IMG/VR virus record: IMGVR_UViG_3300033153_013547
Span: 62,001 to 126,000 of that record
Length of the DNA: 64,000 bases
Strand: one strand, 5' to 3'
Source of the DNA: a virus
A program made the translations under genes and the position numbers. Shown in pieces: positions 1-64,000 of this stretch. How positions within the stretch are numbered: position 1 is the stretch's first letter; each line of letters starts with the position of its first letter. The notes beneath the pieces were generated by a model, which was not told the origin of the DNA, ran no database searches, and worked only from the letters and a program-made list of their open reading frames with translations.

Positions 1-64
1 CGCGTACATTGGGTGTAAATGGATTACGACCGATGCGATCAATCTTTTTCCATCTTCTGTCCAT
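1..64 (-). CDS. partial gene, N-terminus only, unknown
   Basis: The minus strand shows a strong ribosome binding site (AGGAGG, then AAAGCGG) followed by an ATG at 64 and 21 open codons running off the left edge. The visible residues begin MDRRWKKIDRIGRN and are basic. Nothing more can be said about function. It is the last visible member of the minus-strand block that continues to about 11.4 kb. Confidence 0.6.
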   Translation of the reverse strand, partial: MDRRWKKIDRIGRNPFTPNVR

Positions 65-586
65 CCGCTTTCCTCCTAAACTTATGGTTTTTGTTTGTTT
101 GACCAATACAAGAACAAAAACCATAATCAGTCAAGAATGACTGATAGATGTAATTCCCATTTGACAAATATTAGAGTCAAATAGTGACTTACCCTTGTTC
201 ACCCAGCCATCTTTTTATTCAAAAGGGAGCCCAATGCAAGCATTCAGGCAAAGATGGATCAGTCAAGGTGTCTTAATACTAAAAATAAGCAGCCAAGCAA
301 ACAGGGCTGTAATCAAAAGCATTTCTATAAATGCTCCTTTTGCAACCCAGCATTTGTGGAATGCTTTGTTTGCTTGACCAATACCTATGGCAGAGCTAAA
401 ACTTCAGTCAATAAACCAGCCTACCTTTTGACTGATCTTTGACATGATCAGTCAATGTCATAGTAAGCCAATTCCAGCATCTACAAGCTGCCAAAGATGC
501 TTTATTGAGATAGAAGCAATCCTTGGGACCCAACTTACCACATATTGGGTAGAGGATTCTTCTACTCTTCAACCAACATATTCCCA
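65..586. other. non-coding region with repeated ATCAGTCA / TGACTGAT motif
   Basis: I see no convincing gene here. The octamer ATCAGTCA or its complement TGACTGAT occurs at 126-133, 138-145, 258-265, 429-436 and 447-454. Two pairs are inverted (126/138 with a 4-nt loop; 429/447 with a 10-nt loop) and could form hairpins or bind a dimeric protein. A related palindrome lies at 1069-1084. Two short plus-strand open frames have no ribosome binding site and are probably chance. Confidence 0.4.
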
Positions 587-982
587 TTAGTTGGTTGTTG
601 AGGTCTTTTCCCTAATAGACAAAAACTGAATGTCTGGAAGATGTTCTGCTAAGCAACCCACTTCCAAATAAACCTTAGTGTCTTCTGCAGGAATGCCACT
701 ATTTACTACAGAAATTTCAATAAATAGTGGCACTTGGGGATATTTCTTTATATCATCATGTAACAGAAATATCCCAGTATTCCTGCTATGTTTCCCCATA
801 TCTATATGCAATTGGTAACCAATATACCTCATAGAAGCATCTGAGCAATGAAGACGCATAGTAAGTAGAAGATAACTGCTTGGAAGATTCATGTCTTCAG
901 ACAAATTTTCCAACTGCACATGATTATAGATCCAATGAGGTAAGAATTCTAACAGAGTAGCAATCCTTTCTTCAGAAAGCAT
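587..982 (-). CDS. hypothetical protein, 131 aa
   Basis: A 131-residue acidic soluble protein with no recognised family. The start is set by AGGAGG seven bases before the ATG. The N-terminal third is predicted helical (SEERIATLLEFLPHWIYNHV) and the rest alternates hydrophobic strands, so a small alpha/beta fold is plausible. It stands alone with AT-rich non-coding DNA on both sides. No membrane segment or cysteine motif is seen. Confidence 0.75.
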   Translation of the reverse strand: MLSEERIATLLEFLPHWIYNHVQLENLSEDMNLPSSYLLLTMRLHCSDASMRYIGYQLHIDMGKHSRNTGIFLLHDDIKKYPQVPLFIEISVVNSGIPAEDTKVYLEVGCLAEHLPDIQFLSIREKTSTTN

Positions 983-1166
983 TGTTATCCTCCTGTTTTT
1001 GTATTTTGTGAAGACAACACTTATATTATTCCTAATAATAGAAAATTATAGGAAAATGTGAAATATTTGCTGATCAGTCAGCATCACAAAAAAACAGAGT
1101 TGCAACTATGGTTTGTTGTGGTTTCTGTCTTTCCTACAATTTTTTAGGAATTTGATTGCAAGAAAA

Positions 1167-1235
1167 TTACTGGTCCTTCCAACTCATGCAGTCTTCATGA
1201 AATTGCGTAAGATTATGATAAGCATCAATAATCAT
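1167..1235 (-). CDS. possible 22-aa micro-ORF overlapping the upstream gene
   Basis: The ATG lies inside the last codons of the 1225-1545 gene and is preceded by GAGG six bases upstream, the same spacing as neighbouring starts. The peptide MIIDAYHNLTQFHEDCMSWK ends two residues later with TAA. Translational coupling to the upstream gene is likely if it is real. It is too short to assign and could be chance. Confidence 0.35.
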   Translation of the reverse strand: MIIDAYHNLTQFHEDCMSWKDQ

Positions 1236-1545
1236 GATTATCCTCTATTTGTTGTTTCCATCTGAGCATGGCTTTTTCTGCAGCCAACTTTGCCTTGTAA
1301 ATACAAGGTTCAAAACCATGGAATGCAGGATCATCTACAGTTCCTAAGGGTATAGACCAAAGAGTTGTCTTAGTTCTACAAAATGATCGTTTGCTGAATA
1401 GTCGCCATGCCCAATTACTATCATGAGATAGGCCTCTCCAAACAATAGCAGCAACTTTTGATCCATCAGGCAAAGAAGTTACCCATTGCCATTCAAGCAA
1501 TACTGGTTTCCAATTACCTACTAATGATTTTGCTTTCTCAATCAT
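1225..1545 (-). CDS. small phage protein, four-member paralogous family (copy 1)
   Basis: 106 residues. It shares a two-part signature with the products at 2276, 2632 and 2902: an N-terminal K-x-x-x-G-x-W segment (SLVGNWKP) and a C-terminal C-x-x-KAK-x-AAE helix (CIYKAKLAAEKA). Between them lie beta-like segments rich in aromatic residues (WVTSLPDG, NWAWRLF). The start follows the stop of the 1550-1807 gene by only a few bases, so coupled translation is likely. Function is unknown; four copies in 2 kb suggest recent amplification under selection. Confidence 0.75.
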   Translation of the reverse strand: MIEKAKSLVGNWKPVLLEWQWVTSLPDGSKVAAIVWRGLSHDSNWAWRLFSKRSFCRTKTTLWSIPLGTVDDPAFHGFEPCIYKAKLAAEKAMLRWKQQIEDNHDY

Positions 1546-1549
1546 CTTG

Positions 1550-1807
1550 TCAGTCAGTGAGCAAACATCTTTGATCTTCTGGTCCTACTACAATGAATGT
1601 CTTCAGTGTTAGTGGTTTAGATTGTTCTTTTACCACAGGGGTTTCCACTTGTTCTAATTTCAGTTGTTGTTCAGATATACCAATAGTAAAGATCAAAGCA
1701 AGTATAATAATTCCAATTACTATATTGCTAACAACAACAATCATAGGAGAGCAGTTTGGATTGTTGATATAACATCCACTGCTACAAGCATCTCTCAATT
1801 CTTTCAT
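1550..1807 (-). CDS. small membrane protein, 85 aa
   Basis: One long hydrophobic stretch at about residues 22-43 (MIVVVSNIVIGIIILALIFT) predicts a single transmembrane helix. A cysteine-rich N-terminal segment (ACSSGCYINNPNC) precedes it and a polar C-terminal domain of about 40 residues follows. The start has GGAAGAAATC before the ATG. It lies just upstream of the family protein at 1225 and is probably cotranscribed with it. No family recognised. Confidence 0.65.
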   Translation of the reverse strand: MKELRDACSSGCYINNPNCSPMIVVVSNIVIGIIILALIFTIGISEQQLKLEQVETPVVKEQSKPLTLKTFIVVGPEDQRCLLTD

Positions 1808-1957
1808 GATTTCTTCCTTTTACACATTTTTCTACTGCAATGAAGACAAAACTATGTTCTATGGCATGAAGGAAAGGCTACCCATCACTGGCACAAAACA
1901 ACAAGAAATAGAGAGTAACAAGAGTAACAATAGTCCTGCTGAAATCAAGTAATTTAT

Positions 1958-2145
1958 GAGTAAATCAGTTTGTGAATCAATGGATGAATTCTTGGATAAA
2001 AAAGGTAAATTAGGTGGTAAATCAGTAAATAGATCAATGGGGGGATGAATGGATGGATGAGTCAATGGATTCTTGAGTAAATTCTTCAATAAATCAATGG
2101 ATTCTTGGATGAATCAATGGATAAATCAATGGATAAATCAATGGA
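1958..2145. repeat. degenerate 12-bp tandem repeat (GGATAAATCAAT-like)
   Basis: Units related to GGATAAATCAAT or GGATGAATCAAT recur about a dozen times, cleanest at 2107-2145. The period is a multiple of three. On the minus strand a 76-codon frame at 1859-2089 runs through it and ends in a leucine-rich segment, but its only start is a TTG without a ribosome binding site, so I do not call it a gene. Replication slippage is the likely origin. Confidence 0.6.
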
Positions 2146-2275
2146 TTCTGCTGTAAAAAAGGACTCATAGCAGCCTCTCTCAATCCATTCATTTCCTCAT
2201 TTTCCCATTCCTGCCCATATTTTTCCCATTCTCACCCACTCTATCCCCTGTTTTACCCACAAATTGACATTATTT

Positions 2276-2605
2276 TCAGATCTGCTCACCCTCAAGCCAC
2301 TTGACTGATGAAAAACACTCATTGATGTATGCCTCAGCAGCTATCTTAGCTTTGTATGCACATTGTGCAGATTGACAAATTACAGAAGGTCCCCAATATC
2401 GTTGTGAGTCTCTTATCCATATTCTCCAAAAGCATGTGCTCCCAAGAACCCTGACTTGACATTGTCCTTCAAGAAAGTCTTGCCTGTCAAGAGACCAAAA
2501 GGAAAAATACATTTTGCTTATTATCACTAGTGGTTCATTGCTTTGAAGAAAATGGATAGGATCATTCCTATCTTGCCAAATGCCTTGAAGTTTAGTTATT
2601 GTCAT
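2276..2605 (-). CDS. small phage protein, four-member paralogous family (copy 2)
   Basis: About 109 residues from the ATG that aligns with its paralogs (MTITKLQGIWQD against MKIAKIRGIWDH in the 2902 copy). An in-frame ATG six codons earlier at 2623 is an alternative. The shared C-terminal signature is C-x-YKAKIAAEAYI, followed by an SSVKW segment also present in the 2902 copy (SPVKW). A central WRIWIRD strand matches WVIWIKE in the 2902 copy, so these two are the closest pair. Function unknown. Confidence 0.72.
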   Translation of the reverse strand: MTITKLQGIWQDRNDPIHFLQSNEPLVIISKMYFSFWSLDRQDFLEGQCQVRVLGSTCFWRIWIRDSQRYWGPSVICQSAQCAYKAKIAAEAYINECFSSVKWLEGEQI

Positions 2606-2631
2606 ATTCCCTGTTTTATCCATAGATCAAC

Positions 2632-2877
2632 TCACAAACAGCCATGTTTAGATAAATACTCTTCAACAGCCAATTTAGCAAGATATACACACCTTCTATA
2701 ACCATTGGCTTTCTTTGATCCTATTCTCACATAAAAATATGTCTTGCCTGGGTAAAAAACAGAAGGATAGATATGAGCATAAACCTTGTGGTTCCCAGTA
2801 GAGGCAAACAAACACTTTTCTCCATTATCTTTATCACTCTCTTTTTCCCAGTTACCCAGTAGTTTTCTTGCTTTCAT
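2632..2877 (-). CDS. small phage protein, four-member paralogous family (copy 3)
   Basis: 81 residues, the shortest member. It begins MKARKLLGNWEKE and ends with the shared CVYLAKLAVEEYL helix. The middle (VYAHIYPSV, TYFYVRIG) is beta-like. It lacks the C-terminal extension of copies 2 and 4. It lies 24 bases after the 2902 gene and 8 bases before the longest form of the 2276 gene, so the three form an operon. Function unknown. Confidence 0.72.
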   Translation of the reverse strand: MKARKLLGNWEKESDKDNGEKCLFASTGNHKVYAHIYPSVFYPGKTYFYVRIGSKKANGYRRCVYLAKLAVEEYLSKHGCL

Positions 2878-2901
2878 GCTTTCTCATTTTTATATTCACC
2901 A

Positions 2902-3195
2902 CTAACTGAATTCATCCATGATAGATTCAGTTAGTTCTAGGTTATACCACTTGACTGGTGAATAATGTTCTTCTACATATGCTTCTGCTGCCTGTTTAGC
3001 CTTTTGTATGCAGGTAGCCTCTTGGATTATAACAAATTTCCACTTTTCAGCAGGTTCTTTTATCCAAATTACCCAGTAGAGATTGCCTCCTGACATGGTG
3101 ATTCTGATCGTTCCAACAAGAGGCAGAGAAGCAAACGAAGTCCAGTGTCCCTTGTAATCATGATCCCAAATACCACGAATCTTGGCTATTTTCAT
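2902..3195 (-). CDS. small phage protein, four-member paralogous family (copy 4)
   Basis: 97 residues with a good start (AAAGGA, then AAATATT before ATG). The N-terminus MKIAKIRGIWDHD and the helix CIQKAKQAAEAYVEEHYSPV carry the family signature. It is the first gene of the 2276-2632-2902 operon. The conserved Trp, Cys and KAK-x-AAE residues point to a common small fold. The family is not one I recognise. Confidence 0.75.
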   Translation of the reverse strand: MKIAKIRGIWDHDYKGHWTSFASLPLVGTIRITMSGGNLYWVIWIKEPAEKWKFVIIQEATCIQKAKQAAEAYVEEHYSPVKWYNLELTESIMDEFS

Positions 3196-3280
3196 AATAT
3201 TTTCCTTTCAATTCATAATTTATCCCCCTCTTTTTGTAAGTAAGAGGGGTAAATAGGAAAAGTTACTAACAACAACCAAC

Positions 3281-3323
3281 AATAGACCCCTATTCTTGGG
3301 GGGTCTATTTAGTGATTTTTTTT
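3281..3323 (+). terminator. hairpin with T-tract, terminator-like on the plus strand
   Basis: The arms AATAGACCCC and GGGGTCTATT (3281-3290 and 3300-3309) form a perfect 10-bp stem with a 9-nt loop, followed after six bases by eight T. It looks like a rho-independent terminator for plus-strand transcription, although no plus-strand gene precedes it. It may block antisense reading into the minus-strand operon. Confidence 0.5.
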
Positions 3324-3396
3324 GGTGTGAGGCAACTTTTTTAGACATGTGAGGAAAGAACTTCTTAGAGGTATAAATAAACAGCCTTTTCCATAC

Positions 3397-3438
3397 GCAA
3401 ACTAATAGCTTCATAAGCTTATGAAGCTATTAGTTTGC
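3397..3438. repeat. perfect 42-bp palindrome
   Basis: The 21 bases from 3397 (GCAAACTAATAGCTTCATAAG) are followed immediately by their exact reverse complement, with no spacer. Such a site can bind a symmetric protein or extrude as a cruciform. It sits in a gene-free stretch upstream of the 2902 operon, so an operator or promoter-proximal control site is possible. Confidence 0.85.
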
Positions 3439-3583
3439 TTCTAGGAAGAATGGAAGGAATCTGTTTATAATCTAAGAAATAATTGGTTGATCAGTAGATG
3501 AACCAATTGATTAGTTGATTATTGTGATGTTATTCTGCTTTTGTAGAGCAGTAATAACTTGAATTGATTTGTGAATTAAATGA

Positions 3584-3678
3584 GGGTGCGGGGGCTTCGC
3601 CCCCGCACCCCCCAAAGTATTGTTGTGTGAGATTGATTATGGATCAGGAAGAAGAGTGCGGGGGGCTTCGCCCCCCGC
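3584..3678. repeat. two GC-rich hairpins in AT-rich DNA
   Basis: Two stem-loops share the core GCGGGGG-CTTCG-CCCCCGC: 3584-3610 (11-bp stem) and 3658-3678 (8-bp stem). Both stand out from the AT-rich background. A third GC-rich stretch at about 3768-3788 (GCCTCGGCTTCGCCTCGGC) shares the CTTCG core but is mostly a direct repeat. They resemble scattered palindromic units or bidirectional terminators. Confidence 0.6.
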
Positions 3679-3824
3679 CAGGAGGGTAACCTGTTTGTGT
3701 TATTATGTAGGGTTGATTGGTTTATGAATTTATGAATGAATTCTTGCTTGCTTGCTGAAAGAAAGGGTGCCTCGGCTTCGCCTCGGCCTATTCTGGGGGG
3801 TAGTCCTGTTGTTTGCTGCAATGA

Positions 3825-3890
3825 ATGTTCTACCAGACAAGTGTTTATAAAACAGGGGGGTGTGTTGTGCTAACTTGCCTGGTAGAACAT
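3825..3890. repeat. 18-bp inverted repeat, 30-nt spacer
   Basis: The arms at 3825-3842 (ATGTTCTACCAGACAAGT) and 3873-3890 are complementary except for one position. A 72-codon plus-strand frame begins inside the left arm but has no ribosome binding site and is probably not a gene. The structure may be a regulatory hairpin or a protein-binding pair. Confidence 0.55.
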
Positions 3891-4029
3891 AACAAAGGGA
3901 GAATGAGATGCCAGAATAATAACAACTTATCTAACTTTGGGTTGTTTATTGAGCCAGTAGGTTTTTTGGCGGAAAACCTTGTTCCAGTGTGCGGAGAACA
4001 GTTAGACTGGCTAACCGATACCAAACAAA

Positions 4030-4081
4030 AACAGGGTTGTTAGCTAGCTAGTAAGCGCCACAATACAATAACAACCCTGTT
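4030..4081. repeat. 13-bp inverted repeat near the 3' end of the 4133 gene
   Basis: AACAGGGTTGTTA at 4030-4042 is exactly complementary to 4069-4081, with a 26-nt spacer. It lies about 50 bases past the stop of the minus-strand gene at 4133 and may act as a transcript-end hairpin, though it has no T-tract on the minus strand. Confidence 0.5.
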
Positions 4082-4132
4082 CTAGTTCAGTATGTGGGTA
4101 TGTGGGTTTCGTCACAAGTATGATAATATCTC

Positions 4133-4606
4133 TCACTTGGTTTCCTCCTTAGTGAAAATCAACATAGTCTGAAGATCATCAAGACTCTTCATAGTTGTCT
4201 TGATGATTTCAATCATGAATCTGATGGCTGCTTCATCATTCAAGCACATTTGGATCAATTTATCTGTTGGTGTATTGACAAAGTCTAAATCTGTTGAAAC
4301 TTTGTCAATTTCTGGTCCAGTGAAGAGAACATCCTTGGTTCCATTAGGACCAGTATGGAAAATTTGTGTAATTTGTGTGTTGTATTTAGGCATTTGTTTC
4401 TCCTGGGTTGAGTAGTCAATGGCGAATGGCTCTATAGTTGTGTTATCTTTTGTGTGTTCTCTTTTTATCCTGCCGTATTCGTCACTGAGCTCGTCGAGTC
4501 TTGCCCGAGTTTTGTTGCATAGTTCTTTGTCGCCGTTTTGTTCTGCTTTCTGGAGTATGGGTCGTAGGTTATGTATCTCTGTTTCTATGTCTTTAGCTCG
4601 ATCCAT
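4133..4606 (-). CDS. hypothetical protein, 157 aa, with possible internal start
   Basis: The start ATG at 4606 is six bases after GGAG. Residues 1-55 are a charged heptad-like helix (AKDIETEIHNL, CNKTRARLDEL), probably a coiled coil. An in-frame ATG at 4393 has the same GGAGAAACAA-ATG upstream sequence, so a shorter 86-residue product (MPKYNTQITQIF onward) is likely made too, or two genes have fused. The C-terminal part is acidic and helical. It overlaps the end of the upstream gene by 14 bases. No family recognised. Confidence 0.7.
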   Translation of the reverse strand: MDRAKDIETEIHNLRPILQKAEQNGDKELCNKTRARLDELSDEYGRIKREHTKDNTTIEPFAIDYSTQEKQMPKYNTQITQIFHTGPNGTKDVLFTGPEIDKVSTDLDFVNTPTDKLIQMCLNDEAAIRFMIEIIKTTMKSLDDLQTMLIFTKEETK

Positions 4607-5060
4607 TTGTTTCTCCAAATAAATCCAATGTGTTGATCAACCTGATTCCTATGTTGGTCAATGCATTGAGTTTTTTCTCTAGTTGTGCGATTCTGTTGAT
4701 ACGATACTGGTTGATCCTGTCTTCCGCAATATACAGTTTGTGCTTACTGCCATTATCAAAATCCCATATGTGGATATGGGCGATTATGATTTTGTCATTG
4801 CGGTTCCAAAACTCTACTTCTTTGTGACATGGAGAGCCCGTGTGAATACCCGAAGAGCCGTCTAGGACATTGAAAACTTGATGAATTTTTGAGCCATCTT
4901 CAAACAAACAATCAATAGTGCCTCCATGGGGGAAGGGGGCAATTTCTGTTGGAATGTTTGTTAGCACCTCGTTGGGTGGTGTACTGATAACATGTGAAAT
5001 CTCTGGAAACTCCCGTAGCAGTCTTTCCCAGACAATCTTTGATTCTTTGCTGATTTCCAT
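4593..5060 (-). CDS. hypothetical protein, 155 aa
   Basis: The start follows AAGGAGAGAAAATACC. The central part is beta-rich with several histidines (IIIAHIHIWDF, GSPCHKEVEFW) and the C-terminus is a helix (RINRIAQLEKKLNALTNIGI). No family is recognised. Its 3' end overlaps the next gene, which implies translational coupling. Confidence 0.72.
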   Translation of the reverse strand: MEISKESKIVWERLLREFPEISHVISTPPNEVLTNIPTEIAPFPHGGTIDCLFEDGSKIHQVFNVLDGSSGIHTGSPCHKEVEFWNRNDKIIIAHIHIWDFDNGSKHKLYIAEDRINQYRINRIAQLEKKLNALTNIGIRLINTLDLFGETNGSS

Positions 5061-5084
5061 GGTATTTTCTCTCCTTTTCTTAGG

Positions 5085-5360
5085 TTAGGGAGTTGGGGAT
5101 TTTTGTTTGGTGGCATATCTGGATGGCCATAGAGCCAAGATCCATATGGCACCAACAACACTGGCAGCAAGATTTGACGTTCCTGCTATCATTCCTGTCC
5201 CAAGGAAATGTGCTATGAGAAATGAAATAACAAAATTCATTATCAGATTGATAAGAGCATAACGACTCATCAATCGTTTTAGCCATAGAGGGCAAGATTC
5301 AGTAACAATGATTGTGAAAAATGTCACAACAATTATGGCTGTCCAGAGACTTGAGATCAT
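5085..5360 (-). CDS. membrane protein, 91 aa
   Basis: Hydrophobic segments at about residues 4-20 (SLWTAIIVVTFFTIIV), 35-53 and 60-78 predict two or three membrane helices with short loops. The start codon overlaps the stop of the upstream gene as ATGA, a sign of coupled translation. Size and topology would suit a phage holin or other small membrane protein, but no lysin gene is nearby, so I leave it unassigned. Confidence 0.65.
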   Translation of the reverse strand: MISSLWTAIIVVTFFTIIVTESCPLWLKRLMSRYALINLIMNFVISFLIAHFLGTGMIAGTSNLAASVVGAIWILALWPSRYATKQKSPTP

Positions 5361-5650
5361 ATCTGTAACAACCCCCTAAGTTTTATCATAGGCATCCGTC
5401 GTTGGTGATAGTAGCACTTGCGTTCATAGACTCTGACTGCTTTTTCAAATGCTTGAAAGTCTTGCTTGAGGGCTTCTAGGTCTTTTCTGATTGTCTCTTC
5501 CTCAAGATCAATTATGTATTGTAAGGATCTCTGGTAGTTGTTGATTTTAGCCCAGACTTCCAAGATCTTCTTTTGCTCTTCTGGGGTGAAGTGATAGTTG
5601 TTGTTGTTTTCAGGCATTTCGTTGAACAGCTCTTCTAATCTCTTGGTCAT
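5357..5650 (-). CDS. coiled-coil protein, 97 aa
   Basis: Highly charged and helical for most of its length, with heptad spacing across ITTLEEE-like segments (YIIDLEEETIRKDLEALKQD). The start has GGAGTTAAGTCATC before the ATG. It is coupled by ATGA overlap to the membrane protein at 5085, so the two may work together. No family recognised. Confidence 0.7.
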   Translation of the reverse strand: MTKRLEELFNEMPENNNNYHFTPEEQKKILEVWAKINNYQRSLQYIIDLEEETIRKDLEALKQDFQAFEKAVRVYERKCYYHQRRMPMIKLRGLLQI

Positions 5651-5699
5651 GATGACTTAACTCCAATTATTTATGTTTTCCTAAGGTATGACAGTTCTC

Positions 5700-6215
5700 C
5701 TAAAGGCAGGAGATATCATGAGAACAACAAGGGAAACCGTGTTTTTCTTCGTCCATTAGTTCCAATTCACAAATATGCAACGAAAATTCGATGGCTTCGA
5801 CGCTTTTTTTACCTAATCCTCTGATGCCAAGGAGGTCTTCTTTGCTTTTATCAACAAGCCATTCCAAAGGGGGATAATCCAGATATTGTGGTGGGTGTTT
5901 GTTGCCATGTAATTCTTGCCAATGAGCTAATTTGAGGATTTTTTGAACATAAGGCTCTAGGCCCAACACATGTGTTGTTTGGTTCAGAATGAACCTCATG
6001 GCTTCTTTACCCAATTGATCAGCATGTTCTTTGGCTCTTTCTGGGGTAGGGTGTAATTGCCTACTTAGACCTCTATTGGGTCCTTTCAACGTATGGACAT
6101 ACATGTAATATTCGTTGTTGCCAAGGACTTTACCAATCTCTATTTCCATCACATGTCCATATTTTTTAGTTAGTGTCCCGTCAGCATGTTCGACCCATCT
6201 TGTGGTGCTGTTCAT
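5700..6215 (-). CDS. protein with RNA polymerase alpha-CTD-like helix-hairpin-helix
   Basis: 171 residues from the ATG that overlaps the upstream stop (ATGA); an earlier in-frame ATG at 6248 lacks a binding site. Residues about 125-150 read DLLGIRGLGKKSVEAIEFSL, very close to the helix-hairpin-helix of the bacterial RNA polymerase alpha-subunit C-terminal domain, which binds UP-element DNA and regulators. The N-terminal half (RWVEHADGTLTKKYG, then a helix ERAKEHADQLGKEA) is not recognised. It may be a DNA-binding or host-polymerase-mimicking factor; that role is inference. Confidence 0.6.
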   Translation of the reverse strand: MNSTTRWVEHADGTLTKKYGHVMEIEIGKVLGNNEYYMYVHTLKGPNRGLSRQLHPTPERAKEHADQLGKEAMRFILNQTTHVLGLEPYVQKILKLAHWQELHGNKHPPQYLDYPPLEWLVDKSKEDLLGIRGLGKKSVEAIEFSLHICELELMDEEKHGFPCCSHDISCL

Positions 6216-6571
6216 GACACTTTTTGTTTTGTTGTTGTGGTATTCCATTTGGTTTCGAGTAGTATTCCTCCTGGCAAAACAATAAAGAACCAGATGGCGG
6301 TTGCCAAATATATGTTCATGATGTTGATGAGCAGACAGAGTATGCCGAAATAAACGATGAATTGCATGGTGTATTCGGCAATGTTTGTGATGAATTTTTT
6401 CATTTCTTCCCTTCTTCCCATCCCCTCTTTGAACTTGGAAATAGGATTGGGTGGCTGTATTTCCTTGACTTTGCCAAGACTATTGTAAGTCTTTGAGCAA
6501 ATCTTCCCAAAAAACCTGGGATTGTTGTATAACACAATACCCAGGATAACTACAATGATTAGAACTGGCAT
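6212..6571 (-). CDS. membrane protein, 119 aa
   Basis: Begins with a hydrophobic helix (PVLIIVVILGIVLY), followed by a basic loop of about 45 residues, then two membrane helices (FIVYFGILCLLINIMNIYL and TAIWFFIVLPGGILL). AAAGGAGCATGAA precedes the ATG. It overlaps the helix-hairpin-helix gene downstream. No family recognised. Confidence 0.68.
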   Translation of the reverse strand: MPVLIIVVILGIVLYNNPRFFGKICSKTYNSLGKVKEIQPPNPISKFKEGMGRREEMKKFITNIAEYTMQFIVYFGILCLLINIMNIYLATAIWFFIVLPGGILLETKWNTTTTKQKVS

Positions 6572-6627
6572 TTCATGCTCCTTTGAGTAGTTTTCCTACT
6601 ACTCTCTATGGTAATGAACAATAAACG

Positions 6628-6777
6628 CTAATCGTCAATTTCAATGACGAGTGCTGCTGCTGTTAGTGGCCGGATATCGTAGTCGCTGTAGTCGAAGCCT
6701 GGGGTTGCGCGGTGGAGTATTGTGCAAACGACGACGATGGTGATGATGATCAGGATTCTGATGATGATGTCTTTCAT
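6628..6777 (-). CDS. small single-pass membrane protein, 49 aa
   Basis: A clear AAAGGAG six bases before ATG opens a 49-codon frame: a basic N-terminus, one isoleucine/valine-rich helix (IIIRILIIITIVVVCTIL), then a polar tail ending in EIDD. The position between two minus-strand genes and the strong binding site support it as real. Function unknown. Confidence 0.65.
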   Translation of the reverse strand: MKDIIIRILIIITIVVVCTILHRATPGFDYSDYDIRPLTAAALVIEIDD

Positions 6778-6924
6778 CTTATTCTCTCCTTTTAATGGGT
6801 AGTAGTCGTGTTGATGCTCCCCTCTAACTACTATCCCTAAGTTTGGTAACGAATAATAATGGGCTACACCTAACTGGAGTGTGAGTCAGATGTAGCCCAA
6901 AATTGACTGAAAATTGACTGATGT

Positions 6925-7353
6925 TTAGCCCTGGAAACTGGCAGTGTTGCCTGGGGCTGCGTTTCGTTTCTGCATCTTGGTAATCCATGCTGCTCTTTCA
7001 ATAGAGCCTGCAGCCACCGTCTCGAACTCTTTGGCGGAAAACTGCTGAACGAGTTTGTCTACTTCAGCAATTTCTGCTTCTGAAATCTGTTCCCAACCCG
7101 TCTCTTTGTTGCCTTTGTGGATGTTGTAATTCATGTTGTCATTCTCAACATCGATGTTGAGAATGTGTAGAACGTAGGAATTGCTTATCCACTTGTTGGC
7201 AATTGTGAACATGATTGTGGGCTCGCTTGTGTTTTTGCCGGTTGCACTGTCAAACCATGTGCCCCAGGCGCTTGCAGTAACTGTTGTTCCGTCGTCATGT
7301 TCTCGGCTGACGGAGATGTCGTTGAATCCGCCTCTAATAACTTTGGTTTTCAT
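6925..7353 (-). CDS. hypothetical protein, 142 aa
   Basis: AGAGGAG, then AATTATCTC, precedes the ATG. The N-terminal two thirds are beta-strand rich (TTVTASAWGTWFD, PTIMFTIANKW) and the C-terminal third is helical (EAEIAEVDKLVQQFSAKEF). The layout, a beta sheet followed by a helix, resembles the 117-residue product at 11092, but sequence similarity is weak. No function assigned. Confidence 0.72.
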   Translation of the reverse strand: MKTKVIRGGFNDISVSREHDDGTTVTASAWGTWFDSATGKNTSEPTIMFTIANKWISNSYVLHILNIDVENDNMNYNIHKGNKETGWEQISEAEIAEVDKLVQQFSAKEFETVAAGSIERAAWITKMQKRNAAPGNTASFQG

Positions 7354-7511
7354 GAGATAATTCTCCTCTAAACAATGATTTTACCCAGTCAAAACAGGGG
7401 TTATTGAACCAGTTGGGTATGCTGGTTACCCCATGGGTGCTTACGCACCAAAAAAAAACATAGTGATGAACGCGATGGCCCTCCCTAGCCAGCCAGGAAG
7501 GAGCAAAAGGG

Positions 7512-7545
7512 GGGGAATAACTGACCACATGGCCAATTATTCCCC
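7512..7545 (-). terminator. terminator-like hairpin after the 919-aa gene
   Basis: On the minus strand GGGGAATAA pairs with TTATTCCCC around an inner TGGCC/GGTCA stem, and the structure is followed by CCC and four T. It starts ten bases past the stop of the 7556 gene and probably ends its transcript. Confidence 0.5.
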
Positions 7546-7555
7546 TAACCAATTG

Positions 7556-10315
7556 TTATTTCTGTTGTTTTCCTCCTTGAAGTTGTCTCAATACTTCTTC
7601 CCAGTTGACATCATCTTGATGTTTTCTGAGAATTACCTTGGCAATTATCTGGGGTAGCCTGGTATTTCTTACTCTGGCTTCTTTCATCAGAGCATCCACA
7701 ATTGCTACTCCTTTGTCTGTTTTCAGCATAGGACAGAAACCTATATTGAGAACAGGTTGAACCAGTAGTGATGCATCATCTTCATTGATGTTTTGCATCA
7801 GCAACTCATCATACACTTTTCTTGCCAACAAAACACCCAGTGATTCTTTGGATTGTCCATCTCCTATGAACAGAAGATTGAAGAACCACTTAACCTTGGC
7901 AATTACTTCTTGTTTGGTTGCTGGAATGGGATTTAGCTTATCAGCAATATCCCATATTTCTACTTCTTTGGGTTCCCAGCCTATACCTGCTTTACCAAAG
8001 GTACCTGTGTGTTCTTTGATAGTTTCCAGGTCTGTGGGAACAAACAATACATGATCCCCATCATTGTCTGTGGCATCACACACATATGGTTCTCTTGATC
8101 CATTTCTGGGATCTATTGCTCCAAGCAGTAGAAAATCTCCTTCACCAAGGGCATGCTTGCAGTGTTGGATGATGGTTACATCAATAGCTCCTTGAAATCT
8201 AGGAGCCTTTTTCTGTAATGCCAGACTAAACTTCCCATCCTTTGGGAAATGAGGCATATTGGCTGCCACAAAATTGATTCTTATACCTGCTTGGCTTGCT
8301 ATTTTGTGTAGTTCTGGGTAGTGATATTCTAAAAATGCTTGTAGTCTGTTAGGATCTGATCTGTGGAATCCTATACATCTGGCATAGAATCCTTTTCTGC
8401 CCAAACATCTGAAAGCCATTCTGGCAATCCGTCTTTGTCCACGGGGGGATGTATCTTGTTTTGCTAGGTGTCCTGCATAGACCTGTAGTCCATAAATCTC
8501 ATCTATTTCTGTGATGAGATCATCTACCTCTGTAATTCCCAGTAATTGTTGGGATACATCTGGCATTACATCTCCAAACCATCTGGCAAGTTCTGTTGGA
8601 GCCTTGACAGGAACAGTCAATCCACCTGTAGCTAAATTGGCAATTCTAACTAGGTGGATTTTATCAGTGTCCACAATCTTTCCATCATGGACTTCGAAAT
8701 TGAGACGATCCAGCAGCTTTTTGCCATCTGTTGTCATCAACTTTCTGGTATATGGGCCATCTCTCAAAACACCAGAAATGGGCACAGGTGGTTCAGCCAA
8801 TGCTGCCACAATGACTTTGGGAACTATACAACCACGTAGGTTGTCTAGCTCTACAACGTCAGGAAGACCATATTTAGCCACTCCTGGACGTAAGCAATCA
8901 GCATTGTTGTGGCTGAATACTACCTTTATACCCCTTTTACGGAGTTCTTCAAGGTCTGGATGGTTCCAGTTTGAAACATCCAGAATGGTAACCTTGCCGC
9001 CCCAACCAATCTTGCTGGCTTTGACGCGGCATTTGATTTTCATAGCAAACGTATGGACTGGAATTACTCCCAGTCTGTTTCTGTCATCTCTGAATTTACC
9101 TGGGAGCATTGTGCACCTAACGTGCTGTGGCTGATCCCAGGACAGCAATTCCATACGTCTTCGTGGAAATCTGATGACGGTCTGGTTGATTTCATCATCA
9201 AATTCCCAATCTTCTTTATCGTTATCTAAATGTAGAACATCCAGCCTTGGACGGCTGAATATCAACTTTCCTCCTTCTTCTCTGATCTCAAAACTGGGGA
9301 TTCTGTCTGGCGACTCCCCTGCGCCAGGTGTTCCAGCAATAGTACGTAGTAGCACAAATTCCATTTCGTGCCATTTTCCTAATGCTGAATCACTGTCGAT
9401 CACCACGCACATTCTGTCGTGGTCCAGATCGACATCTGCCACGGTTCCTGATGCTACAAGAACGGGCCCCACTTCCATGTGGGTTTTGATAACGGAGACC
9501 TGGTGTAGTTCTCCGTTTCTAGTAGATTGTCCGCCATCCTTGGCGAATCTTCTGGGGTTGTATAGGCTATAAAACTCTTTCCAGTCCTTATGACGGGTAT
9601 CAACCAAGATTCCCTCGTATCTTGGTTGCATTAGAGGACCTGGATTTTCCCCGTCACAGATCCACTGTTGAACTGACATTGGCAGACCTCTGAACCTTTT
9701 ATCACCCATTCTTACAATGGGTTTGAAGGTCTTGTCCCCTGAAATGGGGATCAATACATGGCTGCCATCTTTGCCAAATTCAAATACTGCTGGTTTGCCT
9801 ATGATTTTGCACGTAAGATTGGCATAATTCCCACGTGGATTTGCCATAGAAATCATATCCAGAACCAGCAGTAGAGCCTTGATCTTGTCATCAACTGGCA
9901 ATCTGGCAAAGGGTTGCATGAACCAGTCAATGAACCTTTCTGCTGACAACACCATCTGTTGCCCTTTGTGCCAAAATAGCACATGAGCAGCAGAGTAAGT
10001 GTCTTTTGTTCCTTGAATTAGCAGACACTTGCCATTGGCAACTTTGCTAATTGCAGGAACAAACCAAACCATCTTTTTCTTGACAAATCCAGGGACATTA
10101 TTTCCAACAATATGAAACTTTCCTGGACCAAGGTGTTTAGACCAGAATTCTTCTGAATCTCTGATGGTCTGGTTGTCAAAAACAGTTTGTTGCTTGCTTT
10201 GTGGAAGAAACCATTGCTTGGCTACCTCCACAAAATCAACTGTATGACTTGTGAATAATTTCACAAGCCATTGAACAATGTCTAGCACCAATCTGGTGCT
10301 GAATTTACACTCCAT
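7556..10315 (-). CDS. large protein with DxDGD motif, candidate divergent two-barrel RNA polymerase
   Basis: 919 residues, starting ten bases after GAGGAG. D750-N-D752-G-D754, in the context CDATDNDGDHVLFVPTD, matches the DxDGD metal-binding signature of the second double-psi barrel in two-barrel RNA polymerases (QDE-1, YonO and multisubunit beta-prime families). About 310 residues upstream, K432-A-S-K435-I-G-W-G-G-K441 followed by VTIL recalls the lysine pair of the first barrel. The spacing suits a single-chain enzyme. The rest shows no domain I recognise. It heads the adjoining minus-strand block. If correct it would transcribe phage genes without the host polymerase. The motif is seen; the fold and role are inference. 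Confidence 0.45.
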   Translation of the reverse strand: MECKFSTRLVLDIVQWLVKLFTSHTVDFVEVAKQWFLPQSKQQTVFDNQTIRDSEEFWSKHLGPGKFHIVGNNVPGFVKKKMVWFVPAISKVANGKCLLIQGTKDTYSAAHVLFWHKGQQMVLSAERFIDWFMQPFARLPVDDKIKALLLVLDMISMANPRGNYANLTCKIIGKPAVFEFGKDGSHVLIPISGDKTFKPIVRMGDKRFRGLPMSVQQWICDGENPGPLMQPRYEGILVDTRHKDWKEFYSLYNPRRFAKDGGQSTRNGELHQVSVIKTHMEVGPVLVASGTVADVDLDHDRMCVVIDSDSALGKWHEMEFVLLRTIAGTPGAGESPDRIPSFEIREEGGKLIFSRPRLDVLHLDNDKEDWEFDDEINQTVIRFPRRRMELLSWDQPQHVRCTMLPGKFRDDRNRLGVIPVHTFAMKIKCRVKASKIGWGGKVTILDVSNWNHPDLEELRKRGIKVVFSHNNADCLRPGVAKYGLPDVVELDNLRGCIVPKVIVAALAEPPVPISGVLRDGPYTRKLMTTDGKKLLDRLNFEVHDGKIVDTDKIHLVRIANLATGGLTVPVKAPTELARWFGDVMPDVSQQLLGITEVDDLITEIDEIYGLQVYAGHLAKQDTSPRGQRRIARMAFRCLGRKGFYARCIGFHRSDPNRLQAFLEYHYPELHKIASQAGIRINFVAANMPHFPKDGKFSLALQKKAPRFQGAIDVTIIQHCKHALGEGDFLLLGAIDPRNGSREPYVCDATDNDGDHVLFVPTDLETIKEHTGTFGKAGIGWEPKEVEIWDIADKLNPIPATKQEVIAKVKWFFNLLFIGDGQSKESLGVLLARKVYDELLMQNINEDDASLLVQPVLNIGFCPMLKTDKGVAIVDALMKEARVRNTRLPQIIAKVILRKHQDDVNWEEVLRQLQGGKQQK

Positions 10316-10376
10316 GACACACTCCTCTGTTAGTTAAATAGTAACAGCAACTACTCTTCTGTCTGTGGCACCTCCT

Positions 10377-10772
10377 TCAGAAGTGGCAACCAAGTTCACC
10401 GATGGTAAACTTGTATTTGGGGTTTGTTTTGACGTAGAAGTCCCATATTTCGAGAGGGATGTCATCCAAGAAATTGTCAGTCATCCACTCTTCGAAATCT
10501 TCGCCGTAGTAGTTCTTGGGATCCAGGTACGGCAAAGTTTGCCTGACGAGAGCACGTGCCAGATGTCGCTCCAGTTTGTGCTGGATTATGGTGCCTTCTA
10601 TCTCATCATAGCAGTTCATAGGGTTGAACTCTACTATAGTGCTCCACCCCCCAACCGTGGCTTTCCACCAAGCCGTATATTTCTCAATGGACGACTGGTA
10701 GATAGTCACGAACAACAGTTCAAATAGCACACCACATATGGTGATGCTACCTGGCAACGATGTAAAATCCAT
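10377..10772 (-). CDS. hypothetical protein, 131 aa
   Basis: The start at 10772 (MDFTSLPGSITICG) has GGAG with the same GGAGTGTGTG spacer as its two neighbours. The frame stays open for 70 more codons upstream, but those come from an inserted GC-rich element and are not counted. The N-terminus is hydrophobic (ITICGVLFELLFVTIY), so it may be membrane-associated. The remainder is acidic and aromatic (DFEEWMTDNFLDDIPLEIWD). No family recognised. Confidence 0.68.
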   Translation of the reverse strand: MDFTSLPGSITICGVLFELLFVTIYQSSIEKYTAWWKATVGGWSTIVEFNPMNCYDEIEGTIIQHKLERHLARALVRQTLPYLDPKNYYGEDFEEWMTDNFLDDIPLEIWDFYVKTNPKYKFTIGELGCHF

Positions 10773-10803
10773 CACACACTCCATAGAATATAAATTTGGT
10801 TGA

Positions 10804-10955
10804 AACTCTCTCTCAACCGCCCCTACGGGGGCGTAGCGCCGCAGCAGGCGGGTCAAAGCCGAGCGCGACCGAGCTTGCCGAAGGTCGTGCGTAGTGCGAA
10901 GCAGTGCTTTGATGCGCCTGACCGGCGCGTATAATGAAAAAGTTGAGAGAGAGTT
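10804..10955. mobile_element. GC-rich 152-bp element with 14-bp terminal inverted repeats
   Basis: AACTCTCTCTCAAC at 10804-10817 and its exact complement at 10942-10955 bracket about 124 bp of strongly GC-rich DNA in an AT-rich neighbourhood. The interior contains smaller palindromes (CCCCTACGGGG near 10820). It lies just upstream of the 10377 gene and extends its reading frame. This looks like a miniature non-autonomous inserted element; no transposase and no target-site duplication are evident. Confidence 0.5.
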
Positions 10956-11050
10956 AGCAAACAGCGTACATGTTGTTAGCATTTTACATATTTATAGCTT
11001 ATTGATATAGTAGCCTTCGTTACTCTTTCTCTCCCCTATAAGAACGGAGT

Positions 11051-11083
11051 AAAAAAATACCTGCCCCCATTACAGGGGCAGGT
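11051..11083 (-). terminator. rho-independent terminator after the 11092 gene
   Basis: On the minus strand ACCTGCCCC pairs with GGGGCAGGT around a 7-nt loop and is followed by seven T. It begins nine bases past the stop of the 11092 gene, a textbook position. Confidence 0.85.
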
Positions 11084-11091
11084 TGGGATGG

Positions 11092-11445
11092 TTACTGTGT
11101 GATGACACGAGTTTCTTGGACTGTGTTGGCTTCGCAGGCTTTACGAAGCCTTTCCCCATCGTTCTGGGAAATGGTCTCGATCAACTTTGCCACTTTGGTA
11201 GCGGTCTTTTTGTCGACTGGAATCCACTTTCCGTTGTCGGGGCGACGAATTCGGATATCGAATCCGTCAGGACTTACAGTAACCATGATGCTGGTTTTGG
11301 AATCATTGGAATTGAGGAAGAAAAACCAGTTAACCTCCTTGTTCCCTGTCAAGCGGATGCCCCCGCTGTTGGCATTGAAATCTCCGACGGGGAACAACCC
11401 CTTTGGGCTGTTGTCGATGATTTCCACGTTTTTAAAGTAGCTCAT
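11092..11445 (-). CDS. hypothetical protein, 117 aa
   Basis: The ATG at 11445 follows GGAGTGTGCGTT. The protein is strand-rich (NWFFFLNSND, TSIMVTVSPDGFDIRI) with a C-terminal helix (KTATKVAKLIETISQND). The beta-then-helix layout resembles a single-stranded DNA or RNA binding fold, but no motif supports that. It has its own terminator. Function unknown. Confidence 0.72.
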   Translation of the reverse strand: MSYFKNVEIIDNSPKGLFPVGDFNANSGGIRLTGNKEVNWFFFLNSNDSKTSIMVTVSPDGFDIRIRRPDNGKWIPVDKKTATKVAKLIETISQNDGERLRKACEANTVQETRVITQ

Positions 11446-11476
11446 AACGCACACTCCTAAAAGTTTGTTTGTCACG

Positions 11477-11677
11477 CACATCCCGTGACATAGTCTTCAG
11501 GACGAACTGCGGCTTGGCCTAGCCCCGAGCGTTAGCGAGCCCAGGAGAAGAAATGGGAGAGGTCTGACTACCATTAAAATATAAAACATGTCAGACCTGA
11601 AGGGTTCCTATTTCTTCGGATGGGTGTAGGGCTAGGCCAAGGGAGAGCAGTTTGTCACAATGTATGTCACGGATGTG
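11477..11677. repeat. nested four-layer palindrome, about 200 bp
   Basis: Four inverted-repeat pairs are nested around one centre: 11477-11491/11664-11677 (CACATCCCGTGACAT, one extra base), 11513-11525/11629-11641 (CTTGGCCTAGCCC, perfect 13 bp), 11548-11554/11610-11616 (AAGAAAT) and 11561-11568/11590-11597 (GGTCTGAC). No gene fits. It could be a structured RNA, a cruciform or a replication or packaging site. Confidence 0.7.
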
Positions 11678-11682
11678 AGATC

Positions 11683-11744
11683 GTCTAAAGTTGCGCTAGT
11701 CTCCTTTCTTTTCAAATAAATAAGTGGCTAGCGCAACTTTAGAC
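11683..11744. repeat. perfect 17-bp inverted repeat, 28-nt loop
   Basis: GTCTAAAGTTGCGCTAG at 11683-11699 is exactly complementary to 11728-11744. The loop is pyrimidine- then A-rich. It immediately follows the nested palindrome, and together they fill most of the gap between the two minus-strand gene blocks. From 11745 to 12051 I see nothing convincing; a 63-codon plus-strand frame there has no binding site. Confidence 0.75.
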
Positions 11745-12051
11745 ACCTTATGGATGTCTTTTTGACTTAGAAAAGGCGGTCAGAAATAGAAGAACCTTTC
11801 TCTATCTCCCCCCACCTGGAGAATTGCAAAATTGTCAAAAAGCATCATTGTGTAAACTACAAGCAAGTAATGTGCTACTTATTCTTAGATTGTATCATAT
11901 TGTTCTTAGATTATGCCACATCCTGAACTCAAAGCAAAACAGGGGGCATAGACGTGTTGTATGTGCAGAAGGCGATGGTCTGCCGAAGGCAACACAATGT
12001 AATATTATCTATTAAAGTTGCCCTCAGCAGACCCATCAACATCAATCCAAG

Positions 12052-12222
12052 CTAATCACTTGGGAAAATGGGATACCGTGGATCATCCAGATCCTGGGGG
12101 GGGTCTTCCACTTCATAATGTGGACACCCATCACAATCTGGGCCTACGATATCCGTCAAGCCACACACCGACTCGTTGTCGGATAGGCTAAACCACAGAT
12201 GGACACAGGCCTCTTTTTCCAT
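12052..12222 (-). CDS. small acidic protein, 56 aa, last gene of the island
   Basis: The ATG follows GGAGGAAAGAG. The product starts MEKEACVHLWFSLSDNESVC, has a DCDGCPHYEVED segment with two closely spaced cysteines and a histidine, and ends in an acidic, proline-rich tail. The cysteines (CGL, CDGC) could bind metal. It has a leader-element copy upstream (12231-12321). Function unknown. Confidence 0.6.
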   Translation of the reverse strand: MEKEACVHLWFSLSDNESVCGLTDIVGPDCDGCPHYEVEDPPQDLDDPRYPIFPSD

Positions 12223-12230
12223 CTCTTTCC

Positions 12231-12321
12231 TCCTTCAAGAAAGAATCACTATGCATTCATCATGGCACAATGTAGCTTCATGGCCACCAGCTACTCGGCC
12301 AAGCAGTTTAGTCACGAGGAT
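12231..12321 (-). repeat. leader element, copy a
   Basis: Leader of the 12052 gene. Hairpin 1 (12272-12294) is GTAGCT/AGCTAC. Hairpin 2 is degenerate (ACTATG in place of GCCATG). Hairpin 3 is replaced by a TTCTTTCTTGAAGG segment. The upstream end carries the GATCCTCGTGACTAAA-type boundary that overlaps the stop of the preceding gene. Confidence 0.8.
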
Positions 12322-12631
12322 CTATAACCCCTTCGATTTCATAGTCATCAACCTCTTCGATTTCACGGTCATTATTATAATCATACGAAACTTCATCGAT
12401 CCCCACCCTGAAGAGTGGGGATCCTCCACCACACGCGTCGAGGAACGCCATCTTTACCTGATGGGGATTTTGCCAATCATCATCAGGTTCGATGATCTTA
12501 ACCCCCCGTGTACTTGCAACAATACGGCCACCGATCTCATCAATGGCAAGAAACGCAGGCTTGCCATCATCGGTAACCGACATGAATGCCCCATATGTTA
12601 AATTGAAGTAGTTGTTAAAAAACAGATTCAT
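12308..12631 (-). CDS. hypothetical protein, 107 aa
   Basis: AAGGAGGAAGAG directly precedes the ATG. The N-terminal part is beta-like with a glycine-rich core (FLAIDEIGGRIVASTRGVKI); the C-terminal 30 residues are very acidic and tyrosine-rich (DYNNDREIEEVDDYEIE). It ends in DPRD, as does the 12732 product, because the leader repeat overlaps the 3' end. No family recognised. A leader-element copy lies immediately upstream. Confidence 0.7.
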   Translation of the reverse strand: MNLFFNNYFNLTYGAFMSVTDDGKPAFLAIDEIGGRIVASTRGVKIIEPDDDWQNPHQVKMAFLDACGGGSPLFRVGIDEVSYDYNNDREIEEVDDYEIEGVIDPRD

Positions 12632-12634
12632 CTC

Positions 12635-12747
12635 TTCCTCCTTAGAAAGAAATCATCACACTTTCGTAGTGATCAAGTGATCGGATGATCACACGTAGCT
12701 TCATGGCCACCAGCTACTCGGCCACACAGCTTTAGTCACGAGGATCC
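12635..12747 (-). repeat. leader element, copy b (variant type)
   Basis: Leader of the 12308 gene. Hairpin 1 (12695-12717) is GTAGCT/AGCTAC. Hairpins 2 and 3 are replaced by GTGATC-ATCC-GATCAC and a CACT-ACGAA-AGTG stem. The same variant occurs at 17471-17577, so two leader types coexist. Confidence 0.8.
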
Positions 12748-12887
12748 AGATCCAACTCAGGATCCAGATCCAAGACATCAACATCAACCCCCCATCTGCA
12801 ATCTTGTTGATAAACAAGATCGCACTCTTCTCCCTCGGAAAGGAGGCAAGTTATGCCATCCTTCCCTAGGTATTTGCATTTTTTCAT
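12732..12887 (-). CDS. small cysteine-rich acidic protein, 51 aa
   Basis: The ATG at 12887 lies after GGGAGAAGAAAA. The first half holds four cysteines (MKKCKYLGKDGITCLL, EECDLVYQQDC) that could form a zinc knuckle; the second half is an aspartate-leucine repeat (DVDVLDLDPELDLDPRD). The longer open frame upstream is leader repeat, not coding. Function unknown. Confidence 0.6.
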   Translation of the reverse strand: MKKCKYLGKDGITCLLSEGEECDLVYQQDCRWGVDVDVLDLDPELDLDPRD

Positions 12888-12901
12888 TTTTCTTCTCCCT
12901 T

Positions 12902-12982
12902 GCCCCAAAGCACAACTCTTTGGGGCAAATCGCCATGCATTCATCATGGCACAATGCAGCCACAGTGCTAACGGCTGCTCAG
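12902..12982 (-). repeat. leader element, copy c
   Basis: Leader of the 12732 gene. Hairpin 3 (12903-12925) is CCCCAAAG/CTTTGGGG, hairpin 2 (12932-12950) is GCCATG/CATGGC, and hairpin 1 (12956-12978) is GCAGCC/GGCTGC, changed on both sides relative to copy a. Confidence 0.85.
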
Positions 12983-12990
12983 CTAAAATG

Positions 12991-13956
12991 TTAAACAGGC
13001 ACAATCGAGTCGCTTCCTGCCTGCAACCTGCGCCTGTTTCCCAACACGATCCCCTCTTTCGTGTTGGCGTAGCAGTAACTGCAAAGGTGTGGGCAGGTGT
13101 TATATTGCCCGATGTCTTTGCTGGCAGCGCATCCGCAGATGCGCCGCTGCCCTGAATCTTTCAGTCCGGCTGGAGTGCCGAAAAGTTTCAGCAGTGCCGG
13201 ATCATTATTTGAGATTCGGAGCAACAGCTCGTCATCGATACATTTGTTTGGCTCGATGCTTGGTTGCTGAAGATCGAGCGGCTCGGCGCAAGTCGCCAAT
13301 TTTAGCCCCCATTGCTGATTCAATCTTACCAAACCTGAAGCTGTCTCACGCATTAAAAATGGTGTGAAATCGAGCCATTTGACGCCCTTTGCCTTTAGGT
13401 TGTTTCGGACTTTACCATAAGCGTCCATATAACTGAAAACCAACTTTTCCGTATATGGATGCAATTGGTCGCCCACTCGTTTAACCTTTTCGAGAAGTCG
13501 CTCAACATTGAGCTCTTCTGTTAAGATTAGAGGATCGAAACGCCAAATCACTCTATGCTTGCCAAGACGGTTGGACAACTCTTGGAATGATTGAATGCGC
13601 GACTCCAGAGGCGGCACATTCGGTTCCAACGCGCCGCCATGGTCTGCGACATAGTCGTTGACCGTGAACTGGAAATAGTAGGCGACGCCTACTTGATCCA
13701 GCTTTTTAAGGTGTTTCATCAAGGGTTTTGGATTCTTACTCCAAAAAACGATGGCGCGCATACGCTCAAAGGAAACAAACTGGGATTTCCCATTAAAAGG
13801 ATTAACCCAGCGTGAATAGCCTTCTTCGAGTCGTCGCATAAACCAATCAGAATAAAAGGCTGGAATATCGGTAGATCGACTAGCCGATATAACTTCCGGC
13901 GCCACAGCCGTATGCACTCCACTGGATGTGGAGATTTCAGTTCTTTTCCACCTCAT
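12991..13956 (-). CDS. DUF1848 family protein, 321 aa
   Basis: Full-length match to the DUF1848 family pattern: an early VISASRSTDIPAFYSDWFM block, an IVFWSKNPKPLMKHL block, YYFQFTVNDY, and a C-terminal cysteine cluster (RRICGCAASKDIGQYNTCPH, then CSYCYAN) that in the family is thought to hold a metal or iron-sulfur centre. The biochemical role of the family is unsettled. It starts after GGGAGAGTAG. It sits in a minus-strand block of nucleotide- and ADP-ribose-related genes with a leader element upstream. Confidence 0.88.
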   Translation of the reverse strand: MRWKRTEISTSSGVHTAVAPEVISASRSTDIPAFYSDWFMRRLEEGYSRWVNPFNGKSQFVSFERMRAIVFWSKNPKPLMKHLKKLDQVGVAYYFQFTVNDYVADHGGALEPNVPPLESRIQSFQELSNRLGKHRVIWRFDPLILTEELNVERLLEKVKRVGDQLHPYTEKLVFSYMDAYGKVRNNLKAKGVKWLDFTPFLMRETASGLVRLNQQWGLKLATCAEPLDLQQPSIEPNKCIDDELLLRISNNDPALLKLFGTPAGLKDSGQRRICGCAASKDIGQYNTCPHLCSYCYANTKEGIVLGNRRRLQAGSDSIVPV

Positions 13957-13968
13957 CTACTCTCCCTA

Positions 13969-14048
13969 CCCCAAAGCACAACTCTTTGGGGCAAATCGCC
14001 ATGCATTCATCATGGCACAATGCAACTTCATTGCTATCAGTTGCTCAG
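13969..14048 (-). repeat. leader element, copy d
   Basis: Leader of the DUF1848 gene. Hairpins 3 (13969-13991) and 2 (13998-14016) match the consensus. Hairpin 1 (14022-14044) is GCAACT/AGTTGC, a second double compensatory change relative to GTAGCT/AGCTAC. Confidence 0.85.
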
Positions 14049-14057
14049 CTAATTAAT

Positions 14058-14582
14058 TCACCAATTCTGTTGAACAAACGCCACAATGGCGTCAAAGGTG
14101 TTTAGATCAACATCTTTGACGCCATTGTTGCCAATGATGGTCAACGGAATCCCCAGGCCAAGGGCAATCCTTATCCCCTGGCCTGTACCACCAAGGCCCC
14201 GTTTGTTAGACGGAGCAGCAATTACAGAATCACAACCAAAAATGATTCTGTAATTCCTTCCGTGCAACTTCCTTGCCCCCATAGACAAATATCCTGGGGC
14301 AGGATGATATTTGTCAACGGAAGCAAAGGCCGCCTGGTCGCTCATGGACAAAACATGAACGACCTTGCAAAGGCCCTGGATTTGAGAATTGTACGACGGC
14401 CACGGCACATGACCTTCAGTACTTATTCCCAAATTTCTGGCATGCTCGATGGCAACTTTGTCAATACCATCAGCGCAGCCAGAGACAACTACAGACCCTT
14501 TATCAAGAGATTCTACAATCTCTCTGACAATGCGGATCTGGGGACCAGAGGGGTCTCTGGTCCCTATCACAGCAATCTTCAT
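14058..14582 (-). CDS. SLOG-fold (LOG/DprA-like) nucleotide-binding protein
   Basis: 174 residues beginning MKIAVIGTRDPSG, then VVSGCADGIDKVAIEHARNL, the classic SLOG-superfamily pattern (DprA, LOG, DUF2493/YspA groups) in which these loops bind a nucleotide or NAD-like ligand. A conserved GLGGTGQGIRIAL stretch follows near residue 130. Such proteins occur widely in nucleotide-signalling defence and counter-defence loci. The start follows AAGGAGAAAAGGA. The ligand is unknown; a phage role in sensing or removing a host signal nucleotide is inference. Confidence 0.78.
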   Translation of the reverse strand: MKIAVIGTRDPSGPQIRIVREIVESLDKGSVVVSGCADGIDKVAIEHARNLGISTEGHVPWPSYNSQIQGLCKVVHVLSMSDQAAFASVDKYHPAPGYLSMGARKLHGRNYRIIFGCDSVIAAPSNKRGLGGTGQGIRIALGLGIPLTIIGNNGVKDVDLNTFDAIVAFVQQNW

Positions 14583-14589
14583 TCCTTTT

Positions 14590-14666
14590 CTCCTTCAAAA
14601 AAGAATCGCCATGCATTCATCATGGCACAATGTAGCTTCATGGCCATCAGCTACTCGGCCAGGCAG
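14590..14666 (-). repeat. leader element, copy e
   Basis: Leader of the SLOG gene. Hairpin 2 (14608-14626) is GCCATG/CATGGC and hairpin 1 (14632-14654) is GTAGCT/AGCTAC. Hairpin 3 is replaced by a TTCTTTTTTGAAGG-like segment, as in copy a. Confidence 0.82.
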
Positions 14667-14673
14667 ACAATTG

Positions 14674-14934
14674 TTAATGAACAATCACTCCATCTTTCAC
14701 CCTTCTTAGGGCAAAGATGAAGTCATCGCCTTGCATATAGACGATGACCTTTACATCCGAGGTGTCGAAACACTCTATACTGGTCTCGACAAATTTTAAG
14801 GGATCGTTAAGGTACGCATCAGCGTCATTAACATCCAGCACCCATGTGCCGGTTATCGGGAGCCTAAACGCCTCCCGAATGATAACATGTGATCCCGGAC
14901 TTGCCGGGATCGTGGGGTATATAATTCTCCTCAT
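14674..14934 (-). CDS. hypothetical protein, 86 aa
   Basis: The ATG at 14934 has GGAG with a six-base spacer; the ATG two codons earlier overlaps the binding site. The protein (MRRIIYPTIPASPGSHVIIR) has alternating strands and ends in a beta hairpin (VKVIVYMQGDDFIFALRRV). No family recognised. It is preceded by leader-element copy f. Confidence 0.65.
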   Translation of the reverse strand: MRRIIYPTIPASPGSHVIIREAFRLPITGTWVLDVNDADAYLNDPLKFVETSIECFDTSDVKVIVYMQGDDFIFALRRVKDGVIVH

Positions 14935-14948
14935 CCCCATCTCCTTTG

Positions 14949-15034
14949 CCCCAAAGCACAACTCTTTGGGGTAAAATCGCCATGTATTCATCATGGCACA
15001 ATGTAGCCTTATGACTATCGGCTGCTCAGTCAAG
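14949..15034 (-). repeat. leader element, copy f
   Basis: Leader of the 14674 gene. Hairpins 3 (14949-14971) and 2 (14979-14997) are intact. Hairpin 1 (15003-15025) is GCAGCC/GGCTAC, with one C-A mismatch, the only copy with an imperfect first stem. Confidence 0.82.
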
Positions 15035-15039
15035 AGAAC

Positions 15040-15423
15040 TTAGGCAGAATCTCTGATCTTCATCAGGATCCTGCCCAGATGGTTCAGTCCAACTCCGTTG
15101 CTTACGCCCCAGAATTGGTCTCCCCACCAATTCTCTTCAACGATCTCCCCCTTTATGGCCTGAAGTTTGGCCATAAAGACAGGATCGCTGAACTTTTTAC
15201 TTACCAGATCCTCCATGATCTGGAGTTTGACCTGATCCCAGTCAGGCCTAAGCCTAACTGTTTTGCCAATCTTTTTGGCAATAAACCCGTTGGTCACACC
15301 AACGAATCTTGCCTGATCAGCAGGATCAGTACACTTTGCCTTCTGGTACTCCACCTCCACACAGTACCCTAACGAATTAGGACACATGTTGGACAGAAAC
15401 CAGAAGATGCCCCTGAATCTCAT
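15040..15423 (-). CDS. NADAR-family protein (YbiA-like, DUF1768)
   Basis: 127 residues that follow the NADAR pattern end to end: FWFLSNMCPN near the start, VEYQKAK, AKKIGKTVRLRPDWDQVK, IVEENWWGDQFWGV and GLNHLGRILMKIR. NADAR enzymes cleave N-glycosidic bonds in ADP-ribose-type or riboflavin-intermediate substrates, and some remove ADP-ribose from guanine in DNA. The ATG at 15423 follows AAGGAGGTGATT. It lies directly downstream of the macrodomain gene with no leader element of its own, so the two form an operon. A counter-defence role against DNA ADP-ribosylation is likely but inferred. Confidence 0.88.
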   Translation of the reverse strand: MRFRGIFWFLSNMCPNSLGYCVEVEYQKAKCTDPADQARFVGVTNGFIAKKIGKTVRLRPDWDQVKLQIMEDLVSKKFSDPVFMAKLQAIKGEIVEENWWGDQFWGVSNGVGLNHLGRILMKIRDSA

Positions 15424-15433
15424 AATCACCTCC

Positions 15434-15847
15434 TTAGTGATATATCTCAACATTCAGATCAAGATCAGCCAGTTTATCAGACATCATCTGCCTAACCACT
15501 GGCCAATCCAGACCTCCAAGGCCACATCCAAGCCTGGGGAAGGCTATGGACCTAAAACTCCAGGTTTGGGTGGCAAAATCATCAAGACCATCAGAGATAT
15601 ACTCCAATTTGCTTGGATCTCTCCAATGATCCTTGGTGGGGAACAGTAGAACATTCTCCACCAAGATGACCTTGCCAGGCCTTAGAATGCCTGCAGAGCA
15701 TAGCCTGGCATACTCTGCAAACACCATGGGAAACCTTGCTTTGAACTCCAAGGCAAGACCCTTGCCCATCACGCCAACACAGTTGACGGGATTGACAAGA
15801 ACCTCACATTTGGAATCAAACAGATCCCCCCGCAGCAACAACAACAT
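15434..15847 (-). CDS. macrodomain protein, DarG/TARG1-like ADP-ribosyl hydrolase
   Basis: 137 residues. N19-PVNCVGVMGKGLALEFK and the later FPRLGCGLGGLDWPVV match the macrodomain branch containing DarG and TARG1, including the lysine in the MGKG loop used for catalysis (K29 here). These enzymes remove ADP-ribose from thymidine in DNA or from glutamate in proteins. The start at 15847 follows AAAGGAGGAGGAG; the in-frame extension upstream is leader repeat. Pairing with a NADAR gene suggests that both ADP-ribosylated thymine and guanine are targets. Confidence 0.88.
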   Translation of the reverse strand: MLLLLRGDLFDSKCEVLVNPVNCVGVMGKGLALEFKARFPMVFAEYARLCSAGILRPGKVILVENVLLFPTKDHWRDPSKLEYISDGLDDFATQTWSFRSIAFPRLGCGLGGLDWPVVRQMMSDKLADLDLNVEIYH

Positions 15848-15859
15848 CTCCTCCTCCTT

Positions 15860-15963
15860 TACCCCAAAGCACAACTCTTTGGGGTAAAATCGCCATGTAT
15901 TCATCATGGCACAATGTAGCTTCATGGCCACCAGCTACTCGGCCAAGCAGTTTAATCACGAGG
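15860..15963 (-). repeat. leader element, copy g
   Basis: Leader of the macrodomain-NADAR operon. All three hairpins are intact (15860-15882, 15890-15908, 15914-15936; stem 1 GTAGCT/AGCTAC), followed by AAAGGAGGAGGAG. In this copy the sequence can be read in frame into the gene. Confidence 0.88.
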
Positions 15964-16155
15964 ATATCTGATGACATCATTCATGGTATCATGGTCAATA
16001 TCAGCAGATATCGTCTTGATTGCTTCCAACTTGATGAAAGCGCACAGAAGTCCCCGCACTTCTTCGATTTCATCAAATAAAATCTTGCTCCGATGAAAGA
16101 GCAAGACTATCGTCACCACAAGGGCGGCGATAATAATCGACATTAATAACAACAT
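15952..16155 (-). CDS. small membrane protein, 67 aa
   Basis: Starts at 16155 after AAAGGAGGAGGAG (an ATG four codons in is an alternative). A single membrane helix (MSIIIAALVVTIVLLF) is followed by a 45-residue cytoplasmic-type tail with a helical ILFDEIEEVRGLLCAFIKL stretch. It ends YPRD where the leader repeat of the next gene begins. Function unknown. Confidence 0.65.
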   Translation of the reverse strand: MLLLMSIIIAALVVTIVLLFHRSKILFDEIEEVRGLLCAFIKLEAIKTISADIDHDTMNDVIRYPRD

Positions 16156-16169
16156 CTCCTCCTCCTTTA

Positions 16170-16260
16170 CCCCAAAGCACAACTCTTTGGAGCAAAATCG
16201 CCATGTATTCATCATGGCACAATGCAGCTTCATGGCCACCAGCTACTCGGCCAAGCAGTT
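16170..16260 (-). repeat. leader element, copy h
   Basis: Leader of the 15952 gene. Hairpin 3 (16170-16192) has one changed base in its 3' arm as read on the plus strand (CTTTGGAG), hairpin 2 (16200-16218) is intact, and hairpin 1 (16224-16246) is GTAGCT/AGCTGC with a U-G pair. Confidence 0.85.
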
Positions 16261-16561
16261 ACTTCTTCTGCTTTTCAACCCATTCCTTTATCACGTCTCC
16301 GTGACAAGGGCTGGGTTTGCAAAAGCAGACAAGGGTCTTCCCATCAAGTTCAAGCACCCTCCTCTTGAACTCGGGGTCAGACCCCAATCTGCTCAGGAAG
16401 TACTCCCTATACTTAGGTAGGGAGCTACCCCCTGAGCCGGGGAATGGATTCCCAAAATATCCATCCATTCCCCTACCAGCCCTTCCTATGTAAACATAGG
16501 AAGGGTCATCGCGCCACCCCTTAGGGGCGTCGCGAATATTAATAACGTTGATAGGCAACAA
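16259..16561 (-). CDS. DUF4326 family protein
   Basis: About 100 residues. VYIGRAGRGMDGYFGNPFPG and the C-terminal LVCFCKPSPCHGDVIKEWV are the two hallmark blocks of DUF4326, with C-x-C and C-H-G-D residues. The family is common in phages and is presumed to act on nucleotides or to bind metal; its activity is not firmly known to me. The best start is TTG at 16561, five bases after AAGGAGG; a GTG at 16594 has no binding site. No leader element of its own. Confidence 0.82.
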   Translation of the reverse strand: MLPINVINIRDAPKGWRDDPSYVYIGRAGRGMDGYFGNPFPGSGGSSLPKYREYFLSRLGSDPEFKRRVLELDGKTLVCFCKPSPCHGDVIKEWVEKQKK

Positions 16562-16629
16562 AATCACCTCCTTTTGTTGCCGGTCAATCGACACGGTTTC
16601 GGCAGACCACGTGTCATTCTGCAGACAAA

Positions 16630-17070
16630 TTACATGAAATCTCCCACAATCAGGTCACCCTTCTTGTGGGAGATTTTCTTCCCCCTTGGTCGGGGCGCAG
16701 GCACCTTCTTGGCGGGCACCTTCTTGGCAGGTGCCTTAACCTCTCTGGGCCACTTGCAATAATGCTTGACTGGCCCAGAGGCAGGCCGCTCTGCTGTTGC
16801 TGCCACCACTTCCACAGCAACAGCCTTTTTCACAGTAGGCCCAACCACATCATGGATGAGCCTACTGCAACACAGCTGCTTCCTGAGACGAAGTATTGCC
16901 TCGCCTCCGTCCACGCCTGTGGGGATCGTGCCCCTCCAACCGGGAACACGTTCCCCGTTGAGGTAGGCTTCACAGTACTGAAGCCCACCCCTTTCAAACA
17001 GGGGGGAGAATTTAATCTTTACCCTCTTCCCCCCCAACAAAATGTCAGGGGGACGAATCAAATTAGGCAC
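16630..17070 (-). CDS. hypothetical protein with basic AK-rich tail, 146 aa
   Basis: A GTG start (17070) follows AAGGAGTGTGTTACT. The first 65 residues form a compact domain (VKIKFSPLFERGGLQYCEAY, then ERVPGWRGTIPTG). The last 45 residues carry an alanine-lysine-proline repeat (APAKKVPAKKVPAPRPRG), typical of nucleic-acid-binding tails. No family recognised. It is not preceded by the leader element. Confidence 0.65.
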   Translation of the reverse strand: MPNLIRPPDILLGGKRVKIKFSPLFERGGLQYCEAYLNGERVPGWRGTIPTGVDGGEAILRLRKQLCCSRLIHDVVGPTVKKAVAVEVVAATAERPASGPVKHYCKWPREVKAPAKKVPAKKVPAPRPRGKKISHKKGDLIVGDFM

Positions 17071-17143
17071 AGTAACACACTCCTTTCTGCCAGGTATATC
17101 CTGGATCAGATGAGCAGTTTATTGTCTTGCTCAGGACACAATG

Positions 17144-17464
17144 TTATAAACCAAGTTCCTCCCTGACACGATCCCTATTGACGGGATAAATGTTTATCTC
17201 ATCTATCCCATCAATAGAAACCCTGAACAATTGCCAGGGGCCCCCATCTGCTGGGATGAACCAGTATAGAGGATTATACCCCTTGGCTTCCTCAAACTCC
17301 TTCGCTGCTCTTCCGAACAGCGAATTCTTCCGGGGATTTTGTTGCCAAACTTCTCCCCAAATCTGCCCTATTGGCTTGGCAGATTTGAGCATCACCCCAG
17401 AAATGGTGGCTCTTGGTGCGGAGCAGACCGCCTTACGCACCAAGGCAATAATTTTCTCTTCCAT
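17144..17464 (-). CDS. hypothetical protein, 106 aa
   Basis: AAGGAGGAAAA precedes the ATG. The N-terminus is helical (EEKIIALVRKAVCSAPRATI); the middle is basic (NPRKNSLFGRAAKEFEEAKG); the end is strand-rich with WFIPADGGPWQLFRV. No family recognised. It has the variant-type leader (copy i). Confidence 0.65.
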   Translation of the reverse strand: MEEKIIALVRKAVCSAPRATISGVMLKSAKPIGQIWGEVWQQNPRKNSLFGRAAKEFEEAKGYNPLYWFIPADGGPWQLFRVSIDGIDEINIYPVNRDRVREELGL

Positions 17465-17470
17465 TTTTCC

Positions 17471-17577
17471 TCCTTAGAAAGAAATCATCACACTTTCGTA
17501 GTGATCAAGTGATCGGATGATCACGCGTAGCTTCATGGCCATCAGCTACTCGGCCATACAGTTTAGTCACGAGGGTC
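17471..17577 (-). repeat. leader element, copy i (variant type)
   Basis: Leader of the 17144 gene and nearly identical to copy b, including the GTGATC-ATCC-GATCAC stem. Hairpin 1 (17527-17549) is GTAGCT/AGCTAC. Its outer end again carries CCCTCGTGACTAAAC, although here the upstream gene does not reach it. Confidence 0.8.
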
Positions 17578-17645
17578 CAGAATGTCACCATGGCTTGTTG
17601 TCAGCCAGAAATGGCTTTCAACCCATAGACCAATGCCCCAACTGA
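17560..17645 (-). pseudogene. possible leftover 3' gene tail ending ...LDPRD
   Basis: Between the stop of the 17646 gene and leader copy i, one frame remains open and ends GDILDPRD-stop, the same tail as the 12308 and 12732 products. It has no start of its own. It looks like the end of a former gene that was replaced by the present neighbour through recombination at the repeats. Confidence 0.35.
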
Positions 17646-18611
17646 CTAAATTCCCCGTGCCCAGAGAGCGTTCCGGCGCGCTTCTTTTTCGGCGCGCGCC
17701 TTTTCAACTCGTTCGCGAAGCTCCGGGGGAACATAGCCCGGCGTGTCGGGCGGTTCCGTAGCAGACACCGTAAATGTCTGCAGGAAAACGCTCGCGTACT
17801 CTTCCACCTGTTCGAGGGACAGCTCGACCCCCGAACGCAGCTCTTTGGGCAACTGGTAATCCAGATCAACTTCCACCACTCTCTCGGCGTGAACCGCGAT
17901 GTGTGGCGGGAGGCTGCCTTGCGTGGTATAAACGTCCTTCCCCATCACGTCATCCACTGCGGCATTCTCCACGACTGGCGTTCCCTTTGTCACCAGTCCT
18001 ATTTTCTCCAGATACGTCACGAACGCCGGATGGCGCGTGACGATGATGTTCCCATTTTCCATGGGAACAATATCCGACGCCCTGAGCAAATCTGACGCGA
18101 TGAAAGAGTACGCCTTGAGCTCACCGCTCGCGTACTCTTCCACCTGTTCAAGGGTCAGTTCGACCCCAGAACGCAGTTCATCGGGTAAATCGAGCGTGAG
18201 CTCGATTAACTTTTCTGAATACACCGCCAAGTGCAGGGGAATATACCCCTGCGTGGTGTAAACAGACCTTAAGGGACCGAGAGGTATCCCCGTCATGTCA
18301 TGACGGCTCCGCACATTCTTGAGCCACGTCACACGCCGTGCGCTGCCGAATGTGTGGATCTTCGCAAAATAACGCGCCACTGCGAGGTGGCGCGAAACGA
18401 CAAGATCTTTCGGCGGATAAATCTCCACTAGTCGGACAACGCGCGACTCGCCCTCCTCCAGGTAATTCCCGTAGGAATCCTGGACGGAACCCGAGGCTAT
18501 CGTCGTTCGATAGCCGTGCTCGATATCTATGGGGCCGCACCGGCGACCCTTGAAGTCCCTGATTTTCTCAAGCCTAGCCTCATTCCAGGCTTGAAACTCC
18601 TTCTCATTCAT
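17646..18611 (-). CDS. tandem Csx16-like two-domain protein, 321 aa
   Basis: Two homologous segments, about residues 68-180 and 199-298, each run from a V-V/I-S/T-RH start through LP-x-HLAV-x-(A/S)E and LRSGVEL(T/S)LEQVEEYAS. The second (IIVTRHPAFVTYLEKIGLV) matches the adjacent 94-residue Csx16-like product; the first has lost the HPA residues (VVSRHLAVARYFAKI). Csx16 proteins accompany type III CRISPR systems and have been linked to cyclic-oligoadenylate ring cleavage. An N-terminal segment (ARLEKIRDFKGRRCG) and a charged C-terminal helix are extra. Starts after AAGGAGAGATTGAT. A phage anti-CRISPR role is inference. Confidence 0.6.
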   Translation of the reverse strand: MNEKEFQAWNEARLEKIRDFKGRRCGPIDIEHGYRTTIASGSVQDSYGNYLEEGESRVVRLVEIYPPKDLVVSRHLAVARYFAKIHTFGSARRVTWLKNVRSRHDMTGIPLGPLRSVYTTQGYIPLHLAVYSEKLIELTLDLPDELRSGVELTLEQVEEYASGELKAYSFIASDLLRASDIVPMENGNIIVTRHPAFVTYLEKIGLVTKGTPVVENAAVDDVMGKDVYTTQGSLPPHIAVHAERVVEVDLDYQLPKELRSGVELSLEQVEEYASVFLQTFTVSATEPPDTPGYVPPELRERVEKARAEKEARRNALWARGI

Positions 18612-18668
18612 ATCAATCTCTCCTTGCCCTGCACTAGCCGCGGCAGGGCTTCGCGGTTGTGTGTTACC

Positions 18669-18953
18669 CTATGCAAACTGCACGATGTACGCCACGGGCG
18701 TGCTGGCGTATTCGCGCACTTGCTCAAGGGTCAGCTCGACCCCCCTCATCTCCGCCGGAATATCCAGCGGAACTTCGATCACTCGCCGCGCATGCACGGC
18801 GAGCCGAAGAGGAAGAACGCCGAAAACGTTCTTCCCCATTACATCGTCGACCGTGGCATGTGCCACGATGGGCGTGCCTTCCGGCACTAACCCTATCTCG
18901 ATCAAATACGTCACCAATGCTGGGTGACGCGTAACAACAATACTTTTATTCAT
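18669..18953 (-). CDS. Csx16-like protein, candidate ring nuclease, 94 aa
   Basis: Short protein with VVTRHPALVTYLIEIGLV at the N-terminus, IVAHATVDDVMGKNVFGVLP in the middle, then LRLAVHARRVIEVPLDIPAE and MRGVELTLEQVREYA. This follows the Csx16 (VVA1548) family order: RHPGA block, GxLPxxLA block, LP-x-E-x-RG-x-ELS block. Typical family length is about 100 residues. It starts after AAAGGAGAAGAG. The gene upstream in transcription order has the leader; downstream is the two-domain paralog, 57 bases away. Known biology of the family suggests degradation of cyclic oligoadenylate signals; not shown here. Confidence 0.65.
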   Translation of the reverse strand: MNKSIVVTRHPALVTYLIEIGLVPEGTPIVAHATVDDVMGKNVFGVLPLRLAVHARRVIEVPLDIPAEMRGVELTLEQVREYASTPVAYIVQFA

Positions 18954-18966
18954 CTCTTCTCCTTTA

Positions 18967-19047
18967 CCCCAAAGCACAACTCTTTGGGGCAAATCGCCAT
19001 GTATTCATCATGGCACAATGCAGCCACAGTGCTGTCGGCTACTCAGC
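18967..19047 (-). repeat. leader element, copy j
   Basis: Leader of the Csx16-like operon. Hairpins 3 (18967-18989) and 2 (18996-19014) are intact; hairpin 1 (19020-19042) is GTAGCC/GGCTGC with one U-G pair. Confidence 0.85.
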
Positions 19048-19048
19048 T

Positions 19049-19233
19049 GTGGGGGGCGATCCTGTTTCGATGTTGACAGGATCCATAAAAAAAGAGAGAG
19101 GCCCGAAGGCCCCTCTCCGATGATGCCTATATTTCTCCTTTCCCGGCATCAGGGAGTTTCACCACTATGCAGGTGACGCATACATTTTGTTTATCCAGAT
19201 GTAAACTGGAATCCGGTTTTGAAAGGGGAGGGG
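19049..19233 (-). repeat. 185-bp duplicated spacer, copy 1, with terminator
   Basis: Nearly identical to 19786-19970. On the minus strand it holds, in order: a CCAG/CTGG hairpin, a 7-bp stem TGATGCC/GGCATCA whose loop displays AAAGGAG, a strong terminator, and an 8-bp stem GATCCTGT/ACAGGATC. The second copy has TGATACC/GGTATCA, a paired change, so the stem is probably functional. It lies between the 19235 gene and leader copy j. Confidence 0.75.
19087..19119 (-). terminator. rho-independent terminator (UUCG loop)
   Basis: On the minus strand GAGAGGGGCC-TTCG-GGCCTCTCTC forms a 10-bp stem with one G-U pair, followed by seven T. It ends transcription of the 19235 gene. Confidence 0.85.
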
Positions 19234-19234
19234 G

Positions 19235-19690
19235 TTACTCTATTATTGGGAGGACATCCCCTTCTTCAAAGTCATACTGCCACGGATCATAATCCGTGGC
19301 AAGACCAATTGCTGTGACCATGTCTTTTGCGACGATCACAGCAAACCCCTGAAATTCCTCGCCCCCATCGTAGGGGACGAGGAACCCCCCGGGTTCCTTT
19401 TCTTCCGGACACTCCGGAAGGTTGGGGGCAAGTTTTCTTGCCCCCAACTGAAGGGTCCTCCAGACGGAGGTTTTTACTCCGTCTAGAAACCCTGACTCCC
19501 CACGTAAAATGGGGTAAAACACGCTAGTCGCTGCAGCGGCCAGCGTGCTCGCTCCTCCGGCTCTCATGAGCCGGAAGTACGAAATATTGCCGCTAACAGC
19601 AACTGGGCACCACGTCCTGTGGAGGGGCAGACACTGCCCATACCCCTCCACAGGGCGTAAAAAGACCGATAGCCAAAAAATTTTAGCCAT
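19235..19690 (-). CDS. hypothetical protein, paralog of the 19972 product, 151 aa
   Basis: Starts at 19690 (GGGAG, six-base spacer). It shares MAKIFWLSV at the N-terminus, YFRLMRAGGAS, SVFYPILRGE, LVPYDGGEEFQGFAVIVAK and a DYDPW...DF tail with the neighbour at 19972. About half of positions are conserved, so the duplication is not recent although the flanking DNA is nearly identical. A conserved DYD-x-W-x-x-DF near the end may be functional. Family not recognised. It has leader copy k upstream and a terminator downstream. Confidence 0.7.
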   Translation of the reverse strand: MAKIFWLSVFLRPVEGYGQCLPLHRTWCPVAVSGNISYFRLMRAGGASTLAAAATSVFYPILRGESGFLDGVKTSVWRTLQLGARKLAPNLPECPEEKEPGGFLVPYDGGEEFQGFAVIVAKDMVTAIGLATDYDPWQYDFEEGDVLPIIE

Positions 19691-19704
19691 TCCCATCTCC
19701 CTTA

Positions 19705-19786
19705 CCCCAAAGCACAACTCTTTGGGGTAAAATCGCCATGTATTCATCATGGCACAATGCAACCACAGTGCTAACGGCTGCTCAGC
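19705..19786 (-). repeat. leader element, copy k
   Basis: Leader of the 19235 gene. Hairpins 3 (19705-19727) and 2 (19735-19753) are intact; hairpin 1 (19759-19781) is GCAGCC/GGTTGC with one G-U pair. Confidence 0.85.
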
Positions 19787-19970
19787 TGTGGGGGGCGATC
19801 CTGTCTCGATGTTGACAGGATCCATAAAAAAAAGAGAGAGGCCCGAAGGCCTCTCTCCGGTGATACCTATATTTCTCCTTTCCCGGTATCAGGGAGTTTC
19901 ACCACTATGCAGGTGACGCATACATTTTGTTTATCCAGATGTAAAAACTGGAATCCGATTTTGAAAAGGG
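19786..19970 (-). repeat. 185-bp duplicated spacer, copy 2, with terminator
   Basis: Second copy of the spacer at 19049-19233, following the 19972 gene. Differences are mostly compensatory: TGATACC/GGTATCA in the middle stem, and a perfect A-U where copy 1 has G-U in the terminator stem. Confidence 0.75.
19826..19858 (-). terminator. rho-independent terminator (UUCG loop)
   Basis: On the minus strand GAGAGAGGCC-TTCG-GGCCTCTCTC is a perfect 10-bp stem followed by eight T. It ends transcription of the 19972 gene. Confidence 0.87.
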
Positions 19971-19971
19971 G

Positions 19972-20442
19972 TTACCCTATTATCGGGATAATATCCCGAT
20001 AATCCGTAGCAAAGTCGTCTCGCCACAGATCGTAATCTATGGCGAGATCAATCGCCGTGGTCGCATTTTTTGCGACTACGACGACAAACCCCTCGAATTC
20101 GCCCCCATCGTAGGGGACGAGCACTTTGCAGAATACCCCGGAACGTTCCGGGATATCGGGGGCAAGCAAAGCTACCCCCACCTGCATTGTTCTCCGGACA
20201 AATGTTACCCACTTGTCTAGAGAATTTACCTCGCTCAAGAGCCAATCCGCATTTGTTAAAATGGGATAAAATATACTAGCCACTATAGCGGTTAGTATAT
20301 CCGCTCCTCCGGCTCTCATGAGCCGGAAGTGCGAAACGCCGTCGCTTTCAGCGACGACGTTCCATGACTCATTATCGGGGGGGTTTTCTTTAAACCCCTC
20401 GATCTTGTCGAGTAAAACTGACAGCCAAAAGATCTTGGCCAT
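19972..20442 (-). CDS. hypothetical protein, paralog of the 19235 product, 156 aa
   Basis: Starts at 20442 after AAAGGAGGAGGAG. It carries the same blocks as its neighbour: AKIFWLSVLL, HFRLMRAGGADIL, SIFYPIL, LVPYDGGEFEGFVVVVAK and a DYDLWRDDF tail, ending IIPIIG. The shared blocks suggest a globular alpha/beta protein without membrane segments. Function unknown. It has leader copy l upstream and the same spacer-terminator unit downstream, so gene and control region were duplicated together. Confidence 0.72.
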   Translation of the reverse strand: MAKIFWLSVLLDKIEGFKENPPDNESWNVVAESDGVSHFRLMRAGGADILTAIVASIFYPILTNADWLLSEVNSLDKWVTFVRRTMQVGVALLAPDIPERSGVFCKVLVPYDGGEFEGFVVVVAKNATTAIDLAIDYDLWRDDFATDYRDIIPIIG

Positions 20443-20456
20443 CTCCTCCTCCTTTG

Positions 20457-20536
20457 CCCCAAAGCACAACTCTTTGGGGCAAATCGCCATGTATTCATCA
20501 TGGCACAATGCAACTTCATTGCTATCAGTTGCTCAG
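20457..20536 (-). repeat. leader element, copy l
   Basis: Leader of the 19972 gene. Hairpins 3 (20457-20479) and 2 (20486-20504) are intact; hairpin 1 (20510-20532) is GCAACT/AGTTGC as in copy d. Confidence 0.85.
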
Positions 20537-20628
20537 CGTCATATCGCAGATTTCCTAACCGGTGTCTGCCAACCGGCCACAGCCAAAATAGTGACTGTGG
20601 CCACCGCCTACGTTGCGGAGGCGGTGGT
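20537..20628 (-). promoter_or_regulatory. three consecutive GC-rich hairpins
   Basis: On the minus strand, after the 20629 gene, come CCACCGCCT/AGGCGGTGG (9 bp), GCCACAG/CTGTGGC (7 bp) and a CCGGT/ACCGG stem, then leader copy l. No T-tract follows, so they may be RNA-stability or processing structures between the first and second genes of the island. Confidence 0.5.
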
Positions 20629-20835
20629 TTAAAACCCCCGAGCCTCAAGGTCGAGGCATATGTCTTCGTATGCCTCGACCTTGAGCTCGTCAGCAAGGGA
20701 ATCTAAATAACTCCCTTGCTGAACGTTGAGGCGTTCTACCTTGCGGCAGAACGCCTCAACAAGCTCAAGGCGACGATAAGGATTCTTGCAATCCTTAATC
20801 GCCTCCTTGAGCTTAAACAACTCAAGAAATCTCAT
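20629..20835 (-). CDS. small helical protein, 68 aa, first gene of the island
   Basis: AAGGAGGTGTTT precedes the ATG at 20835. The product is a charged helical protein (FLELFKLKEAIKDCKNPYRR, then LVEAFCRKVERLNVQQ, then acidic VEAYEDICLDLEARG). It is nearest the divergent control region and is therefore probably the first gene transcribed. Function unknown. Confidence 0.68.
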   Translation of the reverse strand: MRFLELFKLKEAIKDCKNPYRRLELVEAFCRKVERLNVQQGSYLDSLADELKVEAYEDICLDLEARGF

Positions 20836-21342
20836 AAACACCTCCTTCAACGACATAGGGCATCTATTTATACCCCTCTTTGGCCCTATCACAGAATTGT
20901 GTCCATCTTCGACCAGATGGAAGAATTACTCCCTTAGGCCATATAGTTTGGGGGTGGGCATCATCTGATAACTCCACCCCTAAACTATCATTCTGGTCAG
21001 CCCCCCAAAATTCATCACAGAATTGCCTTATAAACAGACAAAAAAATTGCCTCATGAACAAACAACATTCTTCATAGCTAGCTAGATAAAAACTAACTTT
21101 CAGTCAGTCTTCCAAAATTCACAAATTTACTCCTTCATTGAATGATCCATATACTATAAAAACTTTTTCTCAAACAACTTCTCAAAAAATATATGCAGTA
21201 ATAATTCCCATGTAAGGGCTAAAATAAAATCTCTCTCTGGCCTCCAAAATAAAATAATTATTATCTAATAAGGTAGTATAGATGGGTAGATGGGTAGATA
21301 TCCTGCCTTATTTACTAAAATAGGATTTACTTTTAATTAATT
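20836..21342. promoter_or_regulatory. divergent control region between minus island and plus genes
   Basis: About 500 bp without a gene, AT-rich, lying between the start of the minus-strand island and the first plus-strand gene, so promoters for both must lie here. A 15-bp stem with one G-U pair (20943-20957/20974-20988, ATAGTTTGGGGGTGG) lies on the island side. ATCACAGAATTG occurs at about 20888 and 21013. I cannot fix promoter boxes with confidence. Confidence 0.5.
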
Positions 21343-21696
21343 ATGCCACAAACACGTGAAGAACGTATTTCTAACTATGCTGATGTGTCTGTAAGAGTAG
21401 CTGTGAAATACCACATAGATGAAGAGTTGTTGGACTTAGATAGTAATAATAAATATGACCAGAGGTATATGGAAGGGCAGATGTGCTACAAGGAACAAGA
21501 ACTGTTTTTTGAATATAAAATAGAACAGGCTGCCAGGAAAACACTCTGTAAGCTATTTATACAGACTTTAACTGAAATAAAACGTATTATGTATGACTCT
21601 ACTGATCACAGGACTTTTGAATACCTGCAGACAATGAAGGATGTTGCAGAAAAACACCCTATAATAGCAGAATATTTAGAGAGCCATGAATCTTAG
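21343..21696 (+). CDS. hypothetical protein, 117 aa
   Basis: First gene of the plus-strand run. Highly charged and mostly helical (YKEQELFFEYKIEQAARKTL, then FIQTLTEIKRIMYD). No cysteine or nucleotide-binding motif. It overlaps the next start by 11 bases, which indicates coupled translation. No family recognised. Confidence 0.7.
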   Translation: MPQTREERISNYADVSVRVAVKYHIDEELLDLDSNNKYDQRYMEGQMCYKEQELFFEYKIEQAARKTLCKLFIQTLTEIKRIMYDSTDHRTFEYLQTMKDVAEKHPIIAEYLESHES

Positions 21697-21904
21697 AGAA
21701 AAACTTGCAACATTAGAACACAAACAATGGGCACACTGGACCAAGTATATGTTGGCCAACCTTACTGATGAAAATATATCCAGGTGGAAACGTCAGATTG
21801 ATACGTCTTATGACCAATTAAGTGAACAGGAGAAAGATAGTGATAGGGAGTGGGCAGATAAAGTGCTTGAATTATTGCAAGACGAATTAGACAGTATTAT
21901 TTAG
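21686..21904 (+). CDS. small RyR-domain-like protein, 72 aa
   Basis: The sequence LEHKQWAHWTKYMLANLT, then W-K-R-Q, then YDQLSEQEKDSDREWADKVL follows the pattern of RyR-domain-like small phage proteins (an HxxWxxW helix and an L-x-E-x-EKD-x-D-R-x-x-A-x-K helix). RyR domains occur in ryanodine receptors and in bacterial and phage proteins, where they may bind nucleotides. Length equals a single domain. Function in the phage unknown. Confidence 0.55.
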   Translation: MNLREKLATLEHKQWAHWTKYMLANLTDENISRWKRQIDTSYDQLSEQEKDSDREWADKVLELLQDELDSII

Positions 21905-21918
21905 AGAAACGATAAAAT

Positions 21919-22212
21919 ATGTATAAAAAGACCACGCAAGACAAACTACAAGACAAGATGAATTGGATGGTGCTTGTAGGTAGACCGATACCAAAGTCTT
22001 GGTTATTCTGTCTGTTTGAGCCAGAGATCAAAAAGATTATACAGCACAATGTTGTAAAAAATAAGAGGCAGGAACGAGAAAAGTTTGGATCAGAAATAAG
22101 TGCCAAATATATTGAAATAATAAACAAAAGGCTAAGCCTCATTCAATTAGCAGGAAACAATAATGAAACCAAAAATAACAGAGAGGGAAGGAGTTTATCA
22201 CTAAATGAATAA
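21919..22212 (+). CDS. hypothetical basic protein, 97 aa
   Basis: AGAGAAACGATAAAAT precedes the ATG. The N-terminal part contains WMVLVGRPIPKSWLFCLF, the rest is a basic helix (VVKNKRQEREKFGSEISAKY) and an asparagine-rich tail. Overlaps the next gene by 8 bases. No family recognised. Confidence 0.6.
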   Translation: MYKKTTQDKLQDKMNWMVLVGRPIPKSWLFCLFEPEIKKIIQHNVVKNKRQEREKFGSEISAKYIEIINKRLSLIQLAGNNNETKNNREGRSLSLNE

Positions 22213-22399
22213 TATTGACAAGAAGGTTTGGATTTTCAAACTGACAGAAAAAATGCTGTTTTATAGGCCAAAAGATTATCAGATAAATTCTCTTGAGACA
22301 GAACATGTGTTGTACTATAATATCATCAATAACATCAGTCATTTGATTGGTGGAGATGAAGGGAAGGCATTCAAGAAATATCTGGTTTACGAAGAATGA
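22205..22399 (+). CDS. hypothetical protein, 64 aa
   Basis: Small soluble protein (VWIFKLTEKMLFYRPKDYQI, then a helical second half). The start overlaps the upstream gene. No family recognised. Confidence 0.58.
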   Translation: MNNIDKKVWIFKLTEKMLFYRPKDYQINSLETEHVLYYNIINNISHLIGGDEGKAFKKYLVYEE

Positions 22400-22485
22400 T
22401 GGAAGATAATTATGGCAGAATTAATAGAACAACGCCCCCATCTTCGCCCTCTCTGCAAAATTGGCTGAAAAATTTATTAAGTTAA
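22399..22485 (+). CDS. possible 28-aa micro-ORF
   Basis: Its ATG overlaps the stop of the 22205 gene (ATGA-type arrangement). The peptide is MEDNYGRINRTTPPSSPSLQ plus eight residues. It may be translated by coupling; otherwise there is nothing in 22486-22643 except small hairpins such as GGGGC-CGT-GCCCC at about 22607. Confidence 0.3.
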   Translation: MEDNYGRINRTTPPSSPSLQNWLKNLLS

Positions 22486-22643
22486 TGCTGAAAACAAGAC
22501 ACGATATGCCACCTTGCTTTGTCAGTTAATAAAACAGCAAGGCAATAACAATTACTAATTTTGCCTCTTCAATTGGGCATTAATACAATTGGATATCCAG
22601 AATAAGGGGCCGTGCCCCCTCTGGAGAAAAAGGAGAACATCGT

Positions 22644-23858
22644 ATGTTTACTCTAAAGAACAAACCTGACTGGGATCGTCTTTTTGACCGTGGGTTCCCA
22701 ATGCTTGGCAACTTCCCACGCCTAACCCCAACTACTGTGGACATTAGACGTGAGTATCATCATTTGCCCGCTAGTTTTTTTGAGCGTAGATTGCCCACAA
22801 CAGAACATCTGGGAATAATCAGCCAAGGCACAGAAACCATCATATATTATCTGTGGATAGCCACATCAGCACGGGGGGAGCGTTTCTACAACGCAACCGA
22901 CAACCCCGACGCAGGACTTGCAATAGCCATCGACAGAGAAACGACTATAGAAGATCTAATTGATAGTTATTTCACACGAGATGAGGAAGACGATAGTATT
23001 ACTGACACAGGACCCTTGGCCATAATGCTACAGAGATATCGTGTAACCAATGAGTGGGCAGAGAATTCTGGCGAACTAACGATCATAAAAAACTTCAATT
23101 TCGAAGAATTCAAGAAAGCCAGAGACGACAGGTTTACAGATATTTTACAAGCAGAAGAGGCAAAAACAAATATAACACCAGAAGAAGGTATAGAACAAGT
23201 AACTGAAGATGAAACAGAAGTTATGAAAGCCCTGCATGAAAAATATCCTGAATTAGCAGGCTGGATATTAGAGACGCTGGGGAACCAACCAACAGATATT
23301 CATTATGATCCAGATAGTCACGGCACATGGGCAAGAATTGAAGGCCAGAGATACGATCCTAAATCAGGGAAAATAACACTTTGTTTAGCTACCCATAGTT
23401 ACAATTATCACTTAGATGCTAAATTACCCAAAGCAGAACATAAAGGATACCTTGGTTGTGGTGCCAATTGCAGGCTTGCAGATCCAGGAGAAAGCCATCT
23501 TAGAGGCCGTGATCTTCCAGATGGAGAATATTGCCAGAAAACATGGAATAAAATAGTCAGGGCCATCTTGAGACGTGAATTATTGCCTTTCCCTAATAAA
23601 ACAACACAGGCCCCCAACCGCTTATATGAGACCATCTATAATTATGGTATGCCAAATTTATCACACATCAAGATGACGGGCACGGGACAGGCTTCCTCGG
23701 TAGACGATACCACGACCGAAAGAGGCGTCTCATTTGTGGCAACCGAACATGATGACGTTCAAAAAGAAGAAAATGCCAAAACAACGCTAAAAGCAGAACG
23801 CGTCAAGATCATTTCAGAAGAAACACCCAACATCATTCCAGAACAAGATCCCTGGTAA
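22644..23858 (+). CDS. hypothetical protein, 404 aa
   Basis: AAAAAGGAGAACATCGT precedes the ATG. No recognised domain. Residues about 160-200 are acidic and helical (linker-like). A cysteine-rich segment, YLGCGANCRLADPGESHLRG followed by YCQKTW, lies near residue 275 and could bind zinc. The C-terminus is a low-complexity acidic tail. It is followed by a terminator and precedes the PhoH-like gene. Confidence 0.75.
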   Translation: MFTLKNKPDWDRLFDRGFPMLGNFPRLTPTTVDIRREYHHLPASFFERRLPTTEHLGIISQGTETIIYYLWIATSARGERFYNATDNPDAGLAIAIDRETTIEDLIDSYFTRDEEDDSITDTGPLAIMLQRYRVTNEWAENSGELTIIKNFNFEEFKKARDDRFTDILQAEEAKTNITPEEGIEQVTEDETEVMKALHEKYPELAGWILETLGNQPTDIHYDPDSHGTWARIEGQRYDPKSGKITLCLATHSYNYHLDAKLPKAEHKGYLGCGANCRLADPGESHLRGRDLPDGEYCQKTWNKIVRAILRRELLPFPNKTTQAPNRLYETIYNYGMPNLSHIKMTGTGQASSVDDTTTERGVSFVATEHDDVQKEENAKTTLKAERVKIISEETPNIIPEQDPW

Positions 23859-23878
23859 TAATAATCTATCCAGAACCA

Positions 23879-23912
23879 AGGGCCACTTGTAATCAACACA
23901 GGTGGCCCTTTC
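23879..23912 (+). terminator. rho-independent terminator
   Basis: AAGGGCCACTTGT pairs with ACAGGTGGCCCTT (one G-U) around a 7-nt loop, ending in T. It lies 20 bases after the 404-residue gene. Confidence 0.75.
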
Positions 23913-24014
23913 TACAACTAATAATATGGTAAGCTATGAAGCCAATTAACTATTATTTGTATTACACAATTATAACCATAGCCTATAAAACCCCACCAAA
24001 AAGGACAAACAAGA

Positions 24015-24953
24015 ATGCATGAATTGTGCCATTTGCAGTTAGATCCACTATACAATAACAAAGAAGTAGATCCACAAGAAATAGGTATAAGCAAAAATCA
24101 ATTTGAGAACCTAAAGTACAATGAATATTGTATCTTGAGCAATGGAGAATCTAATAGTGCAATAGCCTATAAAACAATCAAAGACACAATTAAGATTGCC
24201 AAACTTCCCAAAACTCTATCAATAAAAGCAAAATATGCTGAACATACCGCAGCTATTCATGCCATATTATACAATAATGATGTCAAGATCGTGATCCTCC
24301 ATGGCGTAGCTGGAGGAGGAAAATCTTACATATCTCTTGGTTGCGGTCTTCATGCCACAGTCGTTGCTAAAAAGCCACAATACAAGAAAATGCTATTGAT
24401 TAGAAACAATGTACCGGCATCCACATATTCCCTAGGACTATTGCCTGGAGAACTACACGAAAAGATGACCCCATGGTTTGGTCCAGCGGACGATATTTTA
24501 GAAGAACTATTATTGCTGCCAAGCCTCAAATCATGTGGATTGTATGCAGAAACCTCTGGTCAGCAACAAATTCCTGCCACTAGATTACTTACAAATAGCG
24601 GTCTATTAACAATAAGTACATCAGAATATCTTAGAGGAGCATCAAAAAAAGATACATATGTAATCGTTGATGACTTCCAAAACTTCACCAAAACAGAAAC
24701 AGATCTGATAATGACGAGATTTGGCCAGGGCTGTAAACTCGTGTTGTGTGGAGATCCTTCCCAAGTAGACAACAAGCAAACAAATGCCACCAACTCTGGC
24801 ATGGAATTAGTTCAAAATATGCGTCGATTAGACAATAATTTTGAAAAAGCCACAGCATCTATAGAATTCTTACACAGCGAATGTCGCGGGCCAATCGTCA
24901 AATTGTATATTGCTGCTAAAAGAAAAGTAACACAACACAGCACTCGTCACTAA
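24015..24953 (+). CDS. PhoH-like ATPase
   Basis: 312 residues. Walker A is G97-VAGGGKS-104 and Walker B is VIVDDFQN (D219, D220), where PhoH proteins usually have VIVDEAQN. Other family blocks are RNNVPAS...GLLPGEL after Walker A and KLVLCGDPSQVDN (motif III region). PhoH-type proteins are RNA-helicase-like ATPases common in phages, with a role in RNA or phosphate-stress metabolism that is still debated. The N-terminal 80 residues are extra. A variant Walker B residue may alter hydrolysis. Confidence 0.85.
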   Translation: MHELCHLQLDPLYNNKEVDPQEIGISKNQFENLKYNEYCILSNGESNSAIAYKTIKDTIKIAKLPKTLSIKAKYAEHTAAIHAILYNNDVKIVILHGVAGGGKSYISLGCGLHATVVAKKPQYKKMLLIRNNVPASTYSLGLLPGELHEKMTPWFGPADDILEELLLLPSLKSCGLYAETSGQQQIPATRLLTNSGLLTISTSEYLRGASKKDTYVIVDDFQNFTKTETDLIMTRFGQGCKLVLCGDPSQVDNKQTNATNSGMELVQNMRRLDNNFEKATASIEFLHSECRGPIVKLYIAAKRKVTQHSTRH

Positions 24954-25025
24954 CCAATACCAATAACTAATATTGATTGGTCTGTAGTAACAAAAATAAT
25001 TAACAAAGGCAGGAACACAAACATA

Positions 25026-25385
25026 ATGAAAAATAATTCCACAAATCGATGGGAATGGGTAGCAGTTTATTCTGACTATTCTGAATTTCGCCAATTTGAC
25101 GGCTCTACTGGTAAATCACATCATCAATTTAGCGAAATAGATTTTGATAGATTAAGAAACGTTATACTAACTAATGGTGCCCTTAGTTTAACAATAGGTG
25201 TATTCAACTGTGATCAGGTTGAGTATATACCAACATATTCTGATATCCACCATTCTATTGCATATACATGCATTTCAATTAAGAGAAATCATGAAACAAT
25301 CATCATTGGAGTATCAGAAACCAACGAAATAAAAATACTTGAAGGCAATCCAAAAGCCTTAGATATACATATTGAATTGAAATAA
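25026..25385 (+). CDS. hypothetical protein, 119 aa
   Basis: Soluble, strand-rich protein (WEWVAVYSDYSEFRQFDG, SLTIGVFNCDQVEYI, ETIIIGVSETNEIKIL). No family recognised. It stands between the PhoH-like gene and the lipoprotein. Confidence 0.65.
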   Translation: MKNNSTNRWEWVAVYSDYSEFRQFDGSTGKSHHQFSEIDFDRLRNVILTNGALSLTIGVFNCDQVEYIPTYSDIHHSIAYTCISIKRNHETIIIGVSETNEIKILEGNPKALDIHIELK

Positions 25386-25390
25386 ATGCA

Positions 25391-25425
25391 TTATAATTCT
25401 AATGAATCTAATTTTAGAATTATAA
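25391..25425. terminator. AT-rich 12-bp hairpin
   Basis: TTATAATTCTAA (25391-25402) is exactly complementary to 25414-25425 with an 11-nt loop. It starts five bases after the 25026 gene. Without a T-tract it may be a weak terminator or mRNA-end hairpin. Confidence 0.4.
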
Positions 25426-25450
25426 CAACCCATAAAACTAATAATATGAT

Positions 25451-25987
25451 ATGAAATACATTGCCACATTAATTATGATGCTTGTGCTCATTATAGCCCT
25501 ATTTTCTTGTTCAAAACCAGTCTCCATTGTATTGCTTGTAGATCAAACTGACTCAACCAAAAATATCAGAGCCAACAAAAATGTCAAAAAATTGTGTGAT
25601 GCAATCAAGGCAAGACCAAATTATACTGTAAAAATGCTTGGAATGATGCCAGATCGTCTCTATCCTTTATCACTTGAGAATCTCAACAAATCATATGGTG
25701 TAAACAAAGGAGAAAATGGAGTAAAATACACAGGTGGAGATCTTGAAGGAGCAATTGAAAAAGTCACTAAGATTGCTTCATCTGACATCTATGTTATTAT
25801 TACAGATGGAGAGAATAATTTTGGGAACGTAGAACATGGGGTACCAGATGTTCCACCAGGACGATATATTTTTGTAGGTATAGACAAAGAAAAGTGGCAA
25901 AGTTATGCTGACAAAGGACATGAAGTATACACGTTAGATGAAGTGCCTAATTTGCTCAGAAGCATAGTTATGTATGGCAGGCTATAA
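25451..25987 (+). CDS. lipoprotein with von Willebrand A-like domain
   Basis: 178 residues. A signal helix ends in a lipobox, ALFSC, so C20 would be lipidated after type II signal cleavage. The mature part starts with SIVLLVDQTDSTKN, where D31-x-T33-x-S35 matches a MIDAS metal site, and later has DIYVIITDGENNFG, the usual vWA strand-plus-loop. Such domains bind protein partners through a metal ion. It overlaps the membrane-protein gene downstream (ATGA-like), so the pair probably acts at the cell envelope. Confidence 0.72.
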   Translation: MKYIATLIMMLVLIIALFSCSKPVSIVLLVDQTDSTKNIRANKNVKKLCDAIKARPNYTVKMLGMMPDRLYPLSLENLNKSYGVNKGENGVKYTGGDLEGAIEKVTKIASSDIYVIITDGENNFGNVEHGVPDVPPGRYIFVGIDKEKWQSYADKGHEVYTLDEVPNLLRSIVMYGRL

Positions 25988-26943
25988 TGAACACACTATA
26001 TTTATACATAATAGTAGCAACATTATATCTGGGGATCCTTATATTTGCATCCTATAAACTGGGCATTATTACTTGGCTGATTGGCATGCTGATCATACCA
26101 GCATCTATAGGCACCATTCTAGCAGAAGTAGACATAGCACGTGGGGCTCTGTCTATGCTGACTGGGTCAGAGCTGGGATCCATGGTGATTTCTTTTTCTT
26201 TGGCCGTAGGTTTGTTGTTTTCATCTCACTGGTTGGCCAGTTGTATATTGAAATCTAGGTTCCATGAATTACATATGCCAAGCATTCTACTAGTAATGCT
26301 CATCATCTTATTTGGTTGGTTAGGAATGCTGAGAGTAGAGTTAGTAACATCATTTTTGCCTGATGACATAATAACCCAATCTAAATATATTTTCTTCATA
26401 TATCCCTTTATTTCTCTCACTTTGGGCTTTGCTTTGGCAGCAACCATAAGACCAATAGAACAAAAGTTCAAAAGAGCACATTTGTCTGCCCTTTTACTGA
26501 TGTCTAAAAAATCAGAGGAAGATGGATCAGCCATGGTAGCAGCCAGTGAGCTTGTTGATAAATTAGAATTTTCTCATGACAAAGCCATCAACTATGTATT
26601 GGATGAATCTGAATTTTTTGCAAAACTAACAGGAGAACCTGATGATCAAGCAAAATCAACAGAATCTGCCCCTGAAAAACCACCAGAAGCAGTGGTAATT
26701 GAGAAAAACCCAGAGATAGAAGAAGAATCTCCAGAGGACACTACTATTACTAATACAGATGCTAATATAAAACCGGAAATTCCTGTAAAAAAGCCTGTGA
26801 CAACCAAAACAACAGGAACTAAAATTGTTACAAAAACCAAGAAAAAATTCGTAAAAGAAATACACAATCCATACAGGGAAATACGTAAGACAAACAGAAA
26901 AATAAGAAATAAAGCCAACAAAAAGGTGGTGCCCTTAAAGTGA
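25987..26943 (+). CDS. membrane protein with charged C-terminal tail, 318 aa
   Basis: Four or five hydrophobic helices in the first 160 residues (LYLYIIVATLYLGILIFASY, LIGMLIIPASIGTIL, MVISFSLAVGLLFSSHWL, SILLVMLIILFGWLG, IFFIYPFISLTLGFAL), then a helical domain and a long proline-, glutamate- and lysine-rich tail ending in a basic stretch (KTKKKFVKEIHNPYREIRKT). The start overlaps the lipoprotein stop. No family recognised; coupling suggests a membrane complex with the lipoprotein. Confidence 0.7.
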   Translation: MNTLYLYIIVATLYLGILIFASYKLGIITWLIGMLIIPASIGTILAEVDIARGALSMLTGSELGSMVISFSLAVGLLFSSHWLASCILKSRFHELHMPSILLVMLIILFGWLGMLRVELVTSFLPDDIITQSKYIFFIYPFISLTLGFALAATIRPIEQKFKRAHLSALLLMSKKSEEDGSAMVAASELVDKLEFSHDKAINYVLDESEFFAKLTGEPDDQAKSTESAPEKPPEAVVIEKNPEIEEESPEDTTITNTDANIKPEIPVKKPVTTKTTGTKIVTKTKKKFVKEIHNPYREIRKTNRKIRNKANKKVVPLK

Positions 26944-27074
26944 CCAAACAAGAAGTGTTAGAAAAACTTCAAGATCTTATGGACAAATATGGGTGTGGCA
27001 TTCCTTATGGTGCAATAATAATTATTAGAAATATTATTGTAGAACTAAGTAAGGAATTGGGGGAGAAAGGCTAA
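26940..27074 (+). CDS. small protein, 44 aa, GTG start
   Basis: GTG at 26940 overlaps the stop of the membrane-protein gene and the TAA at 27072 overlaps the ATG of the acyltransferase. The product begins [20 protein letters not shown], with a short [11 protein letters not shown] segment. The tight overlaps on both sides support translation. Function unknown. Confidence 0.55.
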
Positions 27075-27604
27075 TGCCAGACATAAAAGAATATACAAGT
27101 ATTGATCCTAATGTAAAGTTTTTGGGTGCTGCTACTGTGCACTCTTTTACTAGTATAGATGGAGATGTAGTGATTGGAGACAATACCACAATATGGCAAT
27201 CTACAAATATTGCAGGCAAAGTTTCCGTAGGCTCAAATTGTGTAATTGGTTCTCAGTGCTCAATTCTGGGCACCAAGATGCCCACAATCATTGGCAAACA
27301 TGTTCGTATGCAGTCTCATTGTTTTATTCCTGATGGCACAGTAATTGGAGACAACACCTTTCTTGCCCCTGGGGTTACGATTTTGAACGATAAATATCCC
27401 CCATCATCCAGTCACAAAGATTGGAGTCCCGTAACAATCGAAAATGGGGCACGTATAGGCGGAGGAGTAGTCATTTTACCCGGCGTCACCATTGGCAAGG
27501 GTGCTCTGGTGGGGGCAGGTTCGGTTGTGACCAAGGACGTTATTCCCAACTCTGTGGTCAAAGGAAGCCCAGCAAGGATTTGGGTGATACCATCCCTTGA
27601 ATAA
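27074..27604 (+). CDS. hexapeptide-repeat acyltransferase (WbpD/WlbB-like)
   Basis: 176 residues with repeated hexapeptide turns ([65 protein letters not shown]), ending [19 protein letters not shown], the signature of left-handed beta-helix N-acetyltransferases. The VQSHCFIPD histidine region matches WbpD/WlbB enzymes that acetylate UDP-3-amino-sugar acids. The next two enzymes fit the same pathway. It overlaps the following gene by 8 bases. Confidence 0.85.
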
Positions 27605-28439
27605 TAAAACATTTGCCATATCTGGATTGGGTAGCATATCCCCACGTCATTTGGAAGCCGTGAAGCATATTGGGGGCATCATTCTTGACGTACATGATCC
27701 TGATTGGAGCAAATCATATTTTTATGGAAGGCAGGCAGTCTTTCACAAATCCATTGAAAGCATGCTTGAAAAATCAGAAGCAGAATGGTTTGTCATTTTG
27801 TCTCCCAGTAAATACCACTTTTCTCAATCTATGAAAGCCCTGGATCTGGGCAAGAAAGTTATAGTAGAAAAACCTGCTGCTATGACTCTATATGACGTTC
27901 TACAATATTCTGGACGAGAAATCTATACCGTATCACAACTACGATATCTCGACGACATTATCAACATCAAAAATAAAATATCTACAGGTCACCATGATGT
28001 AAACATCAAGATCATAGCACACAGGCATCCCATAACCATGGCAAACTGGAGACATGACATAAATTGGTCTGGTGGGCTAATGTATTTCGTAGGCATTCAT
28101 TACATAGACTTAGTCACTTGGTTGTTTGGCAAGATGGAAAAATTAGAACAAGTTACTTGGCTAAACAAACAAAAGTGCCAATTTAGTATGGAGTTAGAAA
28201 GAGCCACAGTCAATGCCAGCTTTGAAATTACTGAAACCCAACCAAACCACAAGAGCATGATCATAGATGATATAGAAATAGATTTGGCTGCCAAGTTTTA
28301 TGATTTACATTGTTATTTATATGAAGATATAATGGCAGGACATGGCATTCATCCAATGGATGTATATCATACTATGGAGATTATTCATAAGATTAATGGC
28401 TATGCCAATGAAGGATATGGCTACAATGCTTCTAAATAA
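27597..28439 (+). CDS. Gfo/Idh/MocA-type sugar-nucleotide dehydrogenase (WlbA/WbpB-like)
   Basis: 280 residues from a TTG start inside the preceding gene. Features: an N-terminal Rossmann turn ([20 protein letters not shown]), an [20 protein letters not shown] helix, then VIVEKPAA, the conserved EKP of the family, and [20 protein letters not shown], the catalytic H-x-x-D region. Orthologs oxidise the 3-position of UDP-GlcNAcA. It overlaps the convergent 2-epimerase gene by 19 bases at the 3' end. Confidence 0.82.
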
Positions 28440-29389
28440 GCAGCTATATTTTCATGGGCATTAGCAGGGGGAACAATAATTTCTAAATTACCAGCCCTAA
28501 ATGACCTAATAGCATTGGCCAAATACTCACTACTATATCCCACTATTATACCATAGCCTGTGTCTATAATTGCTTGGTGTTCTGTGTTACTACGAGGAAT
28601 AATTACTGTCTTACCCAACCAATAAGCCTCACGTTGAATGCCGCCGGAATCTGTTGCAACAAATTCAGAATTGACTAACAGAGAAACAAGTCTCTTGTGT
28701 GATATAGGATCTATAAGCCTTATATTTTTGGGTATCAATAAACCAAACTCTTGTATTCTTGCCTTGGTTCTTGGATGAATGGGCCAAACAAAACTATATT
28801 CCTCACAAGTTCCTATGGCATGCAAAACAGATGATAGTCTTGCTCTATTGTCCACCAATTCTGCTCTATGAAGGGTTATAAGATTTTCATTACTTGTGCT
28901 ATAAGGATCCAAATCATATGACATAATTTTGTCATAGACAGGATCTCCAACAATAGTGGAATTATGCAAACCTTCCTTAGATAAATTCCTTTGACAATAT
29001 TTGTCAGTGCACAACAAATGATCTGCCATTTTATCCACAGACATTCTAATCCTTTCTTCTATGGCTTCGTTGTCATAACACCTCATTCCTGCTTCAATAT
29101 GTACTAACGTTTTGTTGCACATTTTAGCACAAATAGCTCCAGCAAGAGTGCTTCTTGTGTCTCCTAAAACACAGATGATTTTGGGATTGATATCATTGAC
29201 AATTTCTATTGCTGCATCTATGGTTTCCCCCAAGCTGGTTTTCAGCAAATTGTAATCACAATTCACTGCATCATGTATGTCATTGAGATTAGCATCATAG
29301 TGCTGACCAGTATTTACTATAATACTAGCCCAAAGTCTGGATAATTTCAATAATTCAGGACGTGTGCCTATGATTGTTAGGACTTTCAT
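28421..29389 (-). CDS. UDP-N-acetylglucosamine 2-epimerase family (WecB/WbpI-like)
   Basis: 322 residues starting MKVLTIIGTRPELLKLSRLW, the family signature, followed by VLGDTRSTLAGAICAK, HIEAGMRCYDNEAIEERIRM (with the catalytic-region EERIR), and SEFVATDSGGIQREAYWLGK (UDP-binding). WecB/WbpI enzymes epimerise C2 of UDP-GlcNAc or UDP-GlcNAc3NAcA. First gene after the convergent pair; the CapA-like gene lies 10 bases upstream in transcription order. Confidence 0.9.
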   Translation of the reverse strand: MKVLTIIGTRPELLKLSRLWASIIVNTGQHYDANLNDIHDAVNCDYNLLKTSLGETIDAAIEIVNDINPKIICVLGDTRSTLAGAICAKMCNKTLVHIEAGMRCYDNEAIEERIRMSVDKMADHLLCTDKYCQRNLSKEGLHNSTIVGDPVYDKIMSYDLDPYSTSNENLITLHRAELVDNRARLSSVLHAIGTCEEYSFVWPIHPRTKARIQEFGLLIPKNIRLIDPISHKRLVSLLVNSEFVATDSGGIQREAYWLGKTVIIPRSNTEHQAIIDTGYGIIVGYSSEYLANAIRSFRAGNLEIIVPPANAHENIAAYLEAL

Positions 29390-29398
29390 TTGTGTCTC

Positions 29399-30280
29399 CT
29401 AAAACGTATCAAAAGTATCTGGATATACTTTATTGGGTAAGTTCTTTCTTATTCGCAACTGAGACCATTGCTTATCATAGTTGAGTAAAGAGACTTCTTT
29501 GCTTATTCTATCAACGGTCTGTGCCACATTGTCTCCACAATATACTTTTACATTATAATCCATTGTTTGGGAATCTATTTCTAGTGCCCAGTTCTGATCA
29601 CCCAACTTCCATCCACCCTGAGAATTGTCTACATCCCATAAAAAGGTACCAAGACTATAAGCAATAATACCATCTCTATATCTTTCAATGCCAGAAGGAA
29701 TGTGTGGGTGGGCTCCAGCAATAATATCTGCCCCCCAATCAATAATATCATGGGCCAATCTTTTTTGAGATGGTAATGGATAAGGTTCTCCCTCATATCC
29801 CCAGTGTAAGGACACAATGATGGTGTCACAAGACTTTCTAATTAGATTGATATCTCTTCTGATTTCTTGACGCTTGATGTCTCTTGCCCCCACTCCATCA
29901 AGATGACCAGAAGTTGTCATTGGCCAAACATGCCATGAATAGGCCAGTAAACCAACACCATTGGTAATATTATACGTCCCATCCCCAAACACACCAGTAT
30001 AACCCACTCCCCACTGATCAAGATATTTTTTAGTAATATCTACCCCCTCTTTGCCAAAATCATAAATATGATTATTAGCAAGCGATACTGTAGTGAGATT
30101 CATATTCTTTATGGGTTCTGGAGCAGACCGTATACCAAATCTCCATGACCATCTTGGTGTCGGGTGCAAGGTTGTTCCGCCAAGTGGTCCTTCTAAATTG
30201 GCAAAAACATAGTCAGATTCAGGTTGATAGGGAGATTCTTGTTTCCTGGAACAAATATCGCCTATTAATATAATTTTCAT
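29399..30280 (-). CDS. CapA-family metallophosphatase-like protein
   Basis: 293 residues matching the PGA_cap/CapA pattern: ILIGDICS near the start, YVFANLEGPL, TTVSLANNHIYDFGKEGVD, IIVSLHWGYEGE and IIAGAHPHIPSGIERY. These are the metal-binding blocks of calcineurin-like phosphoesterases. CapA proteins take part in capsule or polyglutamate synthesis. Starts after GGAGAAAACAAT. Its place in a glycan locus fits sugar modification. Confidence 0.85.
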   Translation of the reverse strand: MKIILIGDICSRKQESPYQPESDYVFANLEGPLGGTTLHPTPRWSWRFGIRSAPEPIKNMNLTTVSLANNHIYDFGKEGVDITKKYLDQWGVGYTGVFGDGTYNITNGVGLLAYSWHVWPMTTSGHLDGVGARDIKRQEIRRDINLIRKSCDTIIVSLHWGYEGEPYPLPSQKRLAHDIIDWGADIIAGAHPHIPSGIERYRDGIIAYSLGTFLWDVDNSQGGWKLGDQNWALEIDSQTMDYNVKVYCGDNVAQTVDRISKEVSLLNYDKQWSQLRIRKNLPNKVYPDTFDTF

Positions 30281-30295
30281 TATTGTTTTCTCCTA

Positions 30296-31531
30296 TTACT
30301 TGACTGGAGGAAAATCATCTTGGTTCAACCATTTCTTCCACTTGTCTACATAACATCCATATCCATTATTATCTGGAGCAGTGTTGCCGCTATAAAAATC
30401 AAAGCCAGTATCCAATAATATAGATCCAATGTCTTCTCCTCTCCAAAGCAATTTGAGTATAGATTCATTGGCTTTGTATACCCATTCTGGCACAGACTTG
30501 CCATCAACAAGTTCCATGGCATATTGATGAGTATCAGAAATCAAAGGATTGAGCACGTCACGATTTCTTGGTCTTTTATTGATGCCAACAATCCCCGGAT
30601 TATGGCCAACTGCCTTTATCAAGGTGTACACATTGTGACAAGTACCACACGCATAACACCACGGCATACCCGTCATACAAGATCTCTGAAAGCTTGCTAT
30701 TTTTGGATACCTATCAAGCAAGAGTCTTTGTACACCCAGTGTGCTCAGAGCATGGGTGACGGACGAAAAATCTATATCCAGCAAACCAGAAGAAACGCAT
30801 CCCAAATGAAACAAAGAACAATTGGGACGTGGCAAGAGATTATCATTATTCGTTTTGGAAAACGGCATTTCTAACCCAGAAAGAATGGTAGAAGCGCCAT
30901 AAGCATATGCTAAGGGAACCGCGAATAACCACCACGGGATTATTTTATAACCGAATGAGCTCATATAATTGGTCATTATTTGACAATTAGGAATGCTTAA
31001 TATAGCATATACTTTAGACATGGCTGCCCGCCGCTCCTGCCACAACGCTTCGGTTTTGTACTGATTGCCAATTGTAAAGGCTATAACGTTTTCAGAAATT
31101 TCTGATGCCAAACTCACACAAGTTAGCCCGTCCTTACCCATACCATTCCCAGCAAGCACAGCCCGTTTCTTATCCATGCCCTGATCTTGAACAATCTTAT
31201 TGCACACTACCGTCATCGGCTTGCCGTTCTTGGTAACAAAACCATAAGGATTAGTTTTGTGATTTACATTGATGTGTCGCTGAATGGCAGATATCTCTGA
31301 TTCAGTTAGTTCACTGAAAATGACTTTGTCATATAAATGAGATGACCAAGCAAGATGTTCAGACAATATAATGGCTATCATGAAGTTTAGCACATGATCT
31401 GGTGCCACACCAATATCACGGTCATACTTGATCCATAGAGGACGCAGAGTTTTGCCAGAAAATTTAGTCAATAAATGACTAAAGCCAAATTCTATCGTGG
31501 AACTATCTCGTCTATTTAGTGTAATACGCAC
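30296..31531 (-). CDS. PP-loop ATPase, MurL-like epimerase family
   Basis: 411 residues. A modified PP-loop, LAGNGMGKDGLTCVSLASE at about residue 125, is followed by a helical IIPWWLFAVPLAYAYGASTI block and a C-terminal SCMTGMPWCYACGTC-HNVYTLI cysteine block. This order (SGGKDS-like loop, SALLAFVSVLAAYLYG-like helix, WC-x-x-C-x-x-C) parallels MurL, which epimerises a peptidoglycan precursor using ATP. The exact SGGKDS motif is altered. Paired tightly with the radical SAM gene. The function here is inference. Confidence 0.5.
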   Translation of the reverse strand: MRITLNRRDSSTIEFGFSHLLTKFSGKTLRPLWIKYDRDIGVAPDHVLNFMIAIILSEHLAWSSHLYDKVIFSELTESEISAIQRHINVNHKTNPYGFVTKNGKPMTVVCNKIVQDQGMDKKRAVLAGNGMGKDGLTCVSLASEISENVIAFTIGNQYKTEALWQERRAAMSKVYAILSIPNCQIMTNYMSSFGYKIIPWWLFAVPLAYAYGASTILSGLEMPFSKTNNDNLLPRPNCSLFHLGCVSSGLLDIDFSSVTHALSTLGVQRLLLDRYPKIASFQRSCMTGMPWCYACGTCHNVYTLIKAVGHNPGIVGINKRPRNRDVLNPLISDTHQYAMELVDGKSVPEWVYKANESILKLLWRGEDIGSILLDTGFDFYSGNTAPDNNGYGCYVDKWKKWLNQDDFPPVK

Positions 31532-31532
31532 G

Positions 31533-32558
31533 TTACTTGCCTACCAGCTTACCACCACAACACAATCGTTGACAAGGAGGAGGAAACCCATTCTCGATAA
31601 TAAAATTATTGAGTTCTGTAAGAGCCTTGGTATCTAAAACAAGGGGAGGACCAATATTTCCGAATACTCTTGTGTCAAAACACCTACCACCAGCAGGTAT
31701 TGTGCCATCGGGATTGATGGCCAGTCTTTGCCCTGCAAGCAAGGCAGAAATTATTCTACAACCATTACGTCCCGACGCAACAAACTTTGTGGGAGATTCT
31801 TGATAATATTCTTTGAGATCTGATAAGGTAGATAATTTTGGATAGCAATAAGGGAACAATTTATGCTTAGTCAATTGCTCAAATATTTTATTACAGTTCA
31901 TTTGATGTATTTGTTCTTCTGTATATCCAGAGATATTTGCTGGTTTACACACACCCCCTGGCGCATCAAAATTACACGACAATGGAGACACATAATTATA
32001 GTGATTGAAAACCATTTGATGAATGCCAAGGGTTTTGGTAATAAACACATGCATTGCACCCAAATGCATGTAATTATCTGGGGTAATGGCTAGGGAAATT
32101 CTTATGGTCTTATATTTGAACTTTTTCTTCAGCAATAGAATTCCATTTATAGCTCTATCAAATGATCCATCAACTCCACGTATTTTATCATGAATATCTG
32201 CAGTAGGCCCATCTAAACTTACTGCCAATGAATCAATGTGTTTGGCAATTGTCCCAGCATACTTTTCAAGATACCAACCATTAGTTGTCATACTTATAGA
32301 TATTGGCCCCTTGAGATGTGAACGCAAACTAGCACACAATTCATCAAACTTTTTGTATAGTAGTGGTTCAGCACCCAGAATGGCTATGGCTTTCACATCT
32401 AATTGCTTGAGCCCATTTATCCATTCTTCAGGCTCCAATTCATGAGCACCTGGAATCCATGTGCCACCAAAACCAGACGCATCATGCTGACCCTGTCCAA
32501 TATCACACATTTTGCATCGTAAATTGCATCTATTAGTAATGATCATGCTGACATTCAT
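31533..32558 (-). CDS. radical SAM protein
   Basis: 341 residues starting with NRCNLRCKMCD, the C-x-x-x-C-x-x-C cluster that binds the SAM-cleaving 4Fe-4S centre. ILGAEPLLYK and SLDGPTADIHDKIRGVDGSF are typical of SPASM-type peptide-modifying or epimerising members. A C-terminal cysteine cluster (CRIISALLAG, then CFD, then PPCQRLCCGG) may hold auxiliary clusters. Its ends are within one base of the MurL-like gene. Substrate unknown. Confidence 0.85.
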   Translation of the reverse strand: MNVSMIITNRCNLRCKMCDIGQGQHDASGFGGTWIPGAHELEPEEWINGLKQLDVKAIAILGAEPLLYKKFDELCASLRSHLKGPISISMTTNGWYLEKYAGTIAKHIDSLAVSLDGPTADIHDKIRGVDGSFDRAINGILLLKKKFKYKTIRISLAITPDNYMHLGAMHVFITKTLGIHQMVFNHYNYVSPLSCNFDAPGGVCKPANISGYTEEQIHQMNCNKIFEQLTKHKLFPYCYPKLSTLSDLKEYYQESPTKFVASGRNGCRIISALLAGQRLAINPDGTIPAGGRCFDTRVFGNIGPPLVLDTKALTELNNFIIENGFPPPCQRLCCGGKLVGK

Positions 32559-32567
32559 AATAATTCC

Positions 32568-33392
32568 TTAACTATTAGACAACGCCCAGGCAGCAATGGC
32601 TCTTGCCCTGAAGTTAGGGGCAACAATGGTTTCTTGTGTTGTGATATCTAACGCTTTCTTAGCAATATCCTTATTGAGATTTTTACAGGCCATATAAATC
32701 ATTGGTGGGCCCCAACCTGCTCGCCCACGATATCCAGGGCGTGTAACCCACATGGCCTCAAGACGCTCCATTGATAATGCCACAATATCCTGCGTATTCA
32801 ATCCATAAGCCACGTCTGCTTCCTTCAAACAATAGATAATCATGGCCAAATGATATGGGTCTTCTTCTCTGACATATGTGTCATCTTTCATGTTCATATA
32901 TTTCCAGTTGTTGATATTAGGATCTAGATAGCTTACAAGAACATCTATAAGTTTATTGGCCTTGTCTATTTGTCCATTCATTGCAAAAACCAAGGCTGCC
33001 GATGCACTCACGTTGGGAACAAGATATTCAATATCAACACTGCAATATTTTTGCATGCCATTAGGATACAATCCTATGGATTCTATTGTTTTTGCCAGTC
33101 TATTAATTAGATCTGTGTCACCAATCACCCTGGCAAATTCACAACAGGCCCACGCTGTATAGGCAAACTTAGTGCCCTTAGGACATAAAACCTTGTGTAT
33201 ACCGCACGCATAATCGGCATGAAGAGTACAGTCTCTTTGTATTATCTGATCATAGCAATCTTTGTAATCCAAATTAGCCAAAGCGCGTGCGGTTCCCAAA
33301 AACGCAAAGCCATCAGCACTGTCTTGTTCAAAATAATGATTATTCACAGGATATTCTATTGAGCCAATAATTTTCTTATTTTTTTTGTGCAT
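32568..33392 (-). CDS. alpha-helical toroid-like protein, 274 aa
   Basis: No recognised signature. Paired helices of similar length recur along the chain (DGFAFLGTARALANLDYKD, AYTAWACCEFARVIGDTDL, SASAALVFAMNGQIDKANK, YHLAMIIYCLKEADVAYG), with aspartate and tryptophan in the turns, as in (alpha/alpha)6 toroids of glycan-active enzymes. It lies in the glycan locus, 9 bases from the radical SAM gene. Role inferred only from context. Confidence 0.5.
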   Translation of the reverse strand: MHKKNKKIIGSIEYPVNNHYFEQDSADGFAFLGTARALANLDYKDCYDQIIQRDCTLHADYACGIHKVLCPKGTKFAYTAWACCEFARVIGDTDLINRLAKTIESIGLYPNGMQKYCSVDIEYLVPNVSASAALVFAMNGQIDKANKLIDVLVSYLDPNINNWKYMNMKDDTYVREEDPYHLAMIIYCLKEADVAYGLNTQDIVALSMERLEAMWVTRPGYRGRAGWGPPMIYMACKNLNKDIAKKALDITTQETIVAPNFRARAIAAWALSNS

Positions 33393-33399
33393 TGATTCT

Positions 33400-34392
33400 C
33401 TATTTCCTGGGTGTTCTTCTCAGCGGACGCCGTCTATTATAAGATCTTGGTCGTTGATGAACCGTCTTCTTAACGGACCTCTCTGATTTGGGCGCTTCTT
33501 TAGCCTTTGATTTGGGGGCCCGTTTTTTGACTCGCTTTTTAGATGATGCTTTGGGTGGTTTCACAAGATTCCTTGCTACAAGATCTCTTGGTTTTCTGTG
33601 AGCCTCATGATTGGGCACATATTGCTTTAGTTCCAATAGCCTGTCTACAATATCTTTTGGAATATATTGCTTTATGTCTATGTCTATTTCAACCCAAGGT
33701 GCGCTTATCCTCTGTCCCCTGAAATTGCCTTGTGGGCTAGATAGATTATTAAGCCCTCTGGTCCACAATGCATGTTGCCAACTATCAGAATTATTCCAGC
33801 ATACATTTAGTGGTTTGCCAGCATTTGCAACAATTGCTTGTTTATACAACCAACTATCATTTGAGCGTATACTATTCATTGGCACAAGATTTTTGGTCAG
33901 CCTACTATTGATAGCAAAGTTTATTGACACTGGATGTTTATAACCAGGATGATCATGATCAAAAAGATAATACTTGTGTGTTAACAAATCTAGCCACCAG
34001 CCTTTCTTGACCTGTGTCCAATCAGCAGATTTATCTTGAAAAATCTCATGGATCTCAGATAGTATGGTGGGTGGCAAATAATTATCACCAGCCACAGGGA
34101 ATAACACACGTGATGTGGAAGCCATCTTGTCCGCAATAATTTTCCACTTCCTGGACAAAACAATCCACTCATCAATAGATATATAACGAATATTCAGACA
34201 ATTGACTTGTCGCAATCTTTCTTCGAATTTAGCAACTTCTTCGGACCCAAACATATATTCGTCTTGTTCCTCACAAACAATGAGTTCCCACCCAAAATCA
34301 ACACTGATCTGCCCACACAAAGATTCCAAGGCAAGCCAGCCAATGTGTTTACAATTGAACATTGGTAAACCAACTGTCAATTCAATTTCCAT
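33400..34392 (-). CDS. glycosyltransferase-like protein (GT-A) with basic tail
   Basis: 330 residues. The N-terminus ELTVGLPMFNCKHIGWLALES resembles the start of family-2 glycosyltransferases, with a possible metal site at RVLFPVAGDNYLPP. The last 65 residues are lysine- and arginine-rich (SKKRVKKRAPKSKAKEAPKS and RRRPLRRTPRK), a tail unusual for such an enzyme. A similar basic segment starts the 39362 product. Sugar and acceptor unknown. Confidence 0.62.
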   Translation of the reverse strand: MEIELTVGLPMFNCKHIGWLALESLCGQISVDFGWELIVCEEQDEYMFGSEEVAKFEERLRQVNCLNIRYISIDEWIVLSRKWKIIADKMASTSRVLFPVAGDNYLPPTILSEIHEIFQDKSADWTQVKKGWWLDLLTHKYYLFDHDHPGYKHPVSINFAINSRLTKNLVPMNSIRSNDSWLYKQAIVANAGKPLNVCWNNSDSWQHALWTRGLNNLSSPQGNFRGQRISAPWVEIDIDIKQYIPKDIVDRLLELKQYVPNHEAHRKPRDLVARNLVKPPKASSKKRVKKRAPKSKAKEAPKSERSVKKTVHQRPRSYNRRRPLRRTPRK

Positions 34393-34394
34393 AA

Positions 34395-35468
34395 TTATAG
34401 TCCTGAATATATATCATTCCATATATTAGCCACTGAAGCATAACTATGATGCTTGTGTACCCAATCCTTGGCACATTTTGATACGTCGGTCAAATCCATA
34501 TGAATAAGAGACAACAACGTATAATAAATATCATCTGGATTAGGAAGCACATTTATAATACCGTCCAACTCTTCTCGGACAAATCTGCCGCTCGATTGGT
34601 CGACAGCTCGATCTGAAACCCACACAAGAGTGGGTATTCCATAACTCATTGCTTCTAACCCAGCATAACCATATGCCCCAACAACACACTGCTCAAACAA
34701 TACATAAGACTGCTTGGTTCGTCTGAGACATTCTTTATGAGATAATTTTTCTATAAGATTTAATTGAGCTTCGGGATACTCTGACGCTAATTTATTCATG
34801 GCTGCCAAAAATGTATCGGTACCCTTTATAATCCTCGAACTAGGAGCATGGCTGATCAATTTTGTTTTCGAATGATCATGCTTGAACCATTCGTTATCCA
34901 TTTGATCACAGTCTATTGCTTGTGGAGTATAAACTCCTTTAAATTCTGGATAATTGATGTCTGGCGTCAATGTTGTTCTAATAGCCGCACTCATATACAT
35001 ACGCATTGGCCATATAGCCAATGCAGATTGCTTGTTACAGTAGTCATCACGCCTTCTAAATTTTGATCCTTCTACAGATGAAATAATTGGCACACGAGGG
35101 CTGCGCATTTTCAATAATTGATCAAATGCACTCCATATTACCGATGGCGGCTCATCCCCTTTATAATGAATAATATCAGCATTTTGAATAAGATTTTTGG
35201 CTTGTTCAATGCTCTCCCAATTTGCCTGGTCCGTTCTCATAAGACGATAACCGTCCCCAATGGGGCTGAGCTTGATGTTGGTTAAGCAAACATTTCTTGG
35301 CATTTGAAATCTATTGCCATGATCTGTGAGAACAATATGATCAACCTTATGCTTTGTGTATTTATTAACAGCACGAGCTATGCGCAAACCAGCAGCAGCA
35401 TAGTCAAACAACGATAACATGACAATGTTTTTGCCTTCCTTAGCCGTCTTTTTGACTGTCTTTATCAT
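34395..35468 (-). CDS. glycosyltransferase, GT-B fold
   Basis: 357 residues. C-terminal blocks fit GT-B family 4 enzymes: ISHAPSSRIIKGTDTFLAAM, LSHKECLRRTKQSYVLFEQC and GAYGYAGLEAMSYGIPTLVW, the donor-binding E-x7-E-like region. The N-terminal half has acceptor-domain strands (HIVLTDHGNRF). Start overlaps the end of the next gene upstream by four bases. Sugar specificity unknown. Confidence 0.72.
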   Translation of the reverse strand: MIKTVKKTAKEGKNIVMLSLFDYAAAGLRIARAVNKYTKHKVDHIVLTDHGNRFQMPRNVCLTNIKLSPIGDGYRLMRTDQANWESIEQAKNLIQNADIIHYKGDEPPSVIWSAFDQLLKMRSPRVPIISSVEGSKFRRRDDYCNKQSALAIWPMRMYMSAAIRTTLTPDINYPEFKGVYTPQAIDCDQMDNEWFKHDHSKTKLISHAPSSRIIKGTDTFLAAMNKLASEYPEAQLNLIEKLSHKECLRRTKQSYVLFEQCVVGAYGYAGLEAMSYGIPTLVWVSDRAVDQSSGRFVREELDGIINVLPNPDDIYYTLLSLIHMDLTDVSKCAKDWVHKHHSYASVANIWNDIYSGL

Positions 35469-36202
35469 TCTTCAGTCACCACTGGCTTGACATTGCCAAC
35501 CAACCAACCATCTTTATTGGCCTGTCCATATAAATATTTGCCTTTTGGCTGTTTCAAATGATAGCAGAAAGAGTCCCTGTGTGTAAACATCTTGATACCA
35601 GCATTCGTCAGTCTCATAGAGAAATTATGATCAGAAGAAACCCCACTTGTTTTTCCACGAGCAACGGCAGTGTATTTTGCAAATGGAAATTCAAGCCACA
35701 AATCTCTCTTGATAGTTGTTATAGAGTAACTTACTAAAAACGTCTCAATAATTTGATTCTTATAATTAACCACTTCATCTAGTTTCAGCAAGTCATAATC
35801 ATCTGCTCTAGGATAATCTTGCTGTTTTAGTGTCACAGGACTTTTGGCCAAACTCACATATTCAGAATCCACATATAGATTACAATATCCTGTAAACACA
35901 TCAAACTTAGACATTTTATCCAATACATTGGTAAATGCTGTTTGATTGAGCACAAGATCATCACTTGTTACAATATAATAATCATAATTGGTATTCTTGA
36001 CATAATCATTGAGCACACCACTTATCTGTAAAGAATTGAAACCAGTAAACCATACTTTCTTGATATTGATGGGCTTTATTGAATCAATTACTCGATCAAT
36101 ACGACGAGGATTCATAATTAGCAAGCAAGCATTATCAATATACGTGTCAGGATATCTGCTAGCAGCAACTTCCTGGCTATAAGAAGGATAAGCAATAAGC
36201 AC
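35465..36202 (-). CDS. glycosyltransferase-like protein (GT-A), 245 aa
   Basis: Residues near 75-90 read YDYYIVTSDDLVLNQTAF, a DxD-like metal site at the end of a strand, followed by FDVFTGYCNLYVDSEYV. A later KTSGVSSDHNFSMRLTNAGI segment resembles the catalytic-base region of family-2 enzymes. Its start overlaps the upstream gene by one base. The N-terminus lacks a usual nucleotide-binding strand, so the assignment is tentative. Confidence 0.58.
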   Translation of the reverse strand: MLIAYPSYSQEVAASRYPDTYIDNACLLIMNPRRIDRVIDSIKPINIKKVWFTGFNSLQISGVLNDYVKNTNYDYYIVTSDDLVLNQTAFTNVLDKMSKFDVFTGYCNLYVDSEYVSLAKSPVTLKQQDYPRADDYDLLKLDEVVNYKNQIIETFLVSYSITTIKRDLWLEFPFAKYTAVARGKTSGVSSDHNFSMRLTNAGIKMFTHRDSFCYHLKQPKGKYLYGQANKDGWLVGNVKPVVTEE

Positions 36203-37290
36203 TACAACAACCCTCTCAGATGCTGGGACAATCTATTAGCAACGTTTTGTGGATCAAAATCCGACAAATCAAGTTTTGATATATGTTGTCTATACTGATC
36301 TATGTTGTTACATACATCCAATAACTTATTAGACATGGCAGAAACAACATGGGGATCGGCAGGATCAATGGCAAATTTGCTTAACCCCTCTTGACCGCCA
36401 AACACCTCTATATTGGCAGGGGTATTTGTAACAATTGGAATACATCCATGAGCCAGGGATTCGACAATTCTAATACTACCACAAATATTGAAAAGCTTCT
36501 GCCCCTTATGATAGACAAACAAACGTTTTTGATCATACATTGAAAAGGTAACAACACAACGGCGATAATATTTGTATGCTTCTGCCATAGACAAGGGGGT
36601 CATTTTGATGTTCTGGTTTCTGTTAACCGCTTTTAGTATTTGGCCATATACATCGCGATCTTTTACACACGAAGTTCCCACTACCATTTGAGATGGGGTT
36701 AGTTTATCAGACACAGCGCAAAAAGCCTCAATGGCTTCTCTACTAAAGTGATTATTGTTGATAGTATCAAATGTCCCTACACAAAAATCTCTGACCACAG
36801 AAGCATCTTTGGAAGTTACTATACAGGGTTGAACATGTGCGGTAGGCAAAGTCTTCATTTTCAATTTTTGCAAATATGCAATAGTAATTTCATGATAGAG
36901 TTTGCCAACAACAGTAAATCCATCTATCAATGAATAATGATACAAATCCGTAGCCAATAATGACTTGTAATGATCACTATTTTCAAACCATCTTGGATAA
37001 AATTCTAAACAAATTGGTGTATTGGGAAAAGATTTTCTGAGCAAAGGAACAAGATTTGCTCCACGAACATACAAAACATCGGGCTTTATAGATTGAATTT
37101 TCCGTATATTAGGTGCTATCTTGCCATTGATAAGAGAAATGTCTTTGGGAATCTGTTTGATCAGCGCAGAGCAGTTGGCCGCCAAATACGGGGTGGCAAC
37201 CAATTTCATTGCGCGAATAAGGTTGATTGCGCGAGTTAGTGGTCCGTTGAAAAGTCTGTAATTACCATCCAGACAATATATCACTTTCAT
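36202..37290 (-). CDS. glycosyltransferase, GT-B fold
   Basis: 362 residues. A CGSIRIVESLAHGCIPIVTN block near residue 280 is the typical donor-site E-x-L-A-x-G-x-P motif. Upstream strands (PDVLYVRGANLVPLLRKSFP, ICLEFYPRWFE) look like an acceptor domain. Same operon as the preceding and following genes. Substrate unknown. Confidence 0.72.
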   Translation of the reverse strand: MKVIYCLDGNYRLFNGPLTRAINLIRAMKLVATPYLAANCSALIKQIPKDISLINGKIAPNIRKIQSIKPDVLYVRGANLVPLLRKSFPNTPICLEFYPRWFENSDHYKSLLATDLYHYSLIDGFTVVGKLYHEITIAYLQKLKMKTLPTAHVQPCIVTSKDASVVRDFCVGTFDTINNNHFSREAIEAFCAVSDKLTPSQMVVGTSCVKDRDVYGQILKAVNRNQNIKMTPLSMAEAYKYYRRCVVTFSMYDQKRLFVYHKGQKLFNICGSIRIVESLAHGCIPIVTNTPANIEVFGGQEGLSKFAIDPADPHVVSAMSNKLLDVCNNIDQYRQHISKLDLSDFDPQNVANRLSQHLRGLL

Positions 37291-37452
37291 TTGTCTTGTT
37301 CTTTTCGGGGTGTTCTGGATCTTTGATGCTATTCATTTTTATTTTCATTATGTATTTTATGATGACATGGTACACAAATGGATCATATCCACTTCTTTCT
37401 TTTAATTGCTTATACACAATTCAATCCAGTCAAATAGTATTTGTTTCTTTCT

Positions 37453-38355
37453 CTAGCCATTCTTTTTTCTGCAAGGAATACCCTCTTTTCTCATAATCCT
37501 TATGATATTGGCCTCTGTCATCCCAATCTCATCTGCAATTTCATTAGATGATTTGCCTTTACCCCAGTACTCGCAATATAACCAAGTTTTATCCAAATAT
37601 GGTTTATCGCCATCAATTGTTTGACCCATAGACATTATGGCTTCAAATAACCATTTCATATCATCTGGGACCAATTGATGCATCAGCACAGCATTTGGCT
37701 CAACACAGTGGCCACCACATGCCTCATCATAATGATCCATCACGGGTCTGTTGAATTTCTCAGGCGTCATAACACCTTTATTGTATTCCTTGTTCCATTC
37801 AGTATAAACCACATCAAAGGGCACATCATAATATTCACAAAGTTTATGTACAAACTTTTCAAACAATATGTTCCAGCCATAATAGGTTGTACACATCACC
37901 TTTGTAATTTCTGTGGTTTCTGGAGGACAATCTATAAGGGGCCTGACATTTCTGCATACTGTAGAAAACATGTCAGCCACTTCCATAATTCTGTCTGGAT
38001 CCATTCCACCAATAAACATCGTTATCCTTTTGATGTGTTCTGCCAAATGAGGGTGTTTACCATGGGTAGGTACATGAACTGCCCTGTTTCCCAATTTCCT
38101 CATAGTTCCTGGTGTTAGAGTTGAATGTACAACAATTGTGTGAGGCTTATATTCATCAGCATAATTGTTCACACGTTCAACAAATTTACCATCACCAGCA
38201 TCTGGGAAGGCTATGTGCATGAAATCCACTTGGCCCCACAAAAATTCAATGGGATCTGCATCTCTGATTAAAACAGATGCTCCAGAAATTTCATTCAAAA
38301 TTTCAAAAATAGCAGTTCCAACTTCTCCTGCCCCCACTACAATGTGCTTTGTCAT
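37453..38355 (-). CDS. sugar-nucleotide dehydrogenase-like protein fused to a helix-turn-helix
   Basis: 300 residues. The N-terminus HIVVGAGEVGTAIFEILNEI is a Rossmann NAD-binding turn. A central GGHCVEPN matches the GGHCIxxD region with the catalytic cysteine in UDP-glucose/UDP-ManNAc dehydrogenases. The usual C-terminal UDP-binding domain is missing; instead the last 35 residues, SNEIADEIGMTEANIIRIMR, form a helix-turn-helix. Truncated catalytic fusion or moonlighting regulator are both possible. It overlaps the next gene. Confidence 0.65.
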   Translation of the reverse strand: MTKHIVVGAGEVGTAIFEILNEISGASVLIRDADPIEFLWGQVDFMHIAFPDAGDGKFVERVNNYADEYKPHTIVVHSTLTPGTMRKLGNRAVHVPTHGKHPHLAEHIKRITMFIGGMDPDRIMEVADMFSTVCRNVRPLIDCPPETTEITKVMCTTYYGWNILFEKFVHKLCEYYDVPFDVVYTEWNKEYNKGVMTPEKFNRPVMDHYDEACGGHCVEPNAVLMHQLVPDDMKWLFEAIMSMGQTIDGDKPYLDKTWLYCEYWGKGKSSNEIADEIGMTEANIIRIMRKEGIPCRKKNG

Positions 38356-39362
38356 TGTTGCTCCATCAACCTTTTTACCAACCCAACATCTGTATACCCA
38401 TGGTTTAGGGCAAATAATCTACCCTGCTGGGCAATTTTTTCTCTTTCTTTATCATGGATTAGATAATGTTTTATTAGTTTTATACACTCATCATTGGTTT
38501 TGAACCAAACAAGGTGCTCACCATTCTTGAACATCTTTTCAAATCCAGGTTTATATTTGATCAAAACAAAACTACCAGACAGCATGGCATTGGCTGTTCT
38601 TATACTGGTAGCCATTGGTAGCTTCCCTATATCATGGCATAAAGTTATTTTAGACTGATTGAAGATCTTGTTGCACTGAGTAAATTTAGCAATGCTTTTA
38701 TCCCCACTATTGTTACCTAAAAATATACCACCAATCTTGGCCCAATCTTTTGATCCAAGTAAAGCAATTTTTACACCAGGCAATTTGGGAATAATGTATT
38801 TTAGCCACTGTATTCTTTCTTGCAAAAAATCAGCAGAGGGCTTGTTATATGACTGCCCCACAAAATTGACATCATAAATTTTGTTAGTATTTATTGGTTT
38901 GAAATATGTGGTTAGTCCAGGAGGATAACAGTAAGTGGCATTGACTACAGCATCAACAGCAAGCTTATCTGATACTAACAGTATTTTGGCATGCTTACCA
39001 ATTGTTTTTAGATCAGCAATAAAACTTGATTTCCAGCCTATGCTGGCATCACTATAGAAGACTCTTATGGTCAGTTTTGGTGCTTTCTTTTTCAGTCTAG
39101 GCAATATTTGACAATACTTTCTAATAGTGCTTCTGTTCATGTGTATTGCTAAATCTGAACAGCCACGAGTCAAATGAACAATTTGTTTTGTAATTTTGTC
39201 ATAGTCAGTAGATTTTAATATCCAACGAATCGAGCAATATTTAAGCCCACAAGAATCTGTTCTTCCATTCAAAAAACAAAAGCTATGATCAGATAAGTTC
39301 GCTATATGTTTATACATATTGGCGGTGATTGGAATTAGTGGTATAACCGCAACTTTGGGCAT
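38352..39362 (-). CDS. glycosyltransferase, GT-B fold (CgeB-like)
   Basis: 336 residues. YDVNFVGQSYNKPSADFLQE followed by LPGVKIALLGSKDW and a late PMATSIRTANAMLSGSFVLI resembles CgeB-type and related group-1 glycosyltransferases, in which the second block closes the donor site. The N-terminal domain is less conserved. It overlaps genes on both sides by one to four bases, part of one operon. Confidence 0.7.
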   Translation of the reverse strand: MPKVAVIPLIPITANMYKHIANLSDHSFCFLNGRTDSCGLKYCSIRWILKSTDYDKITKQIVHLTRGCSDLAIHMNRSTIRKYCQILPRLKKKAPKLTIRVFYSDASIGWKSSFIADLKTIGKHAKILLVSDKLAVDAVVNATYCYPPGLTTYFKPINTNKIYDVNFVGQSYNKPSADFLQERIQWLKYIIPKLPGVKIALLGSKDWAKIGGIFLGNNSGDKSIAKFTQCNKIFNQSKITLCHDIGKLPMATSIRTANAMLSGSFVLIKYKPGFEKMFKNGEHLVWFKTNDECIKLIKHYLIHDKEREKIAQQGRLFALNHGYTDVGLVKRLMEQQ

Positions 39363-40201
39363 TATGACATAATCTCCACGTCTAAAAAAGTAGGGCTCAA
39401 GGATTTTATAGATGTACCTTTATTTTTGATAGACTGTAGCAGCCCACTGAATGCTTGTGTATTAACCCACACTTTCTGTCCATCACCACGAAAGTGTATG
39501 TTTTTGTTTAAAGATCCATCATAGTAAGTATCTCCAGACATATCTATTCCACACAGAATTATTTCTTTAGCTCCTCCATAATAAGCAGCCTGCACAGCAC
39601 ATCCAGCAATAGTTGCTCCACCCCTCAAGATTTTGGGTATTAGCATAGAATCTGCTACGGACACAGATGGAGATGCAATAAAAGTGTATTCACAAGGGTA
39701 TCTTGTTATGACGGATCGACTAAACAATCTAGGAACATTATAGGTCATAGCTGTGTTCCACCAGTCTTTTTGGGAAGCACGGTAGTCAAAAACCATCCAT
39801 ATGTTGGACGAAGGCCTGATCATTATTCCTTGATTGACAGCAATGACAAAAGCATCTTGTGGTATCTTGTCATAAAAAGGCTTGCCATTTGGCCCTGTAG
39901 CTAAAATATACACCGTTTCTGGTATAATTTTGATGAGATCAGAACTAAAAAAATCTACAGCTTTACTATTGACTGGCTTGAAAGTTTGTCCTCTTTGTCC
40001 TCTGATTCTGTGTCTGGGCTTCCCAAGAACGAGGCTTTTTTGGGGTTTGGGTTGTATTGCTGTTCTTTTTACAACGTTTTTTTTGGAATTACTGGTATAA
40101 CGACGATTGGCAACACGTTTCTGAGCCTTCTTTTGATTTTGAGGTCGAGAAACTATTCGTGTTTTTCTGGTACCACTTGTGAAATTGCTGCTTCTTCTCA
40201 T
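39362..40201 (-). CDS. DUF115/GT42-like transferase with basic N-terminal tail
   Basis: 279 residues. The first 60 are rich in arginine, lysine and serine (TRKTRIVSRPQNQKKAQKRV). The catalytic part starts with a VYILATGPNGKPFYDKIPQD strand-loop, then NIWMVFDYRAS, and ends with GGATIAGCAVQAAYYGGAKE, IILCGIDMSGDTYYDGS, the pattern of DUF115 proteins and family-42 sialyltransferases. First gene of the minus-strand glycan operon. Substrate unknown. Confidence 0.58.
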   Translation of the reverse strand: MRRSSNFTSGTRKTRIVSRPQNQKKAQKRVANRRYTSNSKKNVVKRTAIQPKPQKSLVLGKPRHRIRGQRGQTFKPVNSKAVDFFSSDLIKIIPETVYILATGPNGKPFYDKIPQDAFVIAVNQGIMIRPSSNIWMVFDYRASQKDWWNTAMTYNVPRLFSRSVITRYPCEYTFIASPSVSVADSMLIPKILRGGATIAGCAVQAAYYGGAKEIILCGIDMSGDTYYDGSLNKNIHFRGDGQKVWVNTQAFSGLLQSIKNKGTSIKSLSPTFLDVEIMS

Positions 40202-40252
40202 AATTGACCTAAATAATTATAAGTAAAATTTTCCTAAAGGACAGGATCTAAT

Positions 40253-40417
40253 ATGAAATCTACAAAAACAATCAGACAAGGGATTCTTGTGATGGGAATC
40301 TTATTTTCTGTATATTGCTTGATATGTTATATGAAAAATAGACGACCACACCCTGCAGCACTCAATTTGTATAAAATATTGACCAACATACTTAAACTTA
40401 TTCTTGAATTCTCATAA
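40253..40417 (+). CDS. small single-pass membrane protein, 54 aa
   Basis: AAAGGA eleven bases before the ATG. The frame gives a basic N-terminus, one helix (GILVMGILFSVYCLICYM) and a helical tail (LYKILTNILKLILEFS). It is divergent from the glycan operon with only about 50 bases between the starts. Function unknown. Confidence 0.55.
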   Translation: MKSTKTIRQGILVMGILFSVYCLICYMKNRRPHPAALNLYKILTNILKLILEFS

Positions 40418-40464
40418 CCAATAACTAATAGAAATAAAACAAATACTGTTGTTATGAGATATAC

Positions 40465-40917
40465 ATGCTCCACCATAATCTTGCTAATAAATCAGAAAGT
40501 CACATCAGACTACAAACAATACGTGCACTAAAAAACATGAAATCAGGCTGGATCATTTCTGACAAGTTCTACACGTATACTAATAATTATGATCAATGCA
40601 TATGTATCTTCAATAATAAAACATATATTTTAAATATCAATGATCTCCATGTTCCCATGAGTTGTATTTATGATTTGTCTTCTGAAAAGAACATAAACTG
40701 TTATCAGGCCATAGCAGAAATCATTATAGAACATATCAATAGTGTAAAAACACTTTTGAATACAATTGTTATAGCCAGTAGCAAAAAACATCTATCTACT
40801 AATAAAAACCGCAATTTAGGGTTGGTTTTAGTACGTACAGAAGTGTTCAAAAATTTCTTTCCAAATGATGATGGATTGAATATTTTGTATGCAGATACAA
40901 TAAATGAACATCTATAA
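40465..40917 (+). CDS. hypothetical protein, 150 aa
   Basis: Soluble protein with a mix of strands and helices (HIRLQTIRALKNMKSGWIIS, CYQAIAEIIIEHINSVKTLL, LGLVLVRTEVFKNFF). No family recognised. The start codon lacks a clear binding site. Confidence 0.62.
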   Translation: MLHHNLANKSESHIRLQTIRALKNMKSGWIISDKFYTYTNNYDQCICIFNNKTYILNINDLHVPMSCIYDLSSEKNINCYQAIAEIIIEHINSVKTLLNTIVIASSKKHLSTNKNRNLGLVLVRTEVFKNFFPNDDGLNILYADTINEHL

Positions 40918-40956
40918 CAGCACTTATAATTAATTAACAAAGAATTTGGAAAAACC

Positions 40957-41139
40957 ATGTCAAAAGACAGAAAAGACATTATAATTATTGATACTGATAG
41001 AGATTGTTTTGACGACGCCATTTACATACACTGCATAAAGTGTGGAAAAAGATATAAACTTAGCCCAAAATGTCTGATACCTAATGTGTGTCCAGATTGT
41101 GCTAAATTAGACGTAGATCAAGACTTGGAGAACCAGTAG
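40957..41139 (+). CDS. small zinc-ribbon protein, 60 aa
   Basis: C-x-x-C (HCIKCGKRY) and C-x-x-C (CPDC) separated by 16 residues form a typical zinc ribbon. The N-terminus is IIIIDTDRDCFDDAIY. Such single zinc ribbons bind DNA, RNA or protein partners. It precedes the ribonucleotide reductase. Confidence 0.65.
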   Translation: MSKDRKDIIIIDTDRDCFDDAIYIHCIKCGKRYKLSPKCLIPNVCPDCAKLDVDQDLENQ

Positions 41140-41224
41140 TTCTTCCTCTAAAATACAATAAATATAGATCTTTCAAGGTAATAAATATCACCACAACTTA
41201 CTTTGTTTAGGAGGACAAAATTAC

Positions 41225-44200
41225 GTGTATGAACCAGAGAAAACCAAACCTTTCAGATTATCTGAAAGGTTTTTAGAAAAATATAAAAATACCAAACCAC
41301 CCTTTGGTTTCAATGGACTTGGAGAATTTATTTACCGAAGGACCTACTCGCGAATCAAGCCATCAGATGGAACCAATGAAGAATGGTGGGAGACTATACA
41401 GCGTGTTGTAGAAGGCACGTATAATATGCAAAAGAGACATGTGGAATTTTATACACTGAAATGGAATGCTCATCAAGCCCAATATAGTGCCCAAGAAATG
41501 TATGACAGAATGTTCCACATGAAGTTTCTTCCAAGTGGGAGGGGTCTTTGGGCCATGGGCAGCCCCATCATTGAAGAACGAGGAATGCATATGGCTCTGT
41601 CTTCATGTGCCATGATAAGCACTGCAAATATCAAAGATGATCCAGCCAAGCCATTCTGTTTCTTGATGGATGTATCAATGCTTGGGGTTGGATCAGGTTT
41701 TTCTACAGATGGCGCTGGCAAAATTACAATCAAAGGGCCAAGTGATACCAGAAAACCAGAAGTTTTCATTATACCAGATACCAGAGAAGGATGGGTTGAA
41801 TCAGTAAAATTACTGTTAGAATCATATTTCTTTGGGACAGGCAAAATAGAATTTGATTATACAAAGATACGACAAATTGGTGAACCAATACGAGGATTTG
41901 GGGGCGTCAGTTCTGGTTACAAACCACTGGAAAAATTACACCAAACACTTAGGCAAATATTGGATAAAGAAATAGACAACCCCATTAGCGTAACCACCAT
42001 CGTAGATATTATGAATTTGATTGGCCAGTGTGTAGTATCTGGCAATGTCAGAAGATGTTTGCCACAAGGCACTCTTGTTCACACCAAAAAAGGGCTTCTA
42101 AAAATAGAGGATCTCAAAGCCGGGATGATGGCCAAAACATCTACTGGCTATGATAAAATAACAGAAGTTGTGTATCAGGGGAAGCAAAACACAATAACAA
42201 TACAGACAATTATTGGCGACTTAAAATGTACCCCCAAACACAGAGTAGCAAAACTTACATCTCCTACAGAATATACTTGGGTATATGCAAAAGATCTAAA
42301 AGAAAATGATTTACTGGTTTTTGTTGCTTCTGAAACAGATGGCATAAAAACCAAATTACCAGACTGGACTTACGAGAAACCCAAACATTCTACTACATGT
42401 AAAGACATAACCATTCCAGATCTCGATCATGATATGGCTTGGTTTTTCGGCTTATTACATGGTGACGGGTATGTGGCCCCTAACTTTGATAAAAACGGAT
42501 TCAATGCGCACATTTCTGTCGCATGCGCCCCAGATAATAACGAGATTGTACTCAGATGTAGAGAGCAGATCAAGAGATTTGGCGTAAATATCAATATTGT
42601 ACCACCAAAAATAGGCGATAGATCCACCAAAATTAGATCACAATCTAAGCAATTGGCATGGTATCTATCACAATTCAAGATGCCAAGAGAACCTATTGTA
42701 ATCCCTGATTTTATAATGAATGGTAAAACAGATTTGCGGGCGGCATACTTGGCTGGACTTTTAGATGCTGATGGTTGTGTAAAAAGCAGTCCAATAATTC
42801 TTGTAACAACAATATATGAGCACTTTCTTTACCAAGTCCAATCATTATATGCCAGCCTTGGTATACCAACCAGAATTAGATATTTCAAATCTATGAATGG
42901 ATGGAAACCCAAATATGCTCTGCATTTGGTTGGCAAATACCCCAAGGCAAGGTTTATGGAAATTGTGGCCCCACATTCGTCTAAGCAAACACAAATAAAT
43001 TACACAAGAGGATCGCAAAATGACTATGGCTATCCCATGTCTTGGGCAAACAACAAAATGAGAAGGACAGCGGGATATTATGCTAAACAAATTACTCAGT
43101 TCACCTATCAACGGTTATCTGGCAATTTTACAAATATCACACCAATCAGGGTAAATAATGTTGTATTTACTAACAAAAAATCAGAGACGTGGGATATCTC
43201 TGTAGAATCCCAACACGAATTTGTTATAGATAGGGGCTTATTGGTCCACAACACAGCTCTGATCACCTTTGGAGATCCAGAATCACAAGAATATGTTGAT
43301 CTCAAAAACCCCAAAGTCAATCCAGAAAGATGTGGAGATAATGGGTGGGCATGGACATCTAATAACTCTGTTTGCGCAAGACTTGGAATGGATTATTCTA
43401 AGGTGTCTAAAAGAACGGTCGCCAATGGTGAGCCAGGTTACATATGGTTAGATAATGCTCGTGGTTACTCAAGAATGAACAATGGCCCAGACAATAAAGA
43501 TCATAGGGTTGTAGGCACAAACCCGTGTTCGGAACAATTTTTGGAATCATATGAACTTTGCTGTTTAGTAGAGGCCTTTCCTTGTAATAATGAATCCAAA
43601 GAAGATTTTCTAAGAACACTCAAATATGCATATCTGTATGCCAAAACCGTAACCCTTGGCCAAACACATTGGCCAGAAACAAATGGGGTTATGCTTCGTA
43701 ATAGAAGAATAGGAACATCATTGAGTGGTATCCAACAATTTATTGCCAAACACAACATAGACATTCTAAAAGAATGGTGCGAAGACGGGTACAACGAAAT
43801 CAAGCGCTGGGACCGCGTATATTCCGATTGGCTTGGCATACCAAGATCCATAAAAATCTCAACAGTAAAACCGAGTGGCTCAATTTCATTACTTGCTGGC
43901 GCAACAGCTGGCATTCACTTCCCAGAGGGCAGATATTTTGTCAAACGAGTACGCATAGCCAAAAACAGTCCGCTAATCGCCCCCTTGAGAAAGGCTGGTT
44001 ACCCAATAGAAGATGACGTAAACAATGAATATGCATTTGTTGTTGAGTTCCCTGTAGATGTTGGTAAAAACGTAAGAAGCGTCAAAAATGTTTCTGCTTG
44101 GGAAAAAACGTCGATGGCAGCATTCATGCAGCACTATTGGTCGGACAATGCCGTATCAACAACAGTAGATTTTGATCCAGAAACAGAGGGAGACCAAATA

Positions 44201-44446
44201 GAAAGAATATTGGACATGTATCAATATCAGTTGAAGGCAATCTCTTTTCTTCCAAGAATGGCAGAAGGAGCATACCCCCAAATGCCTCAAGAAGCCATAA
44301 CAGAAGAAGAATACAAACAAAGAAGCAAGAAGCTAAAGCCAGTAAAATATAACAAGATTATAACAAAAGTAGAAGCTGAACATGGTTGCACAACAGATTA
44401 TTGTGAAATAAAGGATTTTGAGAAAAATAAAAACAATGAACAATGA
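41225..44446 (+). CDS. nrdJ: class II (adenosylcobalamin-dependent) ribonucleotide reductase with intein
   Basis: 1073-residue precursor; removal of the intein leaves 674 residues, near the size of Lactobacillus-type monomeric ribonucleoside-triphosphate reductase. Seen: MALSSCAMIS (N-terminal redox cysteine), NPCSEQFLESYELCCLVEAF (catalytic cysteine-glutamate loop), KISTVKPSGSISLLAGATAG (nucleotide-binding loop) and a C-terminal CTTDYC pair for re-reduction. A GTG start follows AGGAGG. It makes deoxynucleotides without oxygen dependence, given cobalamin from the host. The family identity is firm; the precise substrate level (NTP or NDP) is inference. Confidence 0.92.
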   Translation: MYEPEKTKPFRLSERFLEKYKNTKPPFGFNGLGEFIYRRTYSRIKPSDGTNEEWWETIQRVVEGTYNMQKRHVEFYTLKWNAHQAQYSAQEMYDRMFHMKFLPSGRGLWAMGSPIIEERGMHMALSSCAMISTANIKDDPAKPFCFLMDVSMLGVGSGFSTDGAGKITIKGPSDTRKPEVFIIPDTREGWVESVKLLLESYFFGTGKIEFDYTKIRQIGEPIRGFGGVSSGYKPLEKLHQTLRQILDKEIDNPISVTTIVDIMNLIGQCVVSGNVRRCLPQGTLVHTKKGLLKIEDLKAGMMAKTSTGYDKITEVVYQGKQNTITIQTIIGDLKCTPKHRVAKLTSPTEYTWVYAKDLKENDLLVFVASETDGIKTKLPDWTYEKPKHSTTCKDITIPDLDHDMAWFFGLLHGDGYVAPNFDKNGFNAHISVACAPDNNEIVLRCREQIKRFGVNINIVPPKIGDRSTKIRSQSKQLAWYLSQFKMPREPIVIPDFIMNGKTDLRAAYLAGLLDADGCVKSSPIILVTTIYEHFLYQVQSLYASLGIPTRIRYFKSMNGWKPKYALHLVGKYPKARFMEIVAPHSSKQTQINYTRGSQNDYGYPMSWANNKMRRTAGYYAKQITQFTYQRLSGNFTNITPIRVNNVVFTNKKSETWDISVESQHEFVIDRGLLVHNTALITFGDPESQEYVDLKNPKVNPERCGDNGWAWTSNNSVCARLGMDYSKVSKRTVANGEPGYIWLDNARGYSRMNNGPDNKDHRVVGTNPCSEQFLESYELCCLVEAFPCNNESKEDFLRTLKYAYLYAKTVTLGQTHWPETNGVMLRNRRIGTSLSGIQQFIAKHNIDILKEWCEDGYNEIKRWDRVYSDWLGIPRSIKISTVKPSGSISLLAGATAGIHFPEGRYFVKRVRIAKNSPLIAPLRKAGYPIEDDVNNEYAFVVEFPVDVGKNVRSVKNVSAWEKTSMAAFMQHYWSDNAVSTTVDFDPETEGDQIERILDMYQYQLKAISFLPRMAEGAYPQMPQEAITEEEYKQRSKKLKPVKYNKIITKVEAEHGCTTDYCEIKDFEKNKNNEQ
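42056..43252 (+). mobile_element. intein with LAGLIDADG homing endonuclease in the reductase
   Basis: Residues 278-676 (399 aa) between extein ...GNVRR and TALITFG... . It starts C278-LPQGTLVHTKKG and ends SQHEFVIDRGLLVHN, standard splice junctions with a threonine as first downstream residue. TPKHRV is the block-B histidine. Two endonuclease motifs are present: FFGLLHGDG (407-415) and YLAGLLDADG (508-517), so the homing function may be active. Confidence 0.92.
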
Positions 44447-44464
44447 GCAGGTGGTGAGATACAA

Positions 44465-44791
44465 TCATTCTTCCTCTATGTACACTTTGCCATTGATCCA
44501 AATTTTCTTTAGTACAGTAACAATGGTTCTTCGTGGAACGCAGGTGTTATCTATAACTAAGATAACATCTGCATATTCAATATAGGTATTGTGTTTAGCC
44601 TTGGATTTTTTGATATATTTGATGATATCACGCAAGTCTCTATATGTCTTACATTCACCATTGGTAAAAACAACACTAACAATGTTTTCTACCAGATCAG
44701 AGCTAACACAGAATCTCTCCATGATTCTCAGTAGAGCATGATCTGTTACATCTAATTGCTCATCAGAAGGTAGGGTGATTGTTATCATCAA
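44465..44791 (-). CDS. DUF4258-like protein, 108 aa
   Basis: Lone minus-strand gene among plus-strand genes. HALLRIMERFCVSSDLVENI followed by YADVILVIDN and RRTIVTVLKK fits the DUF4258 layout (H-A-x-x-R-x-x-E-R helix, then strands ending in IVTV), seen in some toxin-like and phage proteins. Nuclease or toxin activity is not established for this family. Confidence is moderate because the overall similarity is short. Confidence 0.5.
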   Translation of the reverse strand: MMITITLPSDEQLDVTDHALLRIMERFCVSSDLVENIVSVVFTNGECKTYRDLRDIIKYIKKSKAKHNTYIEYADVILVIDNTCVPRRTIVTVLKKIWINGKVYIEEE

Positions 44792-44812
44792 TTGTTTTAT
44801 TAGGAGAGTTTT

Positions 44813-45670
44813 ATGTATCGATTTTTAGTGTTGAGCAAAGAATTTGAGGGTTCATCCAAAATATCTAAAACATGGTCACCCTACTGGAAATTATTGTATA
44901 ATTGTGTTAGTCAAGAATTTGCCAACAAAATAAGCTGTGAAATTATAGACATAGAACAATTGCTATCAACAAATTTAGGTATTTATACTATAAGCAATAT
45001 CATTATCAACAAATGCCAAAATAATTATAGCAATACCATAGTAGATTTCATTGTAGTTACTAATACTAAATATTTAGACATATTTAGCCAAAACAAATTA
45101 GCAATATTAAAAAAACTTAATATAAAGATCATATCTCTAGACAAACCAGACAAAAGATGTGATGGAGGATTCAACTCATTTGATCCTCATATGTTGGTCA
45201 ATACTGGGATCTTTGTTCCCAAGGTGGCTTTGCCTAATTTTTCTAAATCTATCAGTTTTATATATTGTTACAATGAAAAAGAAAGCACACCCCTTATATT
45301 AGAACAACTACAAAAAAATGAAGATATTATCATTGTTGATATCAATAACATATATAATATGCACTTATTTACAGAAACCAAGCAAATAGCATGGATGGAA
45401 AGATCTCCAGATCAACTAGCAAATTTATACAACTTTGGCGCAGACGTTGTCATTACAGACAAAACAAACACATACGACGTTGCAGCTTGTAGAAAGCCCC
45501 AAATCAACATCCACGAAATAAGCGATAACATACAAAAAGAACTAAATACTATTAGAAACAGCCAAGAACGCCAACAAGCACTCCTTGAACAGACTAATAA
45601 TCTATATGAATCTGTTGGTAACAGGGCAACAGACAATCTGTTGCACAAATTAGCAACAAGTCTTCAGTGA
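44813..45670 (+). CDS. hypothetical protein, 285 aa
   Basis: Alternating strands and helices (YRFLVLSKEF, DFIVVTNTKYLDI, KKLNIKIISLDKPDK, SFIYCYNEKESTPLILEQLQ, FGADVVITDKTNTY) suggest a Rossmann-like or GT-B-like fold. An EKQ-rich C-terminus is helical (QERQQALLEQTNNLYESVGN). AGGAGAGTTTT precedes the ATG. Not assigned to a family. Confidence 0.65.
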   Translation: MYRFLVLSKEFEGSSKISKTWSPYWKLLYNCVSQEFANKISCEIIDIEQLLSTNLGIYTISNIIINKCQNNYSNTIVDFIVVTNTKYLDIFSQNKLAILKKLNIKIISLDKPDKRCDGGFNSFDPHMLVNTGIFVPKVALPNFSKSISFIYCYNEKESTPLILEQLQKNEDIIIVDINNIYNMHLFTETKQIAWMERSPDQLANLYNFGADVVITDKTNTYDVAACRKPQINIHEISDNIQKELNTIRNSQERQQALLEQTNNLYESVGNRATDNLLHKLATSLQ

Positions 45671-45680
45671 GTTGAACAAT

Positions 45681-45890
45681 ATGTCTAATAACGGAAAACA
45701 AACACCACCCCTTTGGCTTCCCAGGGGTAGCGTTAGGGCATTGCTTGCTATTTTCACAACCTTTGCATTTTTGTTTTTGATAATAATGCATCCTAGTAAC
45801 ATTGCTCAAGATGGGGTTTTGGCTACTCTTGTGGTAGTCATTTGGGAACGCTATTTTCAAGCAAGAGGACAAAGCAACCCTAAAACATAG
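45681..45890 (+). CDS. small membrane protein, 69 aa
   Basis: One hydrophobic helix (RALLAIFTTFAFLFLIIMHP) after a polar N-terminus and a second, weaker one (GVLATLVVVIWERYF). Small size and two-helix topology would suit a holin-like or virion-associated membrane protein, but there is no lysis gene next to it. Function unknown. Confidence 0.6.
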   Translation: MSNNGKQTPPLWLPRGSVRALLAIFTTFAFLFLIIMHPSNIAQDGVLATLVVVIWERYFQARGQSNPKT

Positions 45891-45914
45891 CATCACCAAG
45901 TAAGGAGAAACAAC

Positions 45915-46313
45915 ATGTCTATAAAAATGAATTTGTTTGAGGAAAAAGAATTCAGCATGGGAATGCCTAATATTGATACCAGGACAAATATTGTGGCAAT
46001 GGAAAATGCCAATATTACATCAGAAGGAACAACTCAATTAATTGAGTTTCCTGGTTATCTATCTGGCATTGTTGTGTTTGATAACTCTAATGGAAGTGCT
46101 GACGTTAGAGTAGAGTTATGGGACCTGAACCCCAATAATGCTGACTGTGTCACAAACATGATTATTGTTGCCAATGTACCAGCAGGATCAATATACTATG
46201 CACCCTATGGAAGCACCAAATTATTATTCTATGAACTCTGGTGCACAACAACAATAACAAGCAGCACTGATCTTGCTGTTGACTTAACTTTACTTATTCC
46301 TGTCAATTATTAG
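45915..46313 (+). CDS. probable virion protein, 132 aa
   Basis: AAGGAGAAACAAC precedes the ATG. Strand-rich, neutral protein (TTQLIEFPGYLSGIVVFDNS, DVRVELWDLNPNNA, IIVANVPAGSIYYAPYGSTK) with the composition of head or tail decoration proteins. It is followed closely by two large structural-type proteins. No family recognised. Confidence 0.62.
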   Translation: MSIKMNLFEEKEFSMGMPNIDTRTNIVAMENANITSEGTTQLIEFPGYLSGIVVFDNSNGSADVRVELWDLNPNNADCVTNMIIVANVPAGSIYYAPYGSTKLLFYELWCTTTITSSTDLAVDLTLLIPVNY

Positions 46314-46321
46314 GGGCATAA

Positions 46322-47887
46322 ATGGCTAACACAATTATAACTGCTACTAATTTAGTTACTCAGGAAACTACTGAGCAAACATTACAAGATGCTGGTTGTG
46401 AAACAGATGCTTTAGTAAATGAGGTTGTATATTTAGTTATATATTCTGCTTGCACTGGTTGTGTGGAAAGTACAGATAAAAGGGTAGTTGGCTCTCTTCT
46501 TTTTGGGACAGATGAAATCGCATCTTCCGAGCATGAAGTTGCAACAAGCGCAACTGTCACTGGAGGGGTGCTAAATGGCACCGCGCTCCTAACTGGAGAC
46601 GGAGTAAAGACACTCAAATTTCAATTTCGAGCACATGGCAGCAGCACCACAGCACAAATTACCAATATGTCTATAAGCGCTATTCCACTCATTGGCGAAG
46701 ATTATTCGTATGATCAATCTTTAGATGATACAGTTGTTGCAACAGACGTCGATGACATAGTCCCCGAAACAATATCCACGTTAATGATAGTTGTGCCGCC
46801 AGGCGGCAAAGATTACATACTATTCACATATTGTGAGGGTGCTCCACAAGGATCAACGGCAGCAGGCGGAGCAATTGTTGACATAAACATCAACGGTATA
46901 CCGATAGCAAGTTGGGTACGAGAATTTGAAGATATTGCTGAATGGTTTTCATTTGCCGGAGTTTTTCCCATATCGCTCGGAGAGGGCATGTATATTGTTA
47001 CAATAGATGTGTTGTCCCGATATTCTGCTAAAACAGCTGATTTCAGACGTCCACGTATTATTGCTGTCCAGCAATCCATGTTTGATATTTGTACAACAAT
47101 AACAGATGATACCGGAGCCACTACTAGCAGTGATGCGGATGTTGCCTTTGTGCCATTTTCTATTCTTCATACGCCATCTGAATCTGGCGACAAGATCGTT
47201 GCTATATGTAATTCCATTCTTGGAACCGCAATATCAGCTCGAACATCGGCAATGGAATTACAAGATGGTACCACTAACTATATGAATGATTACGGGTGCT
47301 CAGAAACCGATCCTGGGTTTGATAGTAGCCGCGATCAGTTCCCCATCATGTTGTCTTATCCGCTAGACATAAACGATCCAACCACATTATCAATATATTG
47401 GAGATGTACATACGGAGAGGGAGCGTTTGGCAGAAATGCAGATAACACTGCCGGAACAAATAGTAGCTTTGTGTTGTTGGGCGTTAAAAACACATTTAAG
47501 GCACCAAAAAATGTAAGTGCTACTGACGGTACATACACAAACAAAGTTGTTATTACATGGGACGCACCAGATGGCGAAGAACAAGCCGGATATAGTATTA
47601 CCAGAGATGGTATCGTGCTGGACACAGTTGGTGCAGAAGTCACATCATACAATGATACAACCATGACGTCAGGTATTACATATACTTATGGTGTAACAGC
47701 AAACTATGGTGAAAGCTCAAGCGGAACCATAACAGATACTGGCTATGCTGCCACTATACCAACGCCATCTGATCCAACCCCAACAAATTCTGATCCACCT
47801 GCCTTTTCAGAAGGAGCAGCAACAATGGCTGGTTGCATAGACACTATCGATTATTTTCTTGTTTGGACAGTCAATCCACCCAGTTAA
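46322..47887 (+). CDS. structural protein with fibronectin type III-like domain, 521 aa
   Basis: Beta-rich throughout. Residues about 395-470 (APKNVSATDGTYTNKVVITW, then YSITRDGIVLDTVGAEVTSY, ITYTYGVTANYGESSSG) match a fibronectin type III domain, common in phage tail and fibre proteins. The N-terminal 390 residues are unassigned. The serine/threonine/glycine-rich sequence fits an exposed virion protein, probably for host or matrix attachment. Confidence 0.65.
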   Translation: MANTIITATNLVTQETTEQTLQDAGCETDALVNEVVYLVIYSACTGCVESTDKRVVGSLLFGTDEIASSEHEVATSATVTGGVLNGTALLTGDGVKTLKFQFRAHGSSTTAQITNMSISAIPLIGEDYSYDQSLDDTVVATDVDDIVPETISTLMIVVPPGGKDYILFTYCEGAPQGSTAAGGAIVDININGIPIASWVREFEDIAEWFSFAGVFPISLGEGMYIVTIDVLSRYSAKTADFRRPRIIAVQQSMFDICTTITDDTGATTSSDADVAFVPFSILHTPSESGDKIVAICNSILGTAISARTSAMELQDGTTNYMNDYGCSETDPGFDSSRDQFPIMLSYPLDINDPTTLSIYWRCTYGEGAFGRNADNTAGTNSSFVLLGVKNTFKAPKNVSATDGTYTNKVVITWDAPDGEEQAGYSITRDGIVLDTVGAEVTSYNDTTMTSGITYTYGVTANYGESSSGTITDTGYAATIPTPSDPTPTNSDPPAFSEGAATMAGCIDTIDYFLVWTVNPPS

Positions 47888-48010
47888 TCAGACAGGATGA
47901 CTAATAAGATGACTAATATTAAATGATCAAGTAGAGTGAATTGATTTAGACGTATACTTGTGTCACAATTATCACATGTATATGCATCATGGACATAAGG
48001 AGAAATAACT

Positions 48011-51000
48011 ATGCCATATGTATTCAATTATCCTTTCAATCCTTCGGCTTCTGAAAAAAATGATGCACCCGATGGCTTACCGTACACAGTCGAGAGAACG
48101 GAAACAATTCCAATTGTCCTTGATGGGGAACTCATCACAGCACCTCATCACAATTCTCTGAAAAAAAGCATAGTGGGAACATTCCTGGAAGCCACATCGA
48201 TTGATCCCCAGCTTTATAGGTATGGCTTAGAACAATTCATAGGCCCATTGTGGAGTAGATTACATGATACATGGAGCCAAGGATATGAATATCGTAGTGT
48301 GTCTGAAGATTCTGGGTTAGGTGCCTGGACAAACTGGGATTTTGATCCAACTATTCCTTATGATCTTGATGATCCTACTACTAGAATCAATGCAAATATG
48401 TATCAGCAAGAGAATAGAATCAAAACCACTATCTACGACATAGACAATACTGGTGTAGTTGAGGGTCACAATGAACTGACAGGGGTAGGCACCATCCTTG
48501 GTAGAATAAGATATGGGTCTGCTGACAGCTATGTTTACAACAATTCACTTAAATATTGTTATTTAGATGCAGATACTGCTAAAGACTGGCCAGCAGATAC
48601 TGATCATAATCTTCGTAGGCAGAGATTGCTTTCTGAATACTGGTGGATATATAACGATACTCAAACAATATATCCAGGAACCACACAACCCTGGGCATAC
48701 GTATATGATGCTACTTTAGAAACCCTGGGAGCTACTTACTCAAGTTACGGACAATTTACCATAAAGCTTGGAAATCCATCAGTTGGTGGAGTGTCTTATG
48801 TTGAATATTTTGATATAATCCCATGGTCACCATACAATGAAGGATCTAATTTCTATACTGATGTAGATCCTGTGCTCAATGTTTCTGTTGTTTACAAACC
48901 AGCCCTTTCTGTGTCCCAAGCAGATTCTATTCTTGCAGAAACAGCAGAAGCACCAGTATTTAGGATTGGCATTTCTGTATTCGATGTCAACCATGAGAAA
49001 TTGGGTGATTACTACTGCGATGTAGCAGCCGCAGTGGTACCAGTAGATACTGTTATTCCGTGGACAAAGGTTGCTGTTTCTTTTGTGCCTAAGTATAACA
49101 ATTCTACTTTACAGGGGTGCATAACAGTTGCAGATATTGTGGGAAACAAATGCTATACAGCAGAAGTAGAAGTTGGAGCATCTGTTACTGGAACACATTA
49201 TTCAGCATTTAGTGACGAAGAAAAGACGGGTTATATAGCATACATCAGGCCATTTATATGGAGAGAACACGCATCATACGATATAGACTTTGGTGATGCA
49301 GATATTTACGTTGCCAAAATTGATGTATATGAAGGATCTAAAAATTACTACAATATAGATCTTACACAATGTAGGGTTTGTGATACTGTTTATTTTGGCA
49401 AGGGTGATAATGCAGGAATTACAGCACCAACTGGTGATCCAGATAATGGTGCAACCACACAGATCCCCCTATACATAGATACTGGTGTTGATGCAGATAG
49501 TGATAATAATATTTTTCTGTCTACATCTCAAATCACACACATCAACTCAACAACAGCTGGTGCAGGCTCACCAGGTGACTCAACTACCTATAGCAATTTA
49601 GCAGAACTCATAGATCTATACATAACCAAAAATATTGATGCTTATTTAGCCAAAGTTGGAGACACAATAGTCTATACAACTGGTGGCTATAACACATCTG
49701 AACTGGCATTTGATGGAACCAGTGCAGATTGGCCTTTTACAACTCCTTCTGGTACATTTGATTTAACATATATTTTAAGCAATCTATCTATATTTAACAA
49801 TGATGATATAGGTGAGACTATATGGAATGGTAGCTTCAGCAATGCCACAGGTTGGTCTGGTGGTTTTTATGTAGGTCCAGTAATAAGTGCCTACAACTAC
49901 TTGAGCACTTCTGGCATTTCACTCAATATACAACAACCATATATTGAAGCATACACTGCTGGATATGAAATTACACCAACAGAGATTACCAACCATTCTG
50001 TTAATGGTATGCCCACAATTGATGTGGCAGCGACTGGTAGCACAGATACTACAGCAGCAGGCGGAATAACATTCAGAGATTATTTCAGGCGCCTGGTTGC
50101 AGGAGAAACCCCTGCGGCCCCAAGTGAAGTGGCAATGAGGGTCTTTGGCAGTTTGACCATAGCTAACATGCCAACCACAGCATCTTTTGGCACCCAGGTT
50201 ACAATCTCTGATGGACTTGTTGATGGCATAGATATAGCAAACCACAATCACAGAGGGGGAACGTCTGGTCTGCAAATCCCCATTGCTGGTCTAACTTCTC
50301 AGGTTACAGACAGAATGTTTGATAGCACAGATGACAAAACAGATGTCATCAGCTTGATTGAAAATGATGGTGAAGACAAGAACAATTTTCACAAGCATCA
50401 TGTAGATCAGTTGTTGGCGTGCCCGACGCTTGGAGATCTTGGTGAGGAAGCCTATTTTTCTACCAATCATTCTCACTGCACGGTAGTCAAGGTATATGTT
50501 GCTGATTGGGGACTTTCATCAGAAGATTTTGGTTATTGGCAAACAGTCACAACAGATCCAGCCATTATTACAGTAAAACCCAGGATGATAACGTTAGCCC
50601 CCATGTATTCGTCCGCAACCGCCGCCTGCAACCTATGCCATAGCTGGAAATGCATATGGGTAAGCGATCCAGCATCGAGTGAAACAAGTGACTCATATGA
50701 ATTCTATGGTCCCACAGAAGTGCGAGGCTATAATGCATCAGGTACCGGCGATTCCTATTACACCCTGATCAACGGACTGGTTGGTTTGGGTGATGCCAAC
50801 GCTACAGATCCTGCGCTACCACCACCACCAGCACCACAACCGCCAATGGCTACACCAATTAGGGTTGTCTCTAATGGTTCGTACTATGTAATATGGATTC
50901 GTAATCTGCGCTATTGGATCAAGGATAGCTGGTATGGTGATCATAATTGGGAAGACACACACAATGATCTTATTGATATACCAGATGGAACAGATTGGTG

Positions 51001-51022
51001 GAAACTGGTAATACATTACTAA
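48011..51022 (+). CDS. large virion protein, probably tail fibre or baseplate, 1003 aa
   Basis: AAGGAGAAATAACT precedes the ATG. Long, beta-rich, aromatic and glycine-rich chain with few lysines, typical of fibres; no enzymatic motif. A proline run (LPPPPAPQPPMATP) near residue 940 is a hinge before the C-terminal domain (WIRNLRYWIKDSWYGDHNW). A histidine-bearing segment (HNHRGGTSGLQIPIAGLTSQ) resembles tail-fibre connectors. Placed by size and context; no domain match. Confidence 0.62.
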   Translation: MPYVFNYPFNPSASEKNDAPDGLPYTVERTETIPIVLDGELITAPHHNSLKKSIVGTFLEATSIDPQLYRYGLEQFIGPLWSRLHDTWSQGYEYRSVSEDSGLGAWTNWDFDPTIPYDLDDPTTRINANMYQQENRIKTTIYDIDNTGVVEGHNELTGVGTILGRIRYGSADSYVYNNSLKYCYLDADTAKDWPADTDHNLRRQRLLSEYWWIYNDTQTIYPGTTQPWAYVYDATLETLGATYSSYGQFTIKLGNPSVGGVSYVEYFDIIPWSPYNEGSNFYTDVDPVLNVSVVYKPALSVSQADSILAETAEAPVFRIGISVFDVNHEKLGDYYCDVAAAVVPVDTVIPWTKVAVSFVPKYNNSTLQGCITVADIVGNKCYTAEVEVGASVTGTHYSAFSDEEKTGYIAYIRPFIWREHASYDIDFGDADIYVAKIDVYEGSKNYYNIDLTQCRVCDTVYFGKGDNAGITAPTGDPDNGATTQIPLYIDTGVDADSDNNIFLSTSQITHINSTTAGAGSPGDSTTYSNLAELIDLYITKNIDAYLAKVGDTIVYTTGGYNTSELAFDGTSADWPFTTPSGTFDLTYILSNLSIFNNDDIGETIWNGSFSNATGWSGGFYVGPVISAYNYLSTSGISLNIQQPYIEAYTAGYEITPTEITNHSVNGMPTIDVAATGSTDTTAAGGITFRDYFRRLVAGETPAAPSEVAMRVFGSLTIANMPTTASFGTQVTISDGLVDGIDIANHNHRGGTSGLQIPIAGLTSQVTDRMFDSTDDKTDVISLIENDGEDKNNFHKHHVDQLLACPTLGDLGEEAYFSTNHSHCTVVKVYVADWGLSSEDFGYWQTVTTDPAIITVKPRMITLAPMYSSATAACNLCHSWKCIWVSDPASSETSDSYEFYGPTEVRGYNASGTGDSYYTLINGLVGLGDANATDPALPPPPAPQPPMATPIRVVSNGSYYVIWIRNLRYWIKDSWYGDHNWEDTHNDLIDIPDGTDWWKLVIHY

Positions 51023-51023
51023 A

Positions 51024-51635
51024 ATGAAAAAAGAAAAAGCATTAGCAAAAACAGAAGGTTGGGCAATCAAGCCCTTTAAGGATGAAGACCTATCTATAGA
51101 AATGGTCCAAGACATTCTACAAACCTGGCTGGCAGATTTACCAATAACTTGTGCACAGAAAAAAGTAAAGTGTCCTAATTGTCCTCATCCTAATAGTAAT
51201 ACTGAATTATGTTCAAGAGAAGTAAACTATTGTGCTGTAATGTATAAAGGATACATAGCTCAACTTGGTGTAGAACCAACAAAACTAATTGATCAAAAAC
51301 TTGTAAAAGATCTTGTGAAAATAGATCTCAAACTATACAGGCTTGAAATGGCAGATGATGGAGACTATGAGCAAGATCAGATAGTAGGTGTAACAGAAAC
51401 AGGAGAACCTCTGTATACCAAGCAACTTGCTAATTCTGTTGAATATATGGAAAAATTGTATAATATGAAGCTGAAAATAATGAAACAATTGGGTATTACA
51501 ATGAAAGGTAGTAATGTCCATGACAATGTAAATACTGTTGGAGATTATAGTGTTGTTGCTGCCCAAGTCAAGGCCAATCCTCATATCAAAAGAGAATTGA
51601 GAGATAAAAAGGCCAGAGATCTTGGGCTGGATTAG
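51024..51635 (+). CDS. hypothetical protein, 203 aa, possible terminase-associated
   Basis: Starts 2 bases after the fibre gene. A four-cysteine segment (CAQKKVKCPNCPHPNSNTEL) near residue 45 could bind zinc. The rest is helical and charged (LVKDLVKIDLKLYRLEMADD). It lies a few genes before the terminase large subunit and has the size of small terminase or head-completion proteins, but no sequence evidence proves either. Confidence 0.6.
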   Translation: MKKEKALAKTEGWAIKPFKDEDLSIEMVQDILQTWLADLPITCAQKKVKCPNCPHPNSNTELCSREVNYCAVMYKGYIAQLGVEPTKLIDQKLVKDLVKIDLKLYRLEMADDGDYEQDQIVGVTETGEPLYTKQLANSVEYMEKLYNMKLKIMKQLGITMKGSNVHDNVNTVGDYSVVAAQVKANPHIKRELRDKKARDLGLD

Positions 51636-51722
51636 GTGATCTATATTTTTATAGATTATGGATTTTTAGTGATAGGAATAATAGCAGGCTTTATCATAGG
51701 CCTGTGTGTGAGGATGAGATAA
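51636..51722 (+). CDS. possible 28-aa membrane micro-protein
   Basis: GTG start directly after the previous stop; sequence MIYIFIDYGFLVIGIIAGFI then IGLCVRMR. A single membrane helix with a basic end. It fills the gap before the 51726 gene exactly. It may be a genuine membrane peptide. Confidence 0.35.
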   Translation: MIYIFIDYGFLVIGIIAGFIIGLCVRMR

Positions 51723-51725
51723 AAA

Positions 51726-52466
51726 ATGGCAAGAGCATTGGTAAAAGGACTTGTGAAAGGACTAGAAACAGCAAGGAAAAGCCTTGGACGAGGAACTGGT
51801 CGGGGGGGGACACTTATAGATGAAGTAACCGGCAAAATCTATACTGGTCCGCGGAAAATACCTGGCGTTATAGACAAGGGAACTGGCGAAATTTTTCCGC
51901 CACTACCGCCAACAACAAGACTAATCTCACCATCAATTGCGCCAAAAGGTCCGCGTTACTTCCCGGCAGATGACCCAATCCCCATGGGCCAACAAGGGAG
52001 ACTTTTCGCAGGAATTCCCAGAACATACAAACAAGTTGCAAACGCACAACCAGCCCTCAAAACAAACATCCATCCTGGTCAAATGCACCTAAGAGAGGCT
52101 TTTTCTCCCTTATACCAAATAAGTGAAAAGGGCTACCAAAATATATTGAGACATGCTGGCTGGACAGGATTATATGCCTTTGGAGGCTATCATGCTGGTG
52201 CAGGAGCAGCAGGATTATTTGGTGCTGATGAAGATACTCAAAGATTCTGGGGCAGAATAGGTGCTGGTGCAGGAGCATATGCACATATAACAAGAAATAT
52301 TCTTGGTAGAGATATTTTGTTCAGGCAATTCAAAAAAGGATCAAAGGTTCCTACCAAATATACTTTCAAAACATCAACAGATGGGACTTTTAATATGTTC
52401 CTCAATCCAGAATTTGCTGGTAAAACATTACAAGAAAAGATGATGCCAGGAAGATCTGCCTGGTAA
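51726..52466 (+). CDS. probable virion protein, 246 aa
   Basis: Basic N-terminus with glycine-rich repeat (KSLGRGTGRGGTLIDEVTGK), proline-rich middle, and a glycine/alanine-rich hydrophobic segment (GGYHAGAGAAGLFGADED, GAGAGAYAHI). Similar composition is found in the next two products, so the three may be related membrane-interacting or internal virion proteins. No family recognised. Confidence 0.6.
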   Translation: MARALVKGLVKGLETARKSLGRGTGRGGTLIDEVTGKIYTGPRKIPGVIDKGTGEIFPPLPPTTRLISPSIAPKGPRYFPADDPIPMGQQGRLFAGIPRTYKQVANAQPALKTNIHPGQMHLREAFSPLYQISEKGYQNILRHAGWTGLYAFGGYHAGAGAAGLFGADEDTQRFWGRIGAGAGAYAHITRNILGRDILFRQFKKGSKVPTKYTFKTSTDGTFNMFLNPEFAGKTLQEKMMPGRSAW

Positions 52467-52510
52467 AACATTATCAAGAAAGATGATGCAAGGAAGATCT
52501 CCCTTTATGT
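52422..52510 (+). repeat. imperfect 44-bp tandem duplication at a gene end
   Basis: The last 45 bases of the 51726 gene (from GGTAAAACATTACAAGAAAA) reappear right after the stop as GGTAAAACATTATCAAGAAA with a few changes. The second copy is non-coding. It looks like a recent slippage duplication that set the present stop codon. Confidence 0.6.
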
Positions 52511-52538
52511 TGGGATAGTGTAATTATTGGTGATATAA

Positions 52539-52892
52539 ATGGGTATAATCAAAAAAGCACTTCAAAGTTCACAAAAATTTGTTAGTGGCCTTGGTGCATA
52601 TGGCACAAGCCCTGCCTTTGAAGCAGCCAGAAGGGGAGGAGGACTACGTGCCTCTCTCATAACTGGTTGGGCAGCATATGAAGGATATGGCTTATACCAA
52701 GGAATGGTAGCACCAGCAGTTGGAGAACAATATAGAATTGCTACTGCTTCACGTAGACCACCTGACTATTCATCTGTTATCAACGAACAGGTTTTTGGAT
52801 ATGCAAGAACTGGTGGATCACAAGCACCAAGGCTAGGAACAACAGGTGGACAAGTCTTGAGTGCTCATTATGGAAGGAAGGCTAACTACTAA
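52539..52892 (+). CDS. probable virion protein, 117 aa
   Basis: Basic and glycine-rich (QKFVSGLGAYGTSPAFEAAR, GGGLRASLITGWAAYEGYGL). A tyrosine- and glycine-rich C-terminus ends SAHYGRKANY. Its stop overlaps the next ATG by one base. Similar in style to the 51726 and 52892 products. No family recognised. Confidence 0.6.
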   Translation: MGIIKKALQSSQKFVSGLGAYGTSPAFEAARRGGGLRASLITGWAAYEGYGLYQGMVAPAVGEQYRIATASRRPPDYSSVINEQVFGYARTGGSQAPRLGTTGGQVLSAHYGRKANY

Positions 52893-53311
52893 TGGCAGGA
52901 TTACCCAAAATATCCCCACTTGGCAGCACCCTTGTTTCAGCAGGAGCATTCACGGCCATAGATTTTGCGATGGGAAATAGACCATCTTTCAAAGAATGGC
53001 TTGGTCACACTGGTATTCCGTTTGCTATTTTGCCGTTGGTTGCCCCAGAATTGGTTTGGCCATATATTATTTTAGATACAGCGATTTCCTTGGCACCTTT
53101 ATCTAAAGAATTAGCCAGTGGTATAACCAGGGGATATGAGGATGCCAGAACAACTACCTTTACAGGAGGTCCGATGCGAACGGTTGACACAAGGCAAGCA
53201 GCAACAATGAGACAGCGAGCCTTGTCTGACATATCTGCCAGTGGAATGACTTTAAGAAATGCCCTTACAGGACAAGGCAGAATTTTCCACTATAGATATG
53301 GTCGTTACTAA
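52892..53311 (+). CDS. probable virion protein, 139 aa
   Basis: Hydrophobic, glycine- and alanine-rich segments (STLVSAGAFTAIDFAMGN, IPFAILPLVAPELVWPYIIL) suggest one or two membrane helices, followed by an arginine-rich C-terminus. It ends RYGRY, like the tyrosine-rich end of the preceding protein. Last small gene before the terminase. Confidence 0.6.
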   Translation: MAGLPKISPLGSTLVSAGAFTAIDFAMGNRPSFKEWLGHTGIPFAILPLVAPELVWPYIILDTAISLAPLSKELASGITRGYEDARTTTFTGGPMRTVDTRQAATMRQRALSDISASGMTLRNALTGQGRIFHYRYGRY

Positions 53312-53322
53312 TCGGCACATCA

Positions 53323-56220
53323 ATGTTACCCGAAGACAACAATACTCCCAATGACTTCATCGATTTTCTTTTTGCAGAAGAAGACAACACCACAGCAGAA
53401 CTGGTTGATCTTTATTCAATATTAGATGATATCCCCAAATGGGTGGAGCATGAGTTTGACATTGAGCTTCGTCCCTTTCAAACAAACATATTGTCTTGCG
53501 ACAACAAAAAAATAGTGATGAGAATCGCTCGTCGTCAAGGTAAATGTTTACACGAAGATACAGCAGTAATGTTGGCCAATGGTGAGACTCGCCCAATCAA
53601 AGACATAAACAAAGGTGACTGGGTTATTTCAACATACGATCAGTCTGTTTGTCCCAGACAAGTAAAAGAAAAACATGACAATGGCATTCAATTCTGTCAT
53701 ATAGTCAAAACAAAAACTGGTAGAGAAATAATCTGCACAGCAGACCACAGGCTGCTCAAACAATTTAGTAACAACCCAAGATGGACTAAGCTAAAAAACA
53801 TTAGTGTTGGCAACAAAATAGCCATTTTGGGATCTGCTCCTTGTTTTGGCAATGAAAAATTATTAGAAGATCACGTCACAGGAAGCATTCCAAAAAATTA
53901 TAACAAGCTAAACAAGATCAATTCTGAAGCTGCTTTATCAGACTATGTCTATCATCACCATCACAAAATCATTATTCAATCAATAGGTTATAAAATAGCT
54001 TGTGACTCAGAATATGAAAAGAATGCCCTAGAATTATTATTACTACGAGCAGGAATATTTCCAATAATCCAACAAAAAGACAAAAGTGATACCATCTATT
54101 TATCTATCAAAGATTATAGTAGTGTCAAAAAATCTATCAAGTTGTTTGGACTACCAATAACATTGCCTGCTCATAATTACATTGATCGAACTAACGACGT
54201 GATCTGGGATGAAATTATTAGCATCAAAGAGTTTGGAAATGTCCAGACATATGATTTAGAAATTGACACATACAAGCACAAAGATAAGAACTTCATAGGT
54301 AATGGTGTAATAGTGCATAACAGTTTTGTTATGTTGCTGAAAGTATTACATTTTTGCATGACACATGCTAATGCTGCTGTTTTCTGGATAGCACAGGCTG
54401 AATCTATCATTCAGGAAATTTTTGAAATCAAACTCAATGATGTGCTCTCCCGCAGTCTACGTCCTCATATTGAGGCTAGCATACAAAGAAGGACCAAAAA
54501 ACCTTGCACCATTACATTTGGCAATGGTACTATAATTCGTACAGCCATAGCTGGTAAGGGATCAACGGGCGAGGCTGTTCGTGGACTTGGACAACGATTA
54601 TCTGGCACGGGCCGAGTGTGCAAAGCCAGGGTATTAAAAGTTAGTGGATATAATGTTGTAATCAAAGTTATAGAAAAAGCAGAAGATGATATTACATATA
54701 AGGAAAGAGACATTTTCTTTGATCACTATATCAAAGATCAAGAAAATAAGAAAATCAGGATTGACAGTAGCACAGCAAGAGGATCAGATGGTTCTATAGG
54801 ACTCAAACTTGCTGGTAAGCCCAAACTCTTGTTAGATGACGAAATATGGATAAGGGTTGAAACAGTCCAAGGAGACGTTCTTATTGTCTTAGACGAGATG
54901 GAAATTCTTAGTGAACGATCCCTGGTGGCTTTGATTCCCATTATACAAGAAAGCAAAACAGTTGAGGTCTGGGGGGCGTCGACGCCCGCTGCAGGACCAT
55001 CTACATTTAAAAGATGGTGTAAATCACCTGTAATCAACAAGAAAACAGGCCTAAATGCTTTGGGATTCGTTCATTTTCACTATCCACAATGGGAAATTGA
55101 TCCACTTTGGATTGTGCGTGACGAAAATACTGGCGAAGCACTTTTGGATGAAAACGGAGAAATACTAACACGAGAACAAGAGCTCAGAAGCCACCTAAGT
55201 CCTATTGATTATACCAGAGAGGTCGGCGCTGATTGGGGGGACGACGAAGAAGGAGCATATTCCAAACACAAAATAGACGAGTGCTTCCGCGGACCATCTT
55301 CCAATTATCTATATTCTAACATAATAGATCCAGATAGCCCCATGAGAACAATGGGAGTTGACTGGAACAAATTTGGTGCTGGTCCCGAAATGGTAATTAT
55401 TCAAATGCATCCAGAAACTAAAATATTATACATAGTTGCAAGGTATCAAATGCCAGCAGCCACAAGCGAAAATGACCTCGTGTATACAAGCGCCGTGCAA
55501 ATGGTAGATCAATTGGCACAAATATACAGACCTCATCACATATATGTTGACAGAGGTGCTGGTGAACAGCAAGTAGAAACACTACTACAAATGGCTGAAA
55601 AGCCAGGCAAAGGATATTTGAGGGTTATGCAAGGCAAAAACTTTGGGTCAACAATAGAAGTGCTCAACTATTGGGAAAAAACCTGGGACAAAGCACGCCT
55701 AAAATCCGTTATGATAGACAATTTGAGCAAAATACTTGATCACAATCTAATAATTGGTAGAGATGATAAAGCCAACCTAATAGACGTAGTCAACGTCGAA
55801 GAAGGACATTATATCAAGCCACCCAATCTTAGGCACATGACCCAATCATTTGTAGTTTCATTACCAGAAGAACTGGAAGCTGTGAGAGTCAAGGGTAAAG
55901 ACACCAAAGGCTATTCTTTTGAAAGCCAAATAGAAGATCATGGGCATGATGCATTGTTGCTTGCTGTGCAAGCTGTTTTTGAAAATCACGACGATTATAA
56001 AAACAGCAAACCAGTGGGTAGGATAAGTCTCAACACAATGCCAGTTGCAGAAATAGCATATAAAGAATATTCTAAATCTTTATGCAGAGCAATTGATGAA
56101 ATAGGAGAGGGGAAGACCCAAATCTCAATTATTCCTGTTAAATCTATCAAGCCACGAAGAGGCAGAGGAAGAACGGCGTTTGGATCAAAAAATCGACCAA
56201 GCAGGGTATACTGGAGATAA
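53323..56220 (+). CDS. terminase large subunit with intein
   Basis: 965-residue precursor; 706 after intein removal. Walker A is MRIARRQGK|S, split by the intein after K74. Walker B is DVLIVLDEME (D524, E525). The RNase H-like nuclease has MGVDWNKFG (D680), IYVDRGAGEQ (D743) and HGHDALLLA (D876). It packages DNA into the prohead as a pump and nuclease. An extra segment of about 90 residues (427-516), not seen in usual terminases, lies between the coupling region (GLGQRL) and Walker B. Followed directly by virion genes and the portal. Confidence 0.93.
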   Translation: MLPEDNNTPNDFIDFLFAEEDNTTAELVDLYSILDDIPKWVEHEFDIELRPFQTNILSCDNKKIVMRIARRQGKCLHEDTAVMLANGETRPIKDINKGDWVISTYDQSVCPRQVKEKHDNGIQFCHIVKTKTGREIICTADHRLLKQFSNNPRWTKLKNISVGNKIAILGSAPCFGNEKLLEDHVTGSIPKNYNKLNKINSEAALSDYVYHHHHKIIIQSIGYKIACDSEYEKNALELLLLRAGIFPIIQQKDKSDTIYLSIKDYSSVKKSIKLFGLPITLPAHNYIDRTNDVIWDEIISIKEFGNVQTYDLEIDTYKHKDKNFIGNGVIVHNSFVMLLKVLHFCMTHANAAVFWIAQAESIIQEIFEIKLNDVLSRSLRPHIEASIQRRTKKPCTITFGNGTIIRTAIAGKGSTGEAVRGLGQRLSGTGRVCKARVLKVSGYNVVIKVIEKAEDDITYKERDIFFDHYIKDQENKKIRIDSSTARGSDGSIGLKLAGKPKLLLDDEIWIRVETVQGDVLIVLDEMEILSERSLVALIPIIQESKTVEVWGASTPAAGPSTFKRWCKSPVINKKTGLNALGFVHFHYPQWEIDPLWIVRDENTGEALLDENGEILTREQELRSHLSPIDYTREVGADWGDDEEGAYSKHKIDECFRGPSSNYLYSNIIDPDSPMRTMGVDWNKFGAGPEMVIIQMHPETKILYIVARYQMPAATSENDLVYTSAVQMVDQLAQIYRPHHIYVDRGAGEQQVETLLQMAEKPGKGYLRVMQGKNFGSTIEVLNYWEKTWDKARLKSVMIDNLSKILDHNLIIGRDDKANLIDVVNVEEGHYIKPPNLRHMTQSFVVSLPEELEAVRVKGKDTKGYSFESQIEDHGHDALLLAVQAVFENHDDYKNSKPVGRISLNTMPVAEIAYKEYSKSLCRAIDEIGEGKTQISIIPVKSIKPRRGRGRTAFGSKNRPSRVYWR
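53545..54321 (+). mobile_element. intein in the terminase Walker A motif
   Basis: Residues 75-333 (259 aa). It begins C75-LHEDTAVMLANGETRP and ends NFIGNGVIVHN before S334. CTADHRLL is block B. No intact LAGLIDADG is seen; an IIQSIGYKIACDSEYEKNAL stretch with LLLLRAGIFP looks like an eroded endonuclease half. Splicing is needed to rebuild the ATP-binding loop. Confidence 0.9.
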
Positions 56221-56221
56221 A

Positions 56222-56743
56222 ATGGCAGAAGAACTAAACTTTGATGAGTTGTTGTCAAATATTGGTGTGCAACCAGACACACCAGATGAATTACAACCAA
56301 CAGCACCTTTGCCCAGGGAGCCTGACGATCAGTTGGCAAAAGAAGCCGTTGGTGACTCTAATCTGTATCTTCTACCACAACATCAACAGGCATTGGCTTT
56401 TGTTGGTTTGTATAATGCTGCTATTAGAATCATAGATGCTCAAAAAGTAATCTCTGGTAAATATGGAAACAAAACAATAAATTTAGCAGATCTTCCTGGG
56501 GGAGAATATCTGAAAGATCTCGTTGGCAAAGATAACTTGACATTTGCAGATATAGCCAATATAGTATCTACATCAAACTCCGTGAAATTCATAAAAAATA
56601 CCAGGGATATCGATGATGCAGTAGATATGATTGCTGATAATCCTCTTATGCCTGGTGCAACCATATGTGAAGACGAACTAAAATTAGAAAAGCAGAGATT
56701 ACATAATCTAAAGATATCTTTAGAAAATCTGTCTAAGAAATAA
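56222..56743 (+). CDS. hypothetical protein, 173 aa
   Basis: Starts one base after the terminase stop (GGAG, four-base spacer). Helical, acidic N-terminus (AEELNFDELLSNIGVQPDTP), then LYLLPQHQQALAFVGLYNAA, then a helical C-terminus (CEDELKLEKQRLHNLKISLE). No family recognised. Position between terminase and portal fits head assembly. Confidence 0.7.
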   Translation: MAEELNFDELLSNIGVQPDTPDELQPTAPLPREPDDQLAKEAVGDSNLYLLPQHQQALAFVGLYNAAIRIIDAQKVISGKYGNKTINLADLPGGEYLKDLVGKDNLTFADIANIVSTSNSVKFIKNTRDIDDAVDMIADNPLMPGATICEDELKLEKQRLHNLKISLENLSKK

Positions 56744-56744
56744 A

Positions 56745-59108
56745 ATGATACAGGATATAAATATTGATCAACTGAACAACATGGCTGAAGCCTTGAAAAA
56801 TGGACTGGCCCAAACAACTGTGGGCTATGATGTTGCGTATTATGACGCACTCAACACACAACTTCTAAAGATAATTATGCACATGAAGTCCATCAACATC
56901 AATATATTTGACACAGAGCTAAATGCATGTATAAAATCTCACCCAGATCTTGTAACACATTATGAAGAACTCAATACTCAACTACGCCAAACATTAGATA
57001 AAATGATCGATAAACTAACAATGCCAACAAGTGTGGGCAAACACCACCCTGCTGGTTCTTCTCTGATTCAGGGTGAAATGGAGATAGTAGGCATCTTAGG
57101 TGAGATGTACCAGTTGTTTACATCTGCACCATTCCCACAAGCATTAAAGTTAGAAACATTTACTACAAGTGCCAGAACATTGTTGGTAAAACTCAAAAAT
57201 GTTTTGGGCAATGATCAACCCAATAGACAGGCAGCCAGCAATATAATAAATTATGACGAACCAGAGACACCTATAGATGGAAGCATTACCCCATCACCCA
57301 CTGGTCTTGATCCACTTGCAATAACAAGTGAAAATATAGAAGAAGATCTCATAGAAATCAAAGAAGAAATTCAAAGCAAGATGGAAGAAGACATAGAAAT
57401 AGTGGTTGGTGGACAAACACATTATAAAAACTATAACAACTATGGCACCCAGTCTTCAATAGAAAAAGTCTGGAATAAAGAGATCAATGATCTGGAAAAT
57501 TATGCTAAACATAGATTAGATAGTTTTGTAGACGGCTTTTTAGAACAAGCTCATCAATTTCAAAACGACTCTCTAAAGGCACTGTCAGGAGACACAACAA
57601 CTCCCCTAACAGGATTTGTAAAACGCTTGGGTCAAGACAATCTATACAACACATTCTTTGGCATCCATAAGAGTGTGGCTGATTTTGCAGGATTCTTAGC
57701 AGACAATATAAAACTAAATTCTTTGGCCACCCTGTGGAATTTATATCCTGAGATCACTTGTATTGTAAAATGGTTATTGGCCCAGGTTTGCATGAGCAAC
57801 AAGCCTATAGCAGACATAGATCAACATTGTGAAGTTTTAGACAAAATTGAACAAGCACTGGAACTGCTGTCATTGGGTTTGTCATTCAAAGGACTAGATA
57901 TAAGAAAAATACTTGATTCATTGATCAATGAACTTGCAGGTAAAGCTCTGGAAACAATTGTTTCTTTAGTTGGCAATATAATAGATACAATGATCAGTCA
58001 ATTAATTGATCAATTGCTTGACACGCTCAAAGTAGACGACAGGTGTTCACCACTAAAATGCGTTCCTTTCGATGATCTCATACATGAGATTTTAGATTTT
58101 GTAGAAGCCAAAAGAGACGATTTGATGCGGTGGATCTCTGATTTTTTAGCTAATCTGATAAATTATGACGAGTCTCAAAAACAATTATTATTAGTCATCA
58201 ATAAAAGCTCCAGATTCACCAAGCTCATTGAGCTCGTCAGGGAACTCAAAGAGCTATGTAGAGAATTGGCCAAGATTCTAAAGGCATCTCCTCAGCAATT
58301 ATTCAATCAATTTACAGACACAGCTCTTGGAGAACTTGATTCTCAATTAGAAGCTGAATTAGAAATAAAGGCAAAATCAACAGCCCTAAAAAACCTTGGA
58401 ATACCAGACGACAACATTGCTGGCCCAGAAACCACCCAAGCATCTAAAAATATAAAAACCACAGTTGATAATTATAATAATGCTAAGATGAAAAAAGAAG
58501 CTGCTGCCAAAATCATAGATGAAAAGAGAATATACGGAGAAGCGTCGTTGAAGATCAAAAGATATATTGATGAAGTAGACATAGATTCTGTTGGAATTGA
58601 TGCTAACATTGCTGCTGGCTATGTTTTGATTCCAGGCCTTGCTACTACCACAAAAGTTCCCGATGATATGATGGATTACTACAAAGCTGTCATAGAATAC
58701 AAAAGAATGAACAAAGAAATTTCCAAATATAGTGACGACATTCGAGATGCGGGCTTATCAACAGCATTTTTCAGTGGATTTAGCAAGGTTCTAACAACTA
58801 CTGGTAATGACAGAATATTTGATGGACAGAGATTTAGAAAAGCACCAGACACCAATTTCGATGGTTGTTTTTGTGGAAAACACACATATCGTTCACCCAT
58901 TGAAAATTCTATTCCTGCTCCCAGTGGAGAAACCCCACCACCAACAGGAACCATACCCCCAGATATCCTGAGAAAAACACCCAAGCCCGAAACTAATGGA
59001 ACTAATAATAATAAAGACACATATGTGTGTGAAGAAGATTTAGAAGCAGTGAGAAATGAAATAAAGCTTTTGATTGAGCAAATGTCTTTGGCACAAGGAG
59101 CCCACTAA
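56745..59108 (+). CDS. large helical virion-associated protein, 787 aa
   Basis: Almost wholly alpha-helical with long amphipathic segments (LIEIKEEIQSKMEEDIEIVV, VGNIIDTMISQLIDQLLDTL, LIELVRELKELCRELAKILK) and a few proline-rich linkers. Cysteines cluster at CSPLKCVPFDD. The pattern fits an internal head or injected protein, but no family is recognised. It overlaps the portal start by one base. Confidence 0.65.
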   Translation: MIQDINIDQLNNMAEALKNGLAQTTVGYDVAYYDALNTQLLKIIMHMKSININIFDTELNACIKSHPDLVTHYEELNTQLRQTLDKMIDKLTMPTSVGKHHPAGSSLIQGEMEIVGILGEMYQLFTSAPFPQALKLETFTTSARTLLVKLKNVLGNDQPNRQAASNIINYDEPETPIDGSITPSPTGLDPLAITSENIEEDLIEIKEEIQSKMEEDIEIVVGGQTHYKNYNNYGTQSSIEKVWNKEINDLENYAKHRLDSFVDGFLEQAHQFQNDSLKALSGDTTTPLTGFVKRLGQDNLYNTFFGIHKSVADFAGFLADNIKLNSLATLWNLYPEITCIVKWLLAQVCMSNKPIADIDQHCEVLDKIEQALELLSLGLSFKGLDIRKILDSLINELAGKALETIVSLVGNIIDTMISQLIDQLLDTLKVDDRCSPLKCVPFDDLIHEILDFVEAKRDDLMRWISDFLANLINYDESQKQLLLVINKSSRFTKLIELVRELKELCRELAKILKASPQQLFNQFTDTALGELDSQLEAELEIKAKSTALKNLGIPDDNIAGPETTQASKNIKTTVDNYNNAKMKKEAAAKIIDEKRIYGEASLKIKRYIDEVDIDSVGIDANIAAGYVLIPGLATTTKVPDDMMDYYKAVIEYKRMNKEISKYSDDIRDAGLSTAFFSGFSKVLTTTGNDRIFDGQRFRKAPDTNFDGCFCGKHTYRSPIENSIPAPSGETPPPTGTIPPDILRKTPKPETNGTNNNKDTYVCEEDLEAVRNEIKLLIEQMSLAQGAH

Positions 59109-60535
59109 TGAGAATAAAATTTGATAACCAAGAAATCCATAGCAAGGAATCTGCTCCTATTTCTGCACTAATGAAACAACAAGGTCTTTCAACATACTCA
59201 CCTGTTCAAGCACCAACCAGAACCAATTATTACTACAGATATGCAGACTTTGGTCAAAATGTTTTGTCTTCTGTAAAAACAGAAAATGCATATATGAGAG
59301 ATTCTCGTCAGCTTGTAGAAGTTGATATGGCAATCTATCATGATTCATATGTTATGAGATCTGTTGAAGAACACATGAATCTTATGCTGAATGTCAGTGA
59401 ATATAACATCATTTCAGAAAATCCAAGATTGTTAAAATATGTTGATCAAAGATTTGATGCTACAATGACAACCATGGGAACCACAAGAACCCTGTGGTTT
59501 AGAAAATTAGCAGAGCACTTGATAAAATATCACAATATAATCATAGTCAAATCTAGGGTTTCTTCTGATAGAGCCAAACTCCGAGGATACAAATTACATA
59601 ACAACATGATCACTGTTGGATATCACATTGTGCATCCAGCATCTATTATGCCACAGTTTGATACTAAACGGGGCAATAAAATAGTCAAATGGTCTCATGG
59701 TGGAGAAAAGATAGATGTTTCCAGAGTCATCCACATTTCTGTTTCTCCAGACAATGTGGAGGGTGTATTTGGACTGCCATATATTATGGCAGCATCTCTA
59801 GATGTTAAGATGATGAGAGAACTTGAAGAATTAGATTATTCTATGATCTGGAGACACATCAATCCATTACTACTTTTCAAGATTGGCAGTGAAAAACACG
59901 AAATGGCTCGCGGAACACCCTCAGAAGTTGCAGATGTCAGAAGCAATATTGATAGAATGCCAGCCAATGGTTGGGTAGTTGGAACTGAAAGATGGAATGT
60001 TGAACCAGTCAACATGACAATAGGTGTTCCAGATATTATAGATCACCTACAATATTTTAGAAACAGAGCCATCACTGGTCTTAGGCTTGACCCCATCACC
60101 CTAGGTTTACAACCAGGTGGATCAGAAGGGACAATGTATAATCTTGAAAAGAAAAGATTTGCACAAGTCAAGGCCTATCAATCTGTAATCAAAACACTTG
60201 TGGAAGATATCATTCTCAAAGAATGGATGCTAGACATTGGTGTTATTGAAGATAATCCCCCTGTTCAGTTTCAGTGGAAAGAAGTAGATTTTGATAACAA
60301 AATAAAACAGGAAAATCATTACACCCAACTATTTTCCATGGGGGCAATCAGTCATGGAGAGCTTCGTCGATTATTGGGTAAAAAACAAGATTCTCCATTC
60401 AACAAGCAATATATTTGGGAAATTCAAAATAAGTTTAATGTCGATTTAGAATCTGCAAAAGCAACGCTCTCTAATGCAACAATGCCTGCTAACCAGGCGA
60501 AAAAGAAGGCTTCCCCAACAAAAGGCAGGAAATAA
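59108..60535 (+). CDS. portal protein
   Basis: 475 residues. It shows the usual portal order: an N-terminal region, RHINPLLLFKIGS (wing/stem strand), GLRLDPITLGLQPGGSEGTM (tunnel-loop region typical of phage portals) and LKEWMLDIG. A lysine-rich C-terminal tail ends KKKASPTKGRK. The dodecamer forms the DNA entry vertex where the terminase docks. Directly upstream of protease, scaffold and capsid genes. Confidence 0.82.
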   Translation: MRIKFDNQEIHSKESAPISALMKQQGLSTYSPVQAPTRTNYYYRYADFGQNVLSSVKTENAYMRDSRQLVEVDMAIYHDSYVMRSVEEHMNLMLNVSEYNIISENPRLLKYVDQRFDATMTTMGTTRTLWFRKLAEHLIKYHNIIIVKSRVSSDRAKLRGYKLHNNMITVGYHIVHPASIMPQFDTKRGNKIVKWSHGGEKIDVSRVIHISVSPDNVEGVFGLPYIMAASLDVKMMRELEELDYSMIWRHINPLLLFKIGSEKHEMARGTPSEVADVRSNIDRMPANGWVVGTERWNVEPVNMTIGVPDIIDHLQYFRNRAITGLRLDPITLGLQPGGSEGTMYNLEKKRFAQVKAYQSVIKTLVEDIILKEWMLDIGVIEDNPPVQFQWKEVDFDNKIKQENHYTQLFSMGAISHGELRRLLGKKQDSPFNKQYIWEIQNKFNVDLESAKATLSNATMPANQAKKKASPTKGRK

Positions 60536-60546
60536 AACCAGTGTTC

Positions 60547-60599
60547 AAGCCACTTAAAAATCAATGCAATGATTTATAACAGTGGCTATTTGTTTTTTA
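60547..60599 (+). terminator. hairpin with T-tract after the portal gene
   Basis: AGCCACT pairs with AGTGGCT, with an inner AAATCA/TGATTT stem, followed by ATTTG and six T. It probably reduces transcription into the protease-capsid operon, which would need its own promoter nearby. The rest of the gap to 60760 holds no complete gene. Confidence 0.55.
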
Positions 60600-60759
60600 T
60601 GACAATACGTTACTAATAATAATACGATAGGGCTGGACAGACCCGAATCTGACGCCTGAGGAGATCCGATTGATCATTGAATCAGGAAATTGTGATAATC
60701 AACACAACGTGTCACAGAACGCTTAAGTAGTGTCATTTGGCATAGTAATACTAATCAAA

Positions 60760-61926
60760 ATGTATACAGAGAATTTTATTAGGGAGTTTGATCAAAGTAT
60801 CAAATTGTTTGGCATTGCATATCTGCCAGAAATGGCAACCACAGGCACTGCTGTTGTTCAAGACATGTATGCAGGTGGAAGTTTCAGTCCAATATTTGTG
60901 GAAAGCATAGCCAATAATAAATTTGATAAAACTCCAGAAGCAGTTCTTGATTGGGCAGAAAAAATTACCAAACAAATTGTTGCTGCTTTCCCTTATGATG
61001 GACCAAGAGTAATTCCTATAATCAGATCTATCAGAGCAGGCATGACCAGGAATCATAACATATACAGAGCCGAAACCCTGCGGGGTACTGGCAAAAAGGA
61101 TATGCAAGGCATTCCTGATGGCATCCTTTCATGGACTACCCCAACAGCAAAGCCTATGATCAAAAACCATGATACTCTTTCCAACGAGCACACTCAGGGC
61201 AGAATTAGGGCAGCCATGTATTGTGAAGAAGACTCTTCAGAATATCTGATAGCAGATATAACAGAAGCAACAGCAGTAGAGGCAGTCAAATCAGGTAGAT
61301 TAATTACAGGTTCCCGTGGAAGCAACGTAGCTGGTGTTCATTGTAATATTTGTGGCAAACCTATTGGCTGGGCTTGTGATGATCATGAACTTGGCTTACC
61401 ATATAAAAGTGAATTGAGCAAGAAAACAGAATTGGCTGGCAGACAATTTGACAACGTCTGGGCAATTGAATATTCTTCAACTCCAATTCCTGCAGACAGC
61501 TATTCAGGTATTGTAAAAGTGTTGGCTGAAAAAAACGGACTCATTGGTGCTAAGTCTTTAGATGATATCTTTAGATTCCCAGAGTCTACCATTACAGCAA
61601 CATCTACCATTGCTACTGTTGACAGCAATAAACAAACAACTACAATAGAAAAGACTAATAATAAAAAAGACACACAAGAAATCAATGAACTAATCGGCAG
61701 AATCAAGACGGTTATCTCTAATCATGATCGTATTCATGATCTTTACCAAAAACATGGGGCAACCTATTTGATCAATGATCATAAACATGTGGTTGCCAAG
61801 CTACAACAACTTGGTATTGAGCTAAGCAAACTGACGGGTAGTAGGTCGATATCCCTTCACAAGCTAAGAGATAACAAACTTGATGAAAGTCTGCCTGATT
61901 ACCTTACGATTACCTCAAAGGAGTAA
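60760..61926 (+). CDS. capsid maturation (prohead) protease-like protein
   Basis: About 388 residues from the ATG at 60760; a GTG at 60730 is in frame but neither has a clear binding site. KPMIKNHDTLSNEHTQGRIR then YLIADITEATAVEAVKSGRL, ITGSRGSNVAGVHCNICGKP with a CDDHELG zinc-like pair follow the pattern of phage prohead proteases (NHD histidine and S-x-G serine). A C-terminal helical region resembles delta or scaffold-linked tails. Processes scaffold and capsid during head maturation. Cleavage residues are inferred. Confidence 0.72.
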   Translation: MYTENFIREFDQSIKLFGIAYLPEMATTGTAVVQDMYAGGSFSPIFVESIANNKFDKTPEAVLDWAEKITKQIVAAFPYDGPRVIPIIRSIRAGMTRNHNIYRAETLRGTGKKDMQGIPDGILSWTTPTAKPMIKNHDTLSNEHTQGRIRAAMYCEEDSSEYLIADITEATAVEAVKSGRLITGSRGSNVAGVHCNICGKPIGWACDDHELGLPYKSELSKKTELAGRQFDNVWAIEYSSTPIPADSYSGIVKVLAEKNGLIGAKSLDDIFRFPESTITATSTIATVDSNKQTTTIEKTNNKKDTQEINELIGRIKTVISNHDRIHDLYQKHGATYLINDHKHVVAKLQQLGIELSKLTGSRSISLHKLRDNKLDESLPDYLTITSKE

Positions 61927-61931
61927 CTAGT

Positions 61932-62600
61932 ATGAGAGACGAACTAGAACGTTTATTGGAATCTACGATACCAGAAACGCCTGAGGAAAAAGATAAGTTC
62001 ATTACTGACCTCAAAGAATGCATTTCTAAATTGATGGAGGAATCTAAAAAGTTAGAAAAGCAAAATGACACTAGTGATACAAGGATCACCGAGCTTGAGG
62101 AGGAAAAACTCAATCTTCAGTCACAATTTGAGGAAGTAACACAGGACTTAAAAAAAATCAAGGCAGAAACAACTGCTGAATTAGACAAACTGAAGGATGA
62201 GAATAGCGAATTGAGCGTAGAGGTCGATACGCTCAAGGAAAATTATTCTACACTTACAGAAGACTATCGTCAGCACTTGATTGATCAGGTTGTACATAAT
62301 AGGTTATCTATTATGTCAGTATCTGGTTCCTCAGATGAAGTAAGTAAAATAGCGACACAGATTCGTGACAAATTTGCAAAAGACACCATTGAAAGTTTGA
62401 AAGCGAGACTGGAAGAGCATCGTGTTGTTGTAGACAATATTGAGTTCAAGCTCAATGTTGAAAAAGATGAAATTTCTGACGACTTTCCTAGTGATCCATC
62501 AATCAATGATGAAACAGAGGAAGACGCGGAAGAAACCAAAGATCCTAAGTTCTGGGACCTAGAGAAAGATATTGGGATCCAAAACGAACAATCAAAATAA
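61932..62600 (+). CDS. scaffolding protein, coiled coil
   Basis: 222 residues, highly charged, with heptad repeats over residues 20-100 (ITELEEEKLNLQSQFEEVTQ, then DLKKIKAETTAELDKLKDEN) and an acidic C-terminus. AAAGGAGTAACTAGT precedes the ATG. Its position between the protease and the capsid gene is typical for scaffolds that are removed during head maturation. Confidence 0.82.
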   Translation: MRDELERLLESTIPETPEEKDKFITDLKECISKLMEESKKLEKQNDTSDTRITELEEEKLNLQSQFEEVTQDLKKIKAETTAELDKLKDENSELSVEVDTLKENYSTLTEDYRQHLIDQVVHNRLSIMSVSGSSDEVSKIATQIRDKFAKDTIESLKARLEEHRVVVDNIEFKLNVEKDEISDDFPSDPSINDETEEDAEETKDPKFWDLEKDIGIQNEQSK

Positions 62601-62615
62601 AGGAGTGGGAAAAAC

Positions 62616-63965
62616 ATGCCTTTCATGCCAAGCCCAAACGAAAGATTCATTGAGCGCGATAGTGATGGAGTGCCGGTACGAACATGGTCTAAGCTTATGG
62701 CTGGTGACTATCACACGCTACCTCCTAATTACATACTCGACGCTCAGGCAATTCGTCAGGATTGGGCTGGGACTGCAACATCCATCAACGGCGCAGATGG
62801 CAACCCCTGGGCTTTTGTAGATCAATTTACGAATCTACATACAGACATATCTCAGGGAAGGGTCGTTGTGCCAAAGGGCTTCCCACTAATGCCCTCGGAA
62901 TTCAGTCTCAGCACAAGAACAGATAGATTTGCTGGAGATACAATTGATCAACTTAACTTAAATCGCCTTAGGTTAGCTAATTATACAGAAGATTCATTAG
63001 GCAATTATACTGGTAACACCCTTGGTGTAGCAGTCAAAGACTACTACATGCCAGTTTATGCGCGTGCACTGTCAGAACCAATTGCTGTAGTTGATAGAGC
63101 GGTTATTGAAATTCCATTTTATCAAAGCGATTTGACAACAGGTGGACGTGAATTAGCAAGATTAGTAACTCGTATTACAGCTCTTGCTAAAAACGCTGGC
63201 ACTGATGCAGATATTGCCGTTGGAGATTATGTAACAGTTGGCGCAGGAGCAGACCGTGGTCGTTTCATCAATATTGGTGCTAGTAATGCTAATTCTGATG
63301 TTGTGGGACAGATTATAGCTATTGAAACCGTAGATGTTGAAGGGGGCATTCGTGGATGGATGCAAAACAAACAGTTTGATCCATTTTACATGTTCCGTGA
63401 AGGCACATGGTATACGGATTGGGACACCGCAGAGACATTTACATATCCAACAGATTACAACGCTGACTACGTAATGCCTCCGTATTCATGGTTTGGAAGA
63501 GGCCTCACCGGTCTTACTGATGGTGGTGAATACCGCTTAACAATAACAGATACGGCAACATTCACGGTGCCGAATCCCGCCGTCCAGGACTATGAACTCG
63601 ATCTAGGTGCCTATGCCGCAACATTCGGCGCAGCCAAGATCGTTCGTGCGGATGGAACAGTAGTTACAGCAACAAACGCATTTACCACTGCTGACGTTAC
63701 TATCGTGTCAGTCACCAACGATGGTGTTGACGACCTAGTAGCAGGCACGTGGACGGTATCAGCCGTAGATGACACTACGATTGATTCTGATTACGCACAG
63801 CATATAAATGTTACATTCAACCGTGGCGCCGGAAATCCCGGAGTCGGTAATGAGATCGTGGTCGAGTTCTCATTTGTAGCAAAAGGTCAGCATACTGGTC
63901 TGCCGGTAAGCCTAGATAGTGCTACTGTCGTTGGCATTGCTCAGGTCAAGCTGACGCTTTCTTAA
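62616..63965 (+). CDS. major capsid protein
   Basis: 449 residues directly after the scaffold, with AAAGGAGTGGG at the start. Beta-rich HK97-type profile with an N-terminal segment PSPNERFIERDSDGVPVRTW, a central AVKDYYMPVYARALSEPIAV, and an extra immunoglobulin-like C-terminal region (about residues 300-440: RADGTVVTATNAFTTADVTI, VTNDGVDDLVAGTWTVSAVD). Codon use is more GC-rich than its neighbours, as often seen in highly expressed capsid genes. Assigned by position and composition. Confidence 0.82.
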   Translation: MPFMPSPNERFIERDSDGVPVRTWSKLMAGDYHTLPPNYILDAQAIRQDWAGTATSINGADGNPWAFVDQFTNLHTDISQGRVVVPKGFPLMPSEFSLSTRTDRFAGDTIDQLNLNRLRLANYTEDSLGNYTGNTLGVAVKDYYMPVYARALSEPIAVVDRAVIEIPFYQSDLTTGGRELARLVTRITALAKNAGTDADIAVGDYVTVGAGADRGRFINIGASNANSDVVGQIIAIETVDVEGGIRGWMQNKQFDPFYMFREGTWYTDWDTAETFTYPTDYNADYVMPPYSWFGRGLTGLTDGGEYRLTITDTATFTVPNPAVQDYELDLGAYAATFGAAKIVRADGTVVTATNAFTTADVTIVSVTNDGVDDLVAGTWTVSAVDDTTIDSDYAQHINVTFNRGAGNPGVGNEIVVEFSFVAKGQHTGLPVSLDSATVVGIAQVKLTLS

Positions 63966-63996
63966 TGCGCCAATAAATTACTAAGGAGCAATAAAA

Positions 63997-64000
63997 ATGG
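63997..64000 (+). CDS. start of next gene, cut by window edge
   Basis: ATG with AAGGAG nine bases upstream, right after the major capsid gene. Only the first codon is visible; probably a head or tail completion gene by position. Confidence 0.6.

Follow-up and report, generated by a model that had tools for sequence, protein, structure and literature searches.

The autoregulatory leader of T4 gene 32 places an H-type pseudoknot in front of a phage gene, and the antitoxin RNAs of type III toxin-antitoxin systems are pseudoknots too, which phages are known to escape through mimics. On a larger scale, the genome-scale ordered RNA structure (GORS) of RNA viruses is marked by coding sequences that fold above codon- or dinucleotide-shuffled controls over kilobases, a likeness to the locus described here. 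For phages, the published median of MFED, a measure of excess folding, is 0.0324 over 4,969 genomes (PMC11409064). The locus lies in a 261-kb jumbo phage record (IMG/VR IMGVR_UViG_3300033153_013547), in which the window, the whole stretch of DNA analysed, spans 64,000 nucleotides (positions 62,001 to 126,000). Portal, tail, and DNA replication genes among the proteins scanned mark the record as a tailed double-stranded DNA phage. The block of interest consists of 17 minus-strand genes read leftward, 12 of which have a structured leader directly in front, as the preliminary description had counted:

20453..20537, minus strand: leader copy a, pseudoknot plus hairpins 2 and 3, before gene 20442..19972
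19702..19786, minus strand: leader copy b, before gene 19690..19235
18964..19047, minus strand: leader copy c, before Csx16 gene 18953..18669
17487..17554, minus strand: leader copy d, second subtype, before gene 17464..17144; partial covariance model match, 33.4 bits
16167..16251, minus strand: leader copy e, before gene 16155..15952
15859..15943, minus strand: leader copy f, before macro (DarG-like) gene 15847..15434
14946..15030, minus strand: leader copy g, before gene 14934..14674
14604..14659, minus strand: leader copy h, without hairpin 3, before SLOG/DprA-like gene 14582..14058
13966..14049, minus strand: leader copy i, before DUF1848 gene 13956..12991
12900..12983, minus strand: leader copy j, before gene 12887..12732
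12655..12722, minus strand: leader copy k, second subtype, before gene 12631..12308; partial covariance model match, 33.6 bits
12244..12299, minus strand: leader copy l, without hairpin 3, before gene 12222..12052

A search of the 261-kb record using a single copy as query recovers these 12 and no others, at the positions first claimed for them, and a covariance model built from the leaders, a check proposed at the outset, finds no extra copy in the 260 kb covered by the leader searches. The full leader consists of three RNA modules: an H-type pseudoknot, a 6-bp hairpin (hairpin 2), and an 11-12-bp hairpin (hairpin 3) abutting the ribosome-binding site. Comparison of the 12 copies bears out the division into 10 plus 2 of a second subtype, the lack of the third stem in the copies at 14659 and 12299, and the 6-bp stem 1 with its 11-nt loop; hairpin 3 is present as reported but, at 11-12 bp, longer than was stated. 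Where present, hairpin 2 is near-invariant, with an ATTGT spacer and the loop ATGAATR, and hairpin 3 has the loop AGTTGTG. The second subtype (d and k) has the same pseudoknot as the others, with hairpins 2 and 3 replaced by different ones. Five genes of the block have no leader, and two of these are preceded by strong pseudoknots unrelated to it:

18616..18656, minus strand: unrelated H-type pseudoknot before gene 18611 (CCGCG / GCCCTGC / CGCGG / GCAGGGC), adjoining the ribosome-binding site; 0 of 100 shuffles as good
17105..17138, minus strand: unrelated H-type pseudoknot before gene 17070 (TGTC / TGAGCA / GACA / TGCTCA), before the ribosome-binding site; 0 of 100 shuffles as good

The pseudoknot, absent from the preliminary description, arises from base pairing between the 5' flank of the leader and the hairpin 1 loop (GCU/AGC, GCC/GGC, or ACU/AGU). 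All 12 copies share its geometry: helix A of 3 bp (lengthened to as many as 5-6 bp in copies of the GGCC type), helix B of 6 bp, and loops L1, L2, and L3 of 2, 3, and 5 nt, which fit a classical H-type fold. Copy g has the ACU/AGU helix and one A-C mismatch in stem 1. The covariation originally seen in stem 1 is real, with three of six pairs changed on both sides, and the second helix covaries as well (two of three pairs). Together, the two helices are paired in 98.6% of cells and show two-sided changes at five of nine pairs, giving a covariation score of 0.464 against 0.269 +/- 0.047 in shuffles, none of 500 of which scored as high; sliding the alignment lowers the score to 0-0.23. Covariation thus backs both pseudoknot helices, through few independent substitution events (about five double changes), since all copies are paralogues in one genome. 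Hairpin 2 is invariant across the copies that have it and, because it never varies, is uninformative here, and the variation in hairpin 3 consists of one-sided changes only, mostly to G.U. Three full leaders have folding z scores of -4.8, -3.3, and -3.1, while two leaders of other layouts (without hairpin 3, or second subtype) reach only -0.9 and -1.7.

A repeated element at constant spacing to the ribosome-binding site, with a near-invariant hairpin 2 and a fixed hairpin 3 loop where these are present, would suit a site bound by an RNA-binding protein of the phage or the host, or by a phage-modified ribosome, through which translation of the 12 genes is switched together, the coding hairpins described below having a separate cause. 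We consider such an operator unlikely: the second subtype retains the pseudoknot alone, five operon genes do without the element, two of them having unrelated pseudoknots instead, and there is no known candidate for the binding protein.

The preliminary description treated the leaders as a stand-alone device. The folded leader family stands, but not its isolation: all 17 coding sequences are under folding pressure too, and the leaders are only its most conspicuous part. The folding feature spans the operon, with the following extent:

12052..20835, minus strand: 17 coding sequences with excess folding, sense z -2.3 to -15.4 against synonymous-codon shuffles
20836..21342, strand not assigned: divergent intergenic region, presumed promoter, at the upstream edge of the folded block; z about 0 beyond 20.95 kb
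7400..12000, minus strand: weaker downstream tail of folding, mean minus-strand z -3.1, including the 919-aa gene 10315..7556

Against synonymous-codon shuffles, every one of the 17 genes has z < -2 (mean -7.0), compared with a mean of -0.9 for 80 genes elsewhere in the genome, and the pooled folding energy is -0.423 versus -0.299 kcal/mol/nt (z -26.6). The median MFED is 0.36 in the block, 0.05 in the rest of the genome, and 0.005 in the parts of Moorella phage MTATph1 that were sampled; outside the block and its weaker tail, the genome folds near the phage average, and nowhere else does it reach the level of the block. The signal has a sharp upstream boundary at about 20.95 kb, where the presumed divergent promoter region lies, and tapers off across some 13 kb. 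Start regions are more open, with pairing of about 0.51-0.55 at -10 to +20 versus about 0.7 inside genes.

These hairpins could have arisen at the level of DNA, as template-switching palindromes (quasi-palindrome correction), as single-stranded DNA hairpins, or as recombination sites that shuffle cassettes. Most coding hairpins are perfectly Watson-Crick paired and those of the antisense strand are nearly as strong; the leader copies are built of modules whose breakpoints fall at helix borders, and the 3' end of the upstream gene accompanies some of them. With regard to an integron or other site-specific cassette array, which has an integrase and a recombination site at each cassette, repeats are present at cassette borders, and no integrase occurs among the proteins scanned, which represent part of the genes. 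The earlier suggestion of a recombination unit is partly plausible as regards the modular copies with their upstream gene ends, but it leaves the coding hairpins and their wobble bias unexplained. Between two paralogous genes, the coding hairpins stay paired through compensatory changes, and one-sided stem changes on the sense strand give G.U 25 times versus A.C 6 times; stem mismatches in the native coding sequences are G.T in 29 cases and A.C in 12, against 26 and 31 in synonymous shuffles. The Csx16 paralogues show no clear wobble bias (17:11). The compensatory changes and the sense-strand G.U bias indicate that selection acts at the level of mRNA, not of DNA, and because the antisense strand folds nearly as well, this argument rests mainly on the wobble asymmetry, with its modest counts. 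The sense-minus-antisense energy difference was rejected as evidence of RNA selection, being proportional to overall scale (sense/antisense ratio 1.19 in the block, 1.18 in shuffles). Since the start-codon region is also less paired and the folded region coincides with one same-strand run of genes with a sharp upstream end, we judge a DNA-level cause quite improbable.

Two strong intrinsic terminators lie within the operon, which is therefore not just a single long transcript:

19833..19858, minus strand: strong intrinsic terminator with UUCG loop and T-run, after gene 20442..19972
19093..19118, minus strand: strong intrinsic terminator with UUCG loop and T-run, after gene 19690..19235

Each is preceded by a near-identical structured unit of about 150 nt and lies directly upstream of a leader (b and c), an arrangement that could serve antitermination or attenuation, with the phage or host polymerase reading or stopping at each cassette according to a signal. 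Control of transcription is nevertheless very unlikely as the general explanation, as a terminator precedes only two of the 12 leaders, the leaders end at a ribosome-binding site rather than a terminator, and folding inside coding sequences would not be accounted for.

Judged from predicted protein domains, the cargo of the block looks like a set of probable anti-defence genes (DarG-type macro, NADAR, Csx16 ring nucleases, SLOG, DUF4326, and DUF1848), among them:

18953..18669, minus strand: Csx16 gene, leader copy c in front
15847..15434, minus strand: macro (DarG-like) gene, leader copy f in front
14582..14058, minus strand: SLOG/DprA-like gene, leader copy h in front
13956..12991, minus strand: DUF1848 gene, leader copy i in front

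Two genes match the Csx16/VVA1548 profile PF09652 (1e-14 and 8.7e-13) and PADLOC Csx16 (1.9e-13 and 1.3e-10) and are predicted ring nucleases, and the predicted DarG-type macro domain matches PADLOC DarG at 3.3e-52 over residues 1-136. Csx16 is a demonstrated cA4 ring nuclease and so acts against RNA-sensing immunity (PMC12409355). Macro, NADAR, and DUF4326 proteins of jumbo phages are predicted enzymes against NAD+ and nucleotide signals (PMC7824862). An AlphaFold2 model of the 919-aa protein (10315..7556), made without homologues, has a pLDDT of 35, too low to be used. Neither a tubulin (PhuZ) nor an RNase III gene was found in the phage's own record, so a phage nucleus is unsupported.

The structure of the leaders and messages is well supported, and from it we infer a function. 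Selection would have shaped the mRNA of the leftward operon to fold over nearly all of its length, within coding sequences too; the folds would hide early counter-defence transcripts from single-strand-specific host ribonucleases (MazF/ToxN-type, HEPN RNases) and likewise from RNA-guided defences (type III CRISPR, Cas13) while the phage disables them. The leader would block degradation or read-in from the preceding cistron and present an unfolded start site, hairpin 3 abutting a ribosome-binding site that stays comparatively open. That folded messages shield these transcripts from RNA-directed attack and that the leader insulates the open ribosome-binding site is a tentative reading, to which we give somewhat less than an even chance; it is countered by the finding that CBASS can be triggered by structured phage RNA (PMC10686824). 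A stronger form, in which synonymous selection has made the messages quasi-double-stranded, with pseudoknot leaders as modular start units, so that a passive, sequence-independent shield against RNA-targeting immunity is carried by the mRNA and not by a protein, seems to us possible but doubtful. By analogy with type III antitoxins and their phage mimics, the pseudoknots might instead be decoys for a ToxIN-like host RNase; this is extremely improbable, the leaders being single, dispersed, and fused to ribosome-binding sites rather than in tandem repeats, and having no Rfam match of any kind.

No leader homologues were found in Rfam, IMG/VR, GTDB, or INPHARED searches. Rfam gives no match in the window above its curated gathering threshold and, below it, only chance matches in the gene block, none on the leaders, which together with the covariation supports the initial view of a folded RNA leader family unlike any in Rfam. 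Exact-pattern scans of IMG/VR and GTDB genomes with hairpin 2, and with the pseudoknot and spacer, found nothing; the one match to the hairpin 3 pattern, inside an unrelated coding region, was dismissed as chance, and blastn of the leader against phages gave short chance matches only. With the portal protein as query, the only hits are in Bacillus phage KLEB27-3 and Moorella phage MTATph1 (25% identity), and MTATph1 has no hairpin-rich island comparable to the block. IMG/VR scans with the portal, an RNA polymerase subunit, the 919-aa protein, and PhoH found no relative, and a macro-domain scan found two distant loci, both without excess hairpins.

Folding may help these probable anti-defence messages to survive in a defended host. 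If folding protects the message, it would be a form of counter-defence invisible to protein-based screens and detectable from sequence alone by folding coding regions. The block would then also allow a direct test of an open question: is the exposed mRNA of DNA phages, even of those whose DNA is hidden, shielded against immunity that is RNA-guided or based on RNases? In itself, the leader offers structure probing a small pseudoknot module that is apparently new and comes in 12 natural variants.

Among described systems, GORS is matched by excess coding folding over sequence-matched shuffles (pooled z -26.6, median MFED 0.36), but in GORS the RNA that folds is an RNA virus genome, and here it is one operon and a weaker tail in a double-stranded DNA phage. 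The T4 gene 32 leader serves one gene and one autoregulator, whereas the leader of the block precedes unrelated genes in 12 copies, adds two hairpins, differs in sequence, and has no Rfam match. The cabRNA of staphylococcal phages (PMC10686824) is likewise a structured phage coding RNA relevant to defence conflict, but it triggers immunity and is a single RNA from terminase genes, neither operon-wide nor tied to anti-defence genes. Macro, NADAR, SLOG-type, and DUF4326 genes are common to the block and to the jumbo phages surveyed by Iyer et al., 2021 (PMC7824862), which is a survey of proteins; the shared RNA leader and the structured messages are features of the present block.

According to the preliminary description, minus-strand accessory genes of this virus are preceded by a leader RNA family of 12 copies, and the copies lie where it had located them, in front of 12 of the 17 genes of one island. 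Window coordinates are as follows:

12052-20835 (-), island (block) of 17 coding sequences
7400-12000 (-), weaker structured extension of the block
19702-19786 and 18964-19047, leader copies b and c
17487-17554 and 12655-12722, leader copies d and k, a second subtype
14604-14659 and 12244-12299, leader copies h and l

One leader copy used as a query against the whole 261,124-base virus record gave exactly 12 matches, all inside the block. A covariance model built from ten copies recovered the 12 known copies and found no other credible match in 260 kb of the virus's own genome, a Moorella phage, a Bacillus phage fragment, or macro-domain loci, and searches of IMG/VR, GTDB, phages, and plasmids, collections that may lack records very near the window, did not find a homologous island. 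The record is that of a tailed phage, encoding a portal protein, a tail protein, PhoH, ribonucleotide reductase, a ClpB-like protease, DNA ligases, a helicase, and an RNA polymerase beta'-like subunit.

Each leader forms a pseudoknot: in a gap-free alignment, two helices cross within the opening 28 nt of every copy. These are helix B, which is the previously described stem 1 (GCAACT/AGTTGC, GTAGCT/AGCTAC, GCAGCC/GGCTGC), and helix A, in which three bases 2 nt upstream of stem 1 pair with a triplet in its loop (GCT/AGC in five copies; GCC/GGC in six, where it extends to TGGCC/GGCCA; and ACT/AGT in one). Loops of 2, 3, and 5 nt around the 6-bp stem give the classical H-type geometry. The covariation claimed for stem 1 is borne out: together with helix A, 5 of 9 pairs show two-sided changes and pairing holds in 98.6% of cells, with a covariation score that is reached by 0 of 500 shuffles and destroyed by sliding the partner 1 to 3 columns, in copies that are paralogues of one genome and represent few independent events. 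Hairpin 2 does not vary among the copies having it, and hairpin 3 shows one-sided changes only, several via G.U. Copies d and k retain the pseudoknot but continue into other hairpins, and hairpin 3 is missing from copies h and l; the leader is thus built of modules whose breakpoints fall at helix borders. Two genes that lack a family leader (starting at 18611 and 17070) each carry an unrelated but strong H-type pseudoknot ahead of the ribosome-binding site, better than 100 of 100 shuffles in both cases. Several unrelated genes (about 12310, 12735, 15955, and 17580, minus strand), whose proteins end in PRD, have CCTCGTGAYTAAACTG in common at their 3' ends, directly before a GCC-type leader; the leader and the tail of the upstream gene seem to have been copied together. 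Two strong terminators upstream of copies b and c suggest antitermination or attenuation, a reading that concerns only 2 of the 12 copies. Two near-identical structured units of about 150 nt (19833-19980 and 19093-19234, minus strand) each precede one terminator, and each has a possible pseudoknot and a stem covarying between the two (TGATACC/GGTATCA versus TGATGCC/GGCATCA).

The leader could possibly be a translational operator bound by a trans-acting protein, but this would leave the hairpins within the coding sequences unexplained. Long inverted repeats occur within the island's coding sequence (the 68-codon first gene has perfect stems of 17, 13, and 11 bp), with no stem found above 20 bp, and the density of perfect inverted repeats (8 bp or longer) is 7 to 21 per 2 kb at about 8-22 kb, whereas other parts of the genome mostly have 0 to 4. 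This folding goes beyond protein and codon constraints: against synonymous-codon shuffles, which preserve protein and codon usage, 17 of 17 island genes fold better (z -2.3 to -15.4, mean -7.0), 80 random genes outside the island have a mean z of -0.9, and the pooled 6.9 kb of island coding sequence reaches -0.423 kcal/mol/nt versus -0.299 in shuffles (z -26.6). The median excess folding (MFED) in 120-nt windows is 0.36 in the island, 0.22 at 7.4-12.0 kb, and 0.09 at 0-7.4 kb, compared with 0.05 for the remaining genome and 0.005 for the Moorella phage; a comparable method gave a median of 0.0324 across 4,969 phage genomes (PMC11409064). The folding signal begins abruptly at about 20.95 kb, adjoining a divergent intergenic region where transcription of the minus-strand genes presumably starts, and weakens downstream. 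Around start codons (-10 to +20), pairing is lower than in gene interiors, as expected for translated messages. Elsewhere, hairpin density and folding are moderately raised through the small minus-strand genes at 1-7400 (coding and intergenic sequence pooled), a lone gene outside the block (61932-62600, plus strand) has unusually strong coding structure (z -6.0 versus synonymous shuffles), and a long inverted repeat, GTCTAAAGTTGCGCTAG / CTAGCGCAACTTTAGAC, occupies the intergenic gap between leader-bearing and downstream genes (11645-11745).

Palindrome formation or recombination at the DNA level would account for the perfect palindromes and the modular leader copies. Both strands fold well because most stems are perfect, and since the sense/antisense energy ratio of the island is no larger than that of shuffles, it does not discriminate between selection on RNA and on DNA. 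A DNA-level origin does not, however, account for the wobble asymmetry. Between genes 20442..19972 and 19690..19235, whose proteins are 50% identical, one-sided differences in stems defined from Watson-Crick pairs only comprise 25 sense-strand G.T and 6 A.C, and a Watson-Crick pair is restored in 18 of 29 two-sided differences. In stems of single sequences, mismatches stand at 29 G.T to 12 A.C in native coding sequence versus 26 to 31 in synonymous shuffles. This asymmetry points to selection on the mRNA.

Judged by homology, the block is most likely an anti-defence operon. It encodes a DarG-type macro domain, a NADAR domain in the adjoining gene, a DprA-like SLOG protein, DUF4326, DUF1848, and three Csx16/VVA1548 domains spread over two genes. 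A 321-aa protein (17646-18611, minus strand) has two tandem Csx16-like domains; identity to the single-domain Csx16 encoded by the adjoining gene (18953..18669) is 41% for the first and 64% for the second. Csx16 is a demonstrated cA4 ring nuclease, found in only 2 of 28,114 phage genomes (PMC12409355). At 15040-15847 (minus strand), the DarG-type macro gene is followed by the translationally coupled NADAR gene. NADAR enzymes are described as reversing DarT-type ADP-ribosylation of guanosine, and the pair on one transcript likely counters both DarT subfamilies. At the downstream end of the structured block, a 919-aa protein (7556-10315, minus strand) with no homologue detectable in Pfam, PHROGs, PDB, or phages contains DATDNDGDHVLFVP, which resembles the DxDGD metal-binding motif of two-barrel RNA polymerases and is preceded by a possible lysine motif, SKIGWGGKV. 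Judged from the motif, this may be a highly divergent single-chain (YonO-like) RNA polymerase.

In the favoured explanation, a message built from short hairpins would leave little single-stranded RNA for host ribonucleases and would also be shielded from crRNA pairing (type III or type VI CRISPR) and RNase toxins; speculatively, stems of at most 20 bp would limit RNase III cutting too. Such protection would act early, while anti-defence proteins have to be produced, and we infer that the block genes are expressed early. The leader may separate cistrons, blocking nibbling or ribosome read-in from upstream, and may keep the ribosome-binding site open beside a strong hairpin. The open literature searched, whose coverage was incomplete, yielded no description of this phenomenon. 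Jumbo-phage Macro, NADAR, and DUF4326 proteins have been predicted to act against defences based on NAD+ and nucleotides (PMC7824862). CBASS can be triggered by structured phage RNA (PMC10686824), which would be a cost of a folded-message strategy.

Follow-up and report, generated by a model that had tools for sequence, protein, structure and literature searches.

A giant, uncultivated tailed phage (IMG/VR record IMGVR_UViG_3300033153_013547; 261,124 b) carries two adjacent genes of the Csx16 family, one encoding a single-domain protein of 94 amino acids and the other a 321-residue paralogue in which the domain is present twice. At about even odds (a probability of roughly 0.5), we propose that the pair forms a counter-defence unit against type III cyclic oligoadenylate (cOA) signalling, in which the single-domain protein would cut cA4 and the tandem protein would serve as a sponge or modulator. 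The window analysed here is a 64-kb stretch of this record, and its portal and prohead-protease genes resemble homologues from Bacillus and Moorella phages. Both ORFs, which a sequence-only reading of the same DNA had positioned correctly, lie on one strand with 57 nt between them, and each is preceded by a Shine-Dalgarno-like sequence. The hallmark genes bear out the phage setting assumed in that reading, so the pair is virus-encoded, as is required of an AcrIII protein. It does not lie in a type III CRISPR locus, since no cas family was found among the phage-island neighbours scanned. Overall, what the earlier reading had observed was partly confirmed, and its interpretation of a natural anti-CRISPR is partly supported. 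The features are collected in Table 1.

Table 1. Features of the Csx16 gene pair and its surroundings (window coordinates)
Feature	Position	Strand	Evidence
Tandem two-domain Csx16 paralogue, 321 aa	17646..18611	-	two PF09652 stretches; two-domain profile; L055 orthologue
Tandem residues 1-65, N-terminal extension, no family match	18417..18611	-	
Tandem residues 66-172, N-terminal Csx16 domain; RH, GxxP and RGxEL kept; lacks His32; TTQ and S insertions	18096..18416	-	
Tandem residues 184-286, C-terminal Csx16 domain; TRHPA kept; His32 replaced by Asn; TTQ and S insertions	17754..18062	-	
Tandem residues 287-321, C-terminal tail with a long helix predicted at 296-318	17649..17753	-	AlphaFold model
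Single-domain phage-type Csx16, 94 aa	18669..18953	-	PF09652 match; AlphaFold2; conserved residues
Copy of the repeated, structured 5' leader (three hairpins), directly before the single-domain Csx16 gene	18954..19055	-	
DUF4326 protein	16259..16594	-	PF14216 59.6 bits
DarG-type macro domain alone, without the C-terminal part of DarG; preceded by a leader copy	15434..15844	-	PADLOC DarG E=6e-52; NF048014 E=6e-50
NADAR-domain protein encoded immediately downstream of the macro gene	15040..15420	-	PF08719 46.3 bits; NF053876 E=2e-11
DprA/SLOG-like protein behind a leader copy	14058..14582	-	PF02481 38.7 bits; PADLOC ShosA E=1.6e-10
DUF1848 protein behind a leader copy	12991..13956	-	PF08902 E=5e-92; PADLOC RTasDUF1848 E=1e-44

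Membership of the 94-aa protein in the Csx16 family, proposed earlier from the order of its motifs, was upheld by a match to Pfam PF09652 (E=1e-14, 54.9 bits; curated cut-off 25 bits), and the PADLOC Csx16 models agree with this assignment. The profile named as a check in the sequence-only reading, TIGR02620 (an NCBIfam equivalog domain with a cut-off of 46.35 bits), gave 18.6 bits for this protein and no match for the tandem, which places the pair in the broad PF09652 family and outside the curated equivalog. The Csx16 proteins associated with CRISPR (PF09652, Cas_VVA1548; TIGR02620), which are ancillary ring nucleases of type III systems, belong to the same Pfam family and share with the phage protein the R-H, G-x-L-P and R-G-x-E-L blocks and the size of the single protein. 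The window pair differs from them in being phage-borne, in scoring below the TIGR02620 cut-off, in lying outside a cas operon and in that one of its genes encodes a fused pair of domains devoid of His32.

Residues Arg9, His10, Gly45, Pro48, Arg70, Gly71 and Glu73 are near-invariant in 65 single-domain relatives, and all seven are present in the 94-aa protein. His32 occurs in 59 of the 65; since the other six lack it, this residue may not be catalytic. AlphaFold2 returned a confident alpha/beta domain (pLDDT 96.5, pTM 0.85) in which T8-R9-H10, His32 and G45-x-L-P48 each come right after predicted strands and a later loop contains R70-G71-x-E73, a modelled placement that would suit a Rossmann-like sheet with a single ligand face. 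The fold expected of Csx16 is CARF-like, with a five-stranded sheet, helices and a dimeric assembly; no solved Csx16 was found for comparison, and Foldseek searches of PDB and BFVD gave no match of significance, whether to solved structures or to viral ones. One cellular representative of Csx16 has been characterized as a cA4-specific ring nuclease that is inactive on cA6 (PMC12409355); hence, of the two substrates that the earlier reading had put forward, cA4 alone should be kept as the candidate.

The 321-aa protein matched PF09652 in two stretches (48.7 bits; same cut-off of 25), and a profile built from its relatives resolved two domains in the chain, at residues 65–174 (64.5 bits) and 184–287 (92.5 bits), confirming that the Csx16 domain is repeated. 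The claim that the first copy had lost its HPA residues was mistaken: the sequence reads SRHLA, so that Arg, His and Ala are kept and only the Pro is changed, to Leu, at a position that varies among intact relatives too. A description of the chain as one degenerate and one intact domain is too simple. Both domains lack His32 and share the same insertions (TTQ before the G-x-L-P loop and a Ser within R-G-x-E-L), which are absent from the single-domain proteins, and both keep Arg9-His10 as well as Gly45, Pro48, Arg70, Gly71 and Glu73. The AlphaFold model of the tandem (pTM 0.49 overall) is confident for the second domain only, and for the N-terminal extension the confidence is low outside a single helix. 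With two domains in one chain, the tandem may form an intramolecular pseudo-dimer.

A tandem of the same build was found on a bacterial MAG contig (L055; isolate AUK090), where it shares 71% identity with the window protein and adjoins a single-domain gene with 79% identity, in the opposite gene order. One domain of the L055 tandem lacks Pro48, Arg70 and Gly71, and the other lacks Gly45 and Glu73. Across the four known tandem domains, then, Arg9-His10 is always kept and His32 is never present. Over 15 core positions, these four domains depart at 3, 5, 6 and 7 positions, compared to an average of 0.5 and a maximum of 3 in the single-domain proteins. Having such an orthologous pair allows the residue losses to be tracked. 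Further whole-tandem orthologues were sought in viral contigs, phages and plasmids, and only an Allomeiothermus protein was recovered, as a weak match.

The L055 pair resides in an integrated prophage. A serine integrase beside the host miaA gene is followed by an HTH repressor, which the tandem gene adjoins in the early region, and then by ParB-methyltransferase, DnaC-like, replication initiation and SbcC-like genes; on the far side of the integrase lie housekeeping genes (names read from sequence). The same MAG carries a Cmr-type (III-B) CRISPR locus with a Cas10/Cmr2 protein (PF22335, Cmr2_N) that has the GGDD polymerase motif, although the presence of locus and prophage in one MAG may reflect a binning error. 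The only PF09652 matches in this MAG are the two prophage genes, and a search of it for Csx1, Csm6 and Card1 effectors found none. Among its relatives, one further genome of the 97 searched has a Csx16. As a separate observation, a NADAR gene and a PRTase-CE gene (L116:2496-4126) adjoin the type III-B locus of this MAG.

A tree was built from 69 domains; 55 viral-contig sequences were distinct and long enough to enter. The six domains of the window and L055 lineages fall into one clade (100/99), within which the N-terminal tandem domains pair with each other (100/100), on a long branch (1.49), and the C-terminal domains likewise (100/86). This pairing indicates a single duplication and fusion that preceded the split of the two lineages. 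Between the lineages, dN/dS is 0.20 for the single-domain gene and 0.30 for the tandem, the latter comprising 0.18 for the N-terminal extension, which is also the best-conserved part (81% identity), 0.33 for the first domain and 0.26 for the second. The tandem is maintained by purifying selection, yet is less constrained than the single-domain enzyme. A decaying pseudogene was ruled out by the intact frame in two lineages together with the dN/dS of 0.30. Third-position GC is 0.65 in both Csx16 genes as opposed to 0.30–0.33 in the portal, terminase and ribonucleotide-reductase-like genes, which points to their acquisition from a source of high GC, for which a prophage of the L055 type (GC 0.57) would be an example.

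The pair lies in an island (about 8000–20900) in which GC is about 0.41–0.52, compared to mostly 0.34–0.42 elsewhere, and in which all recognised genes are on the minus strand. NADARs and DarG macro domains undo the DNA ADP-ribosylation caused by DarT (PMC11125620, PMC11481870), and the presence of both types of gene gives the island the look of a counter-defence block. The NADAR protein and the adjoining truncated DarG-type macro domain are themselves two candidate DarT counter-enzymes. Also in the island, the ORFs at 19235-19687 and 19972-20440 (minus strand) encode paralogous proteins (AKIFWLSV... VPYDGGEF), each behind a copy of the leader described below, which had no notable match in Pfam, NCBIfam or PHROG.

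A leader of approximately 100 nt is repeated in ten copies between 12215 and 20545 on the minus strand, just before the start codons of island genes or gene pairs (for example, 15846-15950 and 20441-20545, in addition to the copy before the single-domain Csx16 gene). No separate leader precedes the tandem gene, which follows the single-domain gene directly. The leader has three hairpins, of which the third is absent from two copies. Compensatory changes are seen in helix 1, and over the three helices both sides have changed in four pairs; the covariation score of 0.199 compares to 0.127 in shuffles (none of 500 as high) and to at most 0.078 when slid. The leader had no relevant match in Rfam, and an exact search for its 23-nt core found it in no other viral contig. 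It is possibly a shared control element for translation or RNA processing.

In the counter-defence reading that we favour, the 94-aa protein would act as a homodimer that binds and cuts cA4, as suggested by the biochemistry of the family and by its intact conserved residues, and removal of cA4 during infection would silence type III effectors. The tandem would have arisen by duplication and fusion of a 94-aa-type enzyme, and its chain may fold as a single-chain pseudo-dimer that can be likened to SAVED. Since His32 is lost from both of its domains, the tandem would most likely bind the same ligand with little or no cleavage, as a sponge; or it may modulate, or pair with, the single-domain enzyme. 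More tentatively, and with some doubt, we suggest that a ring nuclease has here been turned into a single-chain cOA sponge, its gene having been duplicated in tandem and an active-site His lost, that enzyme and sponge are kept side by side behind one structured RNA leader, and that the CARF-to-SAVED step has thereby been repeated independently. SAVED is a fused CARF pair. Anti-CRISPR use of phage Csx16 is plausible from context, namely the viral relatives, the counter-defence neighbours and the orthologous prophage in a type III-B MAG.

The tandem might alternatively still be active as a ring nuclease, in the form of a covalent pseudo-dimer with a working composite site of Arg-His from both halves and a tighter dimer independent of ligand. 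In favour of this, both window domains retain Arg9-His10, Gly45, Pro48, Arg70, Gly71 and Glu73, and the gene is under purifying selection. We nevertheless regard it as rather unlikely, because His32 has been lost in four of four tandem domains and because the further losses in the L055 tandem are hard to reconcile with a conserved cleavage site. The N-terminal extension raises another reading of the tandem, as a regulator or sensor in which the 65-residue N-terminal part does the work and the pair of Csx16 domains forms a ligand-sensing module. This would account for the extension being the most conserved segment and for the prophage gene lying beside an HTH repressor in the early region, and the PADLOC CARF-HEPN-Csx16 model indicates that some multi-domain effectors include a Csx16 domain; set against an extension that matches no family and is poorly modelled, it seems to us very improbable.

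A broader alternative concerns the ligand. Phage-type Csx16 may act on another nucleotide signal, for example an NAD or ADP-ribose derivative, instead of cA4, which would make the island a block devoted to NAD/ADP-ribose conflict. The NADAR, DarG-like macro, DUF4326 and SLOG neighbours would agree with this, as would a Deinococcus plasmid (L006) on which the Csx16 region also holds a DUF4326 gene and a RES NAD+ phosphorylase, and the missed TIGR02620 cut-off implies that the curated CRISPR-associated group is only distantly related. However, the core residues match those of CRISPR-associated Csx16 (Allochromatium rows in the alignment), and counter-defence against DarT, as a separate task, accounts for the neighbours with no need for a common ligand. 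We consider a different signal improbable, and retain cA4 as the candidate ligand of the pair.

Precedents for the proposed mechanism exist in Csx15 sponges and in the SAVED-type AcrIII-2 (PMC13148439, PMC12751052). In the related family Csx15, some members are sponges with no enzymatic activity, and a Csx15 dimer can be superposed on a single SAVED monomer (PMC13148439). The likeness is that a ring-nuclease family includes members that bind cA4 without cleaving it; the difference is that Csx15 is another family and forms filaments of dimers, not a fused tandem. AcrIII-1 (Crn2) and AcrIII-2 (viral SAVED) are, like the proposed enzyme, small virus-encoded proteins that degrade cA4, in sequence families other than Csx16; AcrIII-2 is SAVED-based and catalytic, whereas the window tandem has eroded site residues. 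It should be noted that the native anti-CRISPR function of AcrIII-1 is disputed, according to work cited in PMC12751052. In the literature searched, no description was found of a conserved enzyme paired with an eroded tandem. The tandem offers a concrete example of a possible route from an enzyme that degrades a signal to a protein that binds it, and suggests how phages may build molecular "sponges" from enzymes.

Virus-borne Csx16 is already known, though it is rare in named phages: a published survey found it in two of 28,114 phage genomes (PMC12409355), presumably those of the Methanobacterium viruses Drs3 and PhiF3, which were matched by cellular-type Csx16 queries in our search of named phage records. 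These two likewise encode Csx16, but the 50,697 named phage records gave no match to the window protein or to a consensus-like relative. Scans of viral contigs with the single protein alone, or with all eight distant domains aligned, gave no match; closer sub-alignments of three to seven sequences worked, and identified 67 IMG/VR viral contigs with a Csx16 gene. Large genes near these include terminases, a portal, head-tail adaptors, DNA methyltransferases and PAPS reductases, and no cas family was among the top families listed for the neighbours. One phage-type alignment found six loci in genome_contigs (84,980 species); the ratio of viruses to cells is skewed toward viruses by design, since the search patterns derive from phage proteins. 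In viruses, phage-type Csx16 is much more frequent than previously reported, and its abundance in uncultivated viruses makes it likely to be a widespread form of type III counter-defence.

Several longer proteins were considered as additional tandems and set aside. Five phage Csx16 proteins (L028, L032, L016, L050 and L038) have no second domain, and in L093 (271 aa) the two profile stretches look like a single domain that an insertion has cut in two; L031 contains fragments of Csx16. A 671-aa protein of an Allomeiothermus silvanus plasmid (L007:4998-7013) does have two Csx16 copies in one chain, one intact and one degenerate, but it is much larger than the phage tandem, its second copy lacks R-H, and it gives no sign of a common origin with the tandem. 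Its gene adjoins an ankyrin-repeat gene. Elsewhere in the window, a first-sight reading of the translations suggested ribonucleotide-reductase-like and terminase-like ORFs at 41225-44446 and 53323-56220 (plus strand), each with a long intein-like insert, and acetyltransferase-, epimerase-, glycosyltransferase- and radical-SAM-like genes at 27074-40201 that have the look of a surface-glycan cluster.
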